64,000 nt of DNA from Salinisphaera sp. (GTDB taxonomy: Bacteria > Pseudomonadota > Gammaproteobacteria > Nevskiales > Salinisphaeraceae), in contig NZ_PBYA01000012.1 of assembly GCF_002729955.1 (NCBI RefSeq), forward strand, positions 62,001 through 126,000, read 5' to 3'. A model generated the notes under the pieces. That model made no database searches and was not told the DNA's origin. It saw nothing but the letters and a program-made list of their open reading frames with translations. Positions 1 through 64,000 of this stretch are shown here, piece by piece; the first letter of the stretch is position 1; every line of letters starts with the position of its first letter. The translations under genes were made by a program, and so were the position numbers.

Positions 1-1
1 C

Positions 2-223
2 GAACTCGCTGAAACCCACGGCCTGGTGGAGTCGGATATCGGGCGCCTTGCGTCCTGGTGGCACAGCGACGGCGACCTGGGTCGCGAACAGGAGTGCGTG
101 AACGATATCAACAAGTCGCGCAACTTCGGCTTCATGGACCACCGTGAAACGCGCTCGTCGTTCTTCGATCTGTTCGATCGGCTTGCCGCCGAACGCCTCA
201 TCCCGCCGATTCAGGCCGACTAA
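2..223 (+). CDS. C-terminal end of a PRISE-like SDR oxidoreductase (partial)
   Basis: The reading frame is open from the window edge and ends at 223, so only the last 73 or so residues are present. The segment reads FASWW-like (LASWW), then VNDINKSRNFGF and SFFDLFDRL, ending near IPP. This is the pattern of the C-terminal end of progesterone-5beta-reductase/iridoid-synthase-like (PRISE) short-chain reductases, where an N-K-S-R/K-x-x-G-F element precedes the last helix. Those enzymes reduce enone double bonds with NAD(P)H. The start and the Rossmann domain lie outside the window, so the substrate cannot be judged. Confidence 0.7.
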   Translation, partial: ELAETHGLVESDIGRLASWWHSDGDLGREQECVNDINKSRNFGFMDHRETRSSFFDLFDRLAAERLIPPIQAD

Positions 224-233
224 GCCCTTGGCC

Positions 234-264
234 CGGGCGCGGCAGGCTGCGCCTGTCGGGCCCG
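234..264 (+). terminator. GC-rich hairpin after the PRISE gene
   Basis: GGCAGGC (241-247) pairs with GCCTGTC (251-257) around a TGC loop. The stem continues outward with one mismatch through CGGGC/GCCCG to 234 and 264. It begins 10 bases after the stop codon at 223. There is no T-run, so intrinsic termination is uncertain; it may only be a stabilising 3' hairpin. Confidence 0.45.
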
Positions 265-327
265 AGGCCTGCAGACGTGTTGCTGTGCGCCGACAAAGCG
301 GCTGCGGCTTCGCGTTATCATTGCGCG

Positions 328-912
328 ATGCACACGATTTCCGACGACCTGCGGTTGGATCACCGCGCCGCGCTACCGGCCGAGATCGCGTTGCTGCGGG
401 CGAAGTATCCGGTACCGCAATGGCCGGCGCACACCAATTACGGCGAACTGGCCGCATTCTGGCTGCAGGTTCACGATGCGCTGCGCGCCGAGGGCGCCGC
501 CCTGGCCCGGGTTAGCGAGGATTTTCGCGAAGGGCGCACCGACATCGCGGCGTTTGAGCGCGCGTTCGCGCCGCGCCTACGGGCCTATCTCCAGCATCTG
601 GAAGGGCATCACCGAATCGAGGATGCCCATTATTTTCCCCGTTTTCGAAACCTCGACAAGCGCCTGATCTACGGCTTCGATCTGCTTGAAAACGATCACG
701 AAATCATTCATGAGCAGCTGCTGTCGGTCGTAGATAGCGCACGGTCGTTGCTGCAGGCGTTCGCGGTGGGCGACGACGCGCTGCGCTACGGCGTGGATAC
801 CTATGCCGAGCGCGCGGACCGTCTGCTGGTGCTGGTTAAACAGCACCTGGCTGATGAAGAGGAAATCGTAATTCCGAGCATTCTCGAATACGGCGAACTG
901 GCACTGCGCTAA
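328..912 (+). CDS. Hemerythrin-domain protein
   Basis: A 194-residue protein with a hemerythrin-type four-helix layout. EGHHRIEDAHYFPRF supplies the H-H..E..H-Y-F-P core, ENDHEIIHEQL a second His pair, and KQHLADEEEIVIPSI the H..D-E-E end. In the family these residues hold a di-iron centre used for O2 or NO binding, or for stress-related iron chemistry. The ATG at 328 gives the conserved start better than the upstream in-frame GTG-like start at 277, whose extra residues look non-coding. The gene ends in a short convergent overlap with the AraC gene at 909. Its role (oxygen/NO sensing or iron repair) is inferred from the family only. Confidence 0.8.
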   Translation: MHTISDDLRLDHRAALPAEIALLRAKYPVPQWPAHTNYGELAAFWLQVHDALRAEGAALARVSEDFREGRTDIAAFERAFAPRLRAYLQHLEGHHRIEDAHYFPRFRNLDKRLIYGFDLLENDHEIIHEQLLSVVDSARSLLQAFAVGDDALRYGVDTYAERADRLLVLVKQHLADEEEIVIPSILEYGELALR

Positions 913-1742
913 CCGCGCTCGCGGCTTTGGCCGCTGGCCTGGGCGGTGAGCTTGAGCCAGCGACCGGGCGAAATGCCGTAGGCATCGCGAAACTGCCGCG
1001 TCATATGGCTTTGGTCCGCGAAGCCCGCGGCCAGTGATGCCTCGGCCAGCCCGAGCCCTTGCGCGAGACTGCGCTTGCAGCGTTCAAGACGGCGCATGGT
1101 GAGATAGCGGTAGGGGCTCGTGCCGAACAGCAGCCGAAAATCCCGCGATAGCCGCCAGCGGTTCTGTCCGCTCGCGGCTTCGAGTTGGGCGAGGGTGATC
1201 CGCCCCTGCGGGCTGTCGTCCATGAACGTACGTGCACGCTGCGCGGCCACGGCGTCCACGATCCCGGGTTTTGCGCCCGTGCCGGCCAGCGTATTCATGG
1301 CGCCGATCAGATCGAACAGGGCATCGTCTTCCTCGAACGTTTCGAGTGGATCGTCGATCGGGCGCAACAGCCGCAGCACGCTCTCGGCCATGCGCGTATC
1401 GGTAGTGATACCGCCCGGTAGAAACGGCAGGGGCTGGCCGCCGAGCATGTCCTGGAACACGGTCGGCGGGACATAGACCATGCGGTAGCGAAAGCCGTGG
1501 GCGTCGCCGGCGTGACCGTCGTGTACTTCGTCCGGATGGATGACGATGGTGCGCCCGGGCAGGCTGTGTCGCTGGGCGCCGCGGTAGTGAAAGCTCTGCA
1601 CGCCCGTCAGGGTGACGCCGATCGCGTAGGTGTCGTGGCGATGCGGGTCGTAGGCATGGCTGCCGAAATAGGCCTCGATACGTTCGAGGCGCGGTGTGGG
1701 CGAATGGATGAACCAGTCGCTGTCGTGCGTGCGAGCGCTCAT
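909..1742 (-). CDS. AraC-family transcriptional regulator
   Basis: A 277-residue protein. An N-terminal cupin-like sensor (HRHDTYAIGVTLTG, then GRTIVIHPDEVHDG) is followed by a C-terminal AraC double helix-turn-helix ending in GFADQSHMTRQFRDAYGISP, the hallmark of the second HTH. The ATG at 1742 overlaps the stop of the upstream LysE-type exporter (ATGA), so the two are translationally coupled. The natural reading is that it controls export of an amino acid or related amphipathic metabolite. The open frame extends upstream to 2072, but that stretch lies inside the exporter and shows no homology. Confidence 0.88.
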   Translation of the reverse strand: MSARTHDSDWFIHSPTPRLERIEAYFGSHAYDPHRHDTYAIGVTLTGVQSFHYRGAQRHSLPGRTIVIHPDEVHDGHAGDAHGFRYRMVYVPPTVFQDMLGGQPLPFLPGGITTDTRMAESVLRLLRPIDDPLETFEEDDALFDLIGAMNTLAGTGAKPGIVDAVAAQRARTFMDDSPQGRITLAQLEAASGQNRWRLSRDFRLLFGTSPYRYLTMRRLERCKRSLAQGLGLAEASLAAGFADQSHMTRQFRDAYGISPGRWLKLTAQASGQSRERG

Positions 1743-2347
1743 GCGGGGCCGTTGCGGGTGGCGATGAAGAAATCGTAGGCGATCGACGCCGCCACGGCGA
1801 CCAGACACAGCGCCATGACCTTGTTTGCAATCGCAAGCGTGCGGCCGTGGCGAATACGCGCGCCAGCGAGCCGGCCAAGCAGGGCATAGGAGGCCGGGGC
1901 ACCGACTGCGCCCAGAGAAATAAGCAGAGCGCAGACGAAAATCCCGCCACCGCTCAGCCCGGCAGCCGGAAACATCAGGGTGGTCACCGGTAGAACCAGA
2001 ACCCAGCCTTTCGGGTTGAGCAGCTGCAGGCCATAGCCCTGTCGAAAACGTAGTTCGGTGGCGGATTCGCACGCCTTCGAACCGTCAGTGTCCGCAGTAA
2101 AAAGGTGGTAGGCGAGATAAAGGATATAGGCACTGCCCGCGCCGGCCACCCAGGGCAGCAGGGCCTGGCGAACGAGTGCGGCGCCGGCATAACCCAGCAC
2201 CGTGAATACGCTCAGCATCGCCACGCCCACGCCCATACAGTAGCCGGCCAGCGTGGCCGGCCGCCGCTGCAGGGCCGCGTTGAAGGCAAGCAGGTTGACC
2301 GGCCCCGGCGAGTACATCACGCAGACGGTATAGATCGCGATTTCCAT
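1739..2347 (-). CDS. LysE/RhtB-family amino-acid exporter
   Basis: A 202-residue integral membrane protein with about six hydrophobic segments. The N-terminal motif YSPGPVNLLAFNAALQRR matches the G-P-x-x-x family signature that follows the first helix, and LLNPKGWVLVLP is the typical N-P-K element. LysE/RhtB carriers expel amino acids such as lysine, homoserine or threonine through the inner membrane. The ATG at 2347 begins directly at the first helix; an earlier in-frame start at 2425 would add a charged, unconserved leader. It is the first gene of a two-gene unit with the AraC regulator. Confidence 0.87.
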   Translation of the reverse strand: MEIAIYTVCVMYSPGPVNLLAFNAALQRRPATLAGYCMGVGVAMLSVFTVLGYAGAALVRQALLPWVAGAGSAYILYLAYHLFTADTDGSKACESATELRFRQGYGLQLLNPKGWVLVLPVTTLMFPAAGLSGGGIFVCALLISLGAVGAPASYALLGRLAGARIRHGRTLAIANKVMALCLVAVAASIAYDFFIATRNGPA

Positions 2348-2455
2348 GGCGTGTCGACAAACAGGCGAACGAATATCGACAAGCTTGAAGCGCGCGCACC
2401 AGCGCGATCTTGAACGATCGTGCAACCGCGCGGCGAGCGACTGCGGGGGCGCCGA

Positions 2456-3034
2456 TTACAGGCCCACGTCGGGCCGGTATTGCCATAGCGTGGCGGGCGG
2501 CCAGTTGCGGGCGACACGCCGAAAGCGGTCGGCGCGATAGCCCCAGCGCTCCAGTGCGCGCTGGCGCACCGGCGAGCCGGGCAGGTAGGTGATCTGGGTA
2601 AAAAGCGCCCCCGGCAGCGCGCGCGCGAAACAGCCATCGAGCACGCGACGTTGGTCGGCGCGAGAAAAATGCAGGATCGGCAGCGTGGATACGATCGCGG
2701 CCACCTGATCGATACCCTGGGCGTCGAACAGCGAACCCAGCGCGCGGGCGTCGCCCTGGACGATGCCGCCGTTGCCGAAGCGCTGGCGCAGCAAGGCTAC
2801 AAGGTCGTGGTCGTATTCGACCACGCACAGGCGTCGTCGATCGATGCCGGCCTCCAGCATGGCGGCGGTGATCGGGCCGGTCCCGGCGCCGAGTTCGATG
2901 ATATGACCCTGACGAGGGGCAGCATCCAGCGCGTCCACGAAAGCTTGGGCCACGGCGCGCCCGGTCGGCGTCCAGGTGGCGATCTGGCGTGGTTTGGTCA
3001 GCCATAGCCGCAGTAGCAGGCTGGTATCCGACAT
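2456..3034 (-). CDS. Class I SAM-dependent methyltransferase, phospholipid N-methyltransferase-like
   Basis: A 192-residue Rossmann methyltransferase. Motif I is IIELGAGTGPITAAML, an acidic VVEYDHDL follows at motif II, and IVSTLPILHFS lies at motif IV. This arrangement resembles PmtA-type phosphatidylethanolamine N-methyltransferases and the related rRNA-dimethylase-like group. The ATG at 3034 has an AGGAAG ribosome-binding site; an upstream in-frame start at 3064 does not. It is divergent from the OlsB-like gene at 3194, so two putative membrane-lipid enzymes share a 159-base promoter region. The lipid substrate is inferred. Confidence 0.75.
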   Translation of the reverse strand: MSDTSLLLRLWLTKPRQIATWTPTGRAVAQAFVDALDAAPRQGHIIELGAGTGPITAAMLEAGIDRRRLCVVEYDHDLVALLRQRFGNGGIVQGDARALGSLFDAQGIDQVAAIVSTLPILHFSRADQRRVLDGCFARALPGALFTQITYLPGSPVRQRALERWGYRADRFRRVARNWPPATLWQYRPDVGL

Positions 3035-3193
3035 GTTGCTTCCTGGAGCGAGCGTTAGCGGCACTGGATAGCAGCTTCGAATGACACAACCGTGACATTC
3101 CGCTGCGTCATGCAGCTGTCACCGATGGGTCACTTGCGTATCACACGGGGCTCGGAGAATTGCCGTCGTTGATTCGCGATCGAGACGCTCGCC

Positions 3194-3991
3194 ATGACCG
3201 CAACGACGACCCAGCAAGCAGCGCAGGAGCGCGGTGCCCGTTTCTACTACAGCTTTGCCCGTACCCAGAACGAAATTGACGAAAGTCTGGCCCTGCGCTA
3301 TCGCATATTCGTGCAGGAGATGGGGGCCCAGGCGACGCTGGCGGGCAGTGGCCTCGAAGCCGATGCGATGGACGCCTTCTGCCTGCACCTGTTGGTCCGT
3401 GACGCCCGCGACGGCCGAGCCGTGGCGAGCACCCGTGTTCTGACGCATGAAGCGGCCACCGCGGCCGGCGGTTTCTATTCCTCCAGCGAATTCGAACTGG
3501 ATGCCGTGCTGGCCTGCCACGGGCGCTTCCTCGAAATCGGCCGGACCTGTGTTCACGAAGACTATCGCCGTAGCCCGGCGATGGCCGTGCTCTGGAGCGG
3601 TATCGCCGATCTGATCCGTGCCGATCGCTACGATCATCTGATTGGCTGTGCGAGTATCGATCTACGCGACGGCCTGGCGCTTGCCCATGCCACCTATCGC
3701 CAGATCTGGGCACGCCAACCGGCCGAGCGTGATCGCTGCGTGCGCCCGCGGCTGGCACTGCCGCCGGCCGACGCGCCGCTGGATCGGGCGGTTCGCCTGC
3801 CGCCGCTGATCAAGGCCTATCTGCGCGTCGGCGCCTGTGTCGGCGGCCCGCCGTGTTACGACCCGGACTTCAACGTGGCCGACGTGTTCATGCATCTCGA
3901 CCTCAACCGTCTGACGCCGCGCTATGCCCGCCATTTTCTGGGCCGCTCGATGCCCGATGAGGGCCGTTCGGCCGCGCGTCTGTCGGCTTGA
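3194..3991 (+). CDS. olsB: OlsB-like ornithine/acyl-ACP N-acyltransferase (GNAT)
   Basis: A 265-residue protein of the GNAT group that transfers 3-hydroxyacyl chains from acyl carrier protein to the alpha-amino group of ornithine, the first step of ornithine-lipid synthesis. Family marks are LALRYRIFVQEMGA near the N-terminus, FCLHLLVRD, STRVLTHE, FLEIGRTCVHEDYR and VLWSGIADL, and the C-terminal YLRVGACVGGPPCYDPDFNVADVFMHL, which is close to OlsB and its hemolysin-like relatives. No second acyltransferase (OlsA) is adjacent. Bacteria make ornithine lipids under phosphate limitation, but no clear Pho box is visible here. Confidence 0.8.
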   Translation: MTATTTQQAAQERGARFYYSFARTQNEIDESLALRYRIFVQEMGAQATLAGSGLEADAMDAFCLHLLVRDARDGRAVASTRVLTHEAATAAGGFYSSSEFELDAVLACHGRFLEIGRTCVHEDYRRSPAMAVLWSGIADLIRADRYDHLIGCASIDLRDGLALAHATYRQIWARQPAERDRCVRPRLALPPADAPLDRAVRLPPLIKAYLRVGACVGGPPCYDPDFNVADVFMHLDLNRLTPRYARHFLGRSMPDEGRSAARLSA

Positions 3992-4080
3992 TCCGCCTGG
4001 CGCCTGTTCAATGATCTGCCTGTTGATCGCGCTGCGCGGCGAGCTAAGGCGCTCGCGGCGCTAGTCGCTCACTGGCCAGT

Positions 4081-4128
4081 GCCCGCCGCGTCGATGTAAT
4101 ATATGCGCTATACATCGATTGGGCGGGC
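4081..4128. promoter_or_regulatory. Long inverted repeat upstream of the PQQ dehydrogenase operon
   Basis: Outer arms GCCCGCC (4081-4087) and GGCGGGC (4122-4128) enclose perfect 8-base inner arms TCGATGTA (4091-4098) and TACATCGA (4111-4118), with an AT-rich 12-base centre. There is no T-run. It lies 41 bases before the next ATG. It could be an operator, with a possible -10 in the AT-rich centre, or a terminator for the upstream olsB-like gene. Confidence 0.5.
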
Positions 4129-4169
4129 GTGATCGCGCTCGCCCTGGCTTTTCGCAGACGGCGGTCCCC

Positions 4170-4529
4170 ATGTCCTCACCCGATCGCACGGCCCGTTTGG
4201 GTACCGTGCTGCTTCTTGTCGCAGTCCTCGCCGGGCTCGGCGTCGCGGTTTATTCCTATTTCGCACCGCTAACCGGCGTCACCGAAACGCTGGGCGCGCT
4301 CGCGGCGATCGGCGTGAGCGCGGTGCTGGTCGTATTGTCGCTGCTACTTGCCCGGCGGCCCGGGCAGGCTGTTCTGGTGGCCCTCACGTTGATCGGGCTG
4401 GTCGGCAACGCGGTTGCCGGGGCGCTCCTTCACGAATGGTGGCTCTGCATGGCGATGGGCGTCGGGTTGATCGGCTTGCTCGTCGATACGCTGGCGCCGC
4501 AGCGCGGCCGTATGGCGGTGCACTCATGA
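4170..4529 (+). CDS. Small four-helix membrane protein, probable anchor of the PQQ dehydrogenase
   Basis: A 119-residue protein that is almost entirely hydrophobic, with about four membrane helices: LGTVLLLVAVLAGLGVAVY, TLGALAAIGVSAVLVVLSLLL, AVLVALTLIGLVGNAVAGALL and CMAMGVGLIGLLV. Its stop overlaps the start of the PQQ dehydrogenase (ATGA at 4526-4529), indicating coupled translation. Canonical glucose dehydrogenase (Gcd) has an N-terminal multi-helix membrane domain fused to the PQQ domain, and this gene has the size and place of that domain as a separate polypeptide. I chose the ATG at 4170 because the longer frame adds a charged leader. The anchoring or quinone-access role is inferred. 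Confidence 0.7.
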   Translation: MSSPDRTARLGTVLLLVAVLAGLGVAVYSYFAPLTGVTETLGALAAIGVSAVLVVLSLLLARRPGQAVLVALTLIGLVGNAVAGALLHEWWLCMAMGVGLIGLLVDTLAPQRGRMAVHS

Positions 4530-6541
4530 GTACTAACGTGTATGCCGTACTGCGTGCCGCCGCCACCGGCGCGGCGCTCGCGTTGCTTGCCGCTTGTGGC
4601 AACAACGCCGCGGCCCGCCAGACGGGCGCGCCCGAGGGCCAGGCTTCGACCACCGCGCCTGTTGCTGCGAACACGCCCTCGTCGCTGGTGCCGGCCGAGC
4701 CCACCTGGGACAGTTTTCACGGCCAGCTCAACGCACAGAAATACAGTCCGCTCACCCAGATCACCGCGGACAACGTCGCCGGGCTCGAGAAGGTGTGGGA
4801 GTTTCATACCGGCGATGTCTCCGACGGCAGCGGCGATACGCCCGCGACGGTCTGGTCGGCAACGCCGATCTTCGCCAACGACACGCTCTATATCGGCACC
4901 CCGTTCTACCGGCTGATCGCGCTCGATCCGGCGACCGGCGAACAGAAGTGGGCCTTCGATACCCACACGAAGAAGAAAGCGTTGACCCAGCCGGTGCTCA
5001 AGAACCGAGGCGTATCGTATTGGGCGGCCGACAAGCCGGTGCCAGGCAAGGCCTGCCAGAAGATCGTCTACATGGGCACGATGGACGCGCGGCTGTTCGC
5101 GCTCGATGCCGATACGGGCGAGAAATGCCCGGAGTTCGCCGACAACGGCGTGCTCGACGTGAATCAATGGAACGACACGCACGCGAAGTGGCCACTGTCG
5201 CTGCTGCAGCCGCCCACCGTGGTCGGCGATCACCTGCTGCTGGGCTGGGCCGGCAAGGACTGGGCCTTCGAACAGGCGCCACCGGGCACCGTGTTCTCGA
5301 TCAACGCCCGTACCGGCAAGCGCGAATGGACATTCCAGGCGCTTTCCGACGAGATGCGCAAGAACAGCGGCACGGCCAACGTGTGGACGCATATGTCGGC
5401 CGATGAAGAGCTCGGGCTCGTGTATGTGCCGGTATCGTCGCCGTCACCGAACTTCTGGGGTGGCAATCGCCAGGAAAAGGCGCCGCTGGCGACTTCGACC
5501 ACCGCGCTGGATCTCGATACGGGCGAGGTTGTGTGGTCGCGGCAATGGGTGCATCACGATATCTGGGACTACGATATCAACGCCGCGCCCACGCTCATGG
5601 ATATCACCGTGGATGGCGAAAACATCCCGGCGCTGGTCCAGGCGACCAAGATGGGCTTTCTGTTCGTGGTCAATCGCAAGACCGGCGAAGACGTATGGCC
5701 GATCGAGGAACGCCCGGTGCCGGCCGGCGATGGTTCGGTGGCCGGCGAAATCTATTCGCCCACCCAGCCGTTCCCCACCAAGCCCGCACCGTTGCTCGAC
5801 CAGACCAGGAAACCGCCGGTCTGGAAACTGGCGGATATCGTCGGCGGCGGCCAGTGTTCGCGGCTGTGGGATCAGCTCGACTACCGCGGCATGTATACGC
5901 CGCCCACCACGAAGGGCGAGGGCGCGATGGCCTATCCGGACAGTTCCGGCGGCGTACAGTGGGGCGGCGTGGCCTTCGACCCCGCCAGCCAGACCGCAAT
6001 CGTGAATACCTCGCATATCGTGCAGTACGTCAAGCTCTACGAGCGCGAAGCGTATGAACAGGCCGATAGCGGCTCGGGCAATGAAAGCGGTTTTTCACCC
6101 CAGACCGGTGCCCCCTACGGCATGCGCCTGAAGGTGGCGATGAACTGGCTCGGCATGCCGTGCTGGCAGCCGCCGTTCGGCGAACTCGTGGCTCTGGACA
6201 TGCATACCGGCGAGGTGAAATGGCGGCGCCCGGTGGGTGCCTCTCAGAAGTACGGTTTCTTCATGCCGGAAAAATGGGGCTCGCCCACGATCGGAGGCCC
6301 GGCCGTTACAGCCGGCGGCGTAGTGTTCATCGGCGCATCGATGGATGCCAAGCTGCGTGCCTTCTCACTGGAGACCGGCGAACAGCTCTGGTCCGATCAG
6401 GCCCAGGCGCCGGCGGTGGCCAATCCGTCGGTTTATGAATACCAGGGCCGCCAGTACGTGGCGTTCGTTGCCGGCGGCAATACCATCCTCAAGGATCAGG
6501 TCGGCGACCAGGTGGTTGTCTACGCGCTGCCGCGGGAGTAG
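4526..6541 (+). CDS. PQQ-dependent membrane-bound dehydrogenase (glucose/quinate type), lipoprotein
   Basis: A 671-residue protein. The N-terminus is a lipoprotein signal with a lipobox LLAAC at about residue 26. The rest is an eight-bladed PQQ propeller of the glucose/quinate dehydrogenase family, with repeated tryptophan-docking segments such as LDPATGEQKWAFDT, LDADTGEKCPEF, LDLDTGEVVWSRQW and LDMHTGEVKWRRP, and the family stretch HHDIWDYDINAAP. These enzymes oxidise sugars or cyclic polyols in the periplasm and pass electrons to ubiquinone. Unlike Gcd (about 800 residues) it lacks the fused membrane domain, which appears to be the preceding gene. Glucose versus quinate/shikimate cannot be decided by eye. 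Confidence 0.88.
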   Translation: MSTNVYAVLRAAATGAALALLAACGNNAAARQTGAPEGQASTTAPVAANTPSSLVPAEPTWDSFHGQLNAQKYSPLTQITADNVAGLEKVWEFHTGDVSDGSGDTPATVWSATPIFANDTLYIGTPFYRLIALDPATGEQKWAFDTHTKKKALTQPVLKNRGVSYWAADKPVPGKACQKIVYMGTMDARLFALDADTGEKCPEFADNGVLDVNQWNDTHAKWPLSLLQPPTVVGDHLLLGWAGKDWAFEQAPPGTVFSINARTGKREWTFQALSDEMRKNSGTANVWTHMSADEELGLVYVPVSSPSPNFWGGNRQEKAPLATSTTALDLDTGEVVWSRQWVHHDIWDYDINAAPTLMDITVDGENIPALVQATKMGFLFVVNRKTGEDVWPIEERPVPAGDGSVAGEIYSPTQPFPTKPAPLLDQTRKPPVWKLADIVGGGQCSRLWDQLDYRGMYTPPTTKGEGAMAYPDSSGGVQWGGVAFDPASQTAIVNTSHIVQYVKLYEREAYEQADSGSGNESGFSPQTGAPYGMRLKVAMNWLGMPCWQPPFGELVALDMHTGEVKWRRPVGASQKYGFFMPEKWGSPTIGGPAVTAGGVVFIGASMDAKLRAFSLETGEQLWSDQAQAPAVANPSVYEYQGRQYVAFVAGGNTILKDQVGDQVVVYALPRE

Positions 6542-6607
6542 CGCTGGAAAGGCCTGTCGAGCGCGTTGTTCAACCCGTGCACTTACGCGTGGCCATGCCG
6601 CGGAAAT

Positions 6608-6630
6608 AGCCCGGGACGCTTGCCCGGGCT
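6608..6630. terminator. Palindromic hairpin between convergent genes
   Basis: AGCCCGGG (6608-6615) pairs with CCCGGGCT (6623-6630) around a short loop. It sits between the converging PQQ dehydrogenase and SRPBCC genes and could serve both. No T-run is present on either strand, so the call is tentative. Confidence 0.45.
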
Positions 6631-6645
6631 GCGGGCAGGCGACGC

Positions 6646-7080
6646 TCATTCGAGGCGTTTTGCCACCGCGTCCAGTCCGGTACGGAACACGCCGTCGGCC
6701 ACGGTATCGACCGTCGTGGCCGCATCCTCGGCGGCCACTTCGAACTCGGCTTTCCAGACCACCAGGCTGGCGGCTTCCTCCGTGATCGGGATCACATCGA
6801 GGGTGGCATCGTAGGCCGTCACCGGCATGGGCGATTCGAGAATCACATACCGCATATGCCGGTCAGCGTCCGAGAGGGCGGTGAGTCGCTCGCGGATATG
6901 GCCGCCATCGGCGAGGTGGAAGCTGCGAACACAGCCCACCGCATCGCTCTCATGACCCTGCTCGATTTCGCTATCGGTAATCGCCGGATGCCAGTCCGGC
7001 ATGCCGTTGAAGTCGCGCAGCAGGGTCCAGACCACATCGGCATCGGCCCGAATCACGCGGCTGATGAATATACGTTCCAT
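6646..7080 (-). CDS. SRPBCC (START/polyketide-cyclase-like) family protein
   Basis: A 144-residue protein with the helix-grip fold pattern of the SRPBCC superfamily. It opens with a beta strand and ADADVVWTLLRDFNGMPDWHPAI, the typical V-W-x-L-x-x-F-x-x-x-x-x-W-H-P motif of ligand-binding polyketide-cyclase/dehydrase-like proteins, continues with VGCVRSFHL and RERLTAL, and ends in a long C-terminal helix. These proteins bind hydrophobic ligands and only some are enzymes. The ATG at 7080 has a GGGAGA ribosome-binding site; the longer frame to 7170 is unsupported. It converges on the PQQ dehydrogenase and no partner gene is evident. Confidence 0.8.
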   Translation of the reverse strand: MERIFISRVIRADADVVWTLLRDFNGMPDWHPAITDSEIEQGHESDAVGCVRSFHLADGGHIRERLTALSDADRHMRYVILESPMPVTAYDATLDVIPITEEAASLVVWKAEFEVAAEDAATTVDTVADGVFRTGLDAVAKRLE

Positions 7081-7238
7081 GGCAATCTCCCGAATCGGTA
7101 AGGGCTTCGCTCGTCGCGCCTCGTGCGCACACGAGGCGATATGCCTCGACGCTTTCTCGCACCATAGCACTGAACAGAACGCGCGCCGGACGATAGACCG
7201 TAAGCCTTGTTCGGCGAATAACCGATTACGATAAGGCG

Positions 7239-8267
7239 ATGCTGAAACTCATCGACAGAAACTGGCAACGGGTCGTGTCGCGGCTCACGCGTGCCAGCGC
7301 TGTTTACGCTCTGATCCTGTCCGCGGGCATCGCGAATGCTGCGATCGATACGACATCGCTGGAGTCGATCGCCGAACGAGCAGGGGCGCTGGCACGAACC
7401 CATAGCTTTCTGGTCGCCATCGATGGCAAAACCGTCGTCGCACGCGGTTATCGCGGTCACGACGTGGACGCCACCGCGAATATCAAGTCGTTGTCGAAGA
7501 CGCTGATCGCCACACTCGTCGGCGCGGCCATCGATCGCGGCGTGATCGAGAACGTGGATCAGCCGATCGGCGAGCTGCTGGGGTCGCGCATGCCGCAAAA
7601 CGTGGATGCGCGGGTCGCGGAAATTACCGTCGGACAGCTGCTGTCGATGCAGTCCGGGCTGGAGCGTACCTCCGGGGCCAACTACGGCAGCTGGGTCGCC
7701 AGTCGCGACTGGGTGGCGAACGCGTTGCGGCGCCCGCTCGTCGCCGAACCCGGTACGCGCATGCTCTATTCGACCGGCAACAGCCATATTCTGTCGGCGA
7801 TTCTCACCCGTGCGAGCGGGCGCAGCACGTTGGCGCTCATGCGCGACTGGCTCGGCGAGCCGCTGGGCATCGATATTCCGGCCTGGACGCGCGACCCCCA
7901 GGGCATCTATTTCGGTGGCAACGAAATGGGCATGACGCCGCGTGCGCTGCTCGCCTTCGGCGAAATGATCCGTCGCGGCGGCACCGTCGGTGACCGGCAG
8001 ATTGTGTCCTCCGACTGGATCGAGGCCAGCTGGCGTGGGCGAACCCGTTCGATCTATACCGACGATGCCTACGGCTACGGCTGGTTCACCACCGAGCTTG
8101 CCGGCGTGACCGCCCACTACGGGCGCGGTTATGGCGGGCAGGTTCTGTTCGTGGTGCCCTCGCGCGCCATGACGGTGGTGATGACCTCCGACCCGACGCC
8201 GCCCTCGAACGGCAGTTATTTCGGGCGGCAGGCCGAAATCGTCGCAGCGCTCATCGACGCGGGTTGA
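7239..8267 (+). CDS. Serine hydrolase, beta-lactamase/6-aminohexanoate-dimer-hydrolase family
   Basis: A 342-residue protein. The class-C-beta-lactamase-like nucleophile motif SxxK is SLSK at residues 84-87, the YxN-like element is LYSTGN, and the C-terminal GYGGQ takes the place of the KTG/HxG triad. A hydrophobic N-terminal stretch ending in ANA-AID near residue 35 suggests export. The spacing and the GYGWFTTEL segment are closest to the NylB/EstB-like serine hydrolases that cut small amides or esters. The natural substrate is unknown. It stands alone between an SRPBCC gene and a metallo-hydrolase gene. Confidence 0.85.
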   Translation: MLKLIDRNWQRVVSRLTRASAVYALILSAGIANAAIDTTSLESIAERAGALARTHSFLVAIDGKTVVARGYRGHDVDATANIKSLSKTLIATLVGAAIDRGVIENVDQPIGELLGSRMPQNVDARVAEITVGQLLSMQSGLERTSGANYGSWVASRDWVANALRRPLVAEPGTRMLYSTGNSHILSAILTRASGRSTLALMRDWLGEPLGIDIPAWTRDPQGIYFGGNEMGMTPRALLAFGEMIRRGGTVGDRQIVSSDWIEASWRGRTRSIYTDDAYGYGWFTTELAGVTAHYGRGYGGQVLFVVPSRAMTVVMTSDPTPPSNGSYFGRQAEIVAALIDAG

Positions 8268-8347
8268 TTGCAAGGTCGAGGCTGGCTGCGCTTACCGCAG
8301 CAGTCTTCGCTATCATGCGCAGCTGACTGTATCGACAGGGAATAATC

Positions 8348-9094
8348 ATGCCCAGCCAAGATGCCGGCCTCTCGTTCGTTTGCCTGGGCACCGGTCGCGG
8401 CGCGACGACCGTTTATAACGGGGAGCCCAGCAGTGCGGTTGCCTTGCGTATGGATGGGCATGACGTGCTGCTGGTCGATATCGGTTTTGGCGTGGTGCGG
8501 GCGTGCCAGAAGTGGCTGGGTGCGATTCCGGATACGATTCTGGTCACGCACAATCACAGCGACCACGCGGCCGAATTGCCGGTGGTGCTGGCGGCCGAAG
8601 CGGCTAGCGCGCGTCGCCTGCGGGTTGCCGCCGAGCCGACGGTTGGTGCACGCCTGAAAGCGCATCGCCTGCACGAACTGGAAAGCACGGGCGATCCGCT
8701 GACCACGTTCTGCCAATGGGTCGATACGCCGGCGGGGCAGGCGTGGCCGTTAACGTCTCGTCTGTCGCTGTGTTTGCTGCGCGCGCGCCACAGCGAGCCT
8801 TGTTTCGGTTTCGTTGCCAGCCTCGACGGCGAGCCGATTCTGAGCTACGGCGGCGATTCGGCGGCCGACACCGACTACTACGATCAGCTTTTCGCCGCGC
8901 CCAACGTGATCCTCGACGCCCGTGCAACCGGCAACGACGAGCATGCCGATTTCGAGATGGTCGCGGCTTATATCGCGACAAGGCCGGCCCACCGGGTATG
9001 GATTACCGGCTATGGTCGACACGATCAGGCGCCCGCGCACATGACGGCGATCCATCCCGGCGACACGATCACGCTAGGCTCACGCGCCGCATGA
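8348..9094 (+). CDS. MBL-fold metallo-hydrolase
   Basis: A 248-residue protein. The metallo-beta-lactamase metal motif is partly kept as THNHSDHAAELP (H-x-H-x-D-H, with N at the variable position). A later Asp is in SYGGDSAADTDYY, and His residues occur in ARATGNDEHADF and WITGYGRHD. Such proteins use one or two zinc ions to cut esters, phosphodiesters or lactones, and this size fits ribonuclease-Z-like or cyclic-nucleotide-phosphodiesterase-like members. An AGGGA ribosome-binding site precedes the ATG at 8348. Its stop overlaps the start of the next gene (ATGA at 9091), so the two are coupled. Confidence 0.8.
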   Translation: MPSQDAGLSFVCLGTGRGATTVYNGEPSSAVALRMDGHDVLLVDIGFGVVRACQKWLGAIPDTILVTHNHSDHAAELPVVLAAEAASARRLRVAAEPTVGARLKAHRLHELESTGDPLTTFCQWVDTPAGQAWPLTSRLSLCLLRARHSEPCFGFVASLDGEPILSYGGDSAADTDYYDQLFAAPNVILDARATGNDEHADFEMVAAYIATRPAHRVWITGYGRHDQAPAHMTAIHPGDTITLGSRAA

Positions 9095-9692
9095 ACAGTA
9101 CGCGCCTGGTCGAATGGCTGGTGGTCGCGCTCTACCGGCTTTCGCCTTATGCCTGGCTGGACGCGGGCATGGCGCGGTTGGAGCGTATGCGGGGCCCAGG
9201 CTGGCGGCAGGCGCGCTATGTGGCCTCGGAAGTCTATATCGTCGGCTGGCTGGTATTGGCCGTGCTGCTGTGGTGGCAGTACGAACATGTCCCGGCATGG
9301 CTCGTCGTGCCGGCATTGCTGCGTGTGGCCGGTATTCTCAATAAGGAAATCGGGGTCATCCTGTTCGGGCGTTGCAAGATCACGCCGGGGCGTATCGTGG
9401 CCGCCACCGGCCGCACCATCGTGCTCGCGCTGGAAAACTATGCCACCGCTGCGTTCTTGATACCAAGATCGGCCGCTTTGATCTGCCGCATGGCCAATCC
9501 GGCATGCTTGAGGGCGGCCATGCGCTGATCCAGTCGCTGTCCGTTCAGTTCTCCATGAGCGGTGCCTACCGGCCGCTGGATCTGGATACCTGGATACTGG
9601 TAATGAGCCAGAGCGCATTCAGCTTCCTGTTCAGCCTGATCGTGATTTCGTTGTTCGTATCGCTGCTGGATATTGGTGCCGACCGCCATTGA
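9091..9692 (+). pseudogene. Membrane protein gene of unknown family, interrupted by a frameshift
   Basis: The frame from the ATG at 9091 encodes MNSTRLVEWLVV... with one or two membrane helices (VYIVGWLVLAVLLWW) as far as ALENYATAAFL near 9465. It then turns into arginine-rich noise and stops at 9528. The next frame over, from the same point to 9692, continues sensibly as DTKIGRFDLPHGQSG, FSMSGAYRPLDLDTW and the helix FSFLFSLIVISLFVSLLDI. One missing base near 9463-9470 explains both. I do not recognise the family. No slippery heptamer is evident, so a mutation or sequencing error is likelier than programmed frameshifting. Intact, the product would be about 200 residues, coupled to the MBL hydrolase. 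Confidence 0.72.
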
Positions 9693-9803
9693 GCGACCGC
9701 GGCGTTGGAGGATCGGGCAAACAATCGACAGCCCGCGATACGCATTGGCTTGCGAATACCACTATGCTCGGGGGTGTTCATTCATAGCCTGTATGGAGGC
9801 TTC

Positions 9804-11180
9804 GTGGCTAACACAGTCAAGACCATCAACCCGGCGACCGGCCAGGTCATCCGCGAATTCGACACGATTTCCGATCAGCAGCTGCAGGACAAGATCGAAA
9901 AGACCCACGAGGCCTTTCTCGACTGGAAGCAGCGCTCCTTCGACGAACGCGGCAAGCTGATCCGCAAGGTCGGCGAACTGCTGGTTGAAAACCAGGATCG
10001 TCTGTCCAAGCTCATTACAGAGGAAATGGGCAAGCCGATCAGTCAGGCCCCCGGCGAGCTCAAGCTCTGCAAGGGCATCTGTGACTACAGCGCCGACAAC
10101 GCGTCCACCTTCCTCGCCGACGAGGAACGCGACCTGCCCGGCGGGCGTGCCCTGGTCAGCCATCAGCCGATCGGCGTGATCTTCGGCATCCAGCCGTGGA
10201 ACTTCCCGTTCTATCAGGTCATTCGCTATACCATCGCCAACCTGATGGCCGGCAACACCGTGCTGCTCAAGCATGCCCCCAACGTCTGGGGCTGTGCCGA
10301 GGCACTGGAAGACATCTTCCGTGAAGCCGGCATGCCCGAGAACGTATTCAACGTCCTCTACATCCAGGAAGACCAGGCCAGCCAGGTCACCGAGCATCCG
10401 CGCGTACGCGGCGTAACCTTCACCGGCAGTGCCGCCACCGGTCGCAAGATCGCGTCGGCCGCCGGCCAGCATCTCAAGAAGACCGTGCTCGAACTGGGCA
10501 GCAACGACGCCTTCCTGGTGCTCGAGGACGCCGATATCGACAAGGCCGTGGATGCCTGCGTGACCGGTCGTATCAACAACAACGGCCAGACCTGTGTCGC
10601 CGCGAAGCGCTTCGTGGTCGTGGATGCGGTCTACGAGCAGTTCCGTGATGCCTATCTCGCCAAGATGAAGCAGATCGAGTTCGGCGACCCGAGCGACAAG
10701 AACACCCAGCTCGGCCCGATCGCCCGTGAAGACCTGCGCGACAACCTCCATGCCCAGGTCAAGGAATCGATCGAAAAGGGCGCGAAATGCCTCACCGGCG
10801 GCGAAGTGCCCGATCGTGAGGGTTATTTCTACCCGGTGACCGTGCTAGAAAACGTCACCCCCGGTATGCCGGCCTACGACGGTGAGCTGTTCGGCCCGGT
10901 CGCATCGCTGATTCGTGCCAAGGACGAGGCGGACGCGATCCGTATCGCCAACGATTCGGTCTACGGTCTGGGCGGCGGCATCTTCTCGGAAGACGAAAAG
11001 CGTGCCGAACTGCTGGCCCGGGATCATTTCGATACCGGCATGGTCAGCATCAACGGCTACTACATCGCCCAGCCGAACCTGCCCTTCGGCGGCGTCAAGG
11101 ACAGTGGCTATGGCCGCGAACATGGCGGCTTCGGCATGCGTGAGTTCGTCAACAGCAAATCGCTGATGATCGCGCAGTAA
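9804..11180 (+). CDS. NAD(P)-dependent succinate-semialdehyde dehydrogenase family
   Basis: A 458-residue aldehyde dehydrogenase. The substrate/cofactor segment is FGIQPWNFPFYQVIRY, the Glu-containing motif is KTVLELGSNDAFLVLED, and the catalytic Cys lies in NNNGQTCVAAKRF. PFGGVKDSGYGREHG is the C-terminal family signature. The L-E-L-G-S-N-D and N-G-Q-T-C pattern matches the short GabD2/Sad-like succinate-semialdehyde dehydrogenases, which turn succinate semialdehyde into succinate at the end of GABA degradation. A GTG at 9804 with a GGAGG ribosome-binding site five bases upstream is the best start; the ORF can be read back to 9705 but that leader is not conserved. No transaminase is adjacent. 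Confidence 0.88.
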   Translation: MANTVKTINPATGQVIREFDTISDQQLQDKIEKTHEAFLDWKQRSFDERGKLIRKVGELLVENQDRLSKLITEEMGKPISQAPGELKLCKGICDYSADNASTFLADEERDLPGGRALVSHQPIGVIFGIQPWNFPFYQVIRYTIANLMAGNTVLLKHAPNVWGCAEALEDIFREAGMPENVFNVLYIQEDQASQVTEHPRVRGVTFTGSAATGRKIASAAGQHLKKTVLELGSNDAFLVLEDADIDKAVDACVTGRINNNGQTCVAAKRFVVVDAVYEQFRDAYLAKMKQIEFGDPSDKNTQLGPIAREDLRDNLHAQVKESIEKGAKCLTGGEVPDREGYFYPVTVLENVTPGMPAYDGELFGPVASLIRAKDEADAIRIANDSVYGLGGGIFSEDEKRAELLARDHFDTGMVSINGYYIAQPNLPFGGVKDSGYGREHGGFGMREFVNSKSLMIAQ

Positions 11181-11215
11181 CGCGCTTGCCCAACGTCGTC
11201 CGCGTGACGTCGTGA

Positions 11216-11249
11216 AAGCCCCCGGCATGTTTTGCCGGGGGCTTTTTTT
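11216..11249 (+). terminator. Rho-independent terminator of the aldehyde dehydrogenase gene
   Basis: A perfect 12-base stem, AAGCCCCCGGCA (11216-11227) against TGCCGGGGGCTT (11233-11244), with a five-base loop, runs straight into a seven-base T-run (11243-11249). It lies 35 bases after the stop codon at 11180. Confidence 0.93.
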
Positions 11250-11290
11250 GTGCGTGTTCGTACGTCGGTGACGGTTCGGAAGGACCGTCC

Positions 11291-11434
11291 GCGAATGAAC
11301 GCGAATAAACGCGAATTAGGACGATGGTAGGCCCCGTGCCGTGGTAGAAATGACCCTGACCGCACGCGAAGCCGGTCGAACATTCCGGCCGGGGGCAACC
11401 ATCATTTATTGGCGCTCATTCGCGTTTATTTGCG
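11291..11434. repeat. Inverted repeat built from a GCGAATNAAC decamer
   Basis: The left arm holds tandem decamers GCGAATGAAC and GCGAATAAAC plus GCGAATTA (11291-11318). The right arm (11411-11434) is its inverse; the 13-base core AATAAACGCGAAT (11304-11316) is matched exactly by ATTCGCGTTTATT (11418-11430). About 100 non-coding bases lie between. It looks like a small non-autonomous or REP-like intergenic element. Whether it recurs in the genome cannot be seen here. Confidence 0.6.
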
Positions 11435-11527
11435 GATAGAAATTGTCTTTCAGGCAAACGGCAGCGCGGTCGAATACGGGGGCTGTGCCCTGCGCCAGCA
11501 CGTGCTCCTTATACCAACGGGCTGCAG

Positions 11528-12466
11528 TCAGGCCGGATCGGTCAGAGACAGGGTGCCGGTATGGGCCTGGCGCGATCGGTCGCGGGTTGGGGCCACGCCG
11601 AAGTAGCGCTTGTACTCGCGCGAGAATTGCGAGGCGCTTTCGTAGCCCACGGCATGGGCCGCACCCGCCACGTTTTCCACCTGGCTGGCGAGCAGGTCGC
11701 GGGCGGCCAGCAGGCGAATACGTTTTTGATACTGCAACGGCGACAGCCGTGTGACCCGCTTGAAGTGGTGGTGAAAGCTCGATGCGCTCATGTGCACGCT
11801 CGCCGCGAGATCTGCCACCGACAACGACCGCGCATAGTCGGTATGCAGCTGATTGATGGCCGTGCCGATACGCGCATAGGCGCCGCGCTCGTGGATGAGC
11901 CGTCGCAGCAGATGCCCCTGGGGGCCACGCAGGGCCTCGAAGATCACCTCGCGCACACGCGTTGCATACAGCGCCCGCGCCGACAGCTCGTCGTCCAGGC
12001 AGTCGAGCAGTCGTGTCAGCGCATCGGTCATGTTCGTATCGAGCGCCACGGCCGCCATCGGCAGTGATTCGGTATCGGTCGGGTCGGTCGCCGGCCAGGC
12101 GTGCTCCGGCAACGACGTCACCAGCTCGTCGAGCACATCCGGGTCAACGCGCAGCGAAGCGCCCAGCACCGGTACATGGCTATCGCCCCGGGTTTCGCAT
12201 TCGAAAGGCACCGGCATGGCCTGTACGAGATAGTGCCCGGCGCCGTAGTGGATGACCCGATCTTCCAGATAGGCCGTCTTTTCGCCCTGGGCGACGAATA
12301 CCAGCGAGGGCTGGTAGACCTCGGGCTGGCGAATGGTGCGCCCGGCATAGCCGAGCAGCGACAGGCCGTCCAGCGCAGTCGGCGTAAAGCCGTCGCGGCT
12401 GATATGCGGCGCGATACGGGCCGCCAGCTGTTCGAACGGGCCGTGCGGTTGCTCGCTACGGTACAT
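11528..12466 (-). CDS. AraC-family transcriptional regulator (AraC_N type)
   Basis: A 312-residue regulator. The N-terminal half has the AraC_N pattern: LDGLSLLGYAGRTIRQPEVY, QPSLVFVAQGEK, and YGAGHYLVQAMPVPF. The C-terminal half has both AraC helix-turn-helix units, the first with LSVADLAASVHMSASSFHHHFKRVT and the second with AAHAVGYESASQFSREYKRYFG. This subclass commonly controls a neighbouring oxidoreductase or alcohol dehydrogenase gene, but no such gene is next to it here. The ATG at 12466 fits family length; the long open frame upstream to 12943 runs antisense through the MOSC gene. It is divergent from that gene, so the 231-base gap may hold both promoters. Confidence 0.86.
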   Translation of the reverse strand: MYRSEQPHGPFEQLAARIAPHISRDGFTPTALDGLSLLGYAGRTIRQPEVYQPSLVFVAQGEKTAYLEDRVIHYGAGHYLVQAMPVPFECETRGDSHVPVLGASLRVDPDVLDELVTSLPEHAWPATDPTDTESLPMAAVALDTNMTDALTRLLDCLDDELSARALYATRVREVIFEALRGPQGHLLRRLIHERGAYARIGTAINQLHTDYARSLSVADLAASVHMSASSFHHHFKRVTRLSPLQYQKRIRLLAARDLLASQVENVAGAAHAVGYESASQFSREYKRYFGVAPTRDRSRQAHTGTLSLTDPA

Positions 12467-12697
12467 ATCGACCACGAATGTTGAGTCCCGACAAATACAC
12501 GGCGCAATTATGCCTGTATCGGCCGGCACGGGCGGAATACGCCTGAATGTTGAGCTGCGCGGCGACTGTTCTATCATGGGTCTGTATTCGTGGTGTATCC
12601 CAGCGCCGCGCAAAGGCCGCGGCAGTGAAAACGGCTGGGGAGCCAGTGGTCTGGGTGCCGGACACGTCATCGCGTAACCACGCTTTTCGGAGACGCC

Positions 12698-13489
12698 GTG
12701 CCTACGCTTGCCGCAATCTATCGTTATCCCGTCAAATCCACGGCTGCAGAGGCGCTCGGCACGGCCCGTGTACAGCAGGAAGGGTTGGCCCATGATCGGC
12801 GCTTCATGGTGGTCAAGCCTAACGGCGCATTCGTGACCGCCCGCAGGTATCCGGTTCTGCAGACGATCACCGCACGCTTTGATGGTAATCGCCTGACCCT
12901 GGTTCACGACGATCAGGTTGCGGTGGCCGAATCCGTCGCGCAATTCGAGCGCCAGCGTTTCGAGACCGGCGTGTGGGCCGATGATTTCGCGGCCTGGACC
13001 ACCACGCTACGCCTGGATGCCTGGGTGAGCCGAATCATCGGCGAACCCGTGCATCTGCTGTGGCTGGGCGAGCAGTCGCCGCGCTTTCGCGACACGCTGG
13101 GCGTACGCGTCAGCTTTGCCGATGGCTATCCGCTGCTGCTGACCAGCGAGGCCTCGCTGGCCGATCTCAATGCGCGTACCGATGGCACACACGTCATGGC
13201 CCAGTTTCGCCCTAACGTCGTGGTCAGCAATACCGAGGCTTTTGCCGAGGACGGCTGGACGCGTATCCGTATCGGCGAGGTGGTGTTTCGTGTCGACGCG
13301 CCGTGTTCGCGCTGCGTGATGATTACCGTCGACCCCGCCTGCGGCGAGCGTCGTGATGATGGCGAACCCATGCGCACGCTGCTGGGCTATCGCAAGGGCA
13401 CGGATAACCAGGTGTACTTCGGGCAGAATCTCGTGGCCGAAAATGAAGGCGAGATCCGTATCGGTCAGACGGTCGAGGTGCTGGACTGA
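12698..13489 (+). CDS. MOSC-domain protein (YcbX-like)
   Basis: A 263-residue protein made of an N-terminal beta-barrel MOSC domain (AIYRYPVKSTAAEAL, then GLAHDRRFMVVKPNG) followed by the MOSC sulfur-carrier domain. FRPNVVVSN and DAPCSRCVMITVDP carry the conserved Cys expected to accept a persulfide. In E. coli YcbX works with a reductase to reduce N-hydroxylated compounds using molybdenum cofactor. Here there is no C-terminal ferredoxin domain, so an outside electron donor is needed. The GTG start at 12698 has a GGAG ribosome-binding site. Confidence 0.86.
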   Translation: MPTLAAIYRYPVKSTAAEALGTARVQQEGLAHDRRFMVVKPNGAFVTARRYPVLQTITARFDGNRLTLVHDDQVAVAESVAQFERQRFETGVWADDFAAWTTTLRLDAWVSRIIGEPVHLLWLGEQSPRFRDTLGVRVSFADGYPLLLTSEASLADLNARTDGTHVMAQFRPNVVVSNTEAFAEDGWTRIRIGEVVFRVDAPCSRCVMITVDPACGERRDDGEPMRTLLGYRKGTDNQVYFGQNLVAENEGEIRIGQTVEVLD

Positions 13490-13594
13490 CGCGCCGATCA
13501 CGCCCATAGCGACCCACATGATTCGTGTCGCCGCCGCCGTGCAACGCCCGCCGCAGGTCGGCCCGCGGCGGGCGGTCGCCTCGCCCGCTGCAGG

Positions 13595-13834
13595 CTACGG
13601 GCGGTTTGTGGACTCGGGCGTCTTGTCCTTGCTTTCGTCGTGGACGATCGGGTTCTGGCCCTTGTAGCCGCCCACTTCGTCTTCCTTCACCGGCGACTGC
13701 ACCCGATAGCCTTCCTCATGGGCTGCATAGCCGCCCGCCGCACCGGCGCCGGCTGCCGCCAGCACACAGCCCTGCAGGCCCAGGCTGGCCGTGGTGAGCA
13801 TCGCGATCATGATCAAGGTGGCGAATTTGCGCAT
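13595..13834 (-). CDS. Small lipoprotein with glycine-rich zipper
   Basis: A 79-residue protein. The hydrophobic signal is followed by a lipobox LQGC at about residue 23, then by an alanine/glycine zipper AAAGAGAAGGYAAHE, and ends in a polar, charged tail (VKEDEVGGYKGQNPIVHDESKDKT). An AGGTG ribosome-binding site precedes the ATG at 13834; the longer frame to 13924 adds an unrelated leader. It is probably anchored in the outer membrane. No specific family is recognised and a structural or envelope-stress role is a guess. Confidence 0.72.
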   Translation of the reverse strand: MRKFATLIMIAMLTTASLGLQGCVLAAAGAGAAGGYAAHEEGYRVQSPVKEDEVGGYKGQNPIVHDESKDKTPESTNRP

Positions 13835-13931
13835 CAGTACACCTCGGAGGGTCGAAATATCGGCCCAGTATGCGTGCCCAATCTGAGCCGGTGCTGAATA
13901 CAGCAACCCACGGCGGGGCACCACGTTGGCA

Positions 13932-14372
13932 TCACTCGTCGGCGGATTCGCCGCCGCGCCAGTAGCGCTGCATCTCGATATACAGAAAGGAGGCGGTCCA
14001 GGTGATCAGCATCAGGCCCGTCAGCGATTCGATGCCGGTCAGATAGCGCAGGCCGGCAAGTGGATGAATATCGCCGAAGCCGAGGGTGGTGAAGGTGGTG
14101 AAGGAAAAATAGGCACAGTCCAGCAGGCTGCCGTCGAACTGACCTTCGAAATGACCAAACCCGCCCCAGGACAACATCGCGTAATAGGCCAGGGCGAACA
14201 GCCATACCTCCACCGCGTGCGCACACAGCGCGCCGAACACCCCGAACACGATACGAAACCGATGCGCGGCCGGCAGGCGCGGCATGAGCCGGGTCATGCG
14301 GTAGAGAAATTCGTAGTGGATGAATACCGCGAGGGCCACAACGAAGATATTGATGGCAATGATGGTCGGCAA
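13932..14372 (-). CDS. Two-helix potassium channel (Ion_trans_2 type)
   Basis: About 146 residues with an N-terminal helix (TIIAINIFVVALAVFIHYEF), a second helix (VWLFALAYYAMLSW), a pore loop with the selectivity filter TLGFGDI inside SFTTFTTLGFGDIHPL, and a final helix (GLMLITWTASFLYIEM). This is the KcsA-like pore module without a C-terminal RCK/TrkA_N gating domain. No ATG or GTG lies at the right place, so a TTG at 14372 is the best available start, and the true N-terminus is uncertain. It is divergent from the DUF2235 gene. Confidence 0.78.
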   Translation of the reverse strand: MPTIIAINIFVVALAVFIHYEFLYRMTRLMPRLPAAHRFRIVFGVFGALCAHAVEVWLFALAYYAMLSWGGFGHFEGQFDGSLLDCAYFSFTTFTTLGFGDIHPLAGLRYLTGIESLTGLMLITWTASFLYIEMQRYWRGGESADE

Positions 14373-14519
14373 GGATCGAACACCCGGGAAGTCGGTGATC
14401 GCCAGCCTAGCGCGGCACGTACGGCGTGGACAGTCTCCGCGGCCGCACTGCGGCATACTCGATTGCGCTAGAGTTGAATGCCATGTGTGGGCACCGGGCA
14501 TGCCTGAACGGGGGACGGC

Positions 14520-15968
14520 ATGGCGAAGAACATACTGATCTTTTCGGATGGTACGGGCCAGATCGGCGGGCTGAGGCCGGACCAACGACTTTCCAACGTA
14601 TACAAAATGTATCGGGCCATGCGGGCCGGGCCCGACTCGCCGATCGATCCGAGCCGACAATTCGCGTTCTACGACCCGGGCCTGGGTGCAAGCGAAGGCC
14701 GCACCAGCAAGCGCGAGCGGATACGGGATGTGCTGTCGTCGGCGCTCGGTACCGGGATCGACGATAACGTCATCGATTGCTATGCCGCCGTGATTGCCCA
14801 GTATGAGCCGGGCGACCGGGTGCTGTTGTTCGGGTTCAGCCGCGGTGCCTATACCGTGCGCGCGCTTGCCAATGTCATGAACCTGTGCGGCGTGCCGACC
14901 GGCGATGGCAACGGCCATGCCGTGCCGCGCTACGGGCCGAAGCTACGCAAGATTGCCGCCGATGCGGTGCGCTATGTCTACAATCACGGCGCGGGCAAGG
15001 ATCGCGCCCGCTATCAGTACGAGCGTGAAACCAAGGCCCAGCGGTTTCGCGACCGGTACGGCTGCGACGGCCGTGGCTCGGGCGGCGAGCCACAGGGCAA
15101 TGTACAGCCGTGCTTCGTCGGCGTATTCGATACCGTGGCGGCGCTGCAGAGTCGGTCTGCCATCGCGCTAGCGGTGGTCTGCGCATTGGTGCTTATGGCA
15201 ACGACCCTGGCCGGGTGGCTATGGCTGGGTGGTTGGCCGGCGCTTTTTTTGAGTGTGCCGGCGGTGCTTGCAAGCGTGCTGGCGGTGCGGGTGCTGTTCC
15301 GGCAGTTCAAGTATTTTTTTGAAGACCCGGATCGGCGCTTACGCTGGTGGCACCCGATCGACTGGGTGGATGCCTACCGGCACGGCCATTTCGCGCTCTG
15401 GACGGGAAAACACTACGACCGCTATATCGATCGCGACGTGCGTTTCCTGCGCCATGCGCAGTCGATCGACGAGGCGCGGGCGAACTTTGCTCGCGTCGAA
15501 TGGGGACGGCCGGAAGATATCGCCTGGAATCATGAACAGGGCCGCGACGACTGGATGCGACAGCTCTGGTTCGCGGGCAACCACTCGGACATCGGGGGCA
15601 GCTACCCCGAGCATGAATCACGGCTGTCCGATATCGCACTCGACTGGATGGTGGCCGAACTCGACGCCGCCATGCCGGGCACGATCGCGATACGACGCGA
15701 CGTGCTGTTTCGTTTTCCGGACGCGTTGGGGCTGGCGCACGACGAACGCAAGCAGCTGCTTTTCATGCAGCCTCGCTGGCTGCGCGCCTGGACCGGAGAT
15801 CGACTGACCTGGCCGGAAAAGCATCGGCCTGTGCCCGTCGACGCGCCGTTGCACGACAGCGTACTGCAACGCTTTCGAGCGGCGGCGGTAGCGCATGCCG
15901 ATGTCGTCAAGCCCTACCGGCCGCCCAATTTGGCGCACCACGAGGCCGTGGCGGCTTTTTACCGCTAG
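14520..15968 (+). CDS. DUF2235 alpha/beta-hydrolase-like protein with membrane segments
   Basis: A 482-residue protein. The N-terminus NILIFSDGTGQ and the nucleophile elbow LLFGFSRGAYTVRAL (G-x-S-x-G) are the DUF2235 signature, and FAGNHSDIGGSYPE carries the conserved Asp and His-containing segment. Between them, near residues 217-265, are two membrane helices (AIALAVVCALVLMATTLAGWL and ALFLSVPAVLASVLAVRVL). DUF2235 includes Tle1-type phospholipase effectors of type VI secretion, but no VgrG, PAAR or immunity gene is adjacent, so a housekeeping membrane-lipase role is as likely. Its substrate is unknown. Confidence 0.8.
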   Translation: MAKNILIFSDGTGQIGGLRPDQRLSNVYKMYRAMRAGPDSPIDPSRQFAFYDPGLGASEGRTSKRERIRDVLSSALGTGIDDNVIDCYAAVIAQYEPGDRVLLFGFSRGAYTVRALANVMNLCGVPTGDGNGHAVPRYGPKLRKIAADAVRYVYNHGAGKDRARYQYERETKAQRFRDRYGCDGRGSGGEPQGNVQPCFVGVFDTVAALQSRSAIALAVVCALVLMATTLAGWLWLGGWPALFLSVPAVLASVLAVRVLFRQFKYFFEDPDRRLRWWHPIDWVDAYRHGHFALWTGKHYDRYIDRDVRFLRHAQSIDEARANFARVEWGRPEDIAWNHEQGRDDWMRQLWFAGNHSDIGGSYPEHESRLSDIALDWMVAELDAAMPGTIAIRRDVLFRFPDALGLAHDERKQLLFMQPRWLRAWTGDRLTWPEKHRPVPVDAPLHDSVLQRFRAAAVAHADVVKPYRPPNLAHHEAVAAFYR

Positions 15969-16049
15969 GGTTCGCTTGGGTTTGCTGGCCGGTGCCAGCA
16001 TGTCAGTCGTTGCTGATAACATCGACGCTACCTGCCTGCTGCCGAATTG

Positions 16050-17102
16050 ATGAAACCCATGCACGTTCAAGAATTCGCAGGATCCAAAGCCGAGGCGTTG
16101 CTCGACGCGCATGTCGCTTACCTCGCCACGCGTTTGCAGGGCGATGCGCTCGAACGCGAGTACGAACGGCGCGTCGACTGGCTGCTCGCCGATGCAGCAC
16201 GCCTGCGCCTGGGCGACGTCGTCAGCGAAGCCTCGATCAAGCAGACCGCGATCGACTATGCGGCCGATATGAAACTCGGTGGGGGTATCCCCGTGCTGGT
16301 GGGCGATATCGCCGCGGCGATCTACGAACATCCGGTGCACGAACACACCACGCTGGCCGAGCTGCTGCCCGATCGCGAGTTCGAGGAACTGCTCGACAAG
16401 CTGCTGGAAATGCAGCGACTGCGCGAAGAAATCATCCACCATTCCGTGTCCACCCCGGTGTTCGCCAATCTGGTTGCGCAGCTTCTGTATTCGGGGCTGC
16501 GTGGCTATCTAGCCCATGGTCAGCGCGTGGCTCGTCGTGTGCCCGGTGCCGGTATGGCGATGAAAGCGGGGCGCGCGCTGCTCGATCGGGCGCCTTCGAG
16601 GCTGAGCGCGGCGATCGAACGCGGTATTCGCGACTACGTCGAGCGCTACACGCGCAGCGGTATTCAGCTCAGCGAGGCGTATCTGCGGGCGGCCTTCGAG
16701 TCGGATGAACTGCGCCAGGCCGTGCTCGACTTCTGGGACGACCACAAGCATCGCTCCGTGGCCTCGGTGCGCGACGTCGCCGGCCAGCTCGATATCGAAG
16801 AACTGTTCGTGATTGGCTACGAATACTGGCAGCGCCTGCGGCGCACGCCGATCTATCGCGAACTTATCGAAAACGGCGTGGAAGTATTCTTCGATAGCTA
16901 TCGCGACGTGACCCTGGCCGACCTCCTCGCCGACATCGGCGTCACTCGCGAGATGATCGTGCGCGACGGCATGCGCTTCGTGCCCCAGGTCGTCGAGGCA
17001 CTCCAGGCACGCGGCATGCTCGAGCCGGCTATACGCCGCCATCTCGAAGACTTCTACCGCAGCGACGCGGTCGCCCGTATTCTGCGCGACCCGGCTGGCT
17101 GA
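16050..17102 (+). CDS. Conserved hypothetical protein
   Basis: A 350-residue, largely helical, charged protein with no signal peptide and no clear membrane helix. I do not recognise the family. Visible features are a repeated heptad-like helical pattern (FEELLDKLLEMQRLREEI), a short Gly/Ala stretch around residue 165 (RRVPGAGMAMKAGRALL) and an acidic, aromatic C-terminal half (ELFVIGYEYWQRLRRTPIY, ENGVEVFFDSYRDVTLADLL). Starts are possible at TTG 16047, ATG 16050 and ATG 16059; none has a strong ribosome-binding site. It follows the DUF2235 gene in the same direction at 81 bases. Confidence 0.7.
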   Translation: MKPMHVQEFAGSKAEALLDAHVAYLATRLQGDALEREYERRVDWLLADAARLRLGDVVSEASIKQTAIDYAADMKLGGGIPVLVGDIAAAIYEHPVHEHTTLAELLPDREFEELLDKLLEMQRLREEIIHHSVSTPVFANLVAQLLYSGLRGYLAHGQRVARRVPGAGMAMKAGRALLDRAPSRLSAAIERGIRDYVERYTRSGIQLSEAYLRAAFESDELRQAVLDFWDDHKHRSVASVRDVAGQLDIEELFVIGYEYWQRLRRTPIYRELIENGVEVFFDSYRDVTLADLLADIGVTREMIVRDGMRFVPQVVEALQARGMLEPAIRRHLEDFYRSDAVARILRDPAG

Positions 17103-17108
17103 AGCGGT

Positions 17109-17137
17109 CGCGAGCCCGACTGCCTGTCGGGCTCGCG
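17109..17137. terminator. Perfect 11-base hairpin between convergent genes
   Basis: GCGAGCCCGAC (17110-17120) pairs exactly with GTCGGGCTCGC (17126-17136) around a five-base loop, and one more C-G pair closes the stem. It begins 7 bases after the stop at 17102 and lies before the end of the convergent NTF2-like gene. No T-run is present, so it is probably a transcript-end stabiliser or a weak bidirectional terminator. Confidence 0.6.
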
Positions 17138-17161
17138 GATCGATTCACGGCCGGTTGAGGG

Positions 17162-17647
17162 TTAGAACATGGTGTTGTCGTTGGCAGCCTCTCCCGGCAC
17201 GGCCTGAATCACGTCCCAGTGTTCGACGATCTGGCCGTCTTCAACGCGAAAGATGTCCACGACCGCCTCGCCGCGATCGTCGGCATCGGTCGTCGAATGC
17301 ACATGCAGCCATACCAGGTCGTCGTTGGCAGCGGTGCGTACGATACGCGCCTTCGAATCCGGGTGGTCCTTGAAGAACTGCTCGAAGTAGTCGACGAACG
17401 GCGCCTTGCCATCGGGCACCTGGGGATTGTGCTGGCGATAATCGTCGGCGACAACGCTCGCCGCCTCGCGGACTTCGTGGTCGTTGAAGAAGCGGTTGTA
17501 GAAGTCCACCACCAGGGCGCGGTTTGCGGACTGCAGGTCTTTTGCGTCGCCCGCGTGCTCGTGCGCCTGCGCCGGCCGGGCCAGGAGAGCGGCCAGGGCG
17601 AGTGGCACGACCACTACGGCCGTTCGCGAAAACTTGATCGGTTTCAT
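17162..17647 (-). CDS. Exported SnoaL/NTF2-like protein
   Basis: A 161-residue protein with an N-terminal signal peptide (KFSRTAVVVVPLALAALLARPAQA, cut after AQA). It is followed by an NTF2-like cone fold with the SnoaL pattern VVDFYNRFFNDHE, VADDYRQHNPQVPDGKAPF and IVEHWDVIQAVPGEA. Relatives are periplasmic proteins annotated as predicted SnoaL-like aldol-condensation enzymes, mostly uncharacterised. The start at 17647 is the signal-peptide ATG; the longer frame to 17869 is antisense-like noise. It follows the NAD(P)-binding reductase by 32 bases and is probably co-transcribed with it under the HxlR-type regulator. Confidence 0.82.
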   Translation of the reverse strand: MKPIKFSRTAVVVVPLALAALLARPAQAHEHAGDAKDLQSANRALVVDFYNRFFNDHEVREAASVVADDYRQHNPQVPDGKAPFVDYFEQFFKDHPDSKARIVRTAANDDLVWLHVHSTTDADDRGEAVVDIFRVEDGQIVEHWDVIQAVPGEAANDNTMF

Positions 17648-17679
17648 TGCGGATTCTCCGGTTGACTTGCTGGACGGTC

Positions 17680-18291
17680 TCAGTAGCCGACGGTGAAACG
17701 TTGGCGCACATGAGCGGGCTGTTCCAGTTCGTCGACCAGCGCGATGGCATAGTCCTCGAATGAAATGCTTGAGCCCTCGGCATGAGTGAGCAGTTCGTCC
17801 TTGCCCAGACGAAAGCGCCCGGTACGTTCGCCGGGAACGAATTCCGCCGAGGGCGACAGAAACGTCCATTCCAGGTCGTCGACGCCGCGCAGATAGTCCA
17901 GGAATACGCCGCCGGCGCTCGCTTCGGGTTTGTAGGCCTCGGGGAAGTCCGGCTGGTCGATGACTTTCTCACCCGGGGCGACTTCCAGGCTGCCCGCGCC
18001 GCCGACCACGAGATAGCGGGATACGCCGGCATCGCGTACCGCACCCACGAGAGTCGCCGCGTCGCTGGCAGTGAAGTGCACTGCGCTGATGACTGCATCG
18101 TGGCCCTTGAGCAACGCGGCGAGGGCGGCGCGATCGTTGGCGTCACCCTGGACGGCGGTCACGTCGGGCAGGGCGGCGATTCGATCGGGGTGACGGGCGA
18201 TCGCCGTGATCTGGTGTCCGCGATCGGAGAGTTCCTTGAGAATCCGGGAGCCGGCATTACCGGAGGCACCGACGAGAGCAACATGGGACAT
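17680..18291 (-). CDS. NAD(P)H-binding oxidoreductase (atypical SDR)
   Basis: A 203-residue Rossmann protein. VALVGASGNAGSRILKEL is the GxxGxxG dinucleotide motif; DVTAVQGDANDRAAL and DLEWTFLSPSAEF are typical of the YwnB/BVRB-like NAD(P)-binding family. The ATG at 18291 has a GAAGGA ribosome-binding site at the right distance; a TTG at 18306 is less likely. It leads a two-gene unit with the SnoaL-like protein and is divergent from an HxlR regulator, the usual arrangement for redox- or electrophile-responsive control. Confidence 0.86.
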   Translation of the reverse strand: MSHVALVGASGNAGSRILKELSDRGHQITAIARHPDRIAALPDVTAVQGDANDRAALAALLKGHDAVISAVHFTASDAATLVGAVRDAGVSRYLVVGGAGSLEVAPGEKVIDQPDFPEAYKPEASAGGVFLDYLRGVDDLEWTFLSPSAEFVPGERTGRFRLGKDELLTHAEGSSISFEDYAIALVDELEQPAHVRQRFTVGY

Positions 18292-18326
18292 GACTGCATC
18301 CTTCAATAAGTATGTAAATAAATATT

Positions 18327-18343
18327 GGTCTAATTAGTAGACC
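18327..18343. promoter_or_regulatory. Candidate HxlR operator
   Basis: The palindrome GGTCTA-ATTAG-TAGACC has perfect 6-base arms. It lies in the AT-rich stretch between the divergent reductase gene and the HxlR-type gene, 36 bases upstream of the reductase ATG. HxlR proteins are winged-helix dimers that bind short palindromes in such shared intergenic regions. The assignment is inferred from position and symmetry. Confidence 0.65.
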
Positions 18344-18448
18344 GTGGGCGTAATCTATGCCACCGTTGACTGCGGTACAAGACGTCATTTTTTCGTGACC
18401 CGGTCATACCCGGCTGACCCTCGGGGGTTGCCGACAAGGAGACAGCCC

Positions 18449-18841
18449 ATGACTAAGACCTCGAAGGACGCGAACTCGCCTGCGTCGGATCCGTTCGTGT
18501 TCGAGCAGCCCTGTCCGATTCGCGATGTGCTCGATCGCATCGGCGATCAATGGAGTCTGCTGGTGCTCGAATCGCTCGCCCCTGCGCGCCGCCGCTTCAG
18601 CGAGCTCCAGCGAGCTATCGGCGATATTTCGAAGCAGATGCTCTCTCGCACCCTCAAGCAACTCGAACAGGACGGCTTCATTACGCGTACCGTCTACCCC
18701 GAGGTGCCGCCGCGGGTGGAGTACGAACTGACCGAGCTCGGCCGTTCCTTCGAGCAGCCGATGCGTGAGCTCGTACAGTGGGCCGATAGCAACCATCGGC
18801 AGATCGTCGAAGCCCGGGCACGCTATCGCGCCACGCGATGA
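18449..18841 (+). CDS. HxlR-family transcriptional regulator
   Basis: A 130-residue winged-helix regulator. CPIRDVLDRIGDQWSLLVLESL gives the conserved N-terminal Cys and the I-G-x-x-W helix, RRFSELQRAIGDISKQMLSRTL is the recognition helix region, and EYELTELGRSF is the wing. HxlR proteins sense electrophiles such as formaldehyde, methylglyoxal or quinones, often through that Cys. The ATG at 18449 follows a clear AAGGAG ribosome-binding site. It is divergent from the NAD(P)H-binding reductase it probably controls. Confidence 0.9.
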   Translation: MTKTSKDANSPASDPFVFEQPCPIRDVLDRIGDQWSLLVLESLAPARRRFSELQRAIGDISKQMLSRTLKQLEQDGFITRTVYPEVPPRVEYELTELGRSFEQPMRELVQWADSNHRQIVEARARYRATR

Positions 18842-18983
18842 CACAGACTTTGAGGCGCGCCGGGCGAGCGATGCCTGCCGCGTTACACTGCGCGCCGCTT
18901 CATGCAGTCCAGAGATTCACGATGCTTGCCAGAGCCCGCTGCGCGCCAACGCAGCGCCACGATTCGCCCGGGGTTGATAAGCG

Positions 18984-19625
18984 ATGAGCTATGCCGTCAA
19001 GGAGATGTTTCTCACCCTGCAGGGCGAGGGCGCCCAGACGGGTCGCGCCTCGTTGTTCTGTCGCTTTGCGGGCTGCAATCTCTGGAGCGGCCGGGAAAAG
19101 GATCGCGGCCACGCCATCTGCCAGTTCTGCGATACCGATTTCGTGGGCGTTGACGGCCCGGGCGGCGGCCGTTTCAAGAATGCCGAGGCCCTTGCCGAAC
19201 GAGCACGCGAAATCTGGGATGAGACCGCGAACCAGGGGGGCACGCCCTATATCGTCTGCACCGGCGGGGAGCCCTTGCTCCAGCTGGACGATTCGCTCAT
19301 CGACGCCCTGCATGCGGTGGGCTTCGAAATCGCGGTGGAAACCAATGGCACCCTGAAAGCGTCGCCGGCCATCGACTGGGTCTGTGTCAGCCCCAAGGCC
19401 GGTAGTACGCTCGTGCAGACCCACGGCAACGAACTCAAGCTGGTCTGGCCCCAGCCGGGTTTCACGCTCGAGCAGTTCGAAACGCTGGCCTTCGAGCGCT
19501 TCTATCTACAGCCCATGGACGGCCCGGCGCGCGAGGCCAACGTGGCCACCTGTATCGAAACCGCCCTCGGCCGCCCACAGTGGCGGCTGTCGCTGCAGAC
19601 CCACAAGATGATCGGCATCGCCTGA
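18984..19625 (+). CDS. queE: 7-carboxy-7-deazaguanine synthase QueE
   Basis: A 213-residue radical-SAM enzyme. It converts 6-carboxytetrahydropterin to 7-carboxy-7-deazaguanine on the way to queuosine and preQ0. The Fe-S ligands sit in CX14CX2C spacing, from GCNLWSG to ICQFCDTDF, as in the Burkholderia type. GGGRF, CTGGEPLLQLD and FEIAVETNGT follow family order. It is followed by queD 193 bases downstream in the same direction, but queC is not in the window. Confidence 0.93.
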   Translation: MSYAVKEMFLTLQGEGAQTGRASLFCRFAGCNLWSGREKDRGHAICQFCDTDFVGVDGPGGGRFKNAEALAERAREIWDETANQGGTPYIVCTGGEPLLQLDDSLIDALHAVGFEIAVETNGTLKASPAIDWVCVSPKAGSTLVQTHGNELKLVWPQPGFTLEQFETLAFERFYLQPMDGPAREANVATCIETALGRPQWRLSLQTHKMIGIA

Positions 19626-19818
19626 GTGATTGACGGGTGCGGCTGGGCGCCAGTGTGGCTGAGCACCGACAGGCCCGCGGGTGAGGTCGCTCATGACGGG
19701 TCATCCGTCGACCTCGCGGCTTGCGTAGAATGGCTGCGCTAGAGAGGCGGTATCCGCGTAAAAACGGACTGAGTACGGCCACCATCCGCCGCCATTCGTC
19801 TATCTGCCTGGAGACGTC

Positions 19819-20346
19819 TTGACCGCAGCCTATCGTATCCGTCGTCAGATCGGCATCGACGCCGGCCACCGCATACGCCTGCACGGCAGCAAGTGCCGGC
19901 ATCTGCACGGCCACCGCTATACCGTGGAAGCCGTCTGCGAGGCCGCTGAGCTGGCCGACGCCGGCGAGCAGACCGGCATGGTCCTGGATTTCGCCTTTCT
20001 CAAGGACGAAATGCTCGGTGAGATCGACAGCCCCTGCGACCACGGCTTTATCGCCGAAGCGGCGGATACCGAACTTCTGGCCTTGTTTACGCCGGCGGGC
20101 ACCGACCCGGGCGAATTCGCGCAGGCGCTGGCGGAAGAGGTAAACGCCCAGGGCTTCGCCGTGTCGACTGATACCGCGTTGGGCACGAAGCTCTATGTGA
20201 TCGGCGCACCGCCGACTGCGGAAAACCTGGCACGCCACTGGTTCGAACGACTGGCGCCGCGGGTGGCACAACGCAGTGCCGGCCGAGCCCGGCTGACGCG
20301 CGTGGTCGTCTGGGAAACACCCAACTGCGCAGCCGAATGGCCCTGA
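19819..20346 (+). CDS. queD: 6-carboxytetrahydropterin synthase QueD
   Basis: A 175-residue protein of the 6-pyruvoyl-tetrahydropterin-synthase fold. It turns dihydroneopterin triphosphate into 6-carboxytetrahydropterin for queuosine synthesis. GHRIRLHGSKCRHLHGHRY holds the zinc His residues and the catalytic Cys, DFAFLKDEM and CDHGF follow, and the last third has VWETPNCAAEW. It is longer than E. coli QueD (about 120 residues), with added loops. The start is a TTG at 19819, preceded by GGAG at a good distance. Confidence 0.92.
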   Translation: MTAAYRIRRQIGIDAGHRIRLHGSKCRHLHGHRYTVEAVCEAAELADAGEQTGMVLDFAFLKDEMLGEIDSPCDHGFIAEAADTELLALFTPAGTDPGEFAQALAEEVNAQGFAVSTDTALGTKLYVIGAPPTAENLARHWFERLAPRVAQRSAGRARLTRVVVWETPNCAAEWP

Positions 20347-20364
20347 GTTGAAGCGCAGACGAGT

Positions 20365-20895
20365 CTAAGCGTCGGCGGGTGCTTCGAAGATGACGGGAAA
20401 GGCCGCATCCGAGCCGTTGCATTCGCTTCGCGCGCGATACTCGCGCAGCCGGAAATCGCTGCCCTCCCATTGCCAGCGGCGGGGGCCGCCGCAGTCACCG
20501 AGGCCACGATCCTTGTACTGGTCGGACAAAATACCGGTTTGCGGATCGAATGCAGGATCGAACAGATCCGCGGTGCCGGTCCAGCTCTGGTCGCGCCATA
20601 GGGCGAACAGTAGGCGGCGCGGGGCGCCATCCTCGGGGACAACGACCGCGTTGTAGGCCGTCTGATAAGAGCCGCGAATGCAGGGCACCAGCCAGAGCAT
20701 GCCGCCGGCATCGGGCAGCGCATAGCTGCGTGCATCGGCGGCCAGGGCAGGGTCGGCCGTGCCGTCACAGGCGAGTTCGGTTGCCGGCGCCGGGCGCGCC
20801 TCTACCGTATCGGCACGGGCCCATGCCGCCTGGCTCAGCGCCAGGGCGGCGGCCAGCAGGCCCGACGTCAGGACAGCCAATCGATCAGTACGCAT
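20365..20895 (-). CDS. Exported DUF1176-like protein
   Basis: A 176-residue protein with a signal peptide (LAVLTSGLLAAALALSQAAWARA). The body has the DUF1176 C-terminal pattern: LWLVPCIRGSYQTAYNAVVV, FDPQTGILSDQYKDRGLGDCG and RRWQWEGSDFRLREYRARSEC, with two likely disulfide Cys pairs. Family members are periplasmic proteins of unknown function. The C-terminal end converges with queD. There is no partner gene. Confidence 0.78.
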   Translation of the reverse strand: MRTDRLAVLTSGLLAAALALSQAAWARADTVEARPAPATELACDGTADPALAADARSYALPDAGGMLWLVPCIRGSYQTAYNAVVVPEDGAPRRLLFALWRDQSWTGTADLFDPAFDPQTGILSDQYKDRGLGDCGGPRRWQWEGSDFRLREYRARSECNGSDAAFPVIFEAPADA

Positions 20896-21253
20896 GAGGC
20901 GCTGCGCGGTTGTGTATGGCCAGCGGGATTATAGGCAGGCAGCAAAGGCGTCGCTATCGAACGAGCCGATTAACCGGCATCAAAACAGCTGACTCTGTCA
21001 GCCGTTTTCAACGCTTTCAAAAATCAAGGCCGGCGCGTGTCCGCCCCTGATTTCCAATAGCTTCGCGGCCGTCGGCCGCGCCGAAGTGACTCAGCCATAA
21101 AGTGATGTGTGTTCGTTCAATTCGTAGCGGCGCGACCCATCTACCGGCCCGGATAGCCGTCGTAAAAAAGTGATCCCCGGTATGATTGCCGCGCCGGTGC
21201 GTATTGTCGGCGGGGGACGGGATAAACGACGGCACAGACGGGGACGGGTAGAC
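20896..21253. other. Intergenic region with a perfect-stem hairpin
   Basis: No gene is supported in these 358 bases between divergent genes. At 20982-21008 AAAAC and GTTTT flank GCTGAC/GTCAGC around a TCT loop, forming an 11-pair stem with one central mismatch that reads as terminator-like on both strands. It stands upstream of both neighbours, so it may end a short transcript or act as an operator. I see nothing further to interpret in the rest. Confidence 0.55.
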
Positions 21254-22393
21254 GTGCGATCGGAAGACGAGTCGAGGCATCCACTACTGGGGCTGTGGTA
21301 CTGGCTGATAGAAGGCGATACACAGTCGCCCGAACAGCGCATGAACCGAAGTTTTCTGTTCTGCGCCGCGGTCGGCTGCTTCAGCGGCGCAATACTCAAT
21401 TATTTCGCTGGACTGACCGACATAATCTATATCGTGACGGTCACGATCATCGGCGTCGGCCTGCTCGCCATGTGGGTGTATCTGCGGCGTGGCCACGACG
21501 CCGGGCATTCGGCGATGGTGGCCAGCTGCCTTGTGGCCATTGGCCTTCTGCCGCTCAACTGGTTTTACAACCAGGGCACGCAGGGCCCCAGCCTGCTGCT
21601 GTTCCTGGCCGTGGGCGGCTATGCCTTCTGCCTGCTGCTGGTCGAGCCCATGCAGCGACTCGTGATCGCGCTGCTTTTTCTGATGGTGCCCTACGGGCTG
21701 ATCTACCTGGATTACCGCTTCCCCGACTGGATCGACCCTTACCCCTCGGATGCCGCCCACGCCATCGATGCCGCAGCGACATATACGATCTGTGTGGTGC
21801 TGCTGCTGGTCATGGTGAGCGGTTTCTTTCGCCGTTTCGAAAGCGAGCACCGGCTGCTCAACGAGTACGCCGAAAAACTGCGCGAGGCGGGCCTGCGCGA
21901 CAGCCTCACGGGGCTGTTCAACCATGGCTCGTTCTACGCTCTCGCTGATGCCTATTGTCGCCAGGCCGAGCAGACGCCGAGCGAGCCGGGCGCGCTCATC
22001 ATCTACGATCTGGACTACTTCAAGACCGTCAATGACACCTACGGCCACGTCTACGGCGACACCACCCTTAAATTCTTCTCTCGCGTGCTGCGGGAGCTGG
22101 TGGATGCACGCGGCGGTACCGCCGGGCGCTGCGGCGGGGAAGAGTTCGCGGTACTGATGCCCGGCGCGCGTCAGGCGGAAGTGCAAGAACTGGATTCGCG
22201 TCTGCGTGACGTGCTTGAGGCGCAACCGCTCGAATACGGGCCGGTTCGATTCAGCGGTGGTGTCGCGTTGGAACCGGCGGCGAGCATCAAGGCCTGGATG
22301 ATGCGTGCCGACCAGGCGCTCTACGACGCCAAGTGCCGGGGACGCGATCGAACGGTTTTCTACCATCAATCCGAGACTGATGGCGTTGCATGA
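21254..22393 (+). CDS. Membrane GGDEF-domain diguanylate cyclase
   Basis: A protein of about 379 residues with roughly six N-terminal membrane helices and no known sensor domain, then a short linker (LNEYAEKLREAGLRDSLTGL) into a GGDEF domain with active-site GGEEF in GRCGGEEFAVL and the substrate segment IIYDLDYFKTVNDTYGH. It should make c-di-GMP. The RxxD inhibitory site expected five residues before GGEEF is not present, so product feedback may be lost. A GTG at 21254 is a plausible start; the frame is open to 21170. Confidence 0.86.
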   Translation: MRSEDESRHPLLGLWYWLIEGDTQSPEQRMNRSFLFCAAVGCFSGAILNYFAGLTDIIYIVTVTIIGVGLLAMWVYLRRGHDAGHSAMVASCLVAIGLLPLNWFYNQGTQGPSLLLFLAVGGYAFCLLLVEPMQRLVIALLFLMVPYGLIYLDYRFPDWIDPYPSDAAHAIDAAATYTICVVLLLVMVSGFFRRFESEHRLLNEYAEKLREAGLRDSLTGLFNHGSFYALADAYCRQAEQTPSEPGALIIYDLDYFKTVNDTYGHVYGDTTLKFFSRVLRELVDARGGTAGRCGGEEFAVLMPGARQAEVQELDSRLRDVLEAQPLEYGPVRFSGGVALEPAASIKAWMMRADQALYDAKCRGRDRTVFYHQSETDGVA

Positions 22394-22417
22394 GGCCGGC
22401 CGACGGTAGGACTTGGG

Positions 22418-23869
22418 CTACGCCGATGCGTCCTCCGTGGCAACGCCGCGCCCGAGCCCGGCCAGCAACGCCATCGCGAGCAGAACGGCCGTACAGGCCA
22501 CCAGAAACGCATCCGAGAATGCGGCGGTGGCCGCCGCGCCTTCGTAAAATGGATTCAACGCTGGCGCGGCCTGTTGCTGGCGGGCGGTGAGCACCGAGCC
22601 GAACACGGCGGCACCGCTGCCGGCACCCATGAAGAAGAACAGCTGATAGATGCCGAAGCCCACCCCGGCGATCTCGGGCGATAGCGCCTTGGACGCCGCA
22701 TTCGCGGCCGGTGAGGTGACGCCCGCATAGCCGATGCTGGCAATCACCAGCGCAATGGTCACCATCCAGGGGGCGGCGCCCACCGCGAACGAGGACATGA
22801 ACAATAGCCCGCACAGCAGCCAGGTCAGGCTGATGCCGAGTACCGGGCGCGGGCCGAATTTATCGGACAGCCGGCCGATCGTGGGGGCCAGCAGGGCCAC
22901 GGCAATCGCCCCCGGTGCGACCACGAGGCCGGTTTCGAAGGCGGTCAGGCCCAGTTTGTTGATAAGCAGCAGCGGGGTCAGAAACAGCCCGCCGCCGATG
23001 AACGCGGCCTGGGAGAGCAGGGCGATCGCGGCCGCCGAAAGAAACTGGCGGTTGCCGAACAGGGCCGGCGGGGCAAACGGATGGCTGGCCGTGCGAATAC
23101 GCCACACGAACAGCCCGATCAGCGCCGCTGCCAGCAGCAGCGCGCCCCAGGCGTGGGGCGCGGCCAGCCCGGAATGATTGGCCGCCGTGATGCCGAACAA
23201 CAGGGAAGCCGCGCCGAGTGCGAGCAGCAGGCCGCCCGGCAGGTCGAGGCGGGCAAAGCGATGGGGCTGGCGTGCGCGCTCTGCGTTCAGATCCGGCAGG
23301 AAACGCCAGGCTGCAACGAATAGCAGGCAGATCACGGTCAACGTGCCGAAGAAAAGCACGCGCCAGCCAAAGGCGCTGACGCCAAGCCCGCCAATGAGCG
23401 GCCCGGTGGCCGCGCCCAGCCCGATCGCCGAGGAGAGCGTACCGAACACCACGCCCCGCTTGCCCGGCGCGAACAGCCGGGCGACCGAGCCGAATGCCAG
23501 AGAGGGAATTGCGGCAGCGCCGGCGGCCTGAATGGCGCGGCCGGCAACCAGCCAGCCGAAGCCGGGGGCCAGCGCACAGGTCAACGAACCGATGCCGAAG
23601 ATCACCAGCGCCGAGAGAAACGTCAGCCGGAAGCTGTAGCTGTCGGACACGCGCCCGTAGAGCGCGACTCCGGTCGCAAACACGATCGAAAACGCCGTGA
23701 TCACCCAGCCCGACAGGCTGGGCGAGACGTCGAGCCCGGTGCTGATGGTGGGGATGGCGACGTTCACCATGCTGTTGTTGAGCACGCTCGTGAACGCGGC
23801 CAGCACCATCACCAGCAGCAACGGATTGGTCAGCGGCGAGGCGGATGCGGTATCGGAAAAGCGATTCAT
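22418..23869 (-). CDS. MFS drug/solute exporter (DHA2 type)
   Basis: A 483-residue membrane protein with 12-14 predicted helices. The N-terminal helix pair with NNSMVNVAIPTIS, the motif A segment LYGRVSDSYSFR, and motif C-like SSAIGLGAATGPLIGG mark the drug:H+ antiporter-2 branch of the major facilitator superfamily (EmrB/QacA-like). It should expel hydrophobic or cationic compounds through the inner membrane in exchange for protons. No EmrA-like periplasmic partner or regulator is adjacent. It converges on the GGDEF gene. Confidence 0.86.
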   Translation of the reverse strand: MNRFSDTASASPLTNPLLLVMVLAAFTSVLNNSMVNVAIPTISTGLDVSPSLSGWVITAFSIVFATGVALYGRVSDSYSFRLTFLSALVIFGIGSLTCALAPGFGWLVAGRAIQAAGAAAIPSLAFGSVARLFAPGKRGVVFGTLSSAIGLGAATGPLIGGLGVSAFGWRVLFFGTLTVICLLFVAAWRFLPDLNAERARQPHRFARLDLPGGLLLALGAASLLFGITAANHSGLAAPHAWGALLLAAALIGLFVWRIRTASHPFAPPALFGNRQFLSAAAIALLSQAAFIGGGLFLTPLLLINKLGLTAFETGLVVAPGAIAVALLAPTIGRLSDKFGPRPVLGISLTWLLCGLLFMSSFAVGAAPWMVTIALVIASIGYAGVTSPAANAASKALSPEIAGVGFGIYQLFFFMGAGSGAAVFGSVLTARQQQAAPALNPFYEGAAATAAFSDAFLVACTAVLLAMALLAGLGRGVATEDASA

Positions 23870-24076
23870 TCAACGCGCGGGGTCGGAAAAACGGCGCTTA
23901 CTGTGCCATGAAGCGGTTGCAAAAACGTGAGTCGTTACCGCGCTCGCCTGCCGTGATCGGTTCATGACGGGCGTCGGGATCGGAATCAACGCTTGAAAAA
24001 GTCCAGTCTGGCCTGCATGCACGACAGGGTAAGCAAGAACACGATACGAACAACGTCTGGAGAACGATCGATCATC

Positions 24077-25237
24077 ATGACCGATTCCAAAGAGAACGAA
24101 AGCCCGGAAACCCATGCGCCGATGCTGCAGTGGCGCGATATCAACGCGCTCACGCTGGCCGACGAGTCGCCCTGCGTGACGATCTATGTGCCGACCACGC
24201 CGGTATCCAACTACCGAGAAGAAAACCGCATCCTCTACAAGGATCAGGTCAAGAAGGTGGGCGAGGCGCTCGAACAGCGCGACATGGACAAGTACGAACG
24301 CGACGCGTTGCTCGAACAGCTTGAGTCGGTAGGCGCCAACGAAGTGTTCTGGACGCACCAGCAGTATGGTCTGGCCGTATTCGCCTCGTCCAAACGCTTT
24401 ACCGTGCGTCGCATGATGACCAGCCCGGCCGAAGCCCAGGGCATCGTGGCCGACTCCTTCCACCTGCGTCCGGCGCTGCGCGCGGCCTCGAACTGGATGG
24501 ACTATCAGGTGCTGTGCGTGAGCGTGCAGGATGTCGCGCTCTACGATGCCAATCAGGACGCGATCGTCGAAGTGGACCTGCATAGCGACGTGCCGCGTGG
24601 CATGGGCGACGCACTCGGCAAGCCGGACACCTCGCCCAACCGCAAGGATTCCGAGAGCGCCGGCAGCAACAGCACCGATCTGAAGAACTACTTCAAGGAA
24701 GTCGACAAGGCGATCCGTGCCTATCACGGCAATACGATTCGCCCGCTCGTGCTTGCGGCCGTGGCCGAACACCAGGGGCTGTATCGCGAGGTGAGCGAGC
24801 ATCCCAACCTGCTCGAAAATGGGCTGGATCACGACCCGTTCGAGGCCATCCGCCAGAGCAATCTCGGCGAACAGGCCTGGCAGATCGCCGAGCGCGCCAC
24901 CCGTGACAACATCGAACAGATCATTGACCGCTACAACGAACGCGCCGCGCACAAGGAAGGCGCCAGCGCGCTCGAAGACGTGGCCTATTCGGCCACCATC
25001 GGCCAGATCGATACGCTGCTGATCGACGAGACCGCCCGTGTGGAAGGCTCGGTCGATGGCAATGGTCGGATCGAATATGGCGCGGCCGGCGACGGCTATA
25101 CCGACGACGTGCTCGACAAGATCGCCGAGTTCGTCATCGCAAGCGACGGCGACGTGAAGTTCGTGCCGGGCAACATGATGCCCACGGACACCGGCGTGGC
25201 CGCGGTGCTGCGCTATGCGATGGAGCCGGAAACATAA
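24077..25237 (+). CDS. baeRF3-domain protein (bacterial release-factor-1-like family)
   Basis: A 386-residue protein of the bacterial archaeo-eukaryotic release factor family 3. Marks are SPCVTIYVPTTPVSNYREE, KDQVKKVGEAL, YGLAVFASSKRF near residue 95, VLCVSVQDVALYDAN, and a C-terminal block LIDETARVEGSVDGNGRIEYG. It resembles the fold of eukaryotic eRF1/Pelota. Its role in ribosome rescue is suggested by family comparison but unproven. The ATG at 24077 follows a GGAG at a rather long distance. It stands as a single transcript with its own terminator. Confidence 0.82.
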   Translation: MTDSKENESPETHAPMLQWRDINALTLADESPCVTIYVPTTPVSNYREENRILYKDQVKKVGEALEQRDMDKYERDALLEQLESVGANEVFWTHQQYGLAVFASSKRFTVRRMMTSPAEAQGIVADSFHLRPALRAASNWMDYQVLCVSVQDVALYDANQDAIVEVDLHSDVPRGMGDALGKPDTSPNRKDSESAGSNSTDLKNYFKEVDKAIRAYHGNTIRPLVLAAVAEHQGLYREVSEHPNLLENGLDHDPFEAIRQSNLGEQAWQIAERATRDNIEQIIDRYNERAAHKEGASALEDVAYSATIGQIDTLLIDETARVEGSVDGNGRIEYGAAGDGYTDDVLDKIAEFVIASDGDVKFVPGNMMPTDTGVAAVLRYAMEPET

Positions 25238-25287
25238 ACACGGCGCTTGAAGCATCCGCCAGCCCCAACGCGCTGGCAAGTTGAGCG

Positions 25288-25320
25288 AAAGGCGGTCATT
25301 GTTTCAGTGACCGCCTTTTT
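25288..25320 (+). terminator. Rho-independent terminator of the baeRF3 gene
   Basis: AAAGGCGGTCA (25288-25298) pairs perfectly with TGACCGCCTTT (25308-25318) around a nine-base loop, followed by T residues to 25320. It lies 50 bases past the stop codon. Confidence 0.92.
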
Positions 25321-25379
25321 CGTGGGCGGCACAAACGCGGTGCGCAAGCCCGTTCATCGCCGACCCCCGGAGGCTTTTC

Positions 25380-25691
25380 ATGATCGTTCGTATGACCATG
25401 CTCGCTCTTGGCACGCTGCTGGCCGCGACTACCGCGCAGGCGGCCGACACGGCTGCCGCGCAAACGGCCGGTGCGCCCGCGGTAACCGTCGAGGGCGCCG
25501 GGGCGACTGCGCCTTCGCCGAATGCCGGCGCCGCGGCCGATCGTAGCCGGCTGGAGCCGGGCCGCGAAGAGTCGGACTACTACGCCACCCCGCCGGACAA
25601 CGACGCCGAGGAGGCGTCCCGCACCGAACGTACCCACGGGTTGGACGATACGGCACGCGACGAGGCGGATATGCCCGAGGCGTCGCGCTAG
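25380..25691 (+). CDS. Small exported acidic protein of unknown function
   Basis: A 103-residue protein with a clear signal peptide (MLALGTLLAATTAQA, cut before AD). The mature part is low-complexity: an Ala/Gly/Pro-rich first half and an acidic, Arg-containing second half (REESDYYATPPDNDAEEASR). I do not recognise it. A GGAGG ribosome-binding site sits at an ideal distance from the ATG, and the preceding terminator makes it an independent unit. It is a small periplasmic, probably disordered, protein. Confidence 0.72.
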   Translation: MIVRMTMLALGTLLAATTAQAADTAAAQTAGAPAVTVEGAGATAPSPNAGAAADRSRLEPGREESDYYATPPDNDAEEASRTERTHGLDDTARDEADMPEASR

Positions 25692-25761
25692 CGCCGGCGC
25701 GCGCTCCCGGCCGCGGGCAGGGCGTCTTCGTTGCCGACGCCAGTCAGCACGACGCCGCGCC

Positions 25762-26457
25762 TCAGCCGCATTTGGAGTCGCCGCAGTTCAGACAGGTCAG
25801 GCAACCGTCCATCATCACCAGCGCCTTGGTGTGGCATTTGCCGCATAGCTGGGCGTTGTCAGGAAAGTTGGCGGTGCTGTCGTCGCAGTCTGCGGCCGCC
25901 TGTTTTTGCGGTTGCCGGGCATCGATCTCCGCCCGTTTGGCCGCAATGAAGGCTTTCTGGTGCTCGTCGAGCGGCTCGGCCTCGAGCATGCCGATATGCT
26001 GGAGGTGCTGTTCGAGAATATCGCCGATCTCGGCGACCAGCGACGGCATGAACTTGCCGCCTTTCTTGAAATAGCCGCCGCGCGGGTCGAACACGCTCTT
26101 GAGCTCTTCGACCAGGAACGTGCAGTCGCCGCCCTTGCGAAACACCGCCGAGACGATACGCGTGAGGGCGACGATCCACTGGAAATGATCCATGTTCTTC
26201 GAGTTGATGAACATCTCGAAGGGGCGACGGCTTTCGTGCTCGGTACCGGCATTGAGCACCACGTCGTTGATGGTGACGTACAGGGCGTGGTCCGACAGCG
26301 GTGTTTTTACCTTGTAGCTCTTGCCTTCGAGCCGGTCCGGGCGCTGCAGCTGCTCATGCATGTGCTCGATTTCGGGCGCGGCGGGCGCCTGGGCCGCGTT
26401 GTCTTCGGCGCGTGCGACTTTGTAGTCGACAATCTTGCGATCGATCTTGATGGCCAT
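25762..26457 (-). CDS. nrdJb: NrdJb, C-terminal subunit of the class II ribonucleotide reductase
   Basis: A 231-residue protein. VVLNAGTEHESRRPFEMFINSKNMDHFQWIVALTRI is the TSCPD-like segment found at the end of B12-dependent ribonucleotide reductases. A Cys-rich zinc-ribbon tail (LCGKCHTKALVMMDGCLTCLNCGDSKCG at 205-231) is expected to deliver electrons to the catalytic subunit. In Pseudomonas the same function is split into NrdJa and NrdJb. The 29-base gap behind nrdJa and same strand make one operon. Confidence 0.9.
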   Translation of the reverse strand: MAIKIDRKIVDYKVARAEDNAAQAPAAPEIEHMHEQLQRPDRLEGKSYKVKTPLSDHALYVTINDVVLNAGTEHESRRPFEMFINSKNMDHFQWIVALTRIVSAVFRKGGDCTFLVEELKSVFDPRGGYFKKGGKFMPSLVAEIGDILEQHLQHIGMLEAEPLDEHQKAFIAAKRAEIDARQPQKQAAADCDDSTANFPDNAQLCGKCHTKALVMMDGCLTCLNCGDSKCG

Positions 26458-26486
26458 GATCTGGTTCCCTCTTGTAGTGCGCCGGC

Positions 26487-28640
26487 TCAGAAGCGGCCGT
26501 AGTAGCCTTCTTTCAGGGCATCGAACAGGTTGGCGGCGGTATGGGTTTCGCCGTCGTACTCGATCTCATCGCCACCCTGGGCCTCGACCACCGAGCCATC
26601 TTCGAGCACGAAGCGATAGGTGGTGTTGGCCAGATCGCTTTCCTTGACCAGCACGCCCTGGAAGGCCTCCGGATTGAAGCGGAAGGTCGTGCAGCCCTTG
26701 AGGCCCTGCTGGTGGGCGTAGCGGTAGATGTCCTTGAAATCCTCGTAGGGATAGTCCGTGGGCACGTTGGCTGTTTTCGAAATGCTCGAATCGATCCATT
26801 TCTGGGCCGCCGCCTGGACGTCCACATGCTGTTTGGGCGTGATTTCGTCCGCGGTGATGAAATAGTCGGGCAGGTTGCGCGTGGCGGCGTCCGTGCTCGG
26901 CCGTGCGTCCGGGTCCACCATATGCCGATAGGCCAGCAGTTCCATCGAAAAGACGTCGACCTTTTCCTTGGACTTGCGGCCTTCGCGGATGATGTTGCGG
27001 AAATAGTGGTGGGCAAAGCTCGGTTCGATGCCGTTGCTGGCGTTGTTGGCCAGCGACAGCGAGATGGTGCCGGTGGGCGCGATCGAGCTGTGGTGGGTAA
27101 AGCGCGCGCCCTGTTCGGCGAGCTTTTCCACCAGGGCCGGGTCTTCGCCGGCGATCTTCTGCATGTAGCGGCTGTATTTCGCATGCAGCACCCGGGCCTT
27201 GATCGTGTCGCCCGCGCTGTAGCCGTCGGCCGCCATTTCCGGACGCCGCTTGAGCATGGCGTCGGTGACCGTGAAGTCTTCGTCCATGATCGGGGCGGGG
27301 CCTTTTTCCTCGGCCAGCGCCAGGCCGCTGCGCCAGCCCTGCAGGGCCATCTCCCGGGCCACCCGTTCGGTGAACTCGAGCGAATCCGGCGCGCCGTATT
27401 TCATACGCAGCATGGTCAGCGTCGAACCCAGCCCGAGAAAGCCCATGCCGTGGCGGCGCTTGCGCTGGATTTCTTCGCGCTGGCGCTCCAGCGGCAGGCC
27501 GTTGATCTCGACCACGTTGTCGAGCATGCGGGTGAACACGTCGACCACCTGGGCGTACTCTTCCCAGTCGAAACGGGCGTTGTCGCTAAACGGCTCGCGC
27601 ACGAAGCGGGTCAGGTCGATCGAGCCCAGCAGGCAGGCGCCGTAGGGCGGCAGCGGCTGTTCGCCACAGGGGTTGGTCGCCCGGATTTCCTCGCAGAACC
27701 AGTTGTTGTTCAGCTCGTTCACGCGGTCGATGAGAATGAAGCCCGGCTCTGCGTAGTCGTAGGTCGAGCCCATGATCATGTCCCACACGCGCCGTGCCTT
27801 GACCGTGCGATAGATCCGACAGGCCACCAGGCCATCCTCGCGGCTGACGTAGTTCTCGCCGAGCGGCCATTCGCGCCAGATGACCTGGGCCGGATCTTCG
27901 AGGTCGACTTCGCCGCTGGTCACCTCCTCGGCAAGTACCGGGAAGCCCAGCGGCCAGTCGGCATCGGTTTCCACGGCCTGCATGAACTCGTCGGTAATCA
28001 GCAGCGAGAGGTTGAACTGGCGCAGCCGTCCGGATTCACGCTTGGCACGAATGAAGTCGAGCACATCGGGGTGGCCGACGTCGAAGGTGGCCATCTGCGC
28101 GCCCCGGCGACCGCCGGCCGAGGACACCGTGAAGCACATGCGGTCGTAGATGTCCATGAACGACAACGGCCCGGAGGTATAGGCGCCCGCACCGGACACA
28201 TAGGCGCCCTTGGGCCGCAGCGTGGAAAACTCGTAGCCAATGCCACAGCCGGCCTTGAGCGTGAGCCCGGCTTCATGAACCTTGCCGAGGATCGCGTCCA
28301 TGGAGTCTTCCACGGTGCCCGATACCGTGCAGTTGATCGTCGACGTGGCGGGCTTGTGCTCCCAGGCGCCGGCGTTGGAAATGATGCGCCCGGCCGGAAT
28401 CGCGCCATGGCGCAACGCCCAGAGGAACTTCTCGTACCAGGCCTGCTGTTTTTCGGGCGTGGTTTCCACATCCGCCAGGGCCCGGGCGACACGCTGACGG
28501 GTGGCATCCACATCCGCGTCCAGCGGTCGGCCATCCTTGGACTTCAAGCGATACTTGCCGTCCCAGATATCCAGAGAGGCCGCCTGCAGCGGAAGTTCGG
28601 CGTCAACGCTGGACGAGCGGGCGAGGGCGATGGATGTCAT
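26487..28640 (-). CDS. nrdJa: NrdJa, catalytic subunit of the B12-dependent class II ribonucleotide reductase
   Basis: A 717-residue protein that reduces ribonucleoside diphosphates to deoxy forms using adenosylcobalamin to make the radical, so it works with or without oxygen. STINCTVSGTVEDSM carries the first redox Cys, ATNPCGEQPLPPYGACLLG the active-site Cys and Glu loop, and RRHGMGFLGLGSTL and ANNASNGIEPSFAHHYFRN the core barrel. Its C-terminal redox module is a separate gene (nrdJb). The promoter has two NrdR-like boxes and an FNR/Dnr-like box, fitting expression in low oxygen and NO. Confidence 0.94.
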   Translation of the reverse strand: MTSIALARSSSVDAELPLQAASLDIWDGKYRLKSKDGRPLDADVDATRQRVARALADVETTPEKQQAWYEKFLWALRHGAIPAGRIISNAGAWEHKPATSTINCTVSGTVEDSMDAILGKVHEAGLTLKAGCGIGYEFSTLRPKGAYVSGAGAYTSGPLSFMDIYDRMCFTVSSAGGRRGAQMATFDVGHPDVLDFIRAKRESGRLRQFNLSLLITDEFMQAVETDADWPLGFPVLAEEVTSGEVDLEDPAQVIWREWPLGENYVSREDGLVACRIYRTVKARRVWDMIMGSTYDYAEPGFILIDRVNELNNNWFCEEIRATNPCGEQPLPPYGACLLGSIDLTRFVREPFSDNARFDWEEYAQVVDVFTRMLDNVVEINGLPLERQREEIQRKRRHGMGFLGLGSTLTMLRMKYGAPDSLEFTERVAREMALQGWRSGLALAEEKGPAPIMDEDFTVTDAMLKRRPEMAADGYSAGDTIKARVLHAKYSRYMQKIAGEDPALVEKLAEQGARFTHHSSIAPTGTISLSLANNASNGIEPSFAHHYFRNIIREGRKSKEKVDVFSMELLAYRHMVDPDARPSTDAATRNLPDYFITADEITPKQHVDVQAAAQKWIDSSISKTANVPTDYPYEDFKDIYRYAHQQGLKGCTTFRFNPEAFQGVLVKESDLANTTYRFVLEDGSVVEAQGGDEIEYDGETHTAANLFDALKEGYYGRF

Positions 28641-28690
28641 ACCGTGTTCCTGGGCGGCAGTAGTCGGGGAGGCGGGATACTATCTCAAAA

Positions 28691-28706
28691 CCACGTCATA
28701 TAGTGT
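28691..28706. promoter_or_regulatory. NrdR-like box 1 of the nrdJ promoter
   Basis: On the minus strand it reads ACACTATATGACGTGG, 12 of 16 matches to the NrdR consensus ACACWATATATWGTGT. It lies 51-66 bases upstream of the nrdJa ATG. It is paired with a second box 31 bases away centre to centre, the spacing known for NrdR sites. Confidence 0.6.
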
Positions 28707-28707
28707 A

Positions 28708-28721
28708 TTGATTTGCGTCAA
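28708..28721. promoter_or_regulatory. FNR/Anr/Dnr-type box of the nrdJ promoter
   Basis: TTGATTTGCGTCAA matches the consensus TTGAT-N4-ATCAA at 9 of 10 fixed positions. Its centre lies 74 bases upstream of the nrdJa ATG; placed at -41.5 it would put the transcription start near 28673, with an AT-rich -10 region on the way. It occupies the gap between the two NrdR-like boxes almost exactly. Confidence 0.72.
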
Positions 28722-28737
28722 TCGCTATATCTTGGGG
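28722..28737. promoter_or_regulatory. NrdR-like box 2 of the nrdJ promoter
   Basis: On the minus strand it reads CCCCAAGATATAGCGA, 11 of 16 matches to the NrdR consensus. It is separated by 15 bases from box 1, as NrdR pairs usually are. Alone the match is weak; the pairing and spacing give it weight. Confidence 0.5.
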
Positions 28738-28859
28738 TTAGCCTTTGCGGCCTATTCCAGGACACGCGCTGTATTCGCGCGCTTGTACGGTGGGCGTGAG
28801 GACGGTTTTTCGTCCGGTCCGGCTCCGGTTGCAACAGTCTCGGCAGCGCGCGAGCGTCC

Positions 28860-29321
28860 CTAAAGCCCGTGGCTGCCGGCGACCGCGCCCCCCACGATAA
28901 TGACCCCGGCGAGCAGCAGCAGCGCATGCAGCCGGTGGAAATATCCCCAGGCGCGCCGTGGGTCGTCGCCGCGCCCCAGCAGCCGTTCGAAAACGCCCAG
29001 TGGTTCGGCCACGAACAGGGCCAGGGCAAAGACCAGCCAGTAGGCGATCATGGCCTGCAGCCACCAGAAGCGGGGTATCGTCAGCCACGCCCAGGCGTGG
29101 AGCGCGTACAGCAGATAGGCGCCGGACAAGCCGGTGAGCACGACCGCCAGGCGCGCCTGGCGCGAAAAGCGGTGTTCGATCGCGCTGAACAGGCGCCGCG
29201 GATCGTCATCGAGCCCGTGGCGCAGCGCCGGCAGAAATACGAGCGTGACGAATGCCAGCCCGCCGATCCACCAGACCACCGCGAGCACGTGCACGGCAAG
29301 CGCGAAGCCGGGCAGCGTCAT
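28860..29321 (-). CDS. CopD-like four-helix membrane protein
   Basis: A 153-residue membrane protein with four helices: ALAVHVLAVVWWIGGLAFVTLV, a second near LAVVLTGLSGAYLLYAL, a third FWWLQAMIAYWLVFALAL and a fourth LHALLLLAGVIIVGGAVAG. Conserved His residues fall in the first (H10) and fourth helices (FHRLHALL), as in the CopD/DUF family thought to bind heme or copper. The ATG at 29321 has a GAAGAGG ribosome-binding site. Its place between nrdJ and a Dnr-like regulator fits a role near nitrogen-oxide respiration, but that is inference. Confidence 0.78.
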   Translation of the reverse strand: MTLPGFALAVHVLAVVWWIGGLAFVTLVFLPALRHGLDDDPRRLFSAIEHRFSRQARLAVVLTGLSGAYLLYALHAWAWLTIPRFWWLQAMIAYWLVFALALFVAEPLGVFERLLGRGDDPRRAWGYFHRLHALLLLAGVIIVGGAVAGSHGL

Positions 29322-29539
29322 CGATGCCTCTTCGTAAGCTCGACCGACGGGCGCGCTCGGCCGGCCGCGCCGGCGCCGAGCGCTGCAGGGATCGGCGCTA
29401 TAATGCGAATGTCGATGATGGACAGTCTGGCCAGGTTCATGGCGATATCGCAGCGCTTTCTCGGGCAGAGTAGACCTGTTGCCGCGATGGGCCAGCCGCC
29501 GCGGCGCCCGCAATATAGCGACCTGCGCCCTGTGCGCCA

Positions 29540-29553
29540 TTGATCGGCATCAA
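29540..29553. promoter_or_regulatory. Perfect FNR/Dnr box upstream of the dnr-like gene
   Basis: TTGATCGGCATCAA matches the TTGAT-N4-ATCAA consensus without mismatch. Its centre is 55 bases before the ATG at 29602, a normal place for a class II activation site with a short leader. Autoregulation, or control by an Anr-like protein, is the likely meaning. It could also serve the divergent CopD-like gene 219 bases away. Confidence 0.8.
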
Positions 29554-29601
29554 GCACGCGGCGTGCCCGGAGCATGCCCGTTGATCGACCGAGGAGCATC
29601 G

Positions 29602-30291
29602 ATGACCCGTCCCGATGATCGTCTGCTTGCACAGCTGCGCAAGCACTATTTGTTCGCCGACCTCAGCGATGCGCAGATGGCGGAACTGCGCCCGCATCTC
29701 GACGTACGGGCGTTCGATGCCGGCGAAACGCTGTTCGACCAGGGCGACGAGGCGGCCTCGTTTTTCATGCTCCATCGAGGCACGATCAAACTGTTTCGCG
29801 TATCGGCCGGCGGGCAAGAAAAGATCATGCGGTTGATTCAGGCCGGCCAGAGCTTTGCCGAGAGCGTGATGTTCATGGGCGAGCCGCGCTATCCGGTCAA
29901 TGCACAGGGCCTGAAGGGCGGCCAGCTGGTTTCGATATCGGCATCGGCCTATTTGCGCGTCATGCAGGCGTCTTTCGCGAGTTGCCGCACCGTGATGGCA
30001 CGCATGACCGAGCGCATCCAGTCGCACTGGGACGAAATCGAAGCCCTGACACTGCAGAACACGCAGTACCGAATCGTGCATTACCTGCTTGGCCTGGTGC
30101 CCACGAACGAGGCCGCCAGCGCGGATCTGAGCCTGCCCACGCGCAAGGGCGTGATCGCCAGCCATCTGGGCGTCACACCCGAAACGTTTTCCCGCGTGCT
30201 GCGTCTGCTCCAGGAAGATGACGTCATCCGGATGCAGGGCGCACAGGTGCATATTCCGAACGTTGCCGCGCTTCGGCGTTATTCTGCCTAG
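29602..30291 (+). CDS. dnr: Dnr-like Crp/Fnr-family regulator
   Basis: A 229-residue regulator. The N-terminal cyclic-nucleotide-fold sensor (LFDQGDEAASFFMLHRGTIKLF, then GQEKIMRLIQAGQSFAESVMFMG) is close to Pseudomonas Dnr, and the C-terminal HTH recognition helix is VTPETFSRVLRLLQ. It lacks the N-terminal Fe-S Cys cluster of Fnr/Anr, so it should be a heme-type NO sensor like Dnr rather than an oxygen sensor. The ATG at 29602 follows GAGGAG. It sits between nrdJ and the hmp operon and probably activates genes with TTGAT-N4-ATCAA boxes. Confidence 0.85.
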   Translation: MTRPDDRLLAQLRKHYLFADLSDAQMAELRPHLDVRAFDAGETLFDQGDEAASFFMLHRGTIKLFRVSAGGQEKIMRLIQAGQSFAESVMFMGEPRYPVNAQGLKGGQLVSISASAYLRVMQASFASCRTVMARMTERIQSHWDEIEALTLQNTQYRIVHYLLGLVPTNEAASADLSLPTRKGVIASHLGVTPETFSRVLRLLQEDDVIRMQGAQVHIPNVAALRRYSA

Positions 30292-30611
30292 TCGCGATCG
30301 TCGCGTACTTCGATCACGCCATCCACGACCCGCAGCGCAAAGCTGTGAATATCTTCGTAGGCCGGCGGCGCCATCACGCGGCCGGTACGGATATCAAAGC
30401 GTGCGCCGTGGCGCGGGCAGACCGCGCAGCCGTCGTCCACCCAGCCGTCGGCCAGTTCGCCGTCGTCGTGGCTGCAGCGATCCTCGATGGCGAAATACTC
30501 GCCACCGAGGTTGTAGACGGCGATCGGTTCGTCGTCGATATCGCAGCGCAGGCACTGCTGGTCGGCGATGTCGCCCACGCGGCCGACCGCGATCCACTCA
30601 CCGGAACTCAT
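30288..30611 (-). CDS. Rieske-type ferredoxin
   Basis: A 107-residue small Rieske protein. The 2Fe-2S ligands are in CSH and CPRH, found in AIEDRCSHDDGELADGW and CAVCPRHGARFD. These proteins shuttle single electrons. It begins 17 bases after the stop of hmp on the same strand, so the two are likely one operon. It overlaps the end of the convergent dnr-like gene by four bases (30288-30291). Whether it supplies electrons to an NO- or nitrite-handling enzyme is not shown by sequence. Confidence 0.88.
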   Translation of the reverse strand: MSSGEWIAVGRVGDIADQQCLRCDIDDEPIAVYNLGGEYFAIEDRCSHDDGELADGWVDDGCAVCPRHGARFDIRTGRVMAPPAYEDIHSFALRVVDGVIEVRDDRD

Positions 30612-30627
30612 TCGTGCACCCCGGCGG

Positions 30628-31854
30628 TCATGCGGCTTCCAGCGAGTCGGCCGGGCCGAAGAACTCGTAATGCATGTGCTCGGCGGCGACGCCGCGTGCG
30701 TCGAGCAGGCGGCATACATGAGCGAGCATGGGGTTCGGCCCGCAGAAGTAATAGTCGGCGGGCGTCTCACCGATCACCGCATTCAGCAGGGCATCGTCGA
30801 TGAATCCCCGGCTTGCCTGCGCCGCTTCGGGCGCGGCCTGCGGCTTCTCCTCGCTATAGCGGATATGCAGCTCGAAGTTCGGGTGGAGGCGGGCCAGTTC
30901 GGCCAGTTCGTCGGCGAACGGACGCAGCGCTTCGTTGCGTACGGCCTGAATCAGGATCACGCGACGCTCCGGCTCGGCGGCCAGGGCGGCGTGCAGCATC
31001 GACAGCAGCGGGGTAATACCCACGCCACCGGCCATCAGCACCAGCGGGCGGCCTGCCTGCGCGCTCGGCGCCAGGGTGAACTCGCCGCAGGGCGGGCTCA
31101 GACGCACGCGGTCGCCCACCGCGAGTTCGTCGTGGGCATAGTGCGAGAACACGCCGGCCGGCGCGTCGTCGCTCGACGCCAGTTCGCGTTTGACGCTAAT
31201 CCGGTAATACGGCGTGCCGGGTGCGTTCGACAGGCTGTAGTTGCGCAGCGCCGTGGCACCGTTCGGCAGGGTCGTATGCACGGCCACGTACTGGCCGGGT
31301 CGGTGCGCGGCCAGCGGCGCGCCGTCTTCCGGCTCCAGATAAAGCGATACGATGTTGTCCGAGACGGCCTCGCGCCGTGCGACCACGAACGGCTTCAAAC
31401 CGGTCCAGCCATAGCGCTGCTGCTTGGCATCGTAAAGCGCGTGTTCGCGGGCGATGAAGATATCGGCCAGCTCGGCATACGCCGCCGCCCAGGCATCGAT
31501 CACCTCGGGGGTTGCCGCATCACCCATCACCGCCTTGATGCTTTCCAGCAGGTTCTTGCCTACCACGGGATAGTGTTCCGGGAGAATGCCGAGCGAGACG
31601 TGCTTGTTGGCGATCAGCTCAACCGCGTCGGCAAGTGCAGCCGGGTTGTCGACGTACTGCGCATAGGCGCAGACCGCCGACGCCAGGGCACGCTGTTGGC
31701 GGCCGGATTGCTGGTGGGCGGGATTGAAGTAAGGCTTCACTTCGGGATTGTTCTTGAACATGCGGGCATACATGTCGCGCGCCAGCGTCTCGCCGCAGGC
31801 CTCGAGGGCAGGGGCCGTGGCCTTGATCGTTGCGGTCTGTCGTTCGCTGAGCAT
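30628..31854 (-). CDS. hmp: Flavohemoprotein (nitric oxide dioxygenase) Hmp
   Basis: A 408-residue, three-domain protein that oxidises NO to nitrate using O2 and NAD(P)H. The globin part has every key residue in place by count: Tyr29, Gln53, the heme ligand His85 in NKHVSLGI, and Tyr95 and Glu137. The FAD part has RNYSLSN, and the NAD part has VLMAGGVGITPLLSML and YYFCGPNPML. A strong AGGAGG ribosome-binding site precedes the ATG. Its 74-base divergent promoter is shared with nsrR and contains an NsrR-like palindrome, fitting NO-induced derepression. Confidence 0.96.
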   Translation of the reverse strand: MLSERQTATIKATAPALEACGETLARDMYARMFKNNPEVKPYFNPAHQQSGRQQRALASAVCAYAQYVDNPAALADAVELIANKHVSLGILPEHYPVVGKNLLESIKAVMGDAATPEVIDAWAAAYAELADIFIAREHALYDAKQQRYGWTGLKPFVVARREAVSDNIVSLYLEPEDGAPLAAHRPGQYVAVHTTLPNGATALRNYSLSNAPGTPYYRISVKRELASSDDAPAGVFSHYAHDELAVGDRVRLSPPCGEFTLAPSAQAGRPLVLMAGGVGITPLLSMLHAALAAEPERRVILIQAVRNEALRPFADELAELARLHPNFELHIRYSEEKPQAAPEAAQASRGFIDDALLNAVIGETPADYYFCGPNPMLAHVCRLLDARGVAAEHMHYEFFGPADSLEAA

Positions 31855-31891
31855 GTCTGCCTCCTAAAGTGGCATCTGATTTACCTGTTTA

Positions 31892-31916
31892 AAATAAGTA
31901 TATAGTTTACCTATTT
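31892..31916. promoter_or_regulatory. NsrR-like operator between hmp and nsrR
   Basis: An imperfect 25-base palindrome starts with AAATAAG and ends with CCTATTT. A direct repeat TTTACCTRTTT also occurs at 31880-31890 and 31906-31916. The site is 12 bases before the nsrR ATG and 38 bases before the hmp ATG, so bound repressor would block both promoters. Sensitivity to NO is inferred from the neighbouring gene. Confidence 0.7.
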
Positions 31917-31928
31917 GGGGTCAAGCGC

Positions 31929-32360
31929 ATGCAGCTCACCACGCATACCGACTACGCGCTGCGTCTGCTCATCTTCGTGGCCGTGCGCCGGGACGAATCG
32001 CCGGCGCGGGTACAGGATGCGGCCGCGCGCTACGGCATCTCGGCCAACCATGTGGCCAAGGTGGCCCAGACGCTCGTTCAGTTGGGTTATCTGGACAGTT
32101 TTCGCGGGCGCGGCGGCGGGGTCGCGCTGGCGTTGCCGGCGGAATCGATCAATATCGGCGCGCTCGTGCGCCAGACCGAGAATCTGCGTCTGCTCGAATG
32201 CTTCGGCCCGCATTCGACCTGCCCGATCGATCCGGCCTGTACCCTCAAGCGCGCGCTCGCCGAGGCCCAGCGGGCGTTCCTAGAAGTGCTCGACGGCTAT
32301 CATCTGAACGATCTGGTCGTCAACGGCGACACGCTGCACAGGCTGCTGGGCCGCCCCTGA
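31929..32360 (+). CDS. nsrR: NsrR, NO-sensing Rrf2-family repressor
   Basis: A 143-residue Rrf2 regulator with an N-terminal winged helix (TDYALRLLIFVAVRR, SANHVAKVAQTLVQLGYLDS, GRGGGVALA). Three Cys residues, Cys91, Cys98 and Cys104 in LECFGPHSTCPIDPACTL, match the known Fe-S ligands of NsrR (91, 96 and 102 in E. coli) within small loop changes. The cluster reacts with NO and releases DNA. It is divergent from hmp and its own operator overlaps both promoters. Confidence 0.93.
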   Translation: MQLTTHTDYALRLLIFVAVRRDESPARVQDAAARYGISANHVAKVAQTLVQLGYLDSFRGRGGGVALALPAESINIGALVRQTENLRLLECFGPHSTCPIDPACTLKRALAEAQRAFLEVLDGYHLNDLVVNGDTLHRLLGRP

Positions 32361-32482
32361 CGGGCAAGCGCGGCCACGCGTCACGGCGAAGCCCAAGATC
32401 CGCAGCGGCCAGAACGGCCGGGTCGGCTAGCCCGGCATGGACAGGGCTGGCAAGGTGGCGCTTTATTCCCGAGGAGTGACCC

Positions 32483-32686
32483 ATGGCCCGTCCCGATCAC
32501 GCGAGCGCGGCAGAGATTCAGACCTACCTGAGCGGCATGCAATACCCCGCCAGCAAGCAGCAGCTCGCCGAGCATGCAGAACAGCAGGGGGCCACCCTGG
32601 GCGTACGCACCGTGATCGATGCGCTGCCCGACGACGAATACAGCGATGCGGCGGCCGTGAGCCGTGCGGTGGGCGCCGTCGAATAG
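32483..32686 (+). CDS. DUF2795 small protein
   Basis: A 67-residue protein with the DUF2795 pattern: YLSGMQYPASKQQLAEHAEQQGA and VIDALPDDEYSDAAAVSRAVG. The family is small, soluble and predicted to be helical, of unknown role, often seen in stress-related contexts. A GAGGAG ribosome-binding site precedes the ATG. It is followed by a strong hairpin at 32700-32752. Confidence 0.82.
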   Translation: MARPDHASAAEIQTYLSGMQYPASKQQLAEHAEQQGATLGVRTVIDALPDDEYSDAAAVSRAVGAVE

Positions 32687-32699
32687 GGCGTACACCTGT

Positions 32700-32752
32700 G
32701 ACCGAGCGCAGCCGATCGGCAACGCCAGGCGTTGTCGGCGTCGCGCTCGGTC
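32700..32752 (+). terminator. Long two-part hairpin after the DUF2795 gene
   Basis: GACCGAGCGC (32700-32709) pairs perfectly with GCGCTCGGTC (32743-32752). Inside it GGCAACGCC pairs with GGCGTTGTC with one mismatch. It starts 14 bases after the stop at 32686. There is no T-run; it may be a structured 3' end or a transcription-stalling element. Confidence 0.55.
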
Positions 32753-32873
32753 GCGGTTAACCGAAGGCGTTTTGGCGCTTGCCCGGCAACGAGGCCAGCC
32801 TATCGACCGGCGGGCGGGATTCGCTCATAATTCGGCCAATCGGGTCGCTGCCGGTGCAGCGCGGGTATTTATC

Positions 32874-33281
32874 ATGCATCCGTGTTTGAGCTGTGGCGCG
32901 TGTTGCGCGCATTTTCGTGTGGCGTTTCACTGGCTGGAAACCGAGCAGGCCGACGGCACCGGCGTGCCGACTGAACTTACCGAAACGCTCGACCCCCATC
33001 GCCTAGTGATGAAAGGCACCCGCAACGGCGCCGTGCGCTGTGTCGCGCTGGCTGCGGATATCGGCCAGCACGCCCGCTGTACGATTTATGACCAGCGCCC
33101 CAGCGTATGCCGGGACGTGGCCGCAAGCTGGGAGTTCGGCCAGCCCAGCCCGCAATGCGACCGGGCCCGTAGCGCGCATGGACTGGCGCCGCTTACCGAG
33201 CGTGATTGGGCGCATGTGCAGCCTGCGGTCGCTGCGAACGAGCCCGGCCTTCGGCCGCCAAACGCACCCGTGGCAGCCTAG
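32874..33281 (+). CDS. YkgJ-family cysteine-cluster protein
   Basis: A 135-residue protein of the YkgJ family (zinc- or iron-binding cysteine cluster). The cluster begins with CLSCGACCAHF, continues with GAVRCVAL and CTIYDQRPSVCRDV, and ends with a further Cys in SPQCDRAR. The role of this family is not settled; a metal-binding redox or chaperone role is likely. Its ATG at 32874 has no strong ribosome-binding site. Confidence 0.82.
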   Translation: MHPCLSCGACCAHFRVAFHWLETEQADGTGVPTELTETLDPHRLVMKGTRNGAVRCVALAADIGQHARCTIYDQRPSVCRDVAASWEFGQPSPQCDRARSAHGLAPLTERDWAHVQPAVAANEPGLRPPNAPVAA

Positions 33282-33557
33282 GCGCAACAGCCGGCTATCG
33301 GTCTACAGCGCGTTGCCATCGGCGGTTCGGGCAGCTGTCTTGTGCTCAGGCCACAGGCCCAGAAAACGCCCGGCATCCATGGCGAAGGTCCGATCCCTGG
33401 CTGCTGCGAGCCGACGCCGATTTGATGCGCGCTCGTGTTCGCGGCGCGCGGGCGTCACCATGGACGGCGTGTTAACGTTCCGAGTGCCCAGCGGCACTCG
33501 GCAACACAGCCGCTGCTGCCACGCCGCGCGCTTTGCAACTACCGAGAAACGCCCGTC

Positions 33558-34481
33558 ATGAATGATTTTCTGATCCTGCATCACTACGACAGCTCGCCCT
33601 ATGCCGAAAAGGTGCGGCTGATGCTCGGGCTGGCAAACGCCAGCTGGTCGTCGATGCTGTCTCCGGTTCAGCCGCCGCGGCCGAACCTCGATCCGCTCAC
33701 GGGCGGCTATCGCCGTATCCCGGTAGCCCAGGTGGGCGCAGACATCTTTTGCGATACCGCGCTCATCGGCCCGGAACTCGCGACGATGCTCAACTGCCCC
33801 GCGCTCGACCCCGCGAACGTCGATGCCGACGCCGCCGCGCTGATGGAACAGGCACAGAAAAAGGCGTTCTTCGCGGCCATCGGGGCCGTGCCCACGCCGC
33901 GCCTGCTGGGCACGATGCTGGGCATGTTCGGGCCGATAGGCGCGGTGAAGTTCATTAAGGACCGCATCGACCTCGTCAAAGGGGGCACGGTGCGCGCGCC
34001 CAAGGGCGACAAGGCCCGCGCCGTGCTCAACTCGCTGCTCGACAATCTTGAAAGCCGGCTCGAAAAACATGCCTGGGTCGGCGGCGATGCGCCTTCGGTC
34101 GCGGATTTCGCCACCTACCATCCGCTTTGGCTCTATGCCGCCTGCAATCGTCGGCCGATCGAGGCTGGGGCAAAAGTCGAGGCCTGGTACCAGCGCGTGG
34201 GCGAAATCGGCCACGGCCATCGCGAGGAGATCACCCAGGAACGCGCCTTTGCCGCAGCCCGCGACGCCGACCCGCGGCCGTTGCCGGAAAGCGTGTCCGA
34301 CACGCCGGCACCGATCGGTACCACCGTGGAAGTGGCGCCCTCGGACTACGGCCGAGTCCCGGTCACGGGCATGCTGGCCGCGGTGACCGAGGATCGCGTC
34401 ATCCTTGCTCGTGATACCGACCAGTTCGGCCTGCTGCACGTGCATTTCCCGCGCGACGGCTATTCGGTGAAGCCCAAATAG
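33558..34481 (+). CDS. Glutathione S-transferase family protein
   Basis: A 307-residue protein. The N-terminal thioredoxin-fold domain has LHHYDSSPYAEKVRLMLGL, PVAQVGADIFCDTALIG and the helix after it, and the GST C-terminal helices carry LEKHAWVGGDAPSVADFATY. It is about 80 residues longer than a normal GST; a C-terminal tail of beta-rich sequence (GTTVEVAPSDYGRVPVTG, DQFGLLHVHFPRDGY) follows. Substrate and function of the extra domain are unknown. Confidence 0.85.
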   Translation: MNDFLILHHYDSSPYAEKVRLMLGLANASWSSMLSPVQPPRPNLDPLTGGYRRIPVAQVGADIFCDTALIGPELATMLNCPALDPANVDADAAALMEQAQKKAFFAAIGAVPTPRLLGTMLGMFGPIGAVKFIKDRIDLVKGGTVRAPKGDKARAVLNSLLDNLESRLEKHAWVGGDAPSVADFATYHPLWLYAACNRRPIEAGAKVEAWYQRVGEIGHGHREEITQERAFAAARDADPRPLPESVSDTPAPIGTTVEVAPSDYGRVPVTGMLAAVTEDRVILARDTDQFGLLHVHFPRDGYSVKPK

Positions 34482-34563
34482 AGCGCAGCCGGCCGCCTCA
34501 CCGGTGGCCGACTCATCGGCTTAGACGGCGTCATCCTGTCCAGCCGTCGGCCGCTCGCCGTAG

Positions 34564-35091
34564 TCAGGCTGCACAGCACTTCTTGAACTTGCGGCCGCTG
34601 TTGCAGGGGCAGGGGTCGTTGCGGCCGGGCTTGAGCGCACGCACCGCGTGGTCGCCGTCGAGATAGAACCACTGGCCGCGTTCGCGCAGGAAACGCGAGC
34701 GCTCTTCCAGCATGGCGAAGCCGTCATCGTCACGACAGATGGCGCGAAAATGCACGTGCCCCGTATCGGCCTGGGCGTCGCTGCTGATCACGTCCAGGCC
34801 CAGCCACCGATCGTCGGCGGGCAGATCCAGGGTGTGCGGTCGCGTATCGGGGTGCCAGCTCGCCTTGACGTAGGCGGCGTCGCCTAGCGCATAGGCACTG
34901 TAGCGGGCGCGCATCAGCGCCTCCGGCGTAGGCGCGGACGTGCCGCGGTGGTAGGGCGCGCAGCAGTCGTCGTACGGCGCGCCGGATTGGCAGGGGCAGT
35001 TCACGTCAGGGAAGGCGATTGAACAAGGATCGCTTATCGTGGCGCGGATAGGGCACGCCCTCAAGCGAGGCACGCCATTGGGATCGCCCAT
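34564..35091 (-). CDS. YchJ-family protein with SEC-C motifs
   Basis: A 175-residue protein of the UPF0225/YchJ group. An N-terminal Cys knot (VNCPCQSGAPYDDCCAPYHRG) is followed by a central NTF2-like domain (ALMRARYSAYALGDAAYVKASW) and a C-terminal SEC-C zinc motif (RNDPCPCNSGRKFKKCCA). SEC-C tails bind zinc and sometimes SecB or the ribosome. The ATG at 35091 is the family-like start. It lies directly after the antiporter gene on the same strand. Confidence 0.87.
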   Translation of the reverse strand: MGDPNGVPRLRACPIRATISDPCSIAFPDVNCPCQSGAPYDDCCAPYHRGTSAPTPEALMRARYSAYALGDAAYVKASWHPDTRPHTLDLPADDRWLGLDVISSDAQADTGHVHFRAICRDDDGFAMLEERSRFLRERGQWFYLDGDHAVRALKPGRNDPCPCNSGRKFKKCCAA

Positions 35092-35100
35092 CAGTCACTT

Positions 35101-36084
35101 TTAAACGGCCGCTTTGAAGGCGCCGAACACCAGCCAGCCCGTATAGGCGATAAAGGCGAGCAGAAACACGCCGCCCTCGATACGGTTCAGGTGGGCGGGA
35201 CGACGGCCAAAACGCATCGCAAAGACCAGCAGAAGCAACGTCAGGCCCAGCATGATCGGCCAGTCACGGCTCAGCACGCTCGGCTCCACGTCGATGGGCG
35301 TGATCAGACCGGCCACACCTACCACGCCCAGCGTGTTGAACAGGTTCGAGCCCACCACGTTGCCCAGCACCAGATCGTAGGCCCGGCGCCGGACTGCGCT
35401 GATCGACGAGGCGAGCTCCGGCAGCGACGTGCCGATAGCCACGACGGTCAGCCCGATGACGAGATCGCTCACGCCCAGCGCGGCCGCGATCGTGCTCGCG
35501 CCCCACACCAGCAAACGGGAGCTCGCCAGAAGCAGCACCAGGCCAACGGCCAGCCATACCAGCGAACGACCGAATGGCGGCACGTCGCTCGGCGTATCGT
35601 CAGGCGTGGGTGCCATGGCCGTCGCTTGCGCGGGGTTGCGGCGGGCCTCAAAGGCGACGAAGGCGATATAGCCGATCAGGGGCAGCACCAGCAGCAGCGC
35701 GTCCAAGCGGCTGATCGCCCCGTCGCCGACCAGCCAGCGCGACATCAGGGTCACCACGATCAGCAGCGACATTTCGCGGCGTACGATGCCCGCCCCAACT
35801 GCCATCGGCGATAACAACAGCGTGATGCCGAGAATCAGACCGATATTGGCGATGTTGGAGCCATAGGCGTTGCCGATGGCCAGACCAGGCTGGCCCTGCC
35901 AGGCCGCAAGCCCGGACACCAGAAACTCCGGCGCCGAAGTGCCGATGCCCACAATCACGGTGCCGATGATGAACGCGGGCAGGCGCAGGTGATGCGCCGT
36001 GCCCACCGCACCTTCGATGAAGCGTTCCGAACTCCAGATCAGTACGGCAAGGCCAACGAGAACAGCGGCTGCGGCCATCAACAT
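35101..36084 (-). CDS. CaCA-family calcium/sodium antiporter
   Basis: A 327-residue membrane protein with two inverted alpha-repeats. The first has VGIGTSAPEFLVS and IGNAYGSNIANIGLILG; the second has VAIGTSLPELASS and LGNVVGSNLFNTLGVVG. Glu and Asn/Ser in these repeats bind calcium. It is close to E. coli YrbG. It should export calcium or sodium in exchange for the other ion or protons. It is followed immediately by the YchJ gene. Confidence 0.9.
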   Translation of the reverse strand: MLMAAAAVLVGLAVLIWSSERFIEGAVGTAHHLRLPAFIIGTVIVGIGTSAPEFLVSGLAAWQGQPGLAIGNAYGSNIANIGLILGITLLLSPMAVGAGIVRREMSLLIVVTLMSRWLVGDGAISRLDALLLVLPLIGYIAFVAFEARRNPAQATAMAPTPDDTPSDVPPFGRSLVWLAVGLVLLLASSRLLVWGASTIAAALGVSDLVIGLTVVAIGTSLPELASSISAVRRRAYDLVLGNVVGSNLFNTLGVVGVAGLITPIDVEPSVLSRDWPIMLGLTLLLLVFAMRFGRRPAHLNRIEGGVFLLAFIAYTGWLVFGAFKAAV

Positions 36085-36420
36085 GAAATATCTCCATTGA
36101 AGCGGTGGCGGACGATAAATCCGGCAGGGGGCATCATGCCAGACGGTTCGTAAACGGTTGATTCATATCGGCCGTCAACCCGGTGACTGCAACGTCGCGA
36201 TTATAATTACCAACCCGCCGCAACGGTGGATGCAGGCCTTGTCCGCTGCTTTCGCTCGCACTTTGCCTGCGGGCGAGCTGTTGCAGATAGCCCGGCAGCA
36301 ATCGGCCCACGAGGTTCGTATTTGGGTAGAACCGATGGCGGCGGTAATCTGATAGCCGCGCGCCCGGATGAACAGGCCGGCAAGCCAGCGCCACATCGTC
36401 AACGTATCGGGGGATCAACG
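36085..36420. other. Intergenic region between divergent transporter genes
   Basis: No gene is supported in these 336 bases. A TATAAT hexamer lies at 36202-36207. Open frames here (for example 36158-36352) show no family features and lack ribosome-binding sites. Confidence 0.5.
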
Positions 36421-37965
36421 ATGAACGACCGGGGAACGCCGAATAACCTGCTTCAGCGCATGCTTGACCGGGTCGAACGCACCGGTAACAGTCTGCCGCA
36501 TCCGGTGCCGTTGTTCGCGCTGCTGGCTTTGATCGTCGCGGTGGTATCGGCGTTGCTCTCGCAGCTTGGGTTGACGGTGGTACCGCCCGGCGGCGGTGCC
36601 CCGGTGGCGATCGAGAACCTGCTCTCCGGCGAAGGTATTCGCTATATCTTCGGTTCGCTGGTCGACAACTTCATGGGTTTTGCGCCGCTTGGCGTGGTCC
36701 TGGCCACGATGATCGGCATTGGCATGGCCGAGCGCACGGGGCTGATCAGCGTATTACTGCGCGGGTTCATCCTGTCCATTCCGAAGCCGCTCATCACCTT
36801 CGGGCTGGTCTTTGCCGGCATTATTTCGAGCGTCGCCGCGGATGCCGGCTATGTGGTGCTGCCGCCGCTGGGGGCGATGATGTTTCTTGCCCTCGGGCGT
36901 CACCCGATTGCCGGCCTCGCGGCTGCCTTCGCCGGCGTTTCAGCCGGCTATAGCGCCAACCTGTTGCTCTCGGCGGTGGACGTCAATCTCGGACAGCTCA
37001 CCATCGAAGCGGCCGGCACTATCGACCCGGGCTATGCGGGCACGATGAACCTGGCGATGAACTACTACTTCATCATCGTTTCCACCTTCTTTCTGGCCAT
37101 TGTGGGCACGCTGGTCAACCAGTTCGTGGTCGAGCCGCGCCTGGGCCGTTATCAGAGCGACAGCAAGGCGCATTCAGGCGACGACCACAGCGCGGCCATC
37201 ACCGCCGAGGAAAAGCGCGGCATGAAATGGGCGGGTATCGCTTTGCTGGCGACGGTCGCGTTCATGGCCCTGCTGGTGGTGCCGCCGGGCGCGCCCCTGC
37301 GCGGCGAGGGCGGCGCCATCGTGCGCTCGCCGTTCATGGACTCGCTGGCGGTGGTGTTGATGATCGTGTTCTTCGTGCCGGGGCTGGTCTACGGCATCGT
37401 GATCGGCGCGGTCAAAAACGACCGTGACGTGGCAGAGAATCTGGCCCAGACCATGGCCGGCATGGGCATGTTCATTGCGCTGGCCTTCACCGCCGGCCAG
37501 TTCGTGGCCTGGTTCGCCGAATCCAACCTCGGCGTATTCATGGCCGTCTACGGTGCTCAGGCGTTGCAGGCCATCAGCCTCGGCGGCGCGCCACTGCTGA
37601 TTCTGTTCGTGCTCATCGTCGGATTCATCAACCTTTTCATCGGCAGCGCGTCGGCCAAATGGGCAATCCTGGCGCCGGTGTTCGTGCCGATCATGATGCA
37701 GCTTGGCTATTCGCCGGAACTCACCCAGATGGCCTATCGTGTGGCCGACTCCTCGACCAACATCATCACGCCGCTGATGCCGTATTTCGCGCTCATCATC
37801 GCCTACGCGCAGCGCTACGACGAAGACATCCGCATCGGCTCGCTGATATCCATCATGCTGCCGTTCTCGCTCGCCTTCCTCGTGTTCTGGACGTCGCTGC
37901 TGATCGTCTGGATGACGCTGGGCCTGCCACTCGGCCCCGGTGCGGGCATCGTCTACGGCGGCTAG
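36421..37965 (+). CDS. AbgT-family transporter
   Basis: A 514-residue membrane protein with 11 or more helices. The N-terminal LLQRMLDRVERTGNSLPHPV and the helix-loop segments MGFAPLGVVLATMIGIGMAERTG, FAGIISSVAADAGYVVLPPLG and FIGSASAKWAILAPVFVPIM match the AbgT family (E. coli AbgT imports p-aminobenzoyl-glutamate; MtrF exports sulfonamides). The ATG at 36421 follows a modest GGGGATC. No AbgA/B hydrolase genes are adjacent, so an efflux role is as likely as uptake. Confidence 0.9.
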   Translation: MNDRGTPNNLLQRMLDRVERTGNSLPHPVPLFALLALIVAVVSALLSQLGLTVVPPGGGAPVAIENLLSGEGIRYIFGSLVDNFMGFAPLGVVLATMIGIGMAERTGLISVLLRGFILSIPKPLITFGLVFAGIISSVAADAGYVVLPPLGAMMFLALGRHPIAGLAAAFAGVSAGYSANLLLSAVDVNLGQLTIEAAGTIDPGYAGTMNLAMNYYFIIVSTFFLAIVGTLVNQFVVEPRLGRYQSDSKAHSGDDHSAAITAEEKRGMKWAGIALLATVAFMALLVVPPGAPLRGEGGAIVRSPFMDSLAVVLMIVFFVPGLVYGIVIGAVKNDRDVAENLAQTMAGMGMFIALAFTAGQFVAWFAESNLGVFMAVYGAQALQAISLGGAPLLILFVLIVGFINLFIGSASAKWAILAPVFVPIMMQLGYSPELTQMAYRVADSSTNIITPLMPYFALIIAYAQRYDEDIRIGSLISIMLPFSLAFLVFWTSLLIVWMTLGLPLGPGAGIVYGG

Positions 37966-38059
37966 CGCCAACGATCGCCGGGATGGCGATCAGCCGAGCA
38001 GTGCATGCGCCGCGCTGCGTCTTGCGGCTATTCGTCGGGGGGCGATTGCCGGCCCGGAG

Positions 38060-38617
38060 CTAGGACTGGCGATAGGGAGCGCAGACCTCGCCCTGTTTCG
38101 GGTAGACGAGCGCGGCGGTGTCGAAACCCATCGCCTGCGCGCGGCTCACCCATGCGTCGCGTTCAGACGCCGGCAGTTGCGGCTGGCGAGCGAGGATCCA
38201 GAGATAGTCCCGGTTCGGCCCGCCGACGATGGCGGTTTGGTAGCCGTCGTCGAGCGCGAGCACGTTATAACCCGCGTAAAACGGCCCGAAGAAACTGACT
38301 TTCAAGCGCGCCCGGTCTTCGCCGTCCACGAAATAGGCGTTGCCGATGGCCTCGTCGGGCTTGCCCTCGGCAAGGCCCACGCCACGGTTGACGACCCGAA
38401 CGCCGCCGTCCTCGCGTGCGCTGTAAGTCGCGGTCACGCAGTCCAGCCCCTCTTCGAAGCCGTGATCCAGGCGCGCGATTTCGTACCAGCGGCCGAGATA
38501 GCGATCCAGCGTGAACGGTTCGACCGCAGTCGTGCCCTTGGGAATGCTCACACAGCCGGCAAGCAGGCTGCCGGCAACAAGCGGGATGAGCCAGGCGGCT
38601 CGAATGCGATAAGGCAT
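38060..38617 (-). CDS. blc: Bacterial lipocalin, outer-membrane lipoprotein
   Basis: A 185-residue protein with a lipobox LLAGC near residue 22. The lipocalin GxW motif is in LGRWYEIARLDHGFEEG, the TDY-like motif is YQTAIVGGPNRDYLWILAR and the third helix is at the end. Blc-type lipocalins bind lysophospholipids or fatty acids at the outer membrane in stress. The ATG at 38617 opens the signal peptide. It is convergent with the AbgT gene. Confidence 0.9.
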   Translation of the reverse strand: MPYRIRAAWLIPLVAGSLLAGCVSIPKGTTAVEPFTLDRYLGRWYEIARLDHGFEEGLDCVTATYSAREDGGVRVVNRGVGLAEGKPDEAIGNAYFVDGEDRARLKVSFFGPFYAGYNVLALDDGYQTAIVGGPNRDYLWILARQPQLPASERDAWVSRAQAMGFDTAALVYPKQGEVCAPYRQS

Positions 38618-38945
38618 GGTCGGGACAGGGGCAGGGGAGCGATGGCGCGATTTTACCGGCTCTGCGGTCGCCCTGCGTCACGCGAGCAGATCATCAACGC
38701 CCGGCGCGGGCGCCTTTGGCCGGCGCTGTTCGTCCGGCGGCAAAGCAGCACGGTTCGTACGGTTTTCAGTTCTTCAGGATATCCGCCGCGACCTTGGCGA
38801 GCGCTTTGCGCCAGGGAGCGTCGTTTTTTTACCCACGCCGCGATTGGGGGTCTATCGATAAAAACTTAAACAAGTGCGCCGACGGCCGATAACCGACGCG
38901 TTGTACCGGGAAGGGCGTATGCGCCCTGTATCGCCAGGGAGAACC
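38618..38945. other. Intergenic region upstream of a GGDEF gene
   Basis: No gene is supported in these 328 bases between the divergent blc and GGDEF genes. The sequence is GC-rich with an AT-richer patch near 38845-38875. I see no clear repeat or operator. Confidence 0.4.
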
Positions 38946-39965
38946 ATGAGCCCAGCCTCGCCGGATTACGGCATGCCGCTGTCGTATCGCCATCGCCGTC
39001 ATCTGCTGCGCTTGCTGCTGACGGTGACCGCGCTGTTCGGCCTTGTTTTCGTTATCGTGAATCTTGGCGCCGGCCGCTATGGCCTGATGACGGTCGATCT
39101 GGCCATTACCGTGCTGGCCGTGGCGTTGCTGCCCGTGGTTCGTACAACCCAACGCCTGCGTCGCTGGTGTCTTTGCTATCTGGTATCCATCTATGCGGCG
39201 ACGCTGTATGCGCTCGCGCTGCCCACCACGTCGGTCACGGTATTCAGCTGGGTGATGGTGATGCCGCTCACCGCTCATCTGCTGCTCGGTCGCCGGATGG
39301 GCGGCCTATCCTCGGCGTTGTATCTCGCGATTGCAGCGGGCCTGTTCTTCTGGCGCTTCGGCCTCGATTCGGTTGTGGAAGCACCCGGCGCCACGGCGAA
39401 TATCGCAGGGGTGACGGTCTGGACCTACCTGTTCTCCTACTTTTACGAGGCCAGTCGCGAATCTGCGGAACGACAGCTCTCGCAACAAGCGCTCACCGAT
39501 TCGCTGACGGGGCTGCCCAACCGAGCGCAGCTGGAGCAGTCGTTCCGGCGCCTCGCAAACGCTGACGGGCATCCGATATCGGTATTGATGCTCGACCTGG
39601 ACCACTTCAAGGCCATAAACGACGACTACGGTCATGCCACGGGCGACGCGGTGCTACGTGAGGTCGGCCAGGCGCTAAGCGCACACACCCGCGCGCAAGA
39701 TCTGGCCTGCCGGCTGGGCGGCGAGGAGTTCTGTGTTCTGCTGCCGCATACCGACAACCGTGCGGCGCGGCATCTGGCCGAACGCCTGCGGGAGGCGATC
39801 GAAGCGCTGCACTGTCGACACAACGACTCCGTGCTTTCTCTGACGGCCAGCATTGGCGTCGCCAGCTCTACCGACCGCGCCGAACAGCTCGAGCCCTTGT
39901 TGCATATTGCCGACGAAAAGCTTTATGAGGCCAAGTTCAGCGGCCGCAACCGGGTGGTGGGTTAG
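38946..39965 (+). CDS. Membrane GGDEF diguanylate cyclase
   Basis: A 339-residue protein with five or six N-terminal helices and a GGDEF domain: LMLDLDHFKAINDDYGHATGDAVL, then active-site CRLGGEEFCVLLPH. An RxxD inhibitory site, RAQD, lies five residues before GGEEF, so it should be feedback-controlled by c-di-GMP. An AGGGA ribosome-binding site sits before the ATG at 38946. The PAS-GGDEF gene starts 115 bases downstream in the same direction. Confidence 0.9.
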   Translation: MSPASPDYGMPLSYRHRRHLLRLLLTVTALFGLVFVIVNLGAGRYGLMTVDLAITVLAVALLPVVRTTQRLRRWCLCYLVSIYAATLYALALPTTSVTVFSWVMVMPLTAHLLLGRRMGGLSSALYLAIAAGLFFWRFGLDSVVEAPGATANIAGVTVWTYLFSYFYEASRESAERQLSQQALTDSLTGLPNRAQLEQSFRRLANADGHPISVLMLDLDHFKAINDDYGHATGDAVLREVGQALSAHTRAQDLACRLGGEEFCVLLPHTDNRAARHLAERLREAIEALHCRHNDSVLSLTASIGVASSTDRAEQLEPLLHIADEKLYEAKFSGRNRVVG

Positions 39966-40080
39966 CTCAAAGGCGTGGATGCGCGCCTGGCGTATCAAGA
40001 CGGTGAGAGCGTGAGGCCAGCGCGCAACGCAGGGGCGCCGGTTCAGCGTCGAAGCGCCCGGGCAATCGAGCGGCCGCGAC

Positions 40081-41070
40081 TTGCAGACGGATCGAAGAGG
40101 GGGCAGATTCAGTTATCTGAACCTTCGGGGCATTCAAATCGAAACGCGCGACCGGCGGGCAACGCAACTCATGGAAGAGGCGCTGGCAGCGCTGCCCGAT
40201 CCGGTGTTCGTGCTCACCGAAAGCGGGCGCTATGCCGCGATCTTCGGCGGTCCGGATCGGGCCCATTATCACGACGGCGCCTGTCTGGTGAATTTCAGTC
40301 TCTACGACGTGTTGCCGCAGGAACGGGCGGACTGGTTTCTCGCCGAGATCCGCGCAACGCTGGCCGCGGGCTGTCTGCGTATTGTCGAGTACGAGCTGGC
40401 AGCCGCCGAAGTGGAAGGCGTCGATGGCGACGGTCCGGCCGCCCCCATTCGTTTCGAGGGGCGGGTGCAGCCGCTGCGCTCGCCGGTCAACGGCGAGCGC
40501 GCGGTGCTGTGGCTGGCAAGCAACATCACCACCCGCCACGAGATGGAGCAACAGTTGCGTCGGCTCAGCGAAACCGACGAACTCACCGGGTTTCCCAACC
40601 GACGCCGCCTGATGGCGGCCCTCAACGAAGCACTCGCCCAATACGATACGCACAACAGCCGCATCGCGCTGCTGCTCATGGATATCGACCACTTCAAGAC
40701 GATCAACGATCGCTACGGGCATCCGGCGGGCGACGCGGTGATCTGTGCCATATCCAGCGCCTGCGGTGCGCGTATAAAACGCCGCGATCTGTTCGCTCGG
40801 CTCGGTGGCGAAGAATTCGCCACCGTGCTTTACGACATCACCGCGGGGCAGGCGCTTATCGTGGCCGAACGCCTGCGCAAGACCGTGGCCGATGTCTTGT
40901 TCGAGCCCAAACCCGGCGAGTCGCCGCGGATCACGGTAAGCATCGGCGTGAGCGTGGTTGGCCCCAACCGGCGCCGCACGCACGACCTGCTCAGTCAGGC
41001 CGACGCGGCGCTTTATATCGCGAAACAGGGCGGGCGTAATCGCGTGGTTCTGGCAGAGGATTATGACTAG
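40081..41070 (+). CDS. PAS-GGDEF diguanylate cyclase
   Basis: A soluble protein of up to 329 residues with an N-terminal PAS domain (ALAALPDPVFVLTESGRYAAIFGG, VNFSLYDVLP, EGRVQPLRSPV) and a GGDEF domain (LLLMDIDHFKTINDRYGHPAGDAVI, active site FARLGGEEFATVLYD). The RxxD inhibitory site is degenerate (KRRD), so feedback control may be weak. The start is uncertain: a TTG at 40081 or an ATG at 40171, which lacks a good ribosome-binding site. It follows the membrane GGDEF gene directly. Confidence 0.86.
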   Translation: MQTDRRGGRFSYLNLRGIQIETRDRRATQLMEEALAALPDPVFVLTESGRYAAIFGGPDRAHYHDGACLVNFSLYDVLPQERADWFLAEIRATLAAGCLRIVEYELAAAEVEGVDGDGPAAPIRFEGRVQPLRSPVNGERAVLWLASNITTRHEMEQQLRRLSETDELTGFPNRRRLMAALNEALAQYDTHNSRIALLLMDIDHFKTINDRYGHPAGDAVICAISSACGARIKRRDLFARLGGEEFATVLYDITAGQALIVAERLRKTVADVLFEPKPGESPRITVSIGVSVVGPNRRRTHDLLSQADAALYIAKQGGRNRVVLAEDYD

Positions 41071-41161
41071 GTGGGGCTCGACAGCTTGATACGCGTCGCA
41101 CCTCTGACCGTAGACCGACCGAGGTTATATCTCGGCCCGGCGCCTACACCGATCGGCTGCT

Positions 41162-41374
41162 TCAGGGACGAAGTTCCACCGCAAGCTGTAGTGCGCCCGC
41201 CAGCAACAAAGCCAGCGCCAGTTTGATGAGCGGATGGTTTTTACTTTCCCAGATACAAAGGGCGACGATAAAAACGCCGAGAACGATCACTATCCAGTAG
41301 CCGAGTTCGACCCCGTTCATCTGATCGTGGATCGGAACGGCCTCTCTTGTAACGAGCGGGATCTTGCTTGCGGA
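41162..41374 (-). CDS. Small two-helix membrane protein
   Basis: A 70-residue protein with two membrane helices (GYWIVIVLGVFIVALCIW and LIKLALALLLAGALQLAV). Two ATGs are possible, 41374 and 41317; neither has a clear ribosome-binding site. I do not recognise it. It follows the exonuclease-like gene on the same strand at 16 bases, so the two may be an operon. Confidence 0.55.
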   Translation of the reverse strand, partial: SASKIPLVTREAVPIHDQMNGVELGYWIVIVLGVFIVALCIWESKNHPLIKLALALLLAGALQLAVELRP

Positions 41375-41390
41375 CATCGCGGCGTGCTCG

Positions 41391-42335
41391 CTAATTGATG
41401 CCCGGGTCGACCGCAAAACCAACCGACAGGCTGTTGTGGTCCGATATGTCGGTGTCGGACTCGTGCCCCACCACACCCTCTTCGATGACGTGAAGGCCCC
41501 GGTAATAGATATGGTCCAGCGCCAGATCGCCGCCGACAACTGCTTTCGTGCGGCCAGCGGCGGCCTGGCCAAAGACGGGCTTCAGGCCGTGCTCATCGGC
41601 CATCCTGTCCACCACGGCCTGGCGTGCGGCATTACGCGTGTTCAGGTCGCCGGCGAGAATGACCGGGCCGCGGTGTGCCGAAATGGCCTCGCCAATGGCG
41701 CGTACCTGTTCTGAGTAATCGTCCAGGGTTCGCCACTCGAAGTTGAGAAGATGCGTATTCACGACCAGCAACGTATCCGCACGATCGGCCAGACGATAGC
41801 GCGTGACCAGCGTCGATTTCGGCGTGATCCCGAGTTCGCGATTCTGGCTGAGCAGGGCGATACGGGATACCGGCCGCGCTGACGAGGCGGTAAGCACGCC
41901 GGTTGCCCGCTGCCCACCGCAGCCCAGCAATCGAGACTCGAAGCTCGTCGCAAAGACCCAGCCCAGCCGTGCGTCGGCCAGAGGCTTGCCCAGCGGATCG
42001 TGTGGCTCGTCCAGCGGCTCGCAGGCCTCCTGCAACAACAGCAGATCGATACCGCCAAAGCGCTTTGCCGCCGTGCCCTGGCTTGCGTAGGCCGGCCAAC
42101 CGGACGCCTTGGTTTTCTTGATGTTCCAGCTGGTCACAGTGATCGACGCCGGCGCTAACGCCTGCGCCGTAAACCCGTCGTCCATGAGCGAACGCTGGGC
42201 CGGCACCGACACACAGCCGGTGGCGGTAAGCAGCGCGAGCGCGGTCAGTAACCACAGCGCCTGCCACGGGCATCGGCGACCGGCCCACCGCGCCGCTTTG
42301 TCGCCACCATCGGGGCAGGGCTGTACGCCGGTCAT
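41391..42335 (-). CDS. Endonuclease/exonuclease/phosphatase-fold lipoprotein
   Basis: A 314-residue protein of the EEP superfamily, with a lipobox TATGC near residue 40 behind a hydrophobic signal. Core motifs are in order: TVTSWNIKK, DLLLLQEACEP, LLVVNTHLLNFEW, ILAGDLNTRN, LALDHIYYRG and DTDISDHNSLSVGF. These supply the Asn, Glu, His and Asp residues of the metal centre. It could cut DNA, phosphoinositides or other phosphoesters in the periplasm. The ATG at 42335 gives a normal leader; the frame is open to 42434. Confidence 0.82.
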   Translation of the reverse strand: MTGVQPCPDGGDKAARWAGRRCPWQALWLLTALALLTATGCVSVPAQRSLMDDGFTAQALAPASITVTSWNIKKTKASGWPAYASQGTAAKRFGGIDLLLLQEACEPLDEPHDPLGKPLADARLGWVFATSFESRLLGCGGQRATGVLTASSARPVSRIALLSQNRELGITPKSTLVTRYRLADRADTLLVVNTHLLNFEWRTLDDYSEQVRAIGEAISAHRGPVILAGDLNTRNAARQAVVDRMADEHGLKPVFGQAAAGRTKAVVGGDLALDHIYYRGLHVIEEGVVGHESDTDISDHNSLSVGFAVDPGIN

Positions 42336-42452
42336 CGATATTCGAGGCGATGCGGCTGTAAAACGTCTATGTTTTTGCAGGCGGTATGCGCGCGGCGCGA
42401 TCGCTTGGGCGCTGGTTGCGTCCGGTGCCTGCACGGCCGCGAACCCACCGCG

Positions 42453-43403
42453 CTAGCCGGCGAGCCCGAGATGCGTACGCAGCGCTGTGGCGATCCGGTC
42501 CATCGCGTTGCCGGTGGCCGCCAGCCAGGCCGGCATTTCGATAAAGCCATGGATCACGCCGGGGTAATGGGCATGGTCCACCTCGACGTCGTCATCGGCC
42601 AGACGGGCGGCATAGAGTACGCCTTCGTCCATGAGCACATCCGCGCCAGCGGTAATGACGAGTGCGGGCGCGGTGCCTTCCAGCGTTTGCGCCAGAATGG
42701 GCGAAACCCGCCAGTCGAGCGGGTCGGTATTGGCATCCACGCTGCGATGGCCGAACCAGGCCATGAGTTCGGCCGTAAGCGGCGGCACGTTGGCGTTGCG
42801 TCCCTTCGAGGGATACTGGCCGGCGGCTTCGCGCAGGTCGGTGGCCGGGTAGACCAACACCTGCAGGGCCAGCGGCCAGCCGGCGTCGCGTGCGGCAAGC
42901 GCGACCACGGCCGACAGATGGCCGCCCGCGCTGTCGCCGCCCACGGCCAGGCGCTGCGGATCGATATCGAAGGCGGCCGCGTTTTCCACCAGATAACCGT
43001 AGGCCGCGATGGCGTCGTCGGAAGCGGCCGGCAGGCAATGTTCTGGCGCCAGGCGATAGTCCACCGCCACGAGCTGACAGCCCGCGCGCTGGGCCAATTG
43101 CCGACAGATGCGATCGTGCGATTCCAGATCGCCCAGCACCCAGCCGCCGCCATGGAAATACACCAGCGTGGGGGCGGCCCCTGCGGCCAGTCCCTCGGGG
43201 CGATAACGCCGCGCCGCGACGCTACGGCCCTCGAGTGGCAGCTCATGCGCCACGATTTCGCCCATCGGCACCGGCTCGCCGCCGCTGGCCGCCAGCGTGT
43301 CGATATAGAACTGGCGCGCTTCGGCCAGACTCAGGTCGGCGAAGGAGATTTTCGCTTCGCGCATCCGCGCGACAACGCCGGCAACTTCGGGGGTGAGCGA
43401 CAT
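42453..43403 (-). CDS. HSL-family alpha/beta hydrolase (esterase)
   Basis: A 316-residue esterase. The oxyanion hole is YFHGGGWVLG, the nucleophile elbow VGGDSAGGHL, the acid in ITAGADVLMDEG and the His in YPGVIHGF. This is the hormone-sensitive-lipase-like group that splits short-chain esters. An AAAGGA ribosome-binding site precedes the ATG. It stands alone. Substrate is unknown. Confidence 0.9.
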   Translation of the reverse strand: MSLTPEVAGVVARMREAKISFADLSLAEARQFYIDTLAASGGEPVPMGEIVAHELPLEGRSVAARRYRPEGLAAGAAPTLVYFHGGGWVLGDLESHDRICRQLAQRAGCQLVAVDYRLAPEHCLPAASDDAIAAYGYLVENAAAFDIDPQRLAVGGDSAGGHLSAVVALAARDAGWPLALQVLVYPATDLREAAGQYPSKGRNANVPPLTAELMAWFGHRSVDANTDPLDWRVSPILAQTLEGTAPALVITAGADVLMDEGVLYAARLADDDVEVDHAHYPGVIHGFIEMPAWLAATGNAMDRIATALRTHLGLAG

Positions 43404-43709
43404 AGGGCAGTCCTTTCAGCCTGATGTATGCAGCGGGCTTGATAGCACGATTGGTCGGGTGCCTGCACGCCGTGCACCGCCAACCGCCCTCGGCCATGGT
43501 TGGGTTTGGGCGGCGAGTATCGCCCGGCAGGCCTGGCCGACAATCCCGGCCGCGCCACGTCATTACTGGCCGGCCGCTATGCCGGCCACGCGCATGAACC
43601 CCATCCGACCGTTGAACGTTACGGTCACGGCCCGCATCGTTCACAGGATCAAGTCCAGCCAGTAGTCCGACACGGCGCTGGCGATATCGTTTGCCGCGGA
43701 GGCATCGTC

Positions 43710-45203
43710 ATGACCGAAACCGCAGCCGCCGAGCCGTTCGTGCTCGACAACAGCTATGCCCGCCTGCCGGGCGAGTTCCACGCCCGGGCCATGCCCACCG
43801 CCGTTGCAGCAGCACGCCTGTTGCGGGTGAACCGGCCTCTGGCCGAACAGCTCGGCCTCGACGTCCAGGCGCTCGAAAGCCCGGCCGGCGTCGACATTCT
43901 GGCCGGCAATCGCGTGCCCAAGGGGGCCGAACCGTTGGCCATGGCCTATGCCGGGCACCAGTTCGGCAACTTCTCGCCGGTGCTGGGCGACGGCCGGGCC
44001 GTACTGCTGGGCGAAATGACCGATCGTAACGGCGTGCGGCGCGATATCCAGCTCAAGGGGGCAGGGCCAACGCCGTTTTCGAGCCGCGGCGACGGGCGCG
44101 CCGCGCTGGGGCCGGTCATCCGCGAATATGTCGTCAGCGAAGGCATGGCGGCACTCGGGATCCCCACCACCCGGGCGCTGGCCATGGTGGCCACCGGCGA
44201 ATCGGTGCGTCGCCGGCGCGCTGAGCCGGGCGGGGTGCTTACCCGCGTGGCCGCCAGTCACGTGCGCGTCGGCACGTTCGAATACTTCTACCGGCAAGGC
44301 CATAACGAGGCAGTACGCGCGCTCGCGGACTACGTCATCGAGCGCCACTATCCACACGTCGCCGATGCCGACAATCCCTACCACGCCCTGCTCGAAGAGG
44401 TCGCCGCACACACCGCCGACCTCATCGCGCAGTGGCTTCTGGTCGGCTTCATTCACGGGGTGATGAACACGGATAACGTCTCCATTGCAGGGGAAACGAT
44501 CGACTACGGCCCCTGTGCCTTCATGGACAGCTACAACCCCGCAACGGTGTACAGCTCCATCGATCACGGCGGGCGCTATGCCTACAACCGCCAGCCGGGC
44601 ATTGGCCAGTGGAACCTCGCGCGCTTCGCCGAGTGTCTTCTGCCGTTGCTGGACGAGGACCAGGAGAAAGCGGTAGAGCAGGCCCAGGCCGTGCTCGAAC
44701 GTTATGTCGAGCGTTTCGAAACGACCTATCACGATGGTCTGGCGGCCAAGATCGGACTGGAAGAACGCCGCGAAGGCGACGCCGATCTCGCCTACGATCT
44801 GCTCAAGCGCATGACGGAGCAGGGTGCGGACTTCACCCTCACCTTCCGCCATCTGTCCGATCTCGGTCGGGCGGCGGACGACCGGGATGACAACGTACGC
44901 GCGCTGTTCGATGACCCGAGCGGCTTCGACGGCTGGGCAGTACGCTGGCGCGAACGCCTGGCCGATGAAACGCGGGACGACGCCGAACGTCGCGCAGCCA
45001 TGCGCGCGGTCAACCCGGCGTACATTCCCCGCAACCATCGTATCCAGCAGGCGATCGACGCCGCCGAAGCCGGCGATTACCAGCCGTTGGACGACCTGCT
45101 CACCGTCGTCGCGAATCCGTACGACGACCACCCGGAGCTTGCCGAGTACGCACGACCGCCGAAGCCCGAGGAAGTGGTAGAACGCACGTTCTGCGGCACC
45201 TGA
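43710..45203 (+). CDS. selO: SelO/YdiU protein AMPylase
   Basis: A 497-residue pseudokinase-like protein that transfers AMP from ATP to Ser/Thr/Tyr of other proteins in oxidative stress. Family blocks are AYAGHQFGNFSPVLGDGRAVLLGE, DIQLKGAGPTPFSSRGDGRAALG, FIHGVMNTDNVSIAGETIDYGPCAFMD and the C-terminal NPYDDHPELAEYARPP. The SelO of other organisms ends in a redox Cys motif; here a single Cys appears in TFCGT at the end. A GGAGG ribosome-binding site precedes the ATG at 43710. Confidence 0.95.
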   Translation: MTETAAAEPFVLDNSYARLPGEFHARAMPTAVAAARLLRVNRPLAEQLGLDVQALESPAGVDILAGNRVPKGAEPLAMAYAGHQFGNFSPVLGDGRAVLLGEMTDRNGVRRDIQLKGAGPTPFSSRGDGRAALGPVIREYVVSEGMAALGIPTTRALAMVATGESVRRRRAEPGGVLTRVAASHVRVGTFEYFYRQGHNEAVRALADYVIERHYPHVADADNPYHALLEEVAAHTADLIAQWLLVGFIHGVMNTDNVSIAGETIDYGPCAFMDSYNPATVYSSIDHGGRYAYNRQPGIGQWNLARFAECLLPLLDEDQEKAVEQAQAVLERYVERFETTYHDGLAAKIGLEERREGDADLAYDLLKRMTEQGADFTLTFRHLSDLGRAADDRDDNVRALFDDPSGFDGWAVRWRERLADETRDDAERRAAMRAVNPAYIPRNHRIQQAIDAAEAGDYQPLDDLLTVVANPYDDHPELAEYARPPKPEEVVERTFCGT

Positions 45204-45448
45204 GTCGGGATCGATGGCCAGGGCGGGGCTGCCCGATGGCTTCAGCGTGCGCTGATTCGTTGCCGGTTCGTGATGGCTTGATTCGAGGCTTCCTCGAGCG
45301 TCGTGCACTGCGTGCCCGCGGCGCGCCGCGGACTTTGATCCAACAGGCGCCGACGTTTGACGCCCGCCAGGCGCTTCGCCACTCTCGATCCGCTTGCCCG
45401 GGCTTGCATCGCGAGTCGGGCCAAACCCTATCTATTTAAGGAACCGCC

Positions 45449-46222
45449 ATGGATACCGCCGCATTGTTTTCGCTTGAAGGTCGTAGTGCACTCGTCACCG
45501 GCGGTTCCCGCGGCATTGGCCGCATGATTGCGGAAGGCTTGCTGCGCCAGGGCGCGCGGGTCTATATCAGTGCCCGGAAGGCCGATGCCTGCGACGAAGC
45601 GGCCCGGGAGCTCTCCGAAATCGGCCCCTGCGTGTCGTTACCGGCAGACGTGTCCACCATGGACGGTATTCACGGTCTGGTTGCGGCCTACCGCAAGCAC
45701 GAGAACAGCCTGGATATTCTCGTGAACAACGCCGGCGCGGCCTGGGGCGCCGAGTTCGATACCTTCCCCGAAAGCGGCTGGGACAAGGCGGTCGATCTCA
45801 ACATGAAGGCGCCGTTCTTTCTGGCGCAGGCGTTCAAGCCGATGTTGCTCGAAGCCCGCGCCGCCGGTCCGCTCGCGAAGATCATCAACATCGCCTCGAT
45901 CGACGGCCTGTCGCTCAATCCCCAGGAAACCTATTCCTACCACGCCTCCAAGGCCGGCCTCGCCCACCTCACCAAGCGTATGGCCGTCCGCCTGGCGCCC
46001 GAAGGCATCGTGGTCAGCGCCATCGCCCCCGGCGCGTTCGCCTCGAACATGAACAAGGTCGCCCGCGACCACGGCGACGAGATCGCGGACCGCATCCCTT
46101 CGCGCCGCATCGGCGAGCCCGAAGACATGGCTGGCGCCGCGATTTATCTCGCCTCCCGCGCCGGCGATTATGTCGTGGGTTCCACACTGGTGGTGGATGG
46201 CGGTGTGAATATCGCCCGTTAA
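45449..46222 (+). CDS. RhlG-like short-chain dehydrogenase
   Basis: A 257-residue SDR. The cofactor motif is VTGGSRGIGRMI, NNAGAAWG follows, the catalytic Ser is in NIASIDG and Tyr-Lys in YSYHASKAG, and it ends in VVDGGVNIAR. It is close to Pseudomonas RhlG, an NADPH-dependent beta-ketoacyl reductase linked to rhamnolipid and PHA precursors. An AAGGA ribosome-binding site precedes the ATG. It is a single gene here; substrate is inferred from similarity only. Confidence 0.87.
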   Translation: MDTAALFSLEGRSALVTGGSRGIGRMIAEGLLRQGARVYISARKADACDEAARELSEIGPCVSLPADVSTMDGIHGLVAAYRKHENSLDILVNNAGAAWGAEFDTFPESGWDKAVDLNMKAPFFLAQAFKPMLLEARAAGPLAKIINIASIDGLSLNPQETYSYHASKAGLAHLTKRMAVRLAPEGIVVSAIAPGAFASNMNKVARDHGDEIADRIPSRRIGEPEDMAGAAIYLASRAGDYVVGSTLVVDGGVNIAR

Positions 46223-46652
46223 GTCAGGCGCGACATCAGGCAGCGAATCCAGCCTCACGACAGGGTGGATGGAGCGCGCAATCCCAGCGATCACGGTGCG
46301 CTGTACGCATGCTAGGCGTCTCGCGCGCTCGACAGGAGGGAAGGCCACGTTGCCCGCGGTTAAATCCAAGGCGGGAAATAGCGATGGGCGGGGGTTGGGG
46401 GCGTCCATAGCGGCGAACTGCGCGTACCGTTACCCGATACGCAAATAAAGTACGGTTCGTGCGGCCGACAGGTGGCTATGCCGGCTATGCTGGCAGGCGT
46501 CCGCACCGAGATGACCGGAGCGGGCCGCTAACTTTTGCGAACGCGCACGTCTGCAGGGATTTACCGGCGTGATCGCTTGCGTATCACGATTGAACGCCCG
46601 GTTCGCCGGCAGTGTTCAACTTTTTTAACGGCATTCGAAGGATTGCAAGATT
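46223..46652. other. Intergenic region without a supported gene
   Basis: These 430 bases hold no supported gene. A minus-strand frame here runs antisense into the SDR gene and has no family features. The last 60 bases before the next ATG are AT-richer and probably carry its promoter. Confidence 0.45.
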
Positions 46653-47138
46653 ATGTCTAGCCCGGAACACAAGCAGAAGATCTGGAACCTGATCAAAGAC
46701 ATTCAGGTCGGGATGCTCGTCACGCTGGATGATGACGTGCCCCGCGCCCGTCCCATGCATCTGGTTCAGGACGACTACGACGGCACCATCTGGTTCTACA
46801 CCCGCCGCAGCTCGGAGAAGGTGCTGGAAGCCAAGGGCGATAGCGAAGTCTGCCTGACGTTCTCCGACCAGGAGGCGGGTGTTTATGTATCGATGTCTGG
46901 CACCGTGCGTATCACCGACGACCAGGACAAGATCGACCGCTACTGGAATCCGGGCATCGCCGCCTGGCTACCGGAAAAGGAAGATCCGGACGTCGTCATG
47001 CTCGAAATCGATATTCAGATGGGCGAGCACTGGGCGGCCAAGGAAAGCAAGGTCTTCCAGCTTTATGAATTGGCCAAGGCCAATATCAAGAACGACAAGA
47101 CGCCGGATATCGGCGAAAACGAAAAATTCGGCGGCTGA
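46653..47138 (+). CDS. Pyridoxamine-5'-phosphate-oxidase-fold protein (general-stress type)
   Basis: A 161-residue split-barrel flavin-binding protein: IQVGMLVTLDDDVPRARPMHLVQ, DGTIWFYTRRSSEKVLEAKG, EVCLTFSDQEAGVYVSMSGTVRI and DPDVVMLEIDIQMGEHW. It is close to the general stress protein 26 group, which bind FMN or F420-like cofactors with unknown substrates. A GAAGGAT ribosome-binding site is near the ATG. It has its own intrinsic terminator. Confidence 0.87.
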   Translation: MSSPEHKQKIWNLIKDIQVGMLVTLDDDVPRARPMHLVQDDYDGTIWFYTRRSSEKVLEAKGDSEVCLTFSDQEAGVYVSMSGTVRITDDQDKIDRYWNPGIAAWLPEKEDPDVVMLEIDIQMGEHWAAKESKVFQLYELAKANIKNDKTPDIGENEKFGG

Positions 47139-47159
47139 TCAGCCCGACCGATGACTTGA

Positions 47160-47187
47160 AAGCGCCCGGTTCGCCGGGCGTTTTTTT
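47160..47187 (+). terminator. Rho-independent terminator of the stress-protein gene
   Basis: CGCCCGG (47163-47169) pairs with CCGGGCG (47174-47180) around a four-base loop and runs into seven T residues (47181-47187). It lies 22 bases past the stop codon. Confidence 0.9.
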
Positions 47188-48029
47188 GAAAACTCCGGCT
47201 CAGCCGGATGGCCGCAGAACAAACACGCCCTGCGAGCTTCCCAAGCCCCATTACCCGACGCGCAAGCTAACGCTGTCGCGGCCGATAAGAAACGGTGCCG
47301 GCGCGTGTAAGCCGGGCAACGGCGTCACCTCGCACGGCGTATTGAGCCAGGCGCTCGAAACGGATTGCGCCTTACAGCTTTAGCGGTGGGCGCGAGTCGT
47401 CGCGCGCGCTGCGGGCGACAAGGCGCACGACAGCGCCGTTCTTGCGCAGCGAAATCCACGCCTGCAGGCCGCCGCCACAGCGAATTCGCTGCTCGTGTGT
47501 CGCTAGCCGATCGGCAGATAACAATAGTTACCAAGTCTGACTTCGGCGTGCATGCCGACGCTGGCGAATCCGGAAACGGTATGCGCCGCGTATTTGCTCG
47601 AAAACGGTGCAGCGTCACGGCGTAAACGTGTCATCCCCAATCTCCATTGAGCGTAACGTACGCAAAGCTACGGCACCGTCAGGCTCCGTCTGGCAAGCGG
47701 TGAACGCAGTATGCAAGCGGTTTCGCACGCGCATCGCAGGTCCGAGACCTGGGTGGCTGGCTCCGAGCTCTATGCGACTACATCGATGGCGCCCGCAGGG
47801 AATGGCTACGTCGTCCGCCCGTGCGGACCGCGGCTTATCGCGGCCGGGGGATATGCTGAGTAGCGATATAAAGGAGCGGTAATCAGCATTGCTGTGGCAC
47901 GCATGAAATAGGTTGAGAGCGCGCGGGCGTCGCTTAAAAAAGGGGACGCCTCTGCCGATATACGTCATACAAGCAGGCCCTGTGGGGAACCGGGTCGGTC
48001 AGGAATTGCGAACAGGGAGCCTCGCTTTC
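47188..48029. other. 842-base gap with no supported gene
   Basis: Short open frames on both strands (for example 47365-47625 and 47615-47968) have no ribosome-binding site, hydrophobic pattern or family feature. I see no long repeat or RNA gene. It is unusually long for this compact window; a decayed gene or an untranslated RNA cannot be excluded. Confidence 0.45.
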
Positions 48030-49169
48030 GTGATAAGACAACTCGAAGAGAACCGTCAGCGGGCGAACAGCGCGCTGGATTCCACTCACCGCGCCGCCCG
48101 GTCCTTCTGGCGCCTGATGCTCGGCACGTCCTGTATCGGCGTTGTATGCCATTCCTCTTTCGTACTTCTGTTCTACCTGAACGGCGTCACCGGACTGGCG
48201 CTGGTGAACGTCGGCAGCGTGAGTCTTTACGCAACATCCGCGTTTCTGCTCACTCGTGGCCTTGCCCCGTGGATCGCCTTTTCTTTCGTGATATTCGAAG
48301 TACTTGCCCACGCAATGCTGGCGTCGTACTGGGTCGGTTGGGAAACCGGGTTCTATTTCTACGCGATCCTCGCGATCCCAGTACTGATCGTTGCCGATTT
48401 TCAACGCCTTCCTACCAAGATTCTTTCCGTCACCGGCGCCACTATTTTCGTCATTGCCATGGATGTTCTGGTTCGTAGCCGGGCGCCGATTCACGCGCTG
48501 CCCGAGCACGTCGTGGACGGGCTGCACTATTTCAATCTGACAGCAGCGTTGTCGATCCTCATCTTTATGGTTGGCAACTATTTCTGGTTGATCAAACGCG
48601 CAGAAAGCCAACTGCATCTGCTCGCCACCACCGATTCGCTCACAAGTCTGCTCAACCGCCGCAGCATGGTTGACGCCTGGCGATTCGAAAAAGAGCGCCA
48701 GGAGAGTACCGGCGCGTCCCTGGCGCTGATTCTTTGCGACATCGATCATTTCAAGCAGATCAACGATACACATGGGCACGACGTAGGCGACCGCGTGCTG
48801 CAAACCGTGAGTGAAACCCTCGCGGCCAATCTACGCGAAACCGACCATCTCGCACGGTGGGGCGGGGAAGAGTTCATCATCATGCTTGTCGGTGCCACGC
48901 TCGATACCGCGGTACGTATTGCCGAGGATCTACGCGCGGCGGTCGCCGACACGGTCATCGAAACCGACCTGCTCAAAGGCAACGAACCATTGTCGGTCAC
49001 GGCCACCTTCGGTGTGAGCGCGATGCCGTCCGACCTGTCGGAGTCGCTTGAAGCGGCCGTGGCCCGCGCGGATGCGGCTCTGTACAACGGCAAACGTTCG
49101 GGGCGCAACTGCGTAAGCCGCCACGATCAGCAGGACGCGCGGGACATGGTCAAGGACGCATTCGTCTAA
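48030..49169 (+). CDS. Membrane GGDEF diguanylate cyclase
   Basis: A protein of about 379 residues with six predicted membrane helices and a GGDEF domain: LILCDIDHFKQINDTHGHDVGDRV and active-site ARWGGEEFIIMLVG. The RxxD inhibitory site RETD is five residues before GGEEF, so c-di-GMP feedback is expected. A GTG at 48030 with an AGGGAG about ten bases upstream is my choice; the frame extends to 47913. It is the fourth GGDEF gene of the window. Confidence 0.84.
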   Translation: MIRQLEENRQRANSALDSTHRAARSFWRLMLGTSCIGVVCHSSFVLLFYLNGVTGLALVNVGSVSLYATSAFLLTRGLAPWIAFSFVIFEVLAHAMLASYWVGWETGFYFYAILAIPVLIVADFQRLPTKILSVTGATIFVIAMDVLVRSRAPIHALPEHVVDGLHYFNLTAALSILIFMVGNYFWLIKRAESQLHLLATTDSLTSLLNRRSMVDAWRFEKERQESTGASLALILCDIDHFKQINDTHGHDVGDRVLQTVSETLAANLRETDHLARWGGEEFIIMLVGATLDTAVRIAEDLRAAVADTVIETDLLKGNEPLSVTATFGVSAMPSDLSESLEAAVARADAALYNGKRSGRNCVSRHDQQDARDMVKDAFV

Positions 49170-49448
49170 CTCCCACAGCGCGGTCGGGGCGGGCGTTCTC
49201 TCGACTTTAATCATGCGGCCGTGCCCCTATTAAGAATTCCGAGCGGCGCGGTTCTAGGCTCAGCCGAAATGGCTGTGCTCGGCGCTGAACTCACCACCGG
49301 CGAGCCGAGTGGTATCTGCGTCGGGTAGCCCAAGTGAGGTCCAATATGACGCGTTTTGAGATCGGTATACGGCCCCGGGATCGCCGGTGGCCGGTCGGCC
49401 CGGTCGCTGGGCATGGTGATACCCCGCGCTACGGTCGCGGTCGGCGCA

Positions 49449-50468
49449 TCAGCGCGCAAGGCCGCGCGGTGTCTGCGCGTGGCGGCGAAAACGGGCGGGC
49501 GTTTGCCCTGTCCACCGTCTGAACGCATGCACGAAATTGGACACCTCGGAAAAGCCGAGCCGGTCGCTGATGTCTTCCTGCGTCAGCGCGCCCATCAGCA
49601 GCCATTGCTCGGCAAGCATACGACGCACCTCGTCAAGTAACTCGCGGTAGCCCGCGCCTTCTGCGGCCAGCCGTCGGCGCAGGGTGCGCGTGGTCGCCCC
49701 GAGTTCGGTAGCCAACGCGTCCATGCTCGGGAAATACCCCGGCCTGGCCAGCAGGCGCTCGCGCACGCGGGCTGCCATGCCGGCCCGATGGCCTGTTCGG
49801 GCCACCAATTGTTCGCACTGTTGTTCGCATAGATGCGCCGCGGCCGGGTTGGCATGGGGCAGGGGGCGGTCAAGGTAGCTTGTCGGAAACCGTGCCCGGT
49901 TGTGTGCTTGTTCGAACGTCGGGGTGACGCCGAATTGCGCCTCGAACGGGCCGGGCGGACGGGCCGGCAGGGTCAGCTCGATGCTCGACCAGGGCAGCGT
50001 GGCATCGAAAAGCTCGTGCTGGATCGTCGCGATGGCGCTCAGATCCCGGGCCAGGAGGTAGGCCCCGACGCCGGCCGGCAGATCGCCGTTGTCGATGATC
50101 AGCGCGGCCTCGGTTGCCTGCTCTTCGAGGGTGATGCGGTTGAAGGCATAGGTCAGATCGAGATAGCGCAAGCCAAGAATAACCGCGTCCCGAAAGGTTC
50201 CGCTACTGAGCAGGGCAAAACCCCAGACACCGTAGCTGCTCAGGTGATAACGCCGGCCCATGGCCAGGCCCAGTTCGGCGCGGTCGCCCAGCTCGCCGCA
50301 GAGATTGGCGACGACCGTGAGCTCCTGTTCACGCGTTACGAAGACGTCCGGTTGGCTTAACGAAGCGTCGCTGAGCCCGCTACCGGCAAGCAGCCGTGTC
50401 GTGGACACCCCGTGTTCAACGCCGAAGTCCACCTGCATGCGCACGCTGACGATGGCCCGGTCCGACAT
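49449..50468 (-). CDS. AraC-family regulator (arabinose-binding-like sensor)
   Basis: A 339-residue regulator. The N-terminal domain (GVSTTRLLAGSGLSDASLSQP, RYHLSSYGVWGFALLSSGTFRDA) is the type seen in OruR and related regulators of lipid and opine genes. The C-terminal HTH has MDALATELGATTRTLRRRLAAEG and ISDRLGFSEVSNFVHAFRRWTGQTPARFRR. The ATG at 50468 is preferred to one at 50492. It is divergent from the monooxygenase operon at 50575 and is its likely activator. Confidence 0.9.
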   Translation of the reverse strand: MSDRAIVSVRMQVDFGVEHGVSTTRLLAGSGLSDASLSQPDVFVTREQELTVVANLCGELGDRAELGLAMGRRYHLSSYGVWGFALLSSGTFRDAVILGLRYLDLTYAFNRITLEEQATEAALIIDNGDLPAGVGAYLLARDLSAIATIQHELFDATLPWSSIELTLPARPPGPFEAQFGVTPTFEQAHNRARFPTSYLDRPLPHANPAAAHLCEQQCEQLVARTGHRAGMAARVRERLLARPGYFPSMDALATELGATTRTLRRRLAAEGAGYRELLDEVRRMLAEQWLLMGALTQEDISDRLGFSEVSNFVHAFRRWTGQTPARFRRHAQTPRGLAR

Positions 50469-50574
50469 CGAGTATCTGTCCGATTTCCACAATTATTCGT
50501 CCGATGGTGCCATAAAAAGCGGCTCGCGAGTCGGCTAGAGTCGCCGAACAATAACGAACAATGAGGAGATGCGC

Positions 50575-52029
50575 ATGGCTGAAAGCCACGACGTTGCCAT
50601 TATCGGCGCGGGTTTTGGCGGCATAGGCATGGCCATTGCCTTGAAACAGCGCGGCAAGCATTCGCTGGTGATCCTGGAAAAGGAAGGCGAGGTGGGTGGC
50701 GCCTGGCGGGACAATACCTACCCGGGTGCGGCCTGCGATGTGCCCTCGCGGCTGTATTCGTTCTCCTTCGCCAAAAAATTCGACTGGTCGCGCCGCTTTG
50801 CGCCGCAGGCAGAGATCTTCGCCTATCTGCGTCAATGCGCCGACGACTACGGTCTGCATCCGCATCTGCGTTTTAATACCGAGGTAGAACAGGCGCGCTT
50901 CGACGAAGCGGCCGGGCTCTGGCATATCCGCACCCCCCATGGCGAGATCCACGCCCGCGTGCTCATCACCGCCACTGGCCAGCTCAACCGGCCCGCCTGG
51001 CCGTCCATACCGGGGCGCGAGCGTTTTCAGGGGCCGGCGTTCCATAGCGCACGCTGGGATCACGACGTGGATCTCGTGGGCAAAACGGTGGCGGTGGTGG
51101 GCACGGGTGCCAGCGCCATTCAGTTCGTGCCCGAAGTCGCCAAACAGGCAAAAAAGGTGCGGCTGTTCCAGCGCTCCGCGGCCTATGTGATTCCCAAGCC
51201 GGACCGTGTCTATTCCAGCGCCGAACAGAAATTGATGGAACGGATGCCCCTGCTTCAGAAACTCGATCGGGGCCGGATCTATGCCCAGAACGAGGCTCGC
51301 GTGCTGGGCTTCACCGCCGTTCAGTCGGCGATGGGCTTCTACCAGCGCCTGTTCAAACGCTATCTCAAACGCTGCATATCGGATCCGCAGCTGCGCGAGA
51401 AGCTCACCCCGGATTACCCGCTGGGCTGCAAGCGCATCCTCATTTCCAATGACTATTTCCAGGCCATCGAACGCTATGGCATCGAGGTGCATACCGGCGG
51501 CGTGGGCGCGATCACCGAAACCGGTGTTGTGGACGCCAAGGGTCAGCATCACGAAGCGGACGTGCTGATCTACGGCACGGGTTTCCAGGCCACTGATTTT
51601 CTCGCGCCGATGACCATCCTCGGGCGTGAGGGCCGTGATCTCAACGATGCCTGGCGCGACGGGGCCGAAGCCTATCTGGGCATCAACGTCCATGGCTTCC
51701 CCAATATGTTCATGCTTTACGGGCCCAACACCAATCTGGGCCACAACTCCATCGTCTATATGCTCGAATCGCAGATTGCCTATGTGATGAGCGCGCTGGA
51801 GGTGCTGGAACAGGGCGGGCATCGCTTCATGGACGTCGACGCCGACGTGCAGGATCGCTTCAACAGCGATCTGCAAGAGCAGATCCGCCATACCGTCTGG
51901 GACAAGGACTGCCACAGCTGGTACAAGACCGAAAGCGGCAAGAACACCAACAACTGGCCGGGGTTCACCTTTACCTACCGGCGCCGTACCCAGACGCTGG
52001 ATACCCGCGATTATGAGCTGTCCTCGTGA
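50575..52029 (+). CDS. Flavin-binding Baeyer-Villiger-type monooxygenase
   Basis: A 484-residue FAD/NADPH enzyme. It starts with AIIGAGFGGIGMAIAL (FAD-binding GxGxxG), carries the Baeyer-Villiger fingerprint FxGxxxHxxxW as FQGPAFHSARW near residue 150, and has a second nucleotide motif VVGTGASAIQFVP. Such enzymes insert one oxygen next to a ketone to form an ester. GGAG precedes the ATG at 50575 at a good distance; the earlier ATG at 50569 has a poor one. It is the first gene of a BVMO-esterase-SDR operon. Confidence 0.9.
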   Translation: MAESHDVAIIGAGFGGIGMAIALKQRGKHSLVILEKEGEVGGAWRDNTYPGAACDVPSRLYSFSFAKKFDWSRRFAPQAEIFAYLRQCADDYGLHPHLRFNTEVEQARFDEAAGLWHIRTPHGEIHARVLITATGQLNRPAWPSIPGRERFQGPAFHSARWDHDVDLVGKTVAVVGTGASAIQFVPEVAKQAKKVRLFQRSAAYVIPKPDRVYSSAEQKLMERMPLLQKLDRGRIYAQNEARVLGFTAVQSAMGFYQRLFKRYLKRCISDPQLREKLTPDYPLGCKRILISNDYFQAIERYGIEVHTGGVGAITETGVVDAKGQHHEADVLIYGTGFQATDFLAPMTILGREGRDLNDAWRDGAEAYLGINVHGFPNMFMLYGPNTNLGHNSIVYMLESQIAYVMSALEVLEQGGHRFMDVDADVQDRFNSDLQEQIRHTVWDKDCHSWYKTESGKNTNNWPGFTFTYRRRTQTLDTRDYELSS

Positions 52030-52939
52030 AATCGGCGGGGCGCCGCCAAGTGCAATCCAGCGCCTGATCGCCGCCACGCTGCGCGCCCTGCTGAAACCCT
52101 TGCTGATGCCCGCGTTCACGGTGCGCGCGCCGCTGAGCCTGCAACGACGCTGGCTGAAAGCGGTATCCAGTATCACGCTGCCAGCACGAGGCGTGGTGCG
52201 CTTCAACGCCCACATCGAGTCGGTGCCCGTGGAATGGGTCGGCGATGGCCAGGCGCTGACGCTGCTGTATCTGCATGGCGGCGGGTACGTCAGCGGCTCG
52301 CCCGGCACCCACCGGGCGCTGACCACCCATCTGGCCAAACGCCTGAACGCCACCGTGGCGGTGCCGGGCTATCGGCTGGCGCCGGAACATCCCTTTCCGG
52401 CCGCGTTGGACGACGCGGTCGCGGTGTATCGCGGCTTGGTGGCGCAGGGCCACGATCTGCGCCGGCTGGCCATTGCGGGCGATTCTGCCGGCGCGGGCCT
52501 GGCGCTGGCGCTGCTGCGACGTCTGCGCGATGACGCCACGCTGCCGGCCCCGGCGGCCGGGGTGCTGCTCTCGCCCTGGCTCGACCTGAGCCTCGAACAC
52601 ACGCCGCACCGTATGCCGGGCGAGGTAATGCTCAATTGGAAATGGCTCGATGCCGCTGCCCTGAGCTATGCCGGCGATGACCGAGCGCGCCCGCAAGTCT
52701 CCCCGCTGCGGGGCGATCTCAACGGTCTGCCGCCGCTGCTGATTCAGTGCGGCAGCGACGAAATTCTGCGCGGCGACAGCGACCGCCTGGCCGCCGTCCT
52801 GGCCGACAGCGACACCCGTGCCCGCTACCAGCTATATCCGCAGCGCTGGCACGTCTTTCAGTTGCACGCCGGCGTACTCGAGGATGCCGATTGGGCCATC
52901 GACGCCATCGCCGACTTCCTTGCCCACGAACAAAACTAA
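52013..52939 (+). CDS. HSL-family esterase of the ketone operon
   Basis: A 308-residue alpha/beta hydrolase. The oxyanion hole is LYLHGGGYVSG, the nucleophile elbow IAGDSAGAGL, and the C-terminal His is in QRWHVFQLHAG. Its start overlaps the end of the monooxygenase by 17 bases, showing tight coupling. The obvious role is to split the ester made by the Baeyer-Villiger enzyme. The substrate ketone is unknown. Confidence 0.9.
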   Translation: MSCPREIGGAPPSAIQRLIAATLRALLKPLLMPAFTVRAPLSLQRRWLKAVSSITLPARGVVRFNAHIESVPVEWVGDGQALTLLYLHGGGYVSGSPGTHRALTTHLAKRLNATVAVPGYRLAPEHPFPAALDDAVAVYRGLVAQGHDLRRLAIAGDSAGAGLALALLRRLRDDATLPAPAAGVLLSPWLDLSLEHTPHRMPGEVMLNWKWLDAAALSYAGDDRARPQVSPLRGDLNGLPPLLIQCGSDEILRGDSDRLAAVLADSDTRARYQLYPQRWHVFQLHAGVLEDADWAIDAIADFLAHEQN

Positions 52940-52958
52940 ACGAACCCCGGGAGAAACC

Positions 52959-53717
52959 ATGAAACGTATCCTGATCACCGGTGCCGCCAGCGGCATCGGG
53001 CTGGCCACCGCGCACCGCTTCCATGCCCGCGGCTGGTACGTGGGGTTGCTGGACATCGACGCTGACGGCCTGGAAACAGTCTGCGCTGCGCTGGGCGAAC
53101 GGATTTGGTGCCGGGCCCTGGACGTACGCGACGCACACGCCTGCCAGGCCGCCGCCGACGAGTTCGCTTCCCAGCAGGGCGGTATCGACGTGCTGTTCAA
53201 CAGCGCCGGCGTGCTGCGCATGGGCCCGCTAGAAGAAATCCCCGAGGCCGACCACGCCCTGATGCTCGACATCAACGTACGCGGCTTGTTGAACATGTGC
53301 CGGGCCGCGCTGGCACATCTGAAGCAAGCGCCGAACGGGCGCGTGCTCAACATGAGCTCGGCCTCCGCGCTCTACGGCGTGCCGGATATGGCGGTCTACT
53401 CGGCCTCCAAATTCGCGGTGCGCGGCCTCACCGAAGCGCTCAACCTGGAATGGCAGCGCCACGGCGTCACCGTGCAGGATCTGATGCCCCCCTTCGTGGA
53501 CACCCGCATGGTGCGCGGCCAGCAATGGCAGGCGCCCGTGGTCAAACGCATGGGTGTGAAGCTCAGCGCCGACGACATCGCCGAGGCGGCCGAGAAAGCC
53601 CTGCAGGGACATCGCGTCCACACGCCGGTCGGGCTGTCGTTTCGGCTTACCGTGCTGATGGAAAAACTCACGCCGCGCAGCTTCACCCGGGAAGTGATGC
53701 GGCTATTGAGCCGCTAA
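52959..53717 (+). CDS. SDR-family oxidoreductase of the ketone operon
   Basis: A 252-residue SDR. The cofactor motif is ITGAASGIGLATAH, FNSAGVLRMG stands for NNAG, the catalytic Ser is in NMSSASALYG and Tyr-Lys in VYSASKFAVRG. A GGGAGA ribosome-binding site precedes the ATG, 19 bases after the esterase stop. It probably oxidises an alcohol to the ketone or handles a product of the pathway. Confidence 0.9.
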   Translation: MKRILITGAASGIGLATAHRFHARGWYVGLLDIDADGLETVCAALGERIWCRALDVRDAHACQAAADEFASQQGGIDVLFNSAGVLRMGPLEEIPEADHALMLDINVRGLLNMCRAALAHLKQAPNGRVLNMSSASALYGVPDMAVYSASKFAVRGLTEALNLEWQRHGVTVQDLMPPFVDTRMVRGQQWQAPVVKRMGVKLSADDIAEAAEKALQGHRVHTPVGLSFRLTVLMEKLTPRSFTREVMRLLSR

Positions 53718-53885
53718 GCCGCGGGCGATGCGGGGCGCACGGCCACGGGCGCGGCGGTTTAAACGCCGAACTGTTCGCTCAACGCGCTGCTGAATCCCAA
53801 CGAGCATAGATCGGATCGGGCGAACTAGAGTGGCGGTGGGGTGGGCTGCGTATACGTTCTCCCAGAGCTACTACTTGCGATTCAT

Positions 53886-54218
53886 ATGTCACACGCGGCA
53901 TACGCGCTTCTGGCGGCGATGATACTGGCCTGCCTTTGTCTGCAAATCGCGATTACGTTTCTTGTTCTGAACGTCACTGAGCCCGCTGGACGACGCGTGG
54001 CACAGGTCGCCGTGGTGTGGTTTGTACCCGTTCTAGGCGCTTTGTTTGTCGGCTACTTCAAAGCCAACGAGTACGATCTCCGCAATCGGCGGCCGTCGAT
54101 TCTGCTAGTGCCGATGCTGTGGCTCGCCGGCGGGCCAAAACCGCCTACGGGTTCCAACGATCCGCTTGCCTGTACGAGCGCGGACCCGGCTAGCGACCAT
54201 ATCTCGGGCGCGCAATAG
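53886..54218 (+). CDS. PLDc_N-like two-helix membrane protein
   Basis: A 110-residue protein with two membrane helices (AAYALLAAMILACLCLQIAITFLVL and VAVVWFVPVLGALFVGYF) spaced as in the N-terminal domain of cardiolipin synthases (PLDc_N), followed by a polar tail. It has no phospholipase HKD motif. A GTG at 53841 is an alternative start; neither has a good ribosome-binding site. Function is unknown. Confidence 0.6.
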   Translation: MSHAAYALLAAMILACLCLQIAITFLVLNVTEPAGRRVAQVAVVWFVPVLGALFVGYFKANEYDLRNRRPSILLVPMLWLAGGPKPPTGSNDPLACTSADPASDHISGAQ

Positions 54219-54360
54219 ACACGGGGTATCTGATCGAGGTTAGGATGTAGGCGGCCCGAGCTCGCTACGCGAGCGCCAGAACGCAACAAGGCGATAGCCG
54301 CCCCATGGCGTAGCGTCGGCTGATGTCTACCGAGAAATGGAGCTGTTCGGTGCAAAGGCT

Positions 54361-55128
54361 ATGAATCGGCGATTTCTTCTCGAGCGGGCAGCCTGGTTGC
54401 TCGGCTTTGCGGCCATTCTCATAGGCTCTCCGGGTTGCGTATTCCATCTCGGCAGCGAACCTGTCGCGCCCGCCGTCGCCGATCTGCCGCTCGTGGTTCA
54501 CCCGCGATAACCGCATGCTGGCCCGAACACCGTGGCAACCGACACCCTGGTCGTCATGCTTTCCGGCGATGGCGGTTGGGCAGCGCTCGATAAAGCCGTG
54601 GGCCAATCGCTGGTCCAGGCGGGGTATGGGGTGGTCGGTTGGGATTCGCTGCGCTATTACTGGCGGGCCCGCAAGCCCGGCCAAGCCGCCGCCGATCTAG
54701 ATCGCGTCATTGAGACGTATCGCAAACGCTGGCGGCTGCGCCATGTCGCCCTCATGGGCTACTCCCGCGGCACCGATGTGATGCCATTTCTCTATAACCG
54801 GCTGCCGGCAGATACTCAAAAACAGGTCAGCGCTATCGTATTGCTGGGCCTGGCCAGCCACATCACGTTCGAGTATCACCCGCTCTCGTTGTTCGGCCTG
54901 GGCCCGCAAGGCCAAGCGGTATTACCCGAGGCCCGACGCCTGCCGGCCGATCGCACGACATGCATCTACGGCGTAGACGACCCGGAGGCGATATGCGAAG
55001 AACTTCAAGCCGCAGGTCTGAACGTCATCGCATTGCCCGGCGGGCATCACTTCAATCATGAATACGAGCGACTTGCTGCCCGCTTGCAGCAGCGAATTGC
55101 TGCTACCGGACAGCCTGACGATGGTTAA
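54361..55128 (+). pseudogene. VirJ/AcvB-like lipoprotein gene split by an in-frame stop
   Basis: The ATG at 54361 opens a lipoprotein signal (LLGFAAILIGSPGC) and 49 codons that end at a TAA (54508-54510). The same frame reopens directly and encodes DTLVVMLSGDGGWAALD and ALMGYSRGTDVMPFLYNRL, the VirJ fold with the G-x-S-x-G elbow, to 55128. With the stop removed the order is signal, linker, VirJ domain, a normal gene. A GTG at 54532 could restart translation but would leave the product without a secretion signal. VirJ-like proteins are periplasmic and linked to membrane-lipid hydrolysis and type IV secretion. Confidence 0.75.
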
Positions 55129-55514
55129 GGGTGTGGTGTAGTCGTGCGGTGGGGCAGACGGCGCTCGATATGATCTTTCCGCTTGAGCATCGCGCGCCGC
55201 TGGATCATGGCTGCTGGGGCTGTATGCGGCCAGCAGCAAAAGTCGAGATAAATATACTGTCTCCGGAGCTCCGAAGAGCGGTTGGAGCAGGTTGGCTGCG
55301 GAGCTTGAACGCCCCAGGCAGGATCCACGATAGAAGCCCTAAACCTGGGCTCGCGCGCGGGATCGGGCGTATAGTGAAGCAGGGCGGAAGATTTGAGTAT
55401 ACTGTCCCCGGATCGCGCCCGGATCGCGCGCGCTCATTATGTCTGGGACGCCTCTTACTGTACCCGGTTTCGCGGTTTCGTTTCCGGTCACCCGATCCCG
55501 CAAAGCGCCGACGA
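55129..55514. repeat. Intergenic region with repeated TATACTGTCYCCGG motifs
   Basis: No gene is supported in 386 bases. TATACTGTCTCCGG (55253-55266) and TATACTGTCCCCGG (55398-55411) are direct repeats 145 bases apart, with a weaker TTACTGTACCCGG at 55455-55467. The stretch marks the left border of the AT-rich insert and looks like the remains of a small mobile or REP-type element. Confidence 0.5.
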
Positions 55515-57560
55515 TTAGATTTGATCGGGAAGTTTAGATAAGTGACGCATCACCCAACCGTAAGCGTTATTAAACTCGTCAATTTCTTCAGGCGAAACCG
55601 GTTTGGTATGCGCATCCACTCGCCGCGCCGTGTTTATTGTATCCATATTCATGGTAAACCATTTCTTCTTATTTTCAAAAAGCGCAGAAAAGACGTTCCA
55701 GTTATATAAAATTATTTCGCGCAAGTCGAGAAAGTAGAGCTCATTCATTACTTTTTGAGGCGTTGTCCCGACAAATAACGCCGCTGGGTCTGGCCGATCT
55801 GACCTTTTCTTAAGTCCGTCCGAAAGAGCCTTAGATATCGTTTTGTTATCCCAGTTATAATGGACCCCGAAGTAAAAAATTATAGTTCTTCGAAGCTTGG
55901 TCTCGACCTCAACACGTTTTTCAAAAAGAAGAGCTAAAGTAGCTTTGTCTGGAACTTCTGGCAGTAGCTCTGGAGGCATGTCTGAACGCATAAAAGGCGT
56001 GATTTCTTTTTGGTACCCTTCTCCATGTGAATTAAGAAACTCTTTGACGTCACCTATTGCGAATTCAGCGCTATTCTCAAGTTTTAGAATTCCATAGCGA
56101 GCAAACTTTATAAGCTTTTCTTCGCTTTGCTCCACATAATCTTTAACAAAATCTTTATCGCCCTCAGCTAGTATCTGCAGAAGTTGGTATTCCTCCGGGT
56201 ACCACCAGACTAGAGAAAGCAGTATGTCCCTAATCGGCTGAGATAGCCTCGCTGAAATCTGATTTCTTATAGCCTCGAAATCCTCGATCTCTATAAAAAT
56301 CGCTTTTTCGGGATCGGCGGTGTATTTTGTTCGCCACAGCTCGCTGCATGCGATTCGAATTAGGTACGGATGTCCTCCAAATGTATCGGTAAGGTAGTCG
56401 TAAACCTTTTCATCGAACTTGACGCCGGCATATTTACCTAATGTTCGAACCATCTGGCGAACGCTGCTGCGTTCGAATGGCTCTAGATAGATCGCTGGGG
56501 CGATTTGAAATATCGGGTTAGTAATTGAGTTAAATGTAGGAGTTTCGAGTGCCGCGGGGTTAACCCCAGCAATAATAAAAACAAGTTGCCCTTTTGATTC
56601 CTGATGTGCCGCGCGAATGGTTTGCCAGAATGGTAAGAAATCCGAATCCCAATGCTGACCAAGTGCGCCGCTAATCGTTGGGGTTATGTACTCAACTTCG
56701 TCCAAGAGGATTGCTATGCGCGTTAGACTCCCTGATGCGATCAGAGTCTGTATATCCGATGAAAAGCGCGTGCTGGCATTATTCGAGTCATATTCAAGCG
56801 TCAGATCCGCGTTGCGTTTGAAATGGAATTTCAATCTTTTCTTCAAACGCTCCGCGATATTTTCGAGTACTTGCCACCATCTTCCCGAATGTATGCCTGG
56901 GCTATGGCAATCAATGTACTCAGTAAGGGTATTGTAGTTGTCTACCCGGCGTTCGAATGCCCGTAATACCGAAGTCTTGCCGGTTTTGCGAAGTCCAAAA
57001 AGTCCGGAGTTCTGGGCGCTTGTTGTTGATCTAATGACTAGTTCTTGAACTAGCTGCTCCCGGCCGAAGAAATATCTATCCGATGTGATCGGAGAGGACA
57101 TGCCGAAAAGATCGATTTGGCCAAAATGCTCAGCTATCCGCGATCGGACGAAAAGCGTTCCCCGGGAACTGCTATCGAGCTCTGCGGCGCTAAACGGAAC
57201 GATTACCCGATCCGGATCGGTCGCTACTAGGTTTTCTGCGTCAGCTTGGTCGCCGGCGTGTACCAACAAATAGAGTACTCGGTCTAGGCGATGTTTAAAG
57301 TCGGGATTACGGCTAATATTTTCTATCGCGGTTAATACTCTGGCGTCTGTTTTTGCATGTGCGGAAAAAATTACTAGTATTTCCTGAGCTAGTCCGAACC
57401 GCTCACGCGTATGTTTTTTAGGCGCAGCGATCCAAAAAGCTTTTTCGCCTTGAGTTTTTCCGAAGGTGATATCGAACGCTTCGTCGAGGCGCGCGGCGAG
57501 TTTCGCTTCGTCCGGCCTGTCGGAAAAGTAACTTCTGAATGCTTGGTCGTTAATAGCCAT
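55515..57560 (-). CDS. AAA/STAND ATPase with C-terminal HEPN-like domain
   Basis: A 681-residue soluble protein in three parts. Residues 1-155 are an alpha/beta domain of unknown type (FWIAAPKKHTRERFGLAQEI, DRVLYLLVHAGDQADA). About 160-420 is an ATPase with P-loop GLRKTGKTS at 189-197 and Walker B IAILLDEVE at 282-290, preceded by FFGRE as in STAND/ORC-like ATPases. The last 130 residues are helical with RRVDAH (R646 to H651), the Rx4H motif of HEPN RNases, placed as in Swt1-like HEPN domains. Codon use and base composition are much more AT-rich than neighbours, so it is imported. A defence function is inferred. The ATG at 57560 is preferred over a TTG at 57566. Confidence 0.72.
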   Translation of the reverse strand: MAINDQAFRSYFSDRPDEAKLAARLDEAFDITFGKTQGEKAFWIAAPKKHTRERFGLAQEILVIFSAHAKTDARVLTAIENISRNPDFKHRLDRVLYLLVHAGDQADAENLVATDPDRVIVPFSAAELDSSSRGTLFVRSRIAEHFGQIDLFGMSSPITSDRYFFGREQLVQELVIRSTTSAQNSGLFGLRKTGKTSVLRAFERRVDNYNTLTEYIDCHSPGIHSGRWWQVLENIAERLKKRLKFHFKRNADLTLEYDSNNASTRFSSDIQTLIASGSLTRIAILLDEVEYITPTISGALGQHWDSDFLPFWQTIRAAHQESKGQLVFIIAGVNPAALETPTFNSITNPIFQIAPAIYLEPFERSSVRQMVRTLGKYAGVKFDEKVYDYLTDTFGGHPYLIRIACSELWRTKYTADPEKAIFIEIEDFEAIRNQISARLSQPIRDILLSLVWWYPEEYQLLQILAEGDKDFVKDYVEQSEEKLIKFARYGILKLENSAEFAIGDVKEFLNSHGEGYQKEITPFMRSDMPPELLPEVPDKATLALLFEKRVEVETKLRRTIIFYFGVHYNWDNKTISKALSDGLKKRSDRPDPAALFVGTTPQKVMNELYFLDLREIILYNWNVFSALFENKKKWFTMNMDTINTARRVDAHTKPVSPEEIDEFNNAYGWVMRHLSKLPDQI

Positions 57561-57595
57561 GTGCAAGCTTCGCTAGTTTGTGAGTCGATGCGGGG

Positions 57596-57928
57596 CTAAT
57601 TGGGGTCAGGTCTTGCGTCGTGCGCCGATGCAATGCTACCCGCTTCAGTAAGCGCCCCAAGTACCGCATCGGGCCGACGATTTAACACGTTGAGCAAAAC
57701 TCTAGCTGGCCCATGCGGCTGTCTATCGCCGCGCTCCCAATGCCGCAACGTCCCGAGACTGATACCGAAAGAAGCGGCAAACTGACGCTGGGTCATACCA
57801 ACCTTAACGCGCACAGCTTTAACGTCTGTAGCCGACATCTCGTGTACGACAACGTCATTTGGCTTATTCGCTTGATGCGCGATCGCCTGTTCAAGACCGG
57901 CCTTGATACTTTCAAACGCGTCGCTCAT
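57596..57928 (-). CDS. HigA/NadS-type antitoxin (HTH)
   Basis: A 110-residue protein. The helix-turn-helix is VKAVRVKVGMTQRQFAASFGISLGTLRHWERGDRQPHG, the classic antitoxin XRE type of the NadS/HigA2 group. It follows the toxin gene by 2 bases, on the same strand. It should neutralise the toxin and repress the pair. Confidence 0.88.
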   Translation of the reverse strand: MSDAFESIKAGLEQAIAHQANKPNDVVVHEMSATDVKAVRVKVGMTQRQFAASFGISLGTLRHWERGDRQPHGPARVLLNVLNRRPDAVLGALTEAGSIASAHDARPDPN

Positions 57929-57930
57929 GT

Positions 57931-58263
57931 CTAGACTCCTGCTGTCTTGGTGAGCAGTGCGACAAGCTGAGCAAGTGCGTTGCGTTCAGCTTGAGAGATA
58001 TTGGTCTTTTCGTTCTTGCCGAAAATCGTAAGCAGATAAAGGGGTATGCGTTCGTCGTGAAAGTAGTAGACGACACGAACGCCACCGCTTTTGCCGGATC
58101 CGTCGGGAGCCCATCGAAGCTTTCGTATGCCGCCGGTGCCTCGCATGAGGTCGCCGGCTTTTGGATGTTCTGCCAGATACGCGATTAGCGCTTGGTAGTC
58201 AGCATCACCGATCAACTTGCGAATCTTGCGCGAGAACTCCGGCGTCTCGGCTACGGTCTGCAT
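57931..58263 (-). CDS. RelE/HigB-type toxin
   Basis: A 110-residue protein of the RelE/ParE fold: FSRKIRKLIGDADYQALIAYL, then GIRKLRWAPDGSGKSGGVRVVYYF, ERIPLYLLTIFGKNEKTN and the final helix. These toxins cut mRNA on the ribosome. The toxin-first order is that of HigBA. The ATG at 58263 is chosen over an upstream TTG. Upstream sequence is degraded helicase remnant. Confidence 0.88.
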   Translation of the reverse strand: MQTVAETPEFSRKIRKLIGDADYQALIAYLAEHPKAGDLMRGTGGIRKLRWAPDGSGKSGGVRVVYYFHDERIPLYLLTIFGKNEKTNISQAERNALAQLVALLTKTAGV

Positions 58264-58285
58264 ACGAGGATGGTACGCCAATGGA

Positions 58286-58750
58286 TTACTTTTCGCCAGG
58301 TTGAGCGATGCGCTCTGCTAACCCCGATACTCTCAAGACGCGACGAGTAACGGTTTGCTCAAGCGCGTTTCGCTGCGAGTAAATCGACAACTGCTCCCGT
58401 CCCCTCGTTAACCCCGTATAAAACAACTCCCGAGTCAAAACCGGTAACACGAGCGTCACGGAATCAAACTCCGAACCGTGGCTCTTGTGGATCGTCATTG
58501 CATACACGCAATCGTGTGCGGGCAGCGCGCTTGGCAGGAACCCACGCAGGGCGTTATCCCCCTCGAACCAGACTCTAAGTTGCCCGTCTTGGTTTTTAAG
58601 CGCAATACCAACGTCGCCGCTATAAAGCCCGGTTTTGTAGCCATTTGGGCTAATCACAACGCACCGGCTGTGCTGATACGCCGTATTCCGATGGATGTGA
58701 AGACGCCCGGCCTGACAAGAGATTTGCTCGTTCGCGCCTTGATGATTGGG
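58286..58750 (-). pseudogene. RecD-like helicase C-terminal fragment
   Basis: The frame 58286-58657 reads GLYSGDVGIAL, VWFEGDN, YAMTIHKSHGSEFDSVTLVLP and ELFYTGLTRGREQLSIY, the UvrD_C_2 helicase motifs of RecD/RecD2. The same frame continues back to about 58750 with ANEQISCQAGRLHIH, consistent with the helicase, and then loses similarity. There is no N-terminal part and no start codon for a full protein. It is a truncated remnant, likely left by the event that brought in the insert. Confidence 0.72.
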
Positions 58751-58836
58751 TGCGTATGGCGGGCTCGATCAAGCCAGTGGACTTGCTGTTACGCGTGCGA
58801 TGTTCTGTGAAAGCGGGCGGGTCAGGCGGGCCGGGC

Positions 58837-59775
58837 TTATTGCGGCGGACGGGGGTGTGGATACTGTGCGACGGTCGGGTTTCGTCCGCTGCGGCTGCGG
58901 ATTCGATGGGCGCGCTGCAGCAGGGCGTCAAGCAACATATGCGGGACGGTGAGCGCGGCCAGGCCGATGAACACGGCGCATAGCAGGGCGTCATCTGGCG
59001 AAATGCCGAGGCAGGCGGTCAGCAATATGGCCGCGAGTGCGCCGGCCGCAATTACCGCTAGCGACGACAGCAGTGCTTCGCCTAGAGCCCGTGTTCGTGC
59101 ATGGCAGAGCCCGGCAAGCACGCAATGGGTCTGGCGCAGGGCGTGCAGGGCACCGTAGTAGACGGCGAAGAAGGCGAGGGGTGGTAGGGTCAGGGCTAGC
59201 AGCCAGAGCAGGGCGAGTTCGAGGCTGGCGCGATCGCGGTGGTGCAGGCAGCGCTTGGCGAACAGGGCCAGCCCGGCGACGCCCGCGAGCGCGGCGGCGG
59301 CGACGATGAGGCTGACGTCGGCGCCGGCGGTAATCTGATTGAGTATTTCGGTGACGCGGTCGGAATGGCAGAGCGTGGGCGCGCCGATGGTTGTAAGGCC
59401 GCCGGCCCAGGCGGCCAGGCGGTCGTCGAAGCGCCAGTCGCCGGCGAAGTGCCAGGCGGAATACATCAGAAAGCCGGCCAGCGCGAACCGCGGTTGCCAC
59501 CACCAGAGGGCGATGCAGGCGGCGACCAGGCCGAGGTAGACCACGAAGAAAACGGCCAGCGGGCCGCGCCGGGTCAAGCCGAGCTCGATACGGGCCCGTG
59601 GCAGGTCCAGGGCGCCGTGGGGCATGCCGAACAATACGGCGATGGCAAGTGCGGTCAGGATGGGCACGGAGCTGTCGCCGCCCGAGCCCGTGAGCCACAG
59701 GGCGACGCCCAGTACCGCGGCGGTGGCGACCGCGAACACTGCGGTATGGCGTTTGAGTGCTACCGGCGGCTTCAT
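58837..59775 (-). CDS. blh: Brp/Blh-type beta-carotene 15,15'-dioxygenase
   Basis: A 312-residue membrane protein that cuts beta-carotene into two molecules of retinal. FGMPHGALDLP, YSAWHFAGDWRF, GALHALRQTH and LTVPHMLLD supply the iron-binding His residues. About seven helices are expected. Its ATG overlaps the crtY stop (ATGA at 59772-59775). It is the last gene of the carotenoid operon. Confidence 0.9.
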   Translation of the reverse strand: MKPPVALKRHTAVFAVATAAVLGVALWLTGSGGDSSVPILTALAIAVLFGMPHGALDLPRARIELGLTRRGPLAVFFVVYLGLVAACIALWWWQPRFALAGFLMYSAWHFAGDWRFDDRLAAWAGGLTTIGAPTLCHSDRVTEILNQITAGADVSLIVAAAALAGVAGLALFAKRCLHHRDRASLELALLWLLALTLPPLAFFAVYYGALHALRQTHCVLAGLCHARTRALGEALLSSLAVIAAGALAAILLTACLGISPDDALLCAVFIGLAALTVPHMLLDALLQRAHRIRSRSGRNPTVAQYPHPRPPQ

Positions 59776-60947
59776 TTCGGCCCGATCAGGCCGGCTGCGA
59801 ACGCCGGGCGTGCACAGGCGGTGATGACGGCGATTCGGTCCAGCAGGCTGGGGCGGTCGTCGAGGAACCGCACCAGGCGGGCGGGCGGACAACCTGCGAA
59901 CAGGTCGGCGAACAGGCGCGGCGCGAGGTCGGGCCGACGACGGATGACCCGCAGGAACAGCCGGTCCATGCCGCGTTCGATTGGCCCACCGGGGTCGGGG
60001 GCGGCGCTGGGCAGGTAGCCGTGGCGGCAGAGAGCGTCGGCAAGCTGCTGGCACTGACGCCGAATGCGGCGAAAGGCGTAGCCGGTCGCGCCGCGGTTGA
60101 CGCCCGCGCGCTGGCCGATGGCGAGATAACGCCCGGGGTGGGCCGAGCGCTGCGGCGTGGTGACCGTCATGGGCAGGCTGGCGGTTTCGCTGCGATACAC
60201 GCGCATCGGGCGCGCACCGCAGCGCTCGCGCAGCTCGGCGCCCAGCCAGGTTTGCAGGGAGTTCCATGATGGGGCGGCAGCCGAAAAACGCGTGACCTCC
60301 ACCAGGGCGCGACGCTCGGTAAACGGCAGCAGGTAGACGAAATCGACGCCGTCGCCTGCTATCGCACCGGGCTTGAATTCCATTAGGCCGGCCACGCGCG
60401 GGTTGAAGACAGCGGCCTCGCTTTCGACCTCGTAGCCAAGAAAATGCTGGGCATAGGCCGGCGTGGGCGCACGCCGCCAGTCCAGGCGGGCATCGACCGC
60501 CCGGCGGGCCGCGACCGTTTCTATTACCGTGGGATTGATGGCGCTCCGTAAGCGAACCTGTACGTCGGCCGCGCTGAAATCCAGGTCGACAACCTCGCGC
60601 CCCATGGCAAGCCGCTGGTCGGGGTCGGATGCGATCCGCTCGGTCTGCGCCTTGAGCCAGGCGCCGGCGTCCAGACTGACGTACTGCCAGCCCGGGGCGC
60701 TGCACTTGACGGGTGGGCGCTCGCCGTCGCGAACCTGCCAGCGATCCCAGCGGCCTTGTTCGCCCGGCCAGGGGTCGGGCTCGTTGGCGGCGCTCCAGAA
60801 GCTCCAGGTGCGATCGGTGGTGTATTCATGCCGCGCCTCGAGTACGAGCACGCTCAGCCCGCGCCCGGCCAGGGCTTCGCAAAGCGTCAGCCCGGCCAGC
60901 CCGCCGCCGAGAATGACCAGGTCCACGGGCTCGGCACGTGCGGTCAT
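59772..60947 (-). CDS. crtY: Lycopene beta-cyclase CrtY
   Basis: A 391-residue FAD-dependent enzyme that closes both ends of lycopene to form beta-carotene. LVILGGGLAGLTLCEAL is the nucleotide motif, then DRTWSFW, the family block FMEFK-like LMEFKPGAIAGDG, YLLPFTERRALVEVTRFS and AGVNRGATGYAFRRI. It overlaps crtB by the ATGA at 60944-60947. Confidence 0.93.
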   Translation of the reverse strand: MTARAEPVDLVILGGGLAGLTLCEALAGRGLSVLVLEARHEYTTDRTWSFWSAANEPDPWPGEQGRWDRWQVRDGERPPVKCSAPGWQYVSLDAGAWLKAQTERIASDPDQRLAMGREVVDLDFSAADVQVRLRSAINPTVIETVAARRAVDARLDWRRAPTPAYAQHFLGYEVESEAAVFNPRVAGLMEFKPGAIAGDGVDFVYLLPFTERRALVEVTRFSAAAPSWNSLQTWLGAELRERCGARPMRVYRSETASLPMTVTTPQRSAHPGRYLAIGQRAGVNRGATGYAFRRIRRQCQQLADALCRHGYLPSAAPDPGGPIERGMDRLFLRVIRRRPDLAPRLFADLFAGCPPARLVRFLDDRPSLLDRIAVITACARPAFAAGLIGPK

Positions 60948-61840
60948 CGCGAAGCGTGCCGACGGGCGAACAGCGCATCGGTGATGCCCACGAGCGCCAG
61001 CCCGATTTTTCGCCAGACGGGCACGACCGCCCGCGGCGCGTGCGGGTTGGCCTGCTGGCGGCGAATAACGCCGCCAATGCCCTGATAGAGACGTGCCGCG
61101 ACGGCGACGGCCAGGCGCAGGCGTAGCGGCAGCGCGATGAGGCCGGCGCGCCCGTCGCGATACAAGCCGTCGGCACGATCCAGAATGGCGCGGGTCGCGG
61201 AGGCTGCGGCGTCGACCGCGCCCGGCTCACGCCCCGCGATCTCGGCGGGGGTTGCCGGGCAACGCGTGGCGGGCAGATAACGCCGCCCGCGTACGGCGTC
61301 TTCTCGCACATCGCGAGCGATATTGGTGAACTGCATCGCCCGGCCGAGGGCGATCGCCTGTGGCCGATGGACGGATGGGATATCAAACAGGGCACAGACC
61401 ATTTCGCCGACCGTGCCCGCGACGGCGTCCGCGTAGCGATCCAGGTCGGCATCGTCCTCCAGACACAGCGGGTCGAGGTCCCGGCGCAGACCGTCGAGCA
61501 GGCGGCCGAAGGCGTCGAGGCCGGCGGGTGTCTCGTTGAACAGCGACTGGGCTTCGAAAGCGATGCGGTCGCGGGTCGATTCGTTGTACAGATCGGCCCG
61601 GATTGCATCCAGGCGAACACGCCCGACGTCGGGCGGCGCTTCGTCGGCCAGATCGTCGGCGGTTCGACAGATGGCATACAGCCGGGCGATATCATCGCGT
61701 TCGTGACGCGGCATGAAGCGGGCCGCCGGTGCAAAGCTGCGGGCGTGGCGATCCATCAGCCGCTGCGCGGCCTCGGCGTTCGGCCCGCGTACGACGAGTA
61801 CCCCGGGCGCCGGGCGTCGCTCTTCCCTTAGTTCGCTCAC
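60944..61840 (-). CDS. crtB: Phytoene synthase CrtB
   Basis: A 298-residue head-to-head prenyl synthase joining two geranylgeranyl diphosphates to phytoene. The first Asp-rich motif is CRTADDLADE, the second NIARDVRED, both binding magnesium and diphosphate. It overlaps crtI by the ATGA at 61837-61840. Confidence 0.94.
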   Translation of the reverse strand: MSELREERRPAPGVLVVRGPNAEAAQRLMDRHARSFAPAARFMPRHERDDIARLYAICRTADDLADEAPPDVGRVRLDAIRADLYNESTRDRIAFEAQSLFNETPAGLDAFGRLLDGLRRDLDPLCLEDDADLDRYADAVAGTVGEMVCALFDIPSVHRPQAIALGRAMQFTNIARDVREDAVRGRRYLPATRCPATPAEIAGREPGAVDAAASATRAILDRADGLYRDGRAGLIALPLRLRLAVAVAARLYQGIGGVIRRQQANPHAPRAVVPVWRKIGLALVGITDALFARRHASR

Positions 61841-63321
61841 GGGCGTGCCGGCAGCAGCCGTTCCAGGGTGCGCGCCGAGTTGAGTACGCCGGGCACGCCG
61901 GCGCCGGGGTGGGGACCGGCACCCACCACGTACAGATCCGCCAGGCCCTCGCCGCGGTTGTGGTATCGAAACCAGGCGCTCTGGGTGAAGCGGGGCGACA
62001 GAGAAAAGCCGGCGCCGGCCTCGGCGTCGTAGTCGCGGCGAAAGTCTTCGGGCGTCATCGCGAACTCGGCGGTAATGGTGTCGGCGAGGCCGGGCAGCAG
62101 GGTGGCCTCCAGCGCGGCGACGATACGGTCACGCAGGCGCGGGCCTTCCGTCGCCCAGTCCTGGCCGCCGCGGAGGTTGGGCACGGGGCAGAGCACATAG
62201 AAGCTGTCGCAGCCGGCGGGCGCAAAGCTCGGGTCGGTGGCGGTCGGTCGGTGTAAATACAGCGAAAAATCCTCGGCCAGATGCTTGCGCTTGAAGATAT
62301 CCGCCAGCAGCTCGCGGTAGCGTTCGCCGAACCACACTGTGTGGTGGGCCACGTCGGGATACTGGCGTCGGGTGCCGAAGTAAAGCACGTACAGGCCCAT
62401 CGAAAGTTCGCCCCAGCGCCGGCGTATGGCCGGAAACATCGCCCGCGGCATATCCGGCAGGGCATAAAGCCGGGCCGGGTCCATATTGGAAACCACCAGA
62501 TCGGCACGCCGCTGTTCGCCCGAGGCGAGCACCGCGCCGCGGGCGGCGCCGTTTTCGATAATCAGGCGCTCCACGTGCGCCTCGAGTTCCACCGTAATAC
62601 CCACCTCGTGCATCAGTTGGGCCAGGGCCTGAATCAGCGCCCCGGTGCCGCCCATGGCGAACCAGATGCCTTCGGCTCGCTCCAGGCCGTTGATCAAACC
62701 ATAGATCGAGGTGGTCGCAAAAGGATTGCCGCCCACCAGCAGCGGCGTGATGGAAAACGCCCGCCGCAGCTTGTCGTGTTCCAGAAAACGACAGACCATC
62801 TGCCACACGCTTTCGTGGCTGCGCAGTTTCAGCAGCGACGGTGCCTGGCCGAGCATACGCCTGAACGAATGGAACGGCTGGTCGGCGAGCTGTTCGTAGC
62901 CGACCGCATGAATGGCATCGCACCAGCGCCGCAACTCGCGATAGCCGGCTAGATCCGGCGGATGGATACGTGCGATCTCGGCCTCGGTGGCGGCTTCGTC
63001 GGGGCCGTAGTCGAAGTGGTCGCCGTCGGCGAAGCGAAAGCGATACCAGGGCGTTGGCGTGACCAGTTCGACGACATCGTCGAGACAGCGACCATGCATG
63101 GCGAACAGCTCGCGAAAAAGGCTGGGCGCGGTCAGTACCGTTGGCCCCGCATCGTGGCGAAAGCCGTCCCGCTCGAACACGCGCGCACGGCCGCCCAGCT
63201 GGTCGCAGCGATCCACCAGATGCACCGCATAGCCGCGGGCACGCAGGCGCAGGGCGGCAGCGATGCCGCCAAAGCCGCCGCCGATGACCAATGCGCGGGA
63301 CGGCGCCTGCTCAGGCGACAT
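61837..63321 (-). CDS. crtI: Phytoene desaturase CrtI
   Basis: A 494-residue FAD enzyme taking phytoene through four desaturations to lycopene. ALVIGGGFGGIAAALRLRARG is the dinucleotide motif, GPTVLTAPSLF and LGGRARVFERDGF follow, and the C-terminal signature is YVVGAGPHPGAGVPGVLNSA. The ATG at 63321 fits family starts; the frame is open to 63540 inside crtE. It overlaps crtE by 11 bases. Confidence 0.95.
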   Translation of the reverse strand: MSPEQAPSRALVIGGGFGGIAAALRLRARGYAVHLVDRCDQLGGRARVFERDGFRHDAGPTVLTAPSLFRELFAMHGRCLDDVVELVTPTPWYRFRFADGDHFDYGPDEAATEAEIARIHPPDLAGYRELRRWCDAIHAVGYEQLADQPFHSFRRMLGQAPSLLKLRSHESVWQMVCRFLEHDKLRRAFSITPLLVGGNPFATTSIYGLINGLERAEGIWFAMGGTGALIQALAQLMHEVGITVELEAHVERLIIENGAARGAVLASGEQRRADLVVSNMDPARLYALPDMPRAMFPAIRRRWGELSMGLYVLYFGTRRQYPDVAHHTVWFGERYRELLADIFKRKHLAEDFSLYLHRPTATDPSFAPAGCDSFYVLCPVPNLRGGQDWATEGPRLRDRIVAALEATLLPGLADTITAEFAMTPEDFRRDYDAEAGAGFSLSPRFTQSAWFRYHNRGEGLADLYVVGAGPHPGAGVPGVLNSARTLERLLPARP

Positions 63322-64000
63322 CAGCGCTCCAGGTGTCGTTGCGCCGCTGAATGGCGACGGCAAGCGCGCCAAGACTGCTGCCCAGGCCTGCCGGCAGAGC
63401 CGCGGCATCGTTTCGGGCCTGCTCGAGCGCCGAGCGTGCGTGCTCGGCGGCGAGGCGCCGGGCCGCCACCGTTGATAAGCCACGGTCCTCGTACAGGCAG
63501 ACCAGATTCGGCCGGCCGAGCAAACGATCCTCGGCGGCATCGGCGAGGTCGTCCTCTATCTGGTAGCCGTGGGCCAGGGCTTCGGCGACCTTCGCGATAG
63601 CGCCGTCCAGATCGCTACGACCGACAAGAATCGCCATCAGCTGGACGGGCAGGGCGAGCAGCGGTCCCGACTTGCCGGCGGCAATGCGTTGATAGGCGGT
63701 TTCGTCGATGCAGGCATGCGTCAGGTCTTCGACCTGCCCGCTGCAGGTCGCGGCAAGCGCGGCGTGCATGCAGCCCATTGCCGCGGGCAGGCAGTCGACG
63801 GGCAGGCGTGCCAGCGCAGCCCAGGCGGCCGAGATCAACAGATCGCCGACACACAGGGCGGCTTCTGCGCCGTGGCGTGCCACGAGCGTCGGCTGGCCGC
63901 GTCGTAGCGAAGTACGGTCCTGAATATCGTCGTGGACGAGACTCGCGTTATGCAGCAGTTCGGCGCTGCAGGCGGCGGCCATCGCGGCGTTCTGCGATAT
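63311..64000 (-). CDS. crtE: Geranylgeranyl diphosphate synthase CrtE (partial)
   Basis: The gene runs off the window edge, leaving 229 residues. The first Asp-rich motif is in LVHDDIQDRTSLRRGQPT and the second in GYQIEDDLAD, both binding magnesium-diphosphate. It makes the C20 precursor for phytoene. Its 3' end overlaps crtI. The N-terminus and promoter of the operon are outside the window. Confidence 0.93.
   Translation of the reverse strand: MSQNAAMAAACSAELLHNASLVHDDIQDRTSLRRGQPTLVARHGAEAALCVGDLLISAAWAALARLPVDCLPAAMGCMHAALAATCSGQVEDLTHACIDETAYQRIAAGKSGPLLALPVQLMAILVGRSDLDGAIAKVAEALAHGYQIEDDLADAAEDRLLGRPNLVCLYEDRGLSTVAARRLAAEHARSALEQARNDAAALPAGLGSSLGALAVAIQRRNDTWSADVA

Follow-up and report, generated by a model that had tools for sequence, protein, structure and literature searches.

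The BVMO-esterase-SDR gene set in a 64,000-nucleotide stretch of Salinisphaera sp. DNA (the whole stretch analysed, hereafter the window) is likely a catabolic operon, induced by its substrates, for secondary alcohols and ketones with open chains, probably of medium to long length; a divergently encoded AraC-family regulator would activate it through a direct repeat. The operon is of a known functional kind, confirmed here and well conserved, and its enzymology is ordinary; what is newly predicted is a regulator-operator-promoter arrangement that, judged by the loci compared, would span phyla. The features are as follows.

49449..50468, minus strand: AraC-family regulator with an Arabinose_bd N-terminal domain and HTH_18, divergent from the operon; start placed by the copy in a second genome (G006)
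50477..50504, plus strand: putative operator TGTCCGA-N14-CGTCCGA, a 21-bp direct repeat lying some 9 bp upstream of the ATG of the AraC gene
50536..50541, plus strand: TAGAGT, putative -10 element for the BVMO operon, 38 bp from where the second half-site begins
50575..52029, plus strand: Baeyer-Villiger monooxygenase (BVMO), type I by its motifs, 484 aa; ATG 50569 is an alternative start
52013..52029, plus strand: overlap of the BVMO and esterase genes, 17 bases
52013..52939, plus strand: HSL-type (Abhydrolase_3) carboxylesterase, 308 aa, with HGGG, GDSAG, Glu (SDEIL) and His (WHVF) present
52959..53717, plus strand: classical SDR, 252 aa, above the cut-off of NCBIfam NF006123 (PRK08267), with an Asp after beta-2 (NAD type)

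Gene layout and enzyme families

An earlier sequence-only reading of this DNA had named a divergent AraC gene, a BVMO, an HSL esterase and an SDR, and all four were found in their places, with the Pfam assignments PF12625 plus PF12833, FMO-like/Pyr_redox_3, PF07859 and PF00106, respectively. The AraC reading frame extends on the minus strand from 49449 to 50492, its mechanical first start being TTG 50492, to which the gene could be extended; since the 339-aa copy in Salinisphaera sp. UBA6602 (G006), of the same genus, begins at an ATG equivalent to window position 50468, the gene is better taken as 49449-50468. The SDR frame is listed from 52818, and its likelier start is ATG 52959, giving 252 aa up to 53717. 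The 17-base overlap of the first two genes, also seen in that reading, is present and recurs in relatives, and 19 bases separate the esterase from the SDR gene; given this overlap and gap, the three genes are likely one transcript. The upstream gene encodes a GGDEF protein, and the next Pfam-named gene downstream of the SDR, 0.8 kb on, is VirJ-like, neither of these neighbours being metabolic. A second HSL-type esterase gene of the window (42456-43415, minus strand) lies about 8.6 kb away and its product matches the operon esterase at 74 bits, by similarity only, which bears out that the two differ and that only one of them belongs to the operon.

The regulator combines Arabinose_bd (PF12625) with HTH_18, as expected of an AraC/XylS protein of the PF12625 kind, and scores below the cut-off for each of the ten NCBIfam equivalogs listed. 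For the BVMO, the familiar motif letters of type I enzymes were used for the check, and the Rossmann motifs and BVMO fingerprints are all present (GAGFGG, GTGASA, GGAWRDNTYPGAACD, FQGPAFHSARWD). Excerpts of PMC9044951 give such motifs as a requirement of the type, and by them the protein is assigned to the type I BVMOs with a predicted ketone-to-ester activity. Its best PDB matches are cyclohexanone (CHMO), steroid and phenylacetone (PAMO) monooxygenases, among others. In HSL enzymes, HGG(G/A) is the oxyanion motif and GDSAG holds the nucleophile, which an acid and a His complete to a triad. The operon esterase scores 180.8 bits against PF07859, and across 13 aligned rows (12 relatives) its Ser, its His and one Glu do not vary; because the preceding Asp varies, the triad acid is best taken as the invariant Glu. 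The SDR possesses TGxxxGIG, the catalytic Ser and YxxxK, which place it among the classical SDRs, and its catalytic residues are conserved in an alignment with 17 relatives. An Asp after the second strand, the mark of NAD-dependent SDR enzymes, is found in 18 of the 18 aligned rows and fits alcohol oxidation.

A predicted operator and -10 element

When the AraC-BVMO intergenic DNA of the window was aligned with that of loci from another family (f11), the common blocks resolved into TGKCC-N16-TGKCC, a direct repeat whose units recur every 21 bp. This period equals two helical turns, a spacing that suits the binding of AraC-type proteins. The repeat was matched at 9 or 10 of its 10 positions in 29 of 31 loci with a divergent AraC gene, two of which (L072 and L132) are one place while four further pairs are near-identical, against 7 of 104 loci without such a gene, some of which have a flank of only 1.5 kb, where an AraC gene may be missed. 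Among these seven high scorers, L263 and L274 have an AraC gene about 2.2 kb upstream. The two misses among the 31 are L075 and L084, and a further miss is the VirS-like divergent AraC/BVMO pair of L291 (8 of 10 positions), which lies outside the 31 by the 340-bit cut. Other spacings (14-20 and 22-32 bp) match in 1 to 13 of the 31 loci, so that 21 bp stands out. The motif was first derived from the same sequences that were counted, and the out-of-sample check consists of 15 new Mycobacteriales loci: all five with a detected AraC gene score 10 of 10, and among the other ten, L232, L240, L247 and L252 score 10, L234 reaches 9 and the remaining five 7-8.

The single window site is weak by itself, because per-sequence shuffles matched its repeat score in 4 of 100 cases, and it is the cross-locus comparison that counts. 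A refined operator pattern, built with the window site included, has this site as its single match in the window; across the whole genome it has six matches, one of them the window site, versus one for a reversed control pattern, and we claim no wider regulon from these six.

Counted from the first base of the second half-site, a TAnnnT element begins at offset 38 in 17 of 23 loci; none of the 23 has one at any of the remaining offsets between 24 and 53. In the window, transcription is predicted to start near 50548. The underlying base table has 23 rows after six were dropped, and the site of L077 was set by hand to the promoter-proximal copy, its first-found 10/10 match lying upstream. No TAnnnT is present at 38 in L038, L087, L090, L093 and L102, and L081 has CAGAAT there. 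A generic promoter scan returned nothing in the AraC-BVMO intergenic region, and a terminator scan nothing useful. The regulator and its 21-bp operator are seen together from gamma- and betaproteobacteria to Mycobacteriales, and most of the gammaproteobacterial and Mycobacteriales loci also have the -10 box at the fixed 38 bp.

The second half-site stands immediately before the position that a -35 element would take, which points to an activator layout. The divergent AraC protein would bind the tandem 21-bp repeat beside its own start, upstream of the operon promoter, and with an inducer would recruit RNA polymerase to the -10 box 38 bp from the second half-site. Operator and -10 element together thus predict a dedicated, activator-type switch, both binding and activation being read from base patterns. 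The sequence-only reading had put the operon under the divergent AraC gene by position; the conserved predicted operator and -10 element tie the two together and turn that positional guess into a base-level prediction. A literature search, with subscription papers mostly outside its reach, returned no Baeyer-Villiger paper on such an AraC operator, and the site may be undescribed before. It may also allow BVMOs of unassigned role to be sorted by their regulator.

Conservation and rearrangement of the gene set

For comparison we fetched 60 regions from related genomes, including two around the genome's own BVMO paralogues, together with 7 plasmid-collection regions, 67 loci from a scan of named genomes and 26 Mycobacteriales regions. 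The full order, with the AraC gene diverging from BVMO-esterase-SDR, is present in G006, whose contig matches at 98% and whose locus was fetched twice (L072 and L132). It is present as well in eight of nine loci of f11 (L113-L120; nine fetched out of 12 genomes with a BVMO match), with BVMOs 56-58% identical; at the ninth, L129, the BVMO is 49% identical, the SDR is of a different type, and AraC and esterase genes were not detected. The trio also occurs in Alloalcanivorax and Alcanivorax (L133-L138 and L091, of which L091 and L138 are one locus), with BVMOs 75-78% identical. At L133-L138 no AraC gene was detected beside the trio and there is no operator, the upstream DNA of Alloalcanivorax scoring 7-8; the best AraC match in three Alloalcanivorax-type genomes reaches 164 bits (37%) versus 323 bits (49%) for the f11 neighbour in G118. 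Since these genera have the trio without AraC and operator, the switch appears not to be essential to the enzymes, and the regulator is not obligatory for the trio in the genomes compared.

Of 27 printed rows in which an esterase gene on the same strand adjoins the BVMO gene, 10 show a gap of exactly -17 between the two when taken from first starts, namely the window, L072 and L132 (one locus), L133, L135 and L137 (Alloalcanivorax/Alcanivorax), and L113, L114, L115 and L120 (f11); several of the remaining rows have a first start far upstream, so that their true start is uncertain. Over 91 loci, homologues of all three partners gather near the BVMO: within 1.5 kb, esterase homologues fill 25 of 174 flank bins, SDR homologues 42 and AraC homologues 29, against 1, 13 and 13 of 457 bins further out. 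In a tree of the 91 BVMOs (quick method, SH-aLRT only, excluding two duplicates and all rows below 340 bits), the window joins G006 and Alloalcanivorax in a fully supported group. Its 31-row clade has an esterase in 23 rows, a divergent AraC in 19, an SDR in 19 and all three in 12, and in five rows (L082, L083, L088, L121, L122) none of the three was detected adjoining the BVMO. The joint job proposed for these genes is in keeping with a trio that stays together in relatives with its catalytic motifs intact.

The gene set is not fixed: elsewhere the order varies, or BVMO and hydrolase are fused. Six of the 91 tree rows are labelled as such fusions, three at E<1e-10, and one fusion is annotated as a 2466-bp gene on a plasmid of Burkholderia glumae. 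In Deinococcus, the annotated order is alpha/beta hydrolase-BVMO-SDR with 4-bp overlaps, and the hydrolase is unmatched by the window esterase. Moreover, two unlike SDR types adjoin these BVMOs, one at 184-557 bits and the other at 75-107 bits to the window SDR. We lean towards the view that the unit kept by evolution is the switch plus the BVMO, that is, a PF12625 AraC protein with its 21-bp tandem operator, and that varying hydrolases (some of them fused) and dehydrogenases are added to this unit. If so, the operator would mark ketone and secondary-alcohol operons in genomes and would give ready-made ketone sensors.

A BVMO match at E<=1e-100 was found in 40 of 398 genomes of the phylum sample, and a copy of the operon BVMO in 2 of 14 genomes of the genus (G000 and G006), three of the 14 being less than 90% complete. 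Within Salinisphaera, the next closest BVMO is 55% identical, versus 75-78% in Alloalcanivorax/Alcanivorax, which belong to another family; this distribution supports a possible horizontal transfer of the operon. The upstream GGDEF gene offered no usable anchor for an empty-site comparison outside G006. The nearest trio found outside the genus is that of Alloalcanivorax, a genus known for oil degraders.

Proposed pathway, rival readings and known systems

In the proposed route, the SDR would use NAD+ to oxidise R-CHOH-R' to the ketone, the BVMO would consume NADPH and O2 and place an oxygen beside the carbonyl to form an ester, and the esterase would split the ester into acid and alcohol (acetate and a primary alcohol from a 2-ketone), which general metabolism would take over. 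Against this reading, the operon contains neither an acyl-CoA ligase nor an aldehyde dehydrogenase gene. The chemistry of such gene sets is known from PMC12753306, PMC10045523, PMC6304351 and PMC5407406, as far as excerpts of these go. The alcohol-to-ketone-to-ester-to-acid-and-alcohol order of the sequence-only reading stands as a kind of pathway and is joined by an NAD-type SDR, although it was drawn too wide, as the operon starts at the secondary alcohol or ketone. Its extension to a full route for alkanes is not supported, as no alkane hydroxylase was found in the operon or in 40 window ORFs scanned with Pfam (LadA being outside the search), and no sign of cyclic ketones as substrates was seen. 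The genome encodes an AlkB-like protein, called by His motifs which we take to be diagnostic, and one P450 on other contigs, so that alkanes could feed the operon only via enzymes encoded elsewhere. By eye, the ORF adjoining this P450 resembles an AMP-binding ligase.

The SDR might instead act after the BVMO, oxidising the alcohol freed by the esterase (or reducing an aldehyde), with a ketone taken up or made elsewhere as the natural substrate. Its gene is the last of the operon, it is the looser partner in the 31-row clade (19 rows against 23 for the esterase), and GMC, FadD or ALDH genes stand beside the BVMO in some relatives; yet both of the unlike SDR types keep the NAD-type Asp in the aligned rows, and SadC of the sad cluster is described in excerpts of PMC10045523 as acting on secondary alcohols, so we hold this order to be unlikely. 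Less probable still is a cyclic-ketone or terpenoid pathway, in which the BVMO would make a lactone for the HSL enzyme to open. HSL enzymes can be lactonases and CHMO-type structures are the best PDB matches, but the match to CHMO is split in two stretches and general to the superfamily, no ring-pathway genes were seen nearby, and the BVMO of Pseudomonas fluorescens DSM 50106 accepts aliphatic open-chain ketones and no cyclic or aromatic ones, according to excerpts of PMC5407406. It is from this statement and the MymA/EthA assays in excerpts of PMC9044951, and not from sequence, that open-chain ketones are proposed as substrates of the window operon. That the flavoprotein itself attacks long-chain alkanes, as AlmA, called a long-chain alkane monooxygenase, was held to do, seems very improbable: excerpts of PMC12449030 state that the ADP1 AlmA proved to be a BVMO and question the hydroxylase claim, and an esterase and an SDR in the same operon fit ketone chemistry.

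We give equally little credence to a Gram-negative version of the Mycobacterium tuberculosis virS-mymA-lipR envelope operon, in spite of a like layout of AraC, BVMO and esterase genes, VirS (Rv3082c), MymA (Rv3083) and LipR (Rv3084), described in excerpts of PMC10272862 and PMC13234193, where the operon has seven genes and, unlike that of the window, ends in FadD13. A close VirS DNA-binding domain (E<=1e-30, 69%) was found in 1 of 249 Mycobacteriales genomes, with a BVMO as its divergent neighbour. The virS-mymA operon is also said to have an SDR as its third gene; at the VirS-like locus, esterase and SDR were undetected. The BVMO there is 27% identical to that of the window (126 bits), against 44-55% for the Mycobacteriales BVMO matches listed, the VirS-like AraC reaches 75 bits to the window AraC, and the operator score is the 8 of 10 given above. 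Orthology, judged via this Mycobacteriales relative and not the named M. tuberculosis genes, was rejected as largely refuted, and the likeness appears to be one of layout only. In one Mycolicibacterium plasmid record with VirS relatives, no BVMO was seen among the annotated neighbours.

The preferred reading, a secondary-alcohol and ketone operon, has its nearest functional counterparts elsewhere. In the sad cluster of strain NyZ410 (Yin et al., 2022), as described in excerpts of PMC12753306 and PMC10045523, a SadC-type secondary-alcohol gene, a BVMO (SadD) and the esterases SadA and SadB are clustered, matching the window operon by family, and 2-ketones are converted to a primary alcohol and acetate. 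The window operon has one esterase instead of these two and the order BVMO-esterase-SDR, for which reason we file it as working like sad and not as a sad cluster. An Acinetobacter record (L037) presents the order AraC, divergent from BVMO-SDR-esterase, followed by an FAD oxidoreductase that matches GMC weakly, and its BVMO is 55% identical. A secondary alcohol degradation pathway of P. fluorescens DSM 50106 was reportedly described in 2007 by Kirschner et al., and its BVMO is said to come from a cluster of make-up like that of the window operon. In Thalassolituus oleivorans, the BVMO TOL_0709 and the esterase TOL_0906 are raised on C28 alkane and a subterminal route was proposed (PMC6304351); the pairing of BVMO and esterase is alike, whereas these two genes are non-adjacent by their numbers and, in excerpts of that paper, no divergent AraC gene is described. 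Likened by family and description, the function of the window operon is probably best matched by the secondary-alcohol and ketone clusters, sad and that of DSM 50106, the latter in the excerpted account having, in the same manner, a BVMO for aliphatic open-chain ketones inside a secondary alcohol pathway.

The gene trio without its switch

In six loci of Alloalcanivorax and Alcanivorax (L133-L138), the BVMO-esterase-SDR trio is kept, with both the AraC regulator and the operator, the predicted 21-bp direct repeat, missing, and three of these loci preserve the identical 17-base overlap of the BVMO and esterase genes. The regulator and operator have been either lost from this group or never acquired by it; with the trio present and the switch absent, the loci are an experiment of nature on the purpose of that switch.

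Surroundings of the operon

Other features of the window are as follows.
909-2072, AraC-type regulator
4436-6541, PQQ-type alcohol dehydrogenase
9705-11180, aldehyde dehydrogenase
11528-12943, AraC-type regulator
14520-15968, Tle1-like phospholipase domain protein
21170-22393, 38874-39965, 40081-41070 and 47913-49169, four GGDEF proteins
55515-57566, minus strand, 683-aa ORF with weak AAA/STAND matches
59772-61840, adjoining lycopene cyclase and squalene/phytoene synthase

The stretch 4436-11180, with its two dehydrogenases and the AraC-type regulators at 909-2072 and 11528-12943 on either side, forms a second alcohol-oxidising neighbourhood, located about 40 kb from the BVMO operon. When the GGDEF protein at 47913-49169 was used as a query, 45 matches were found in the genome. 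Downstream of the operon, G+C content dips to 0.486 at 56001-58000, compared to 0.61-0.70 across most of the window. The 683-aa ORF sits within this dip, and it may be a recent arrival. The genes at 59772-61840 look like a carotenoid cluster.

Loci of Mycobacteriales

Two loci of Mycobacteriales (L295 and L296) carry a row made up of three BVMOs and one HSL-like esterase. In L291, where a VirS-like AraC regulator is divergent from a MymA-like BVMO, TGTCR words are present in the intergenic DNA of the pair, upstream of 10433, two of them spaced 21 bp as judged by eye, and these words are perhaps a related operator with a different half-site.
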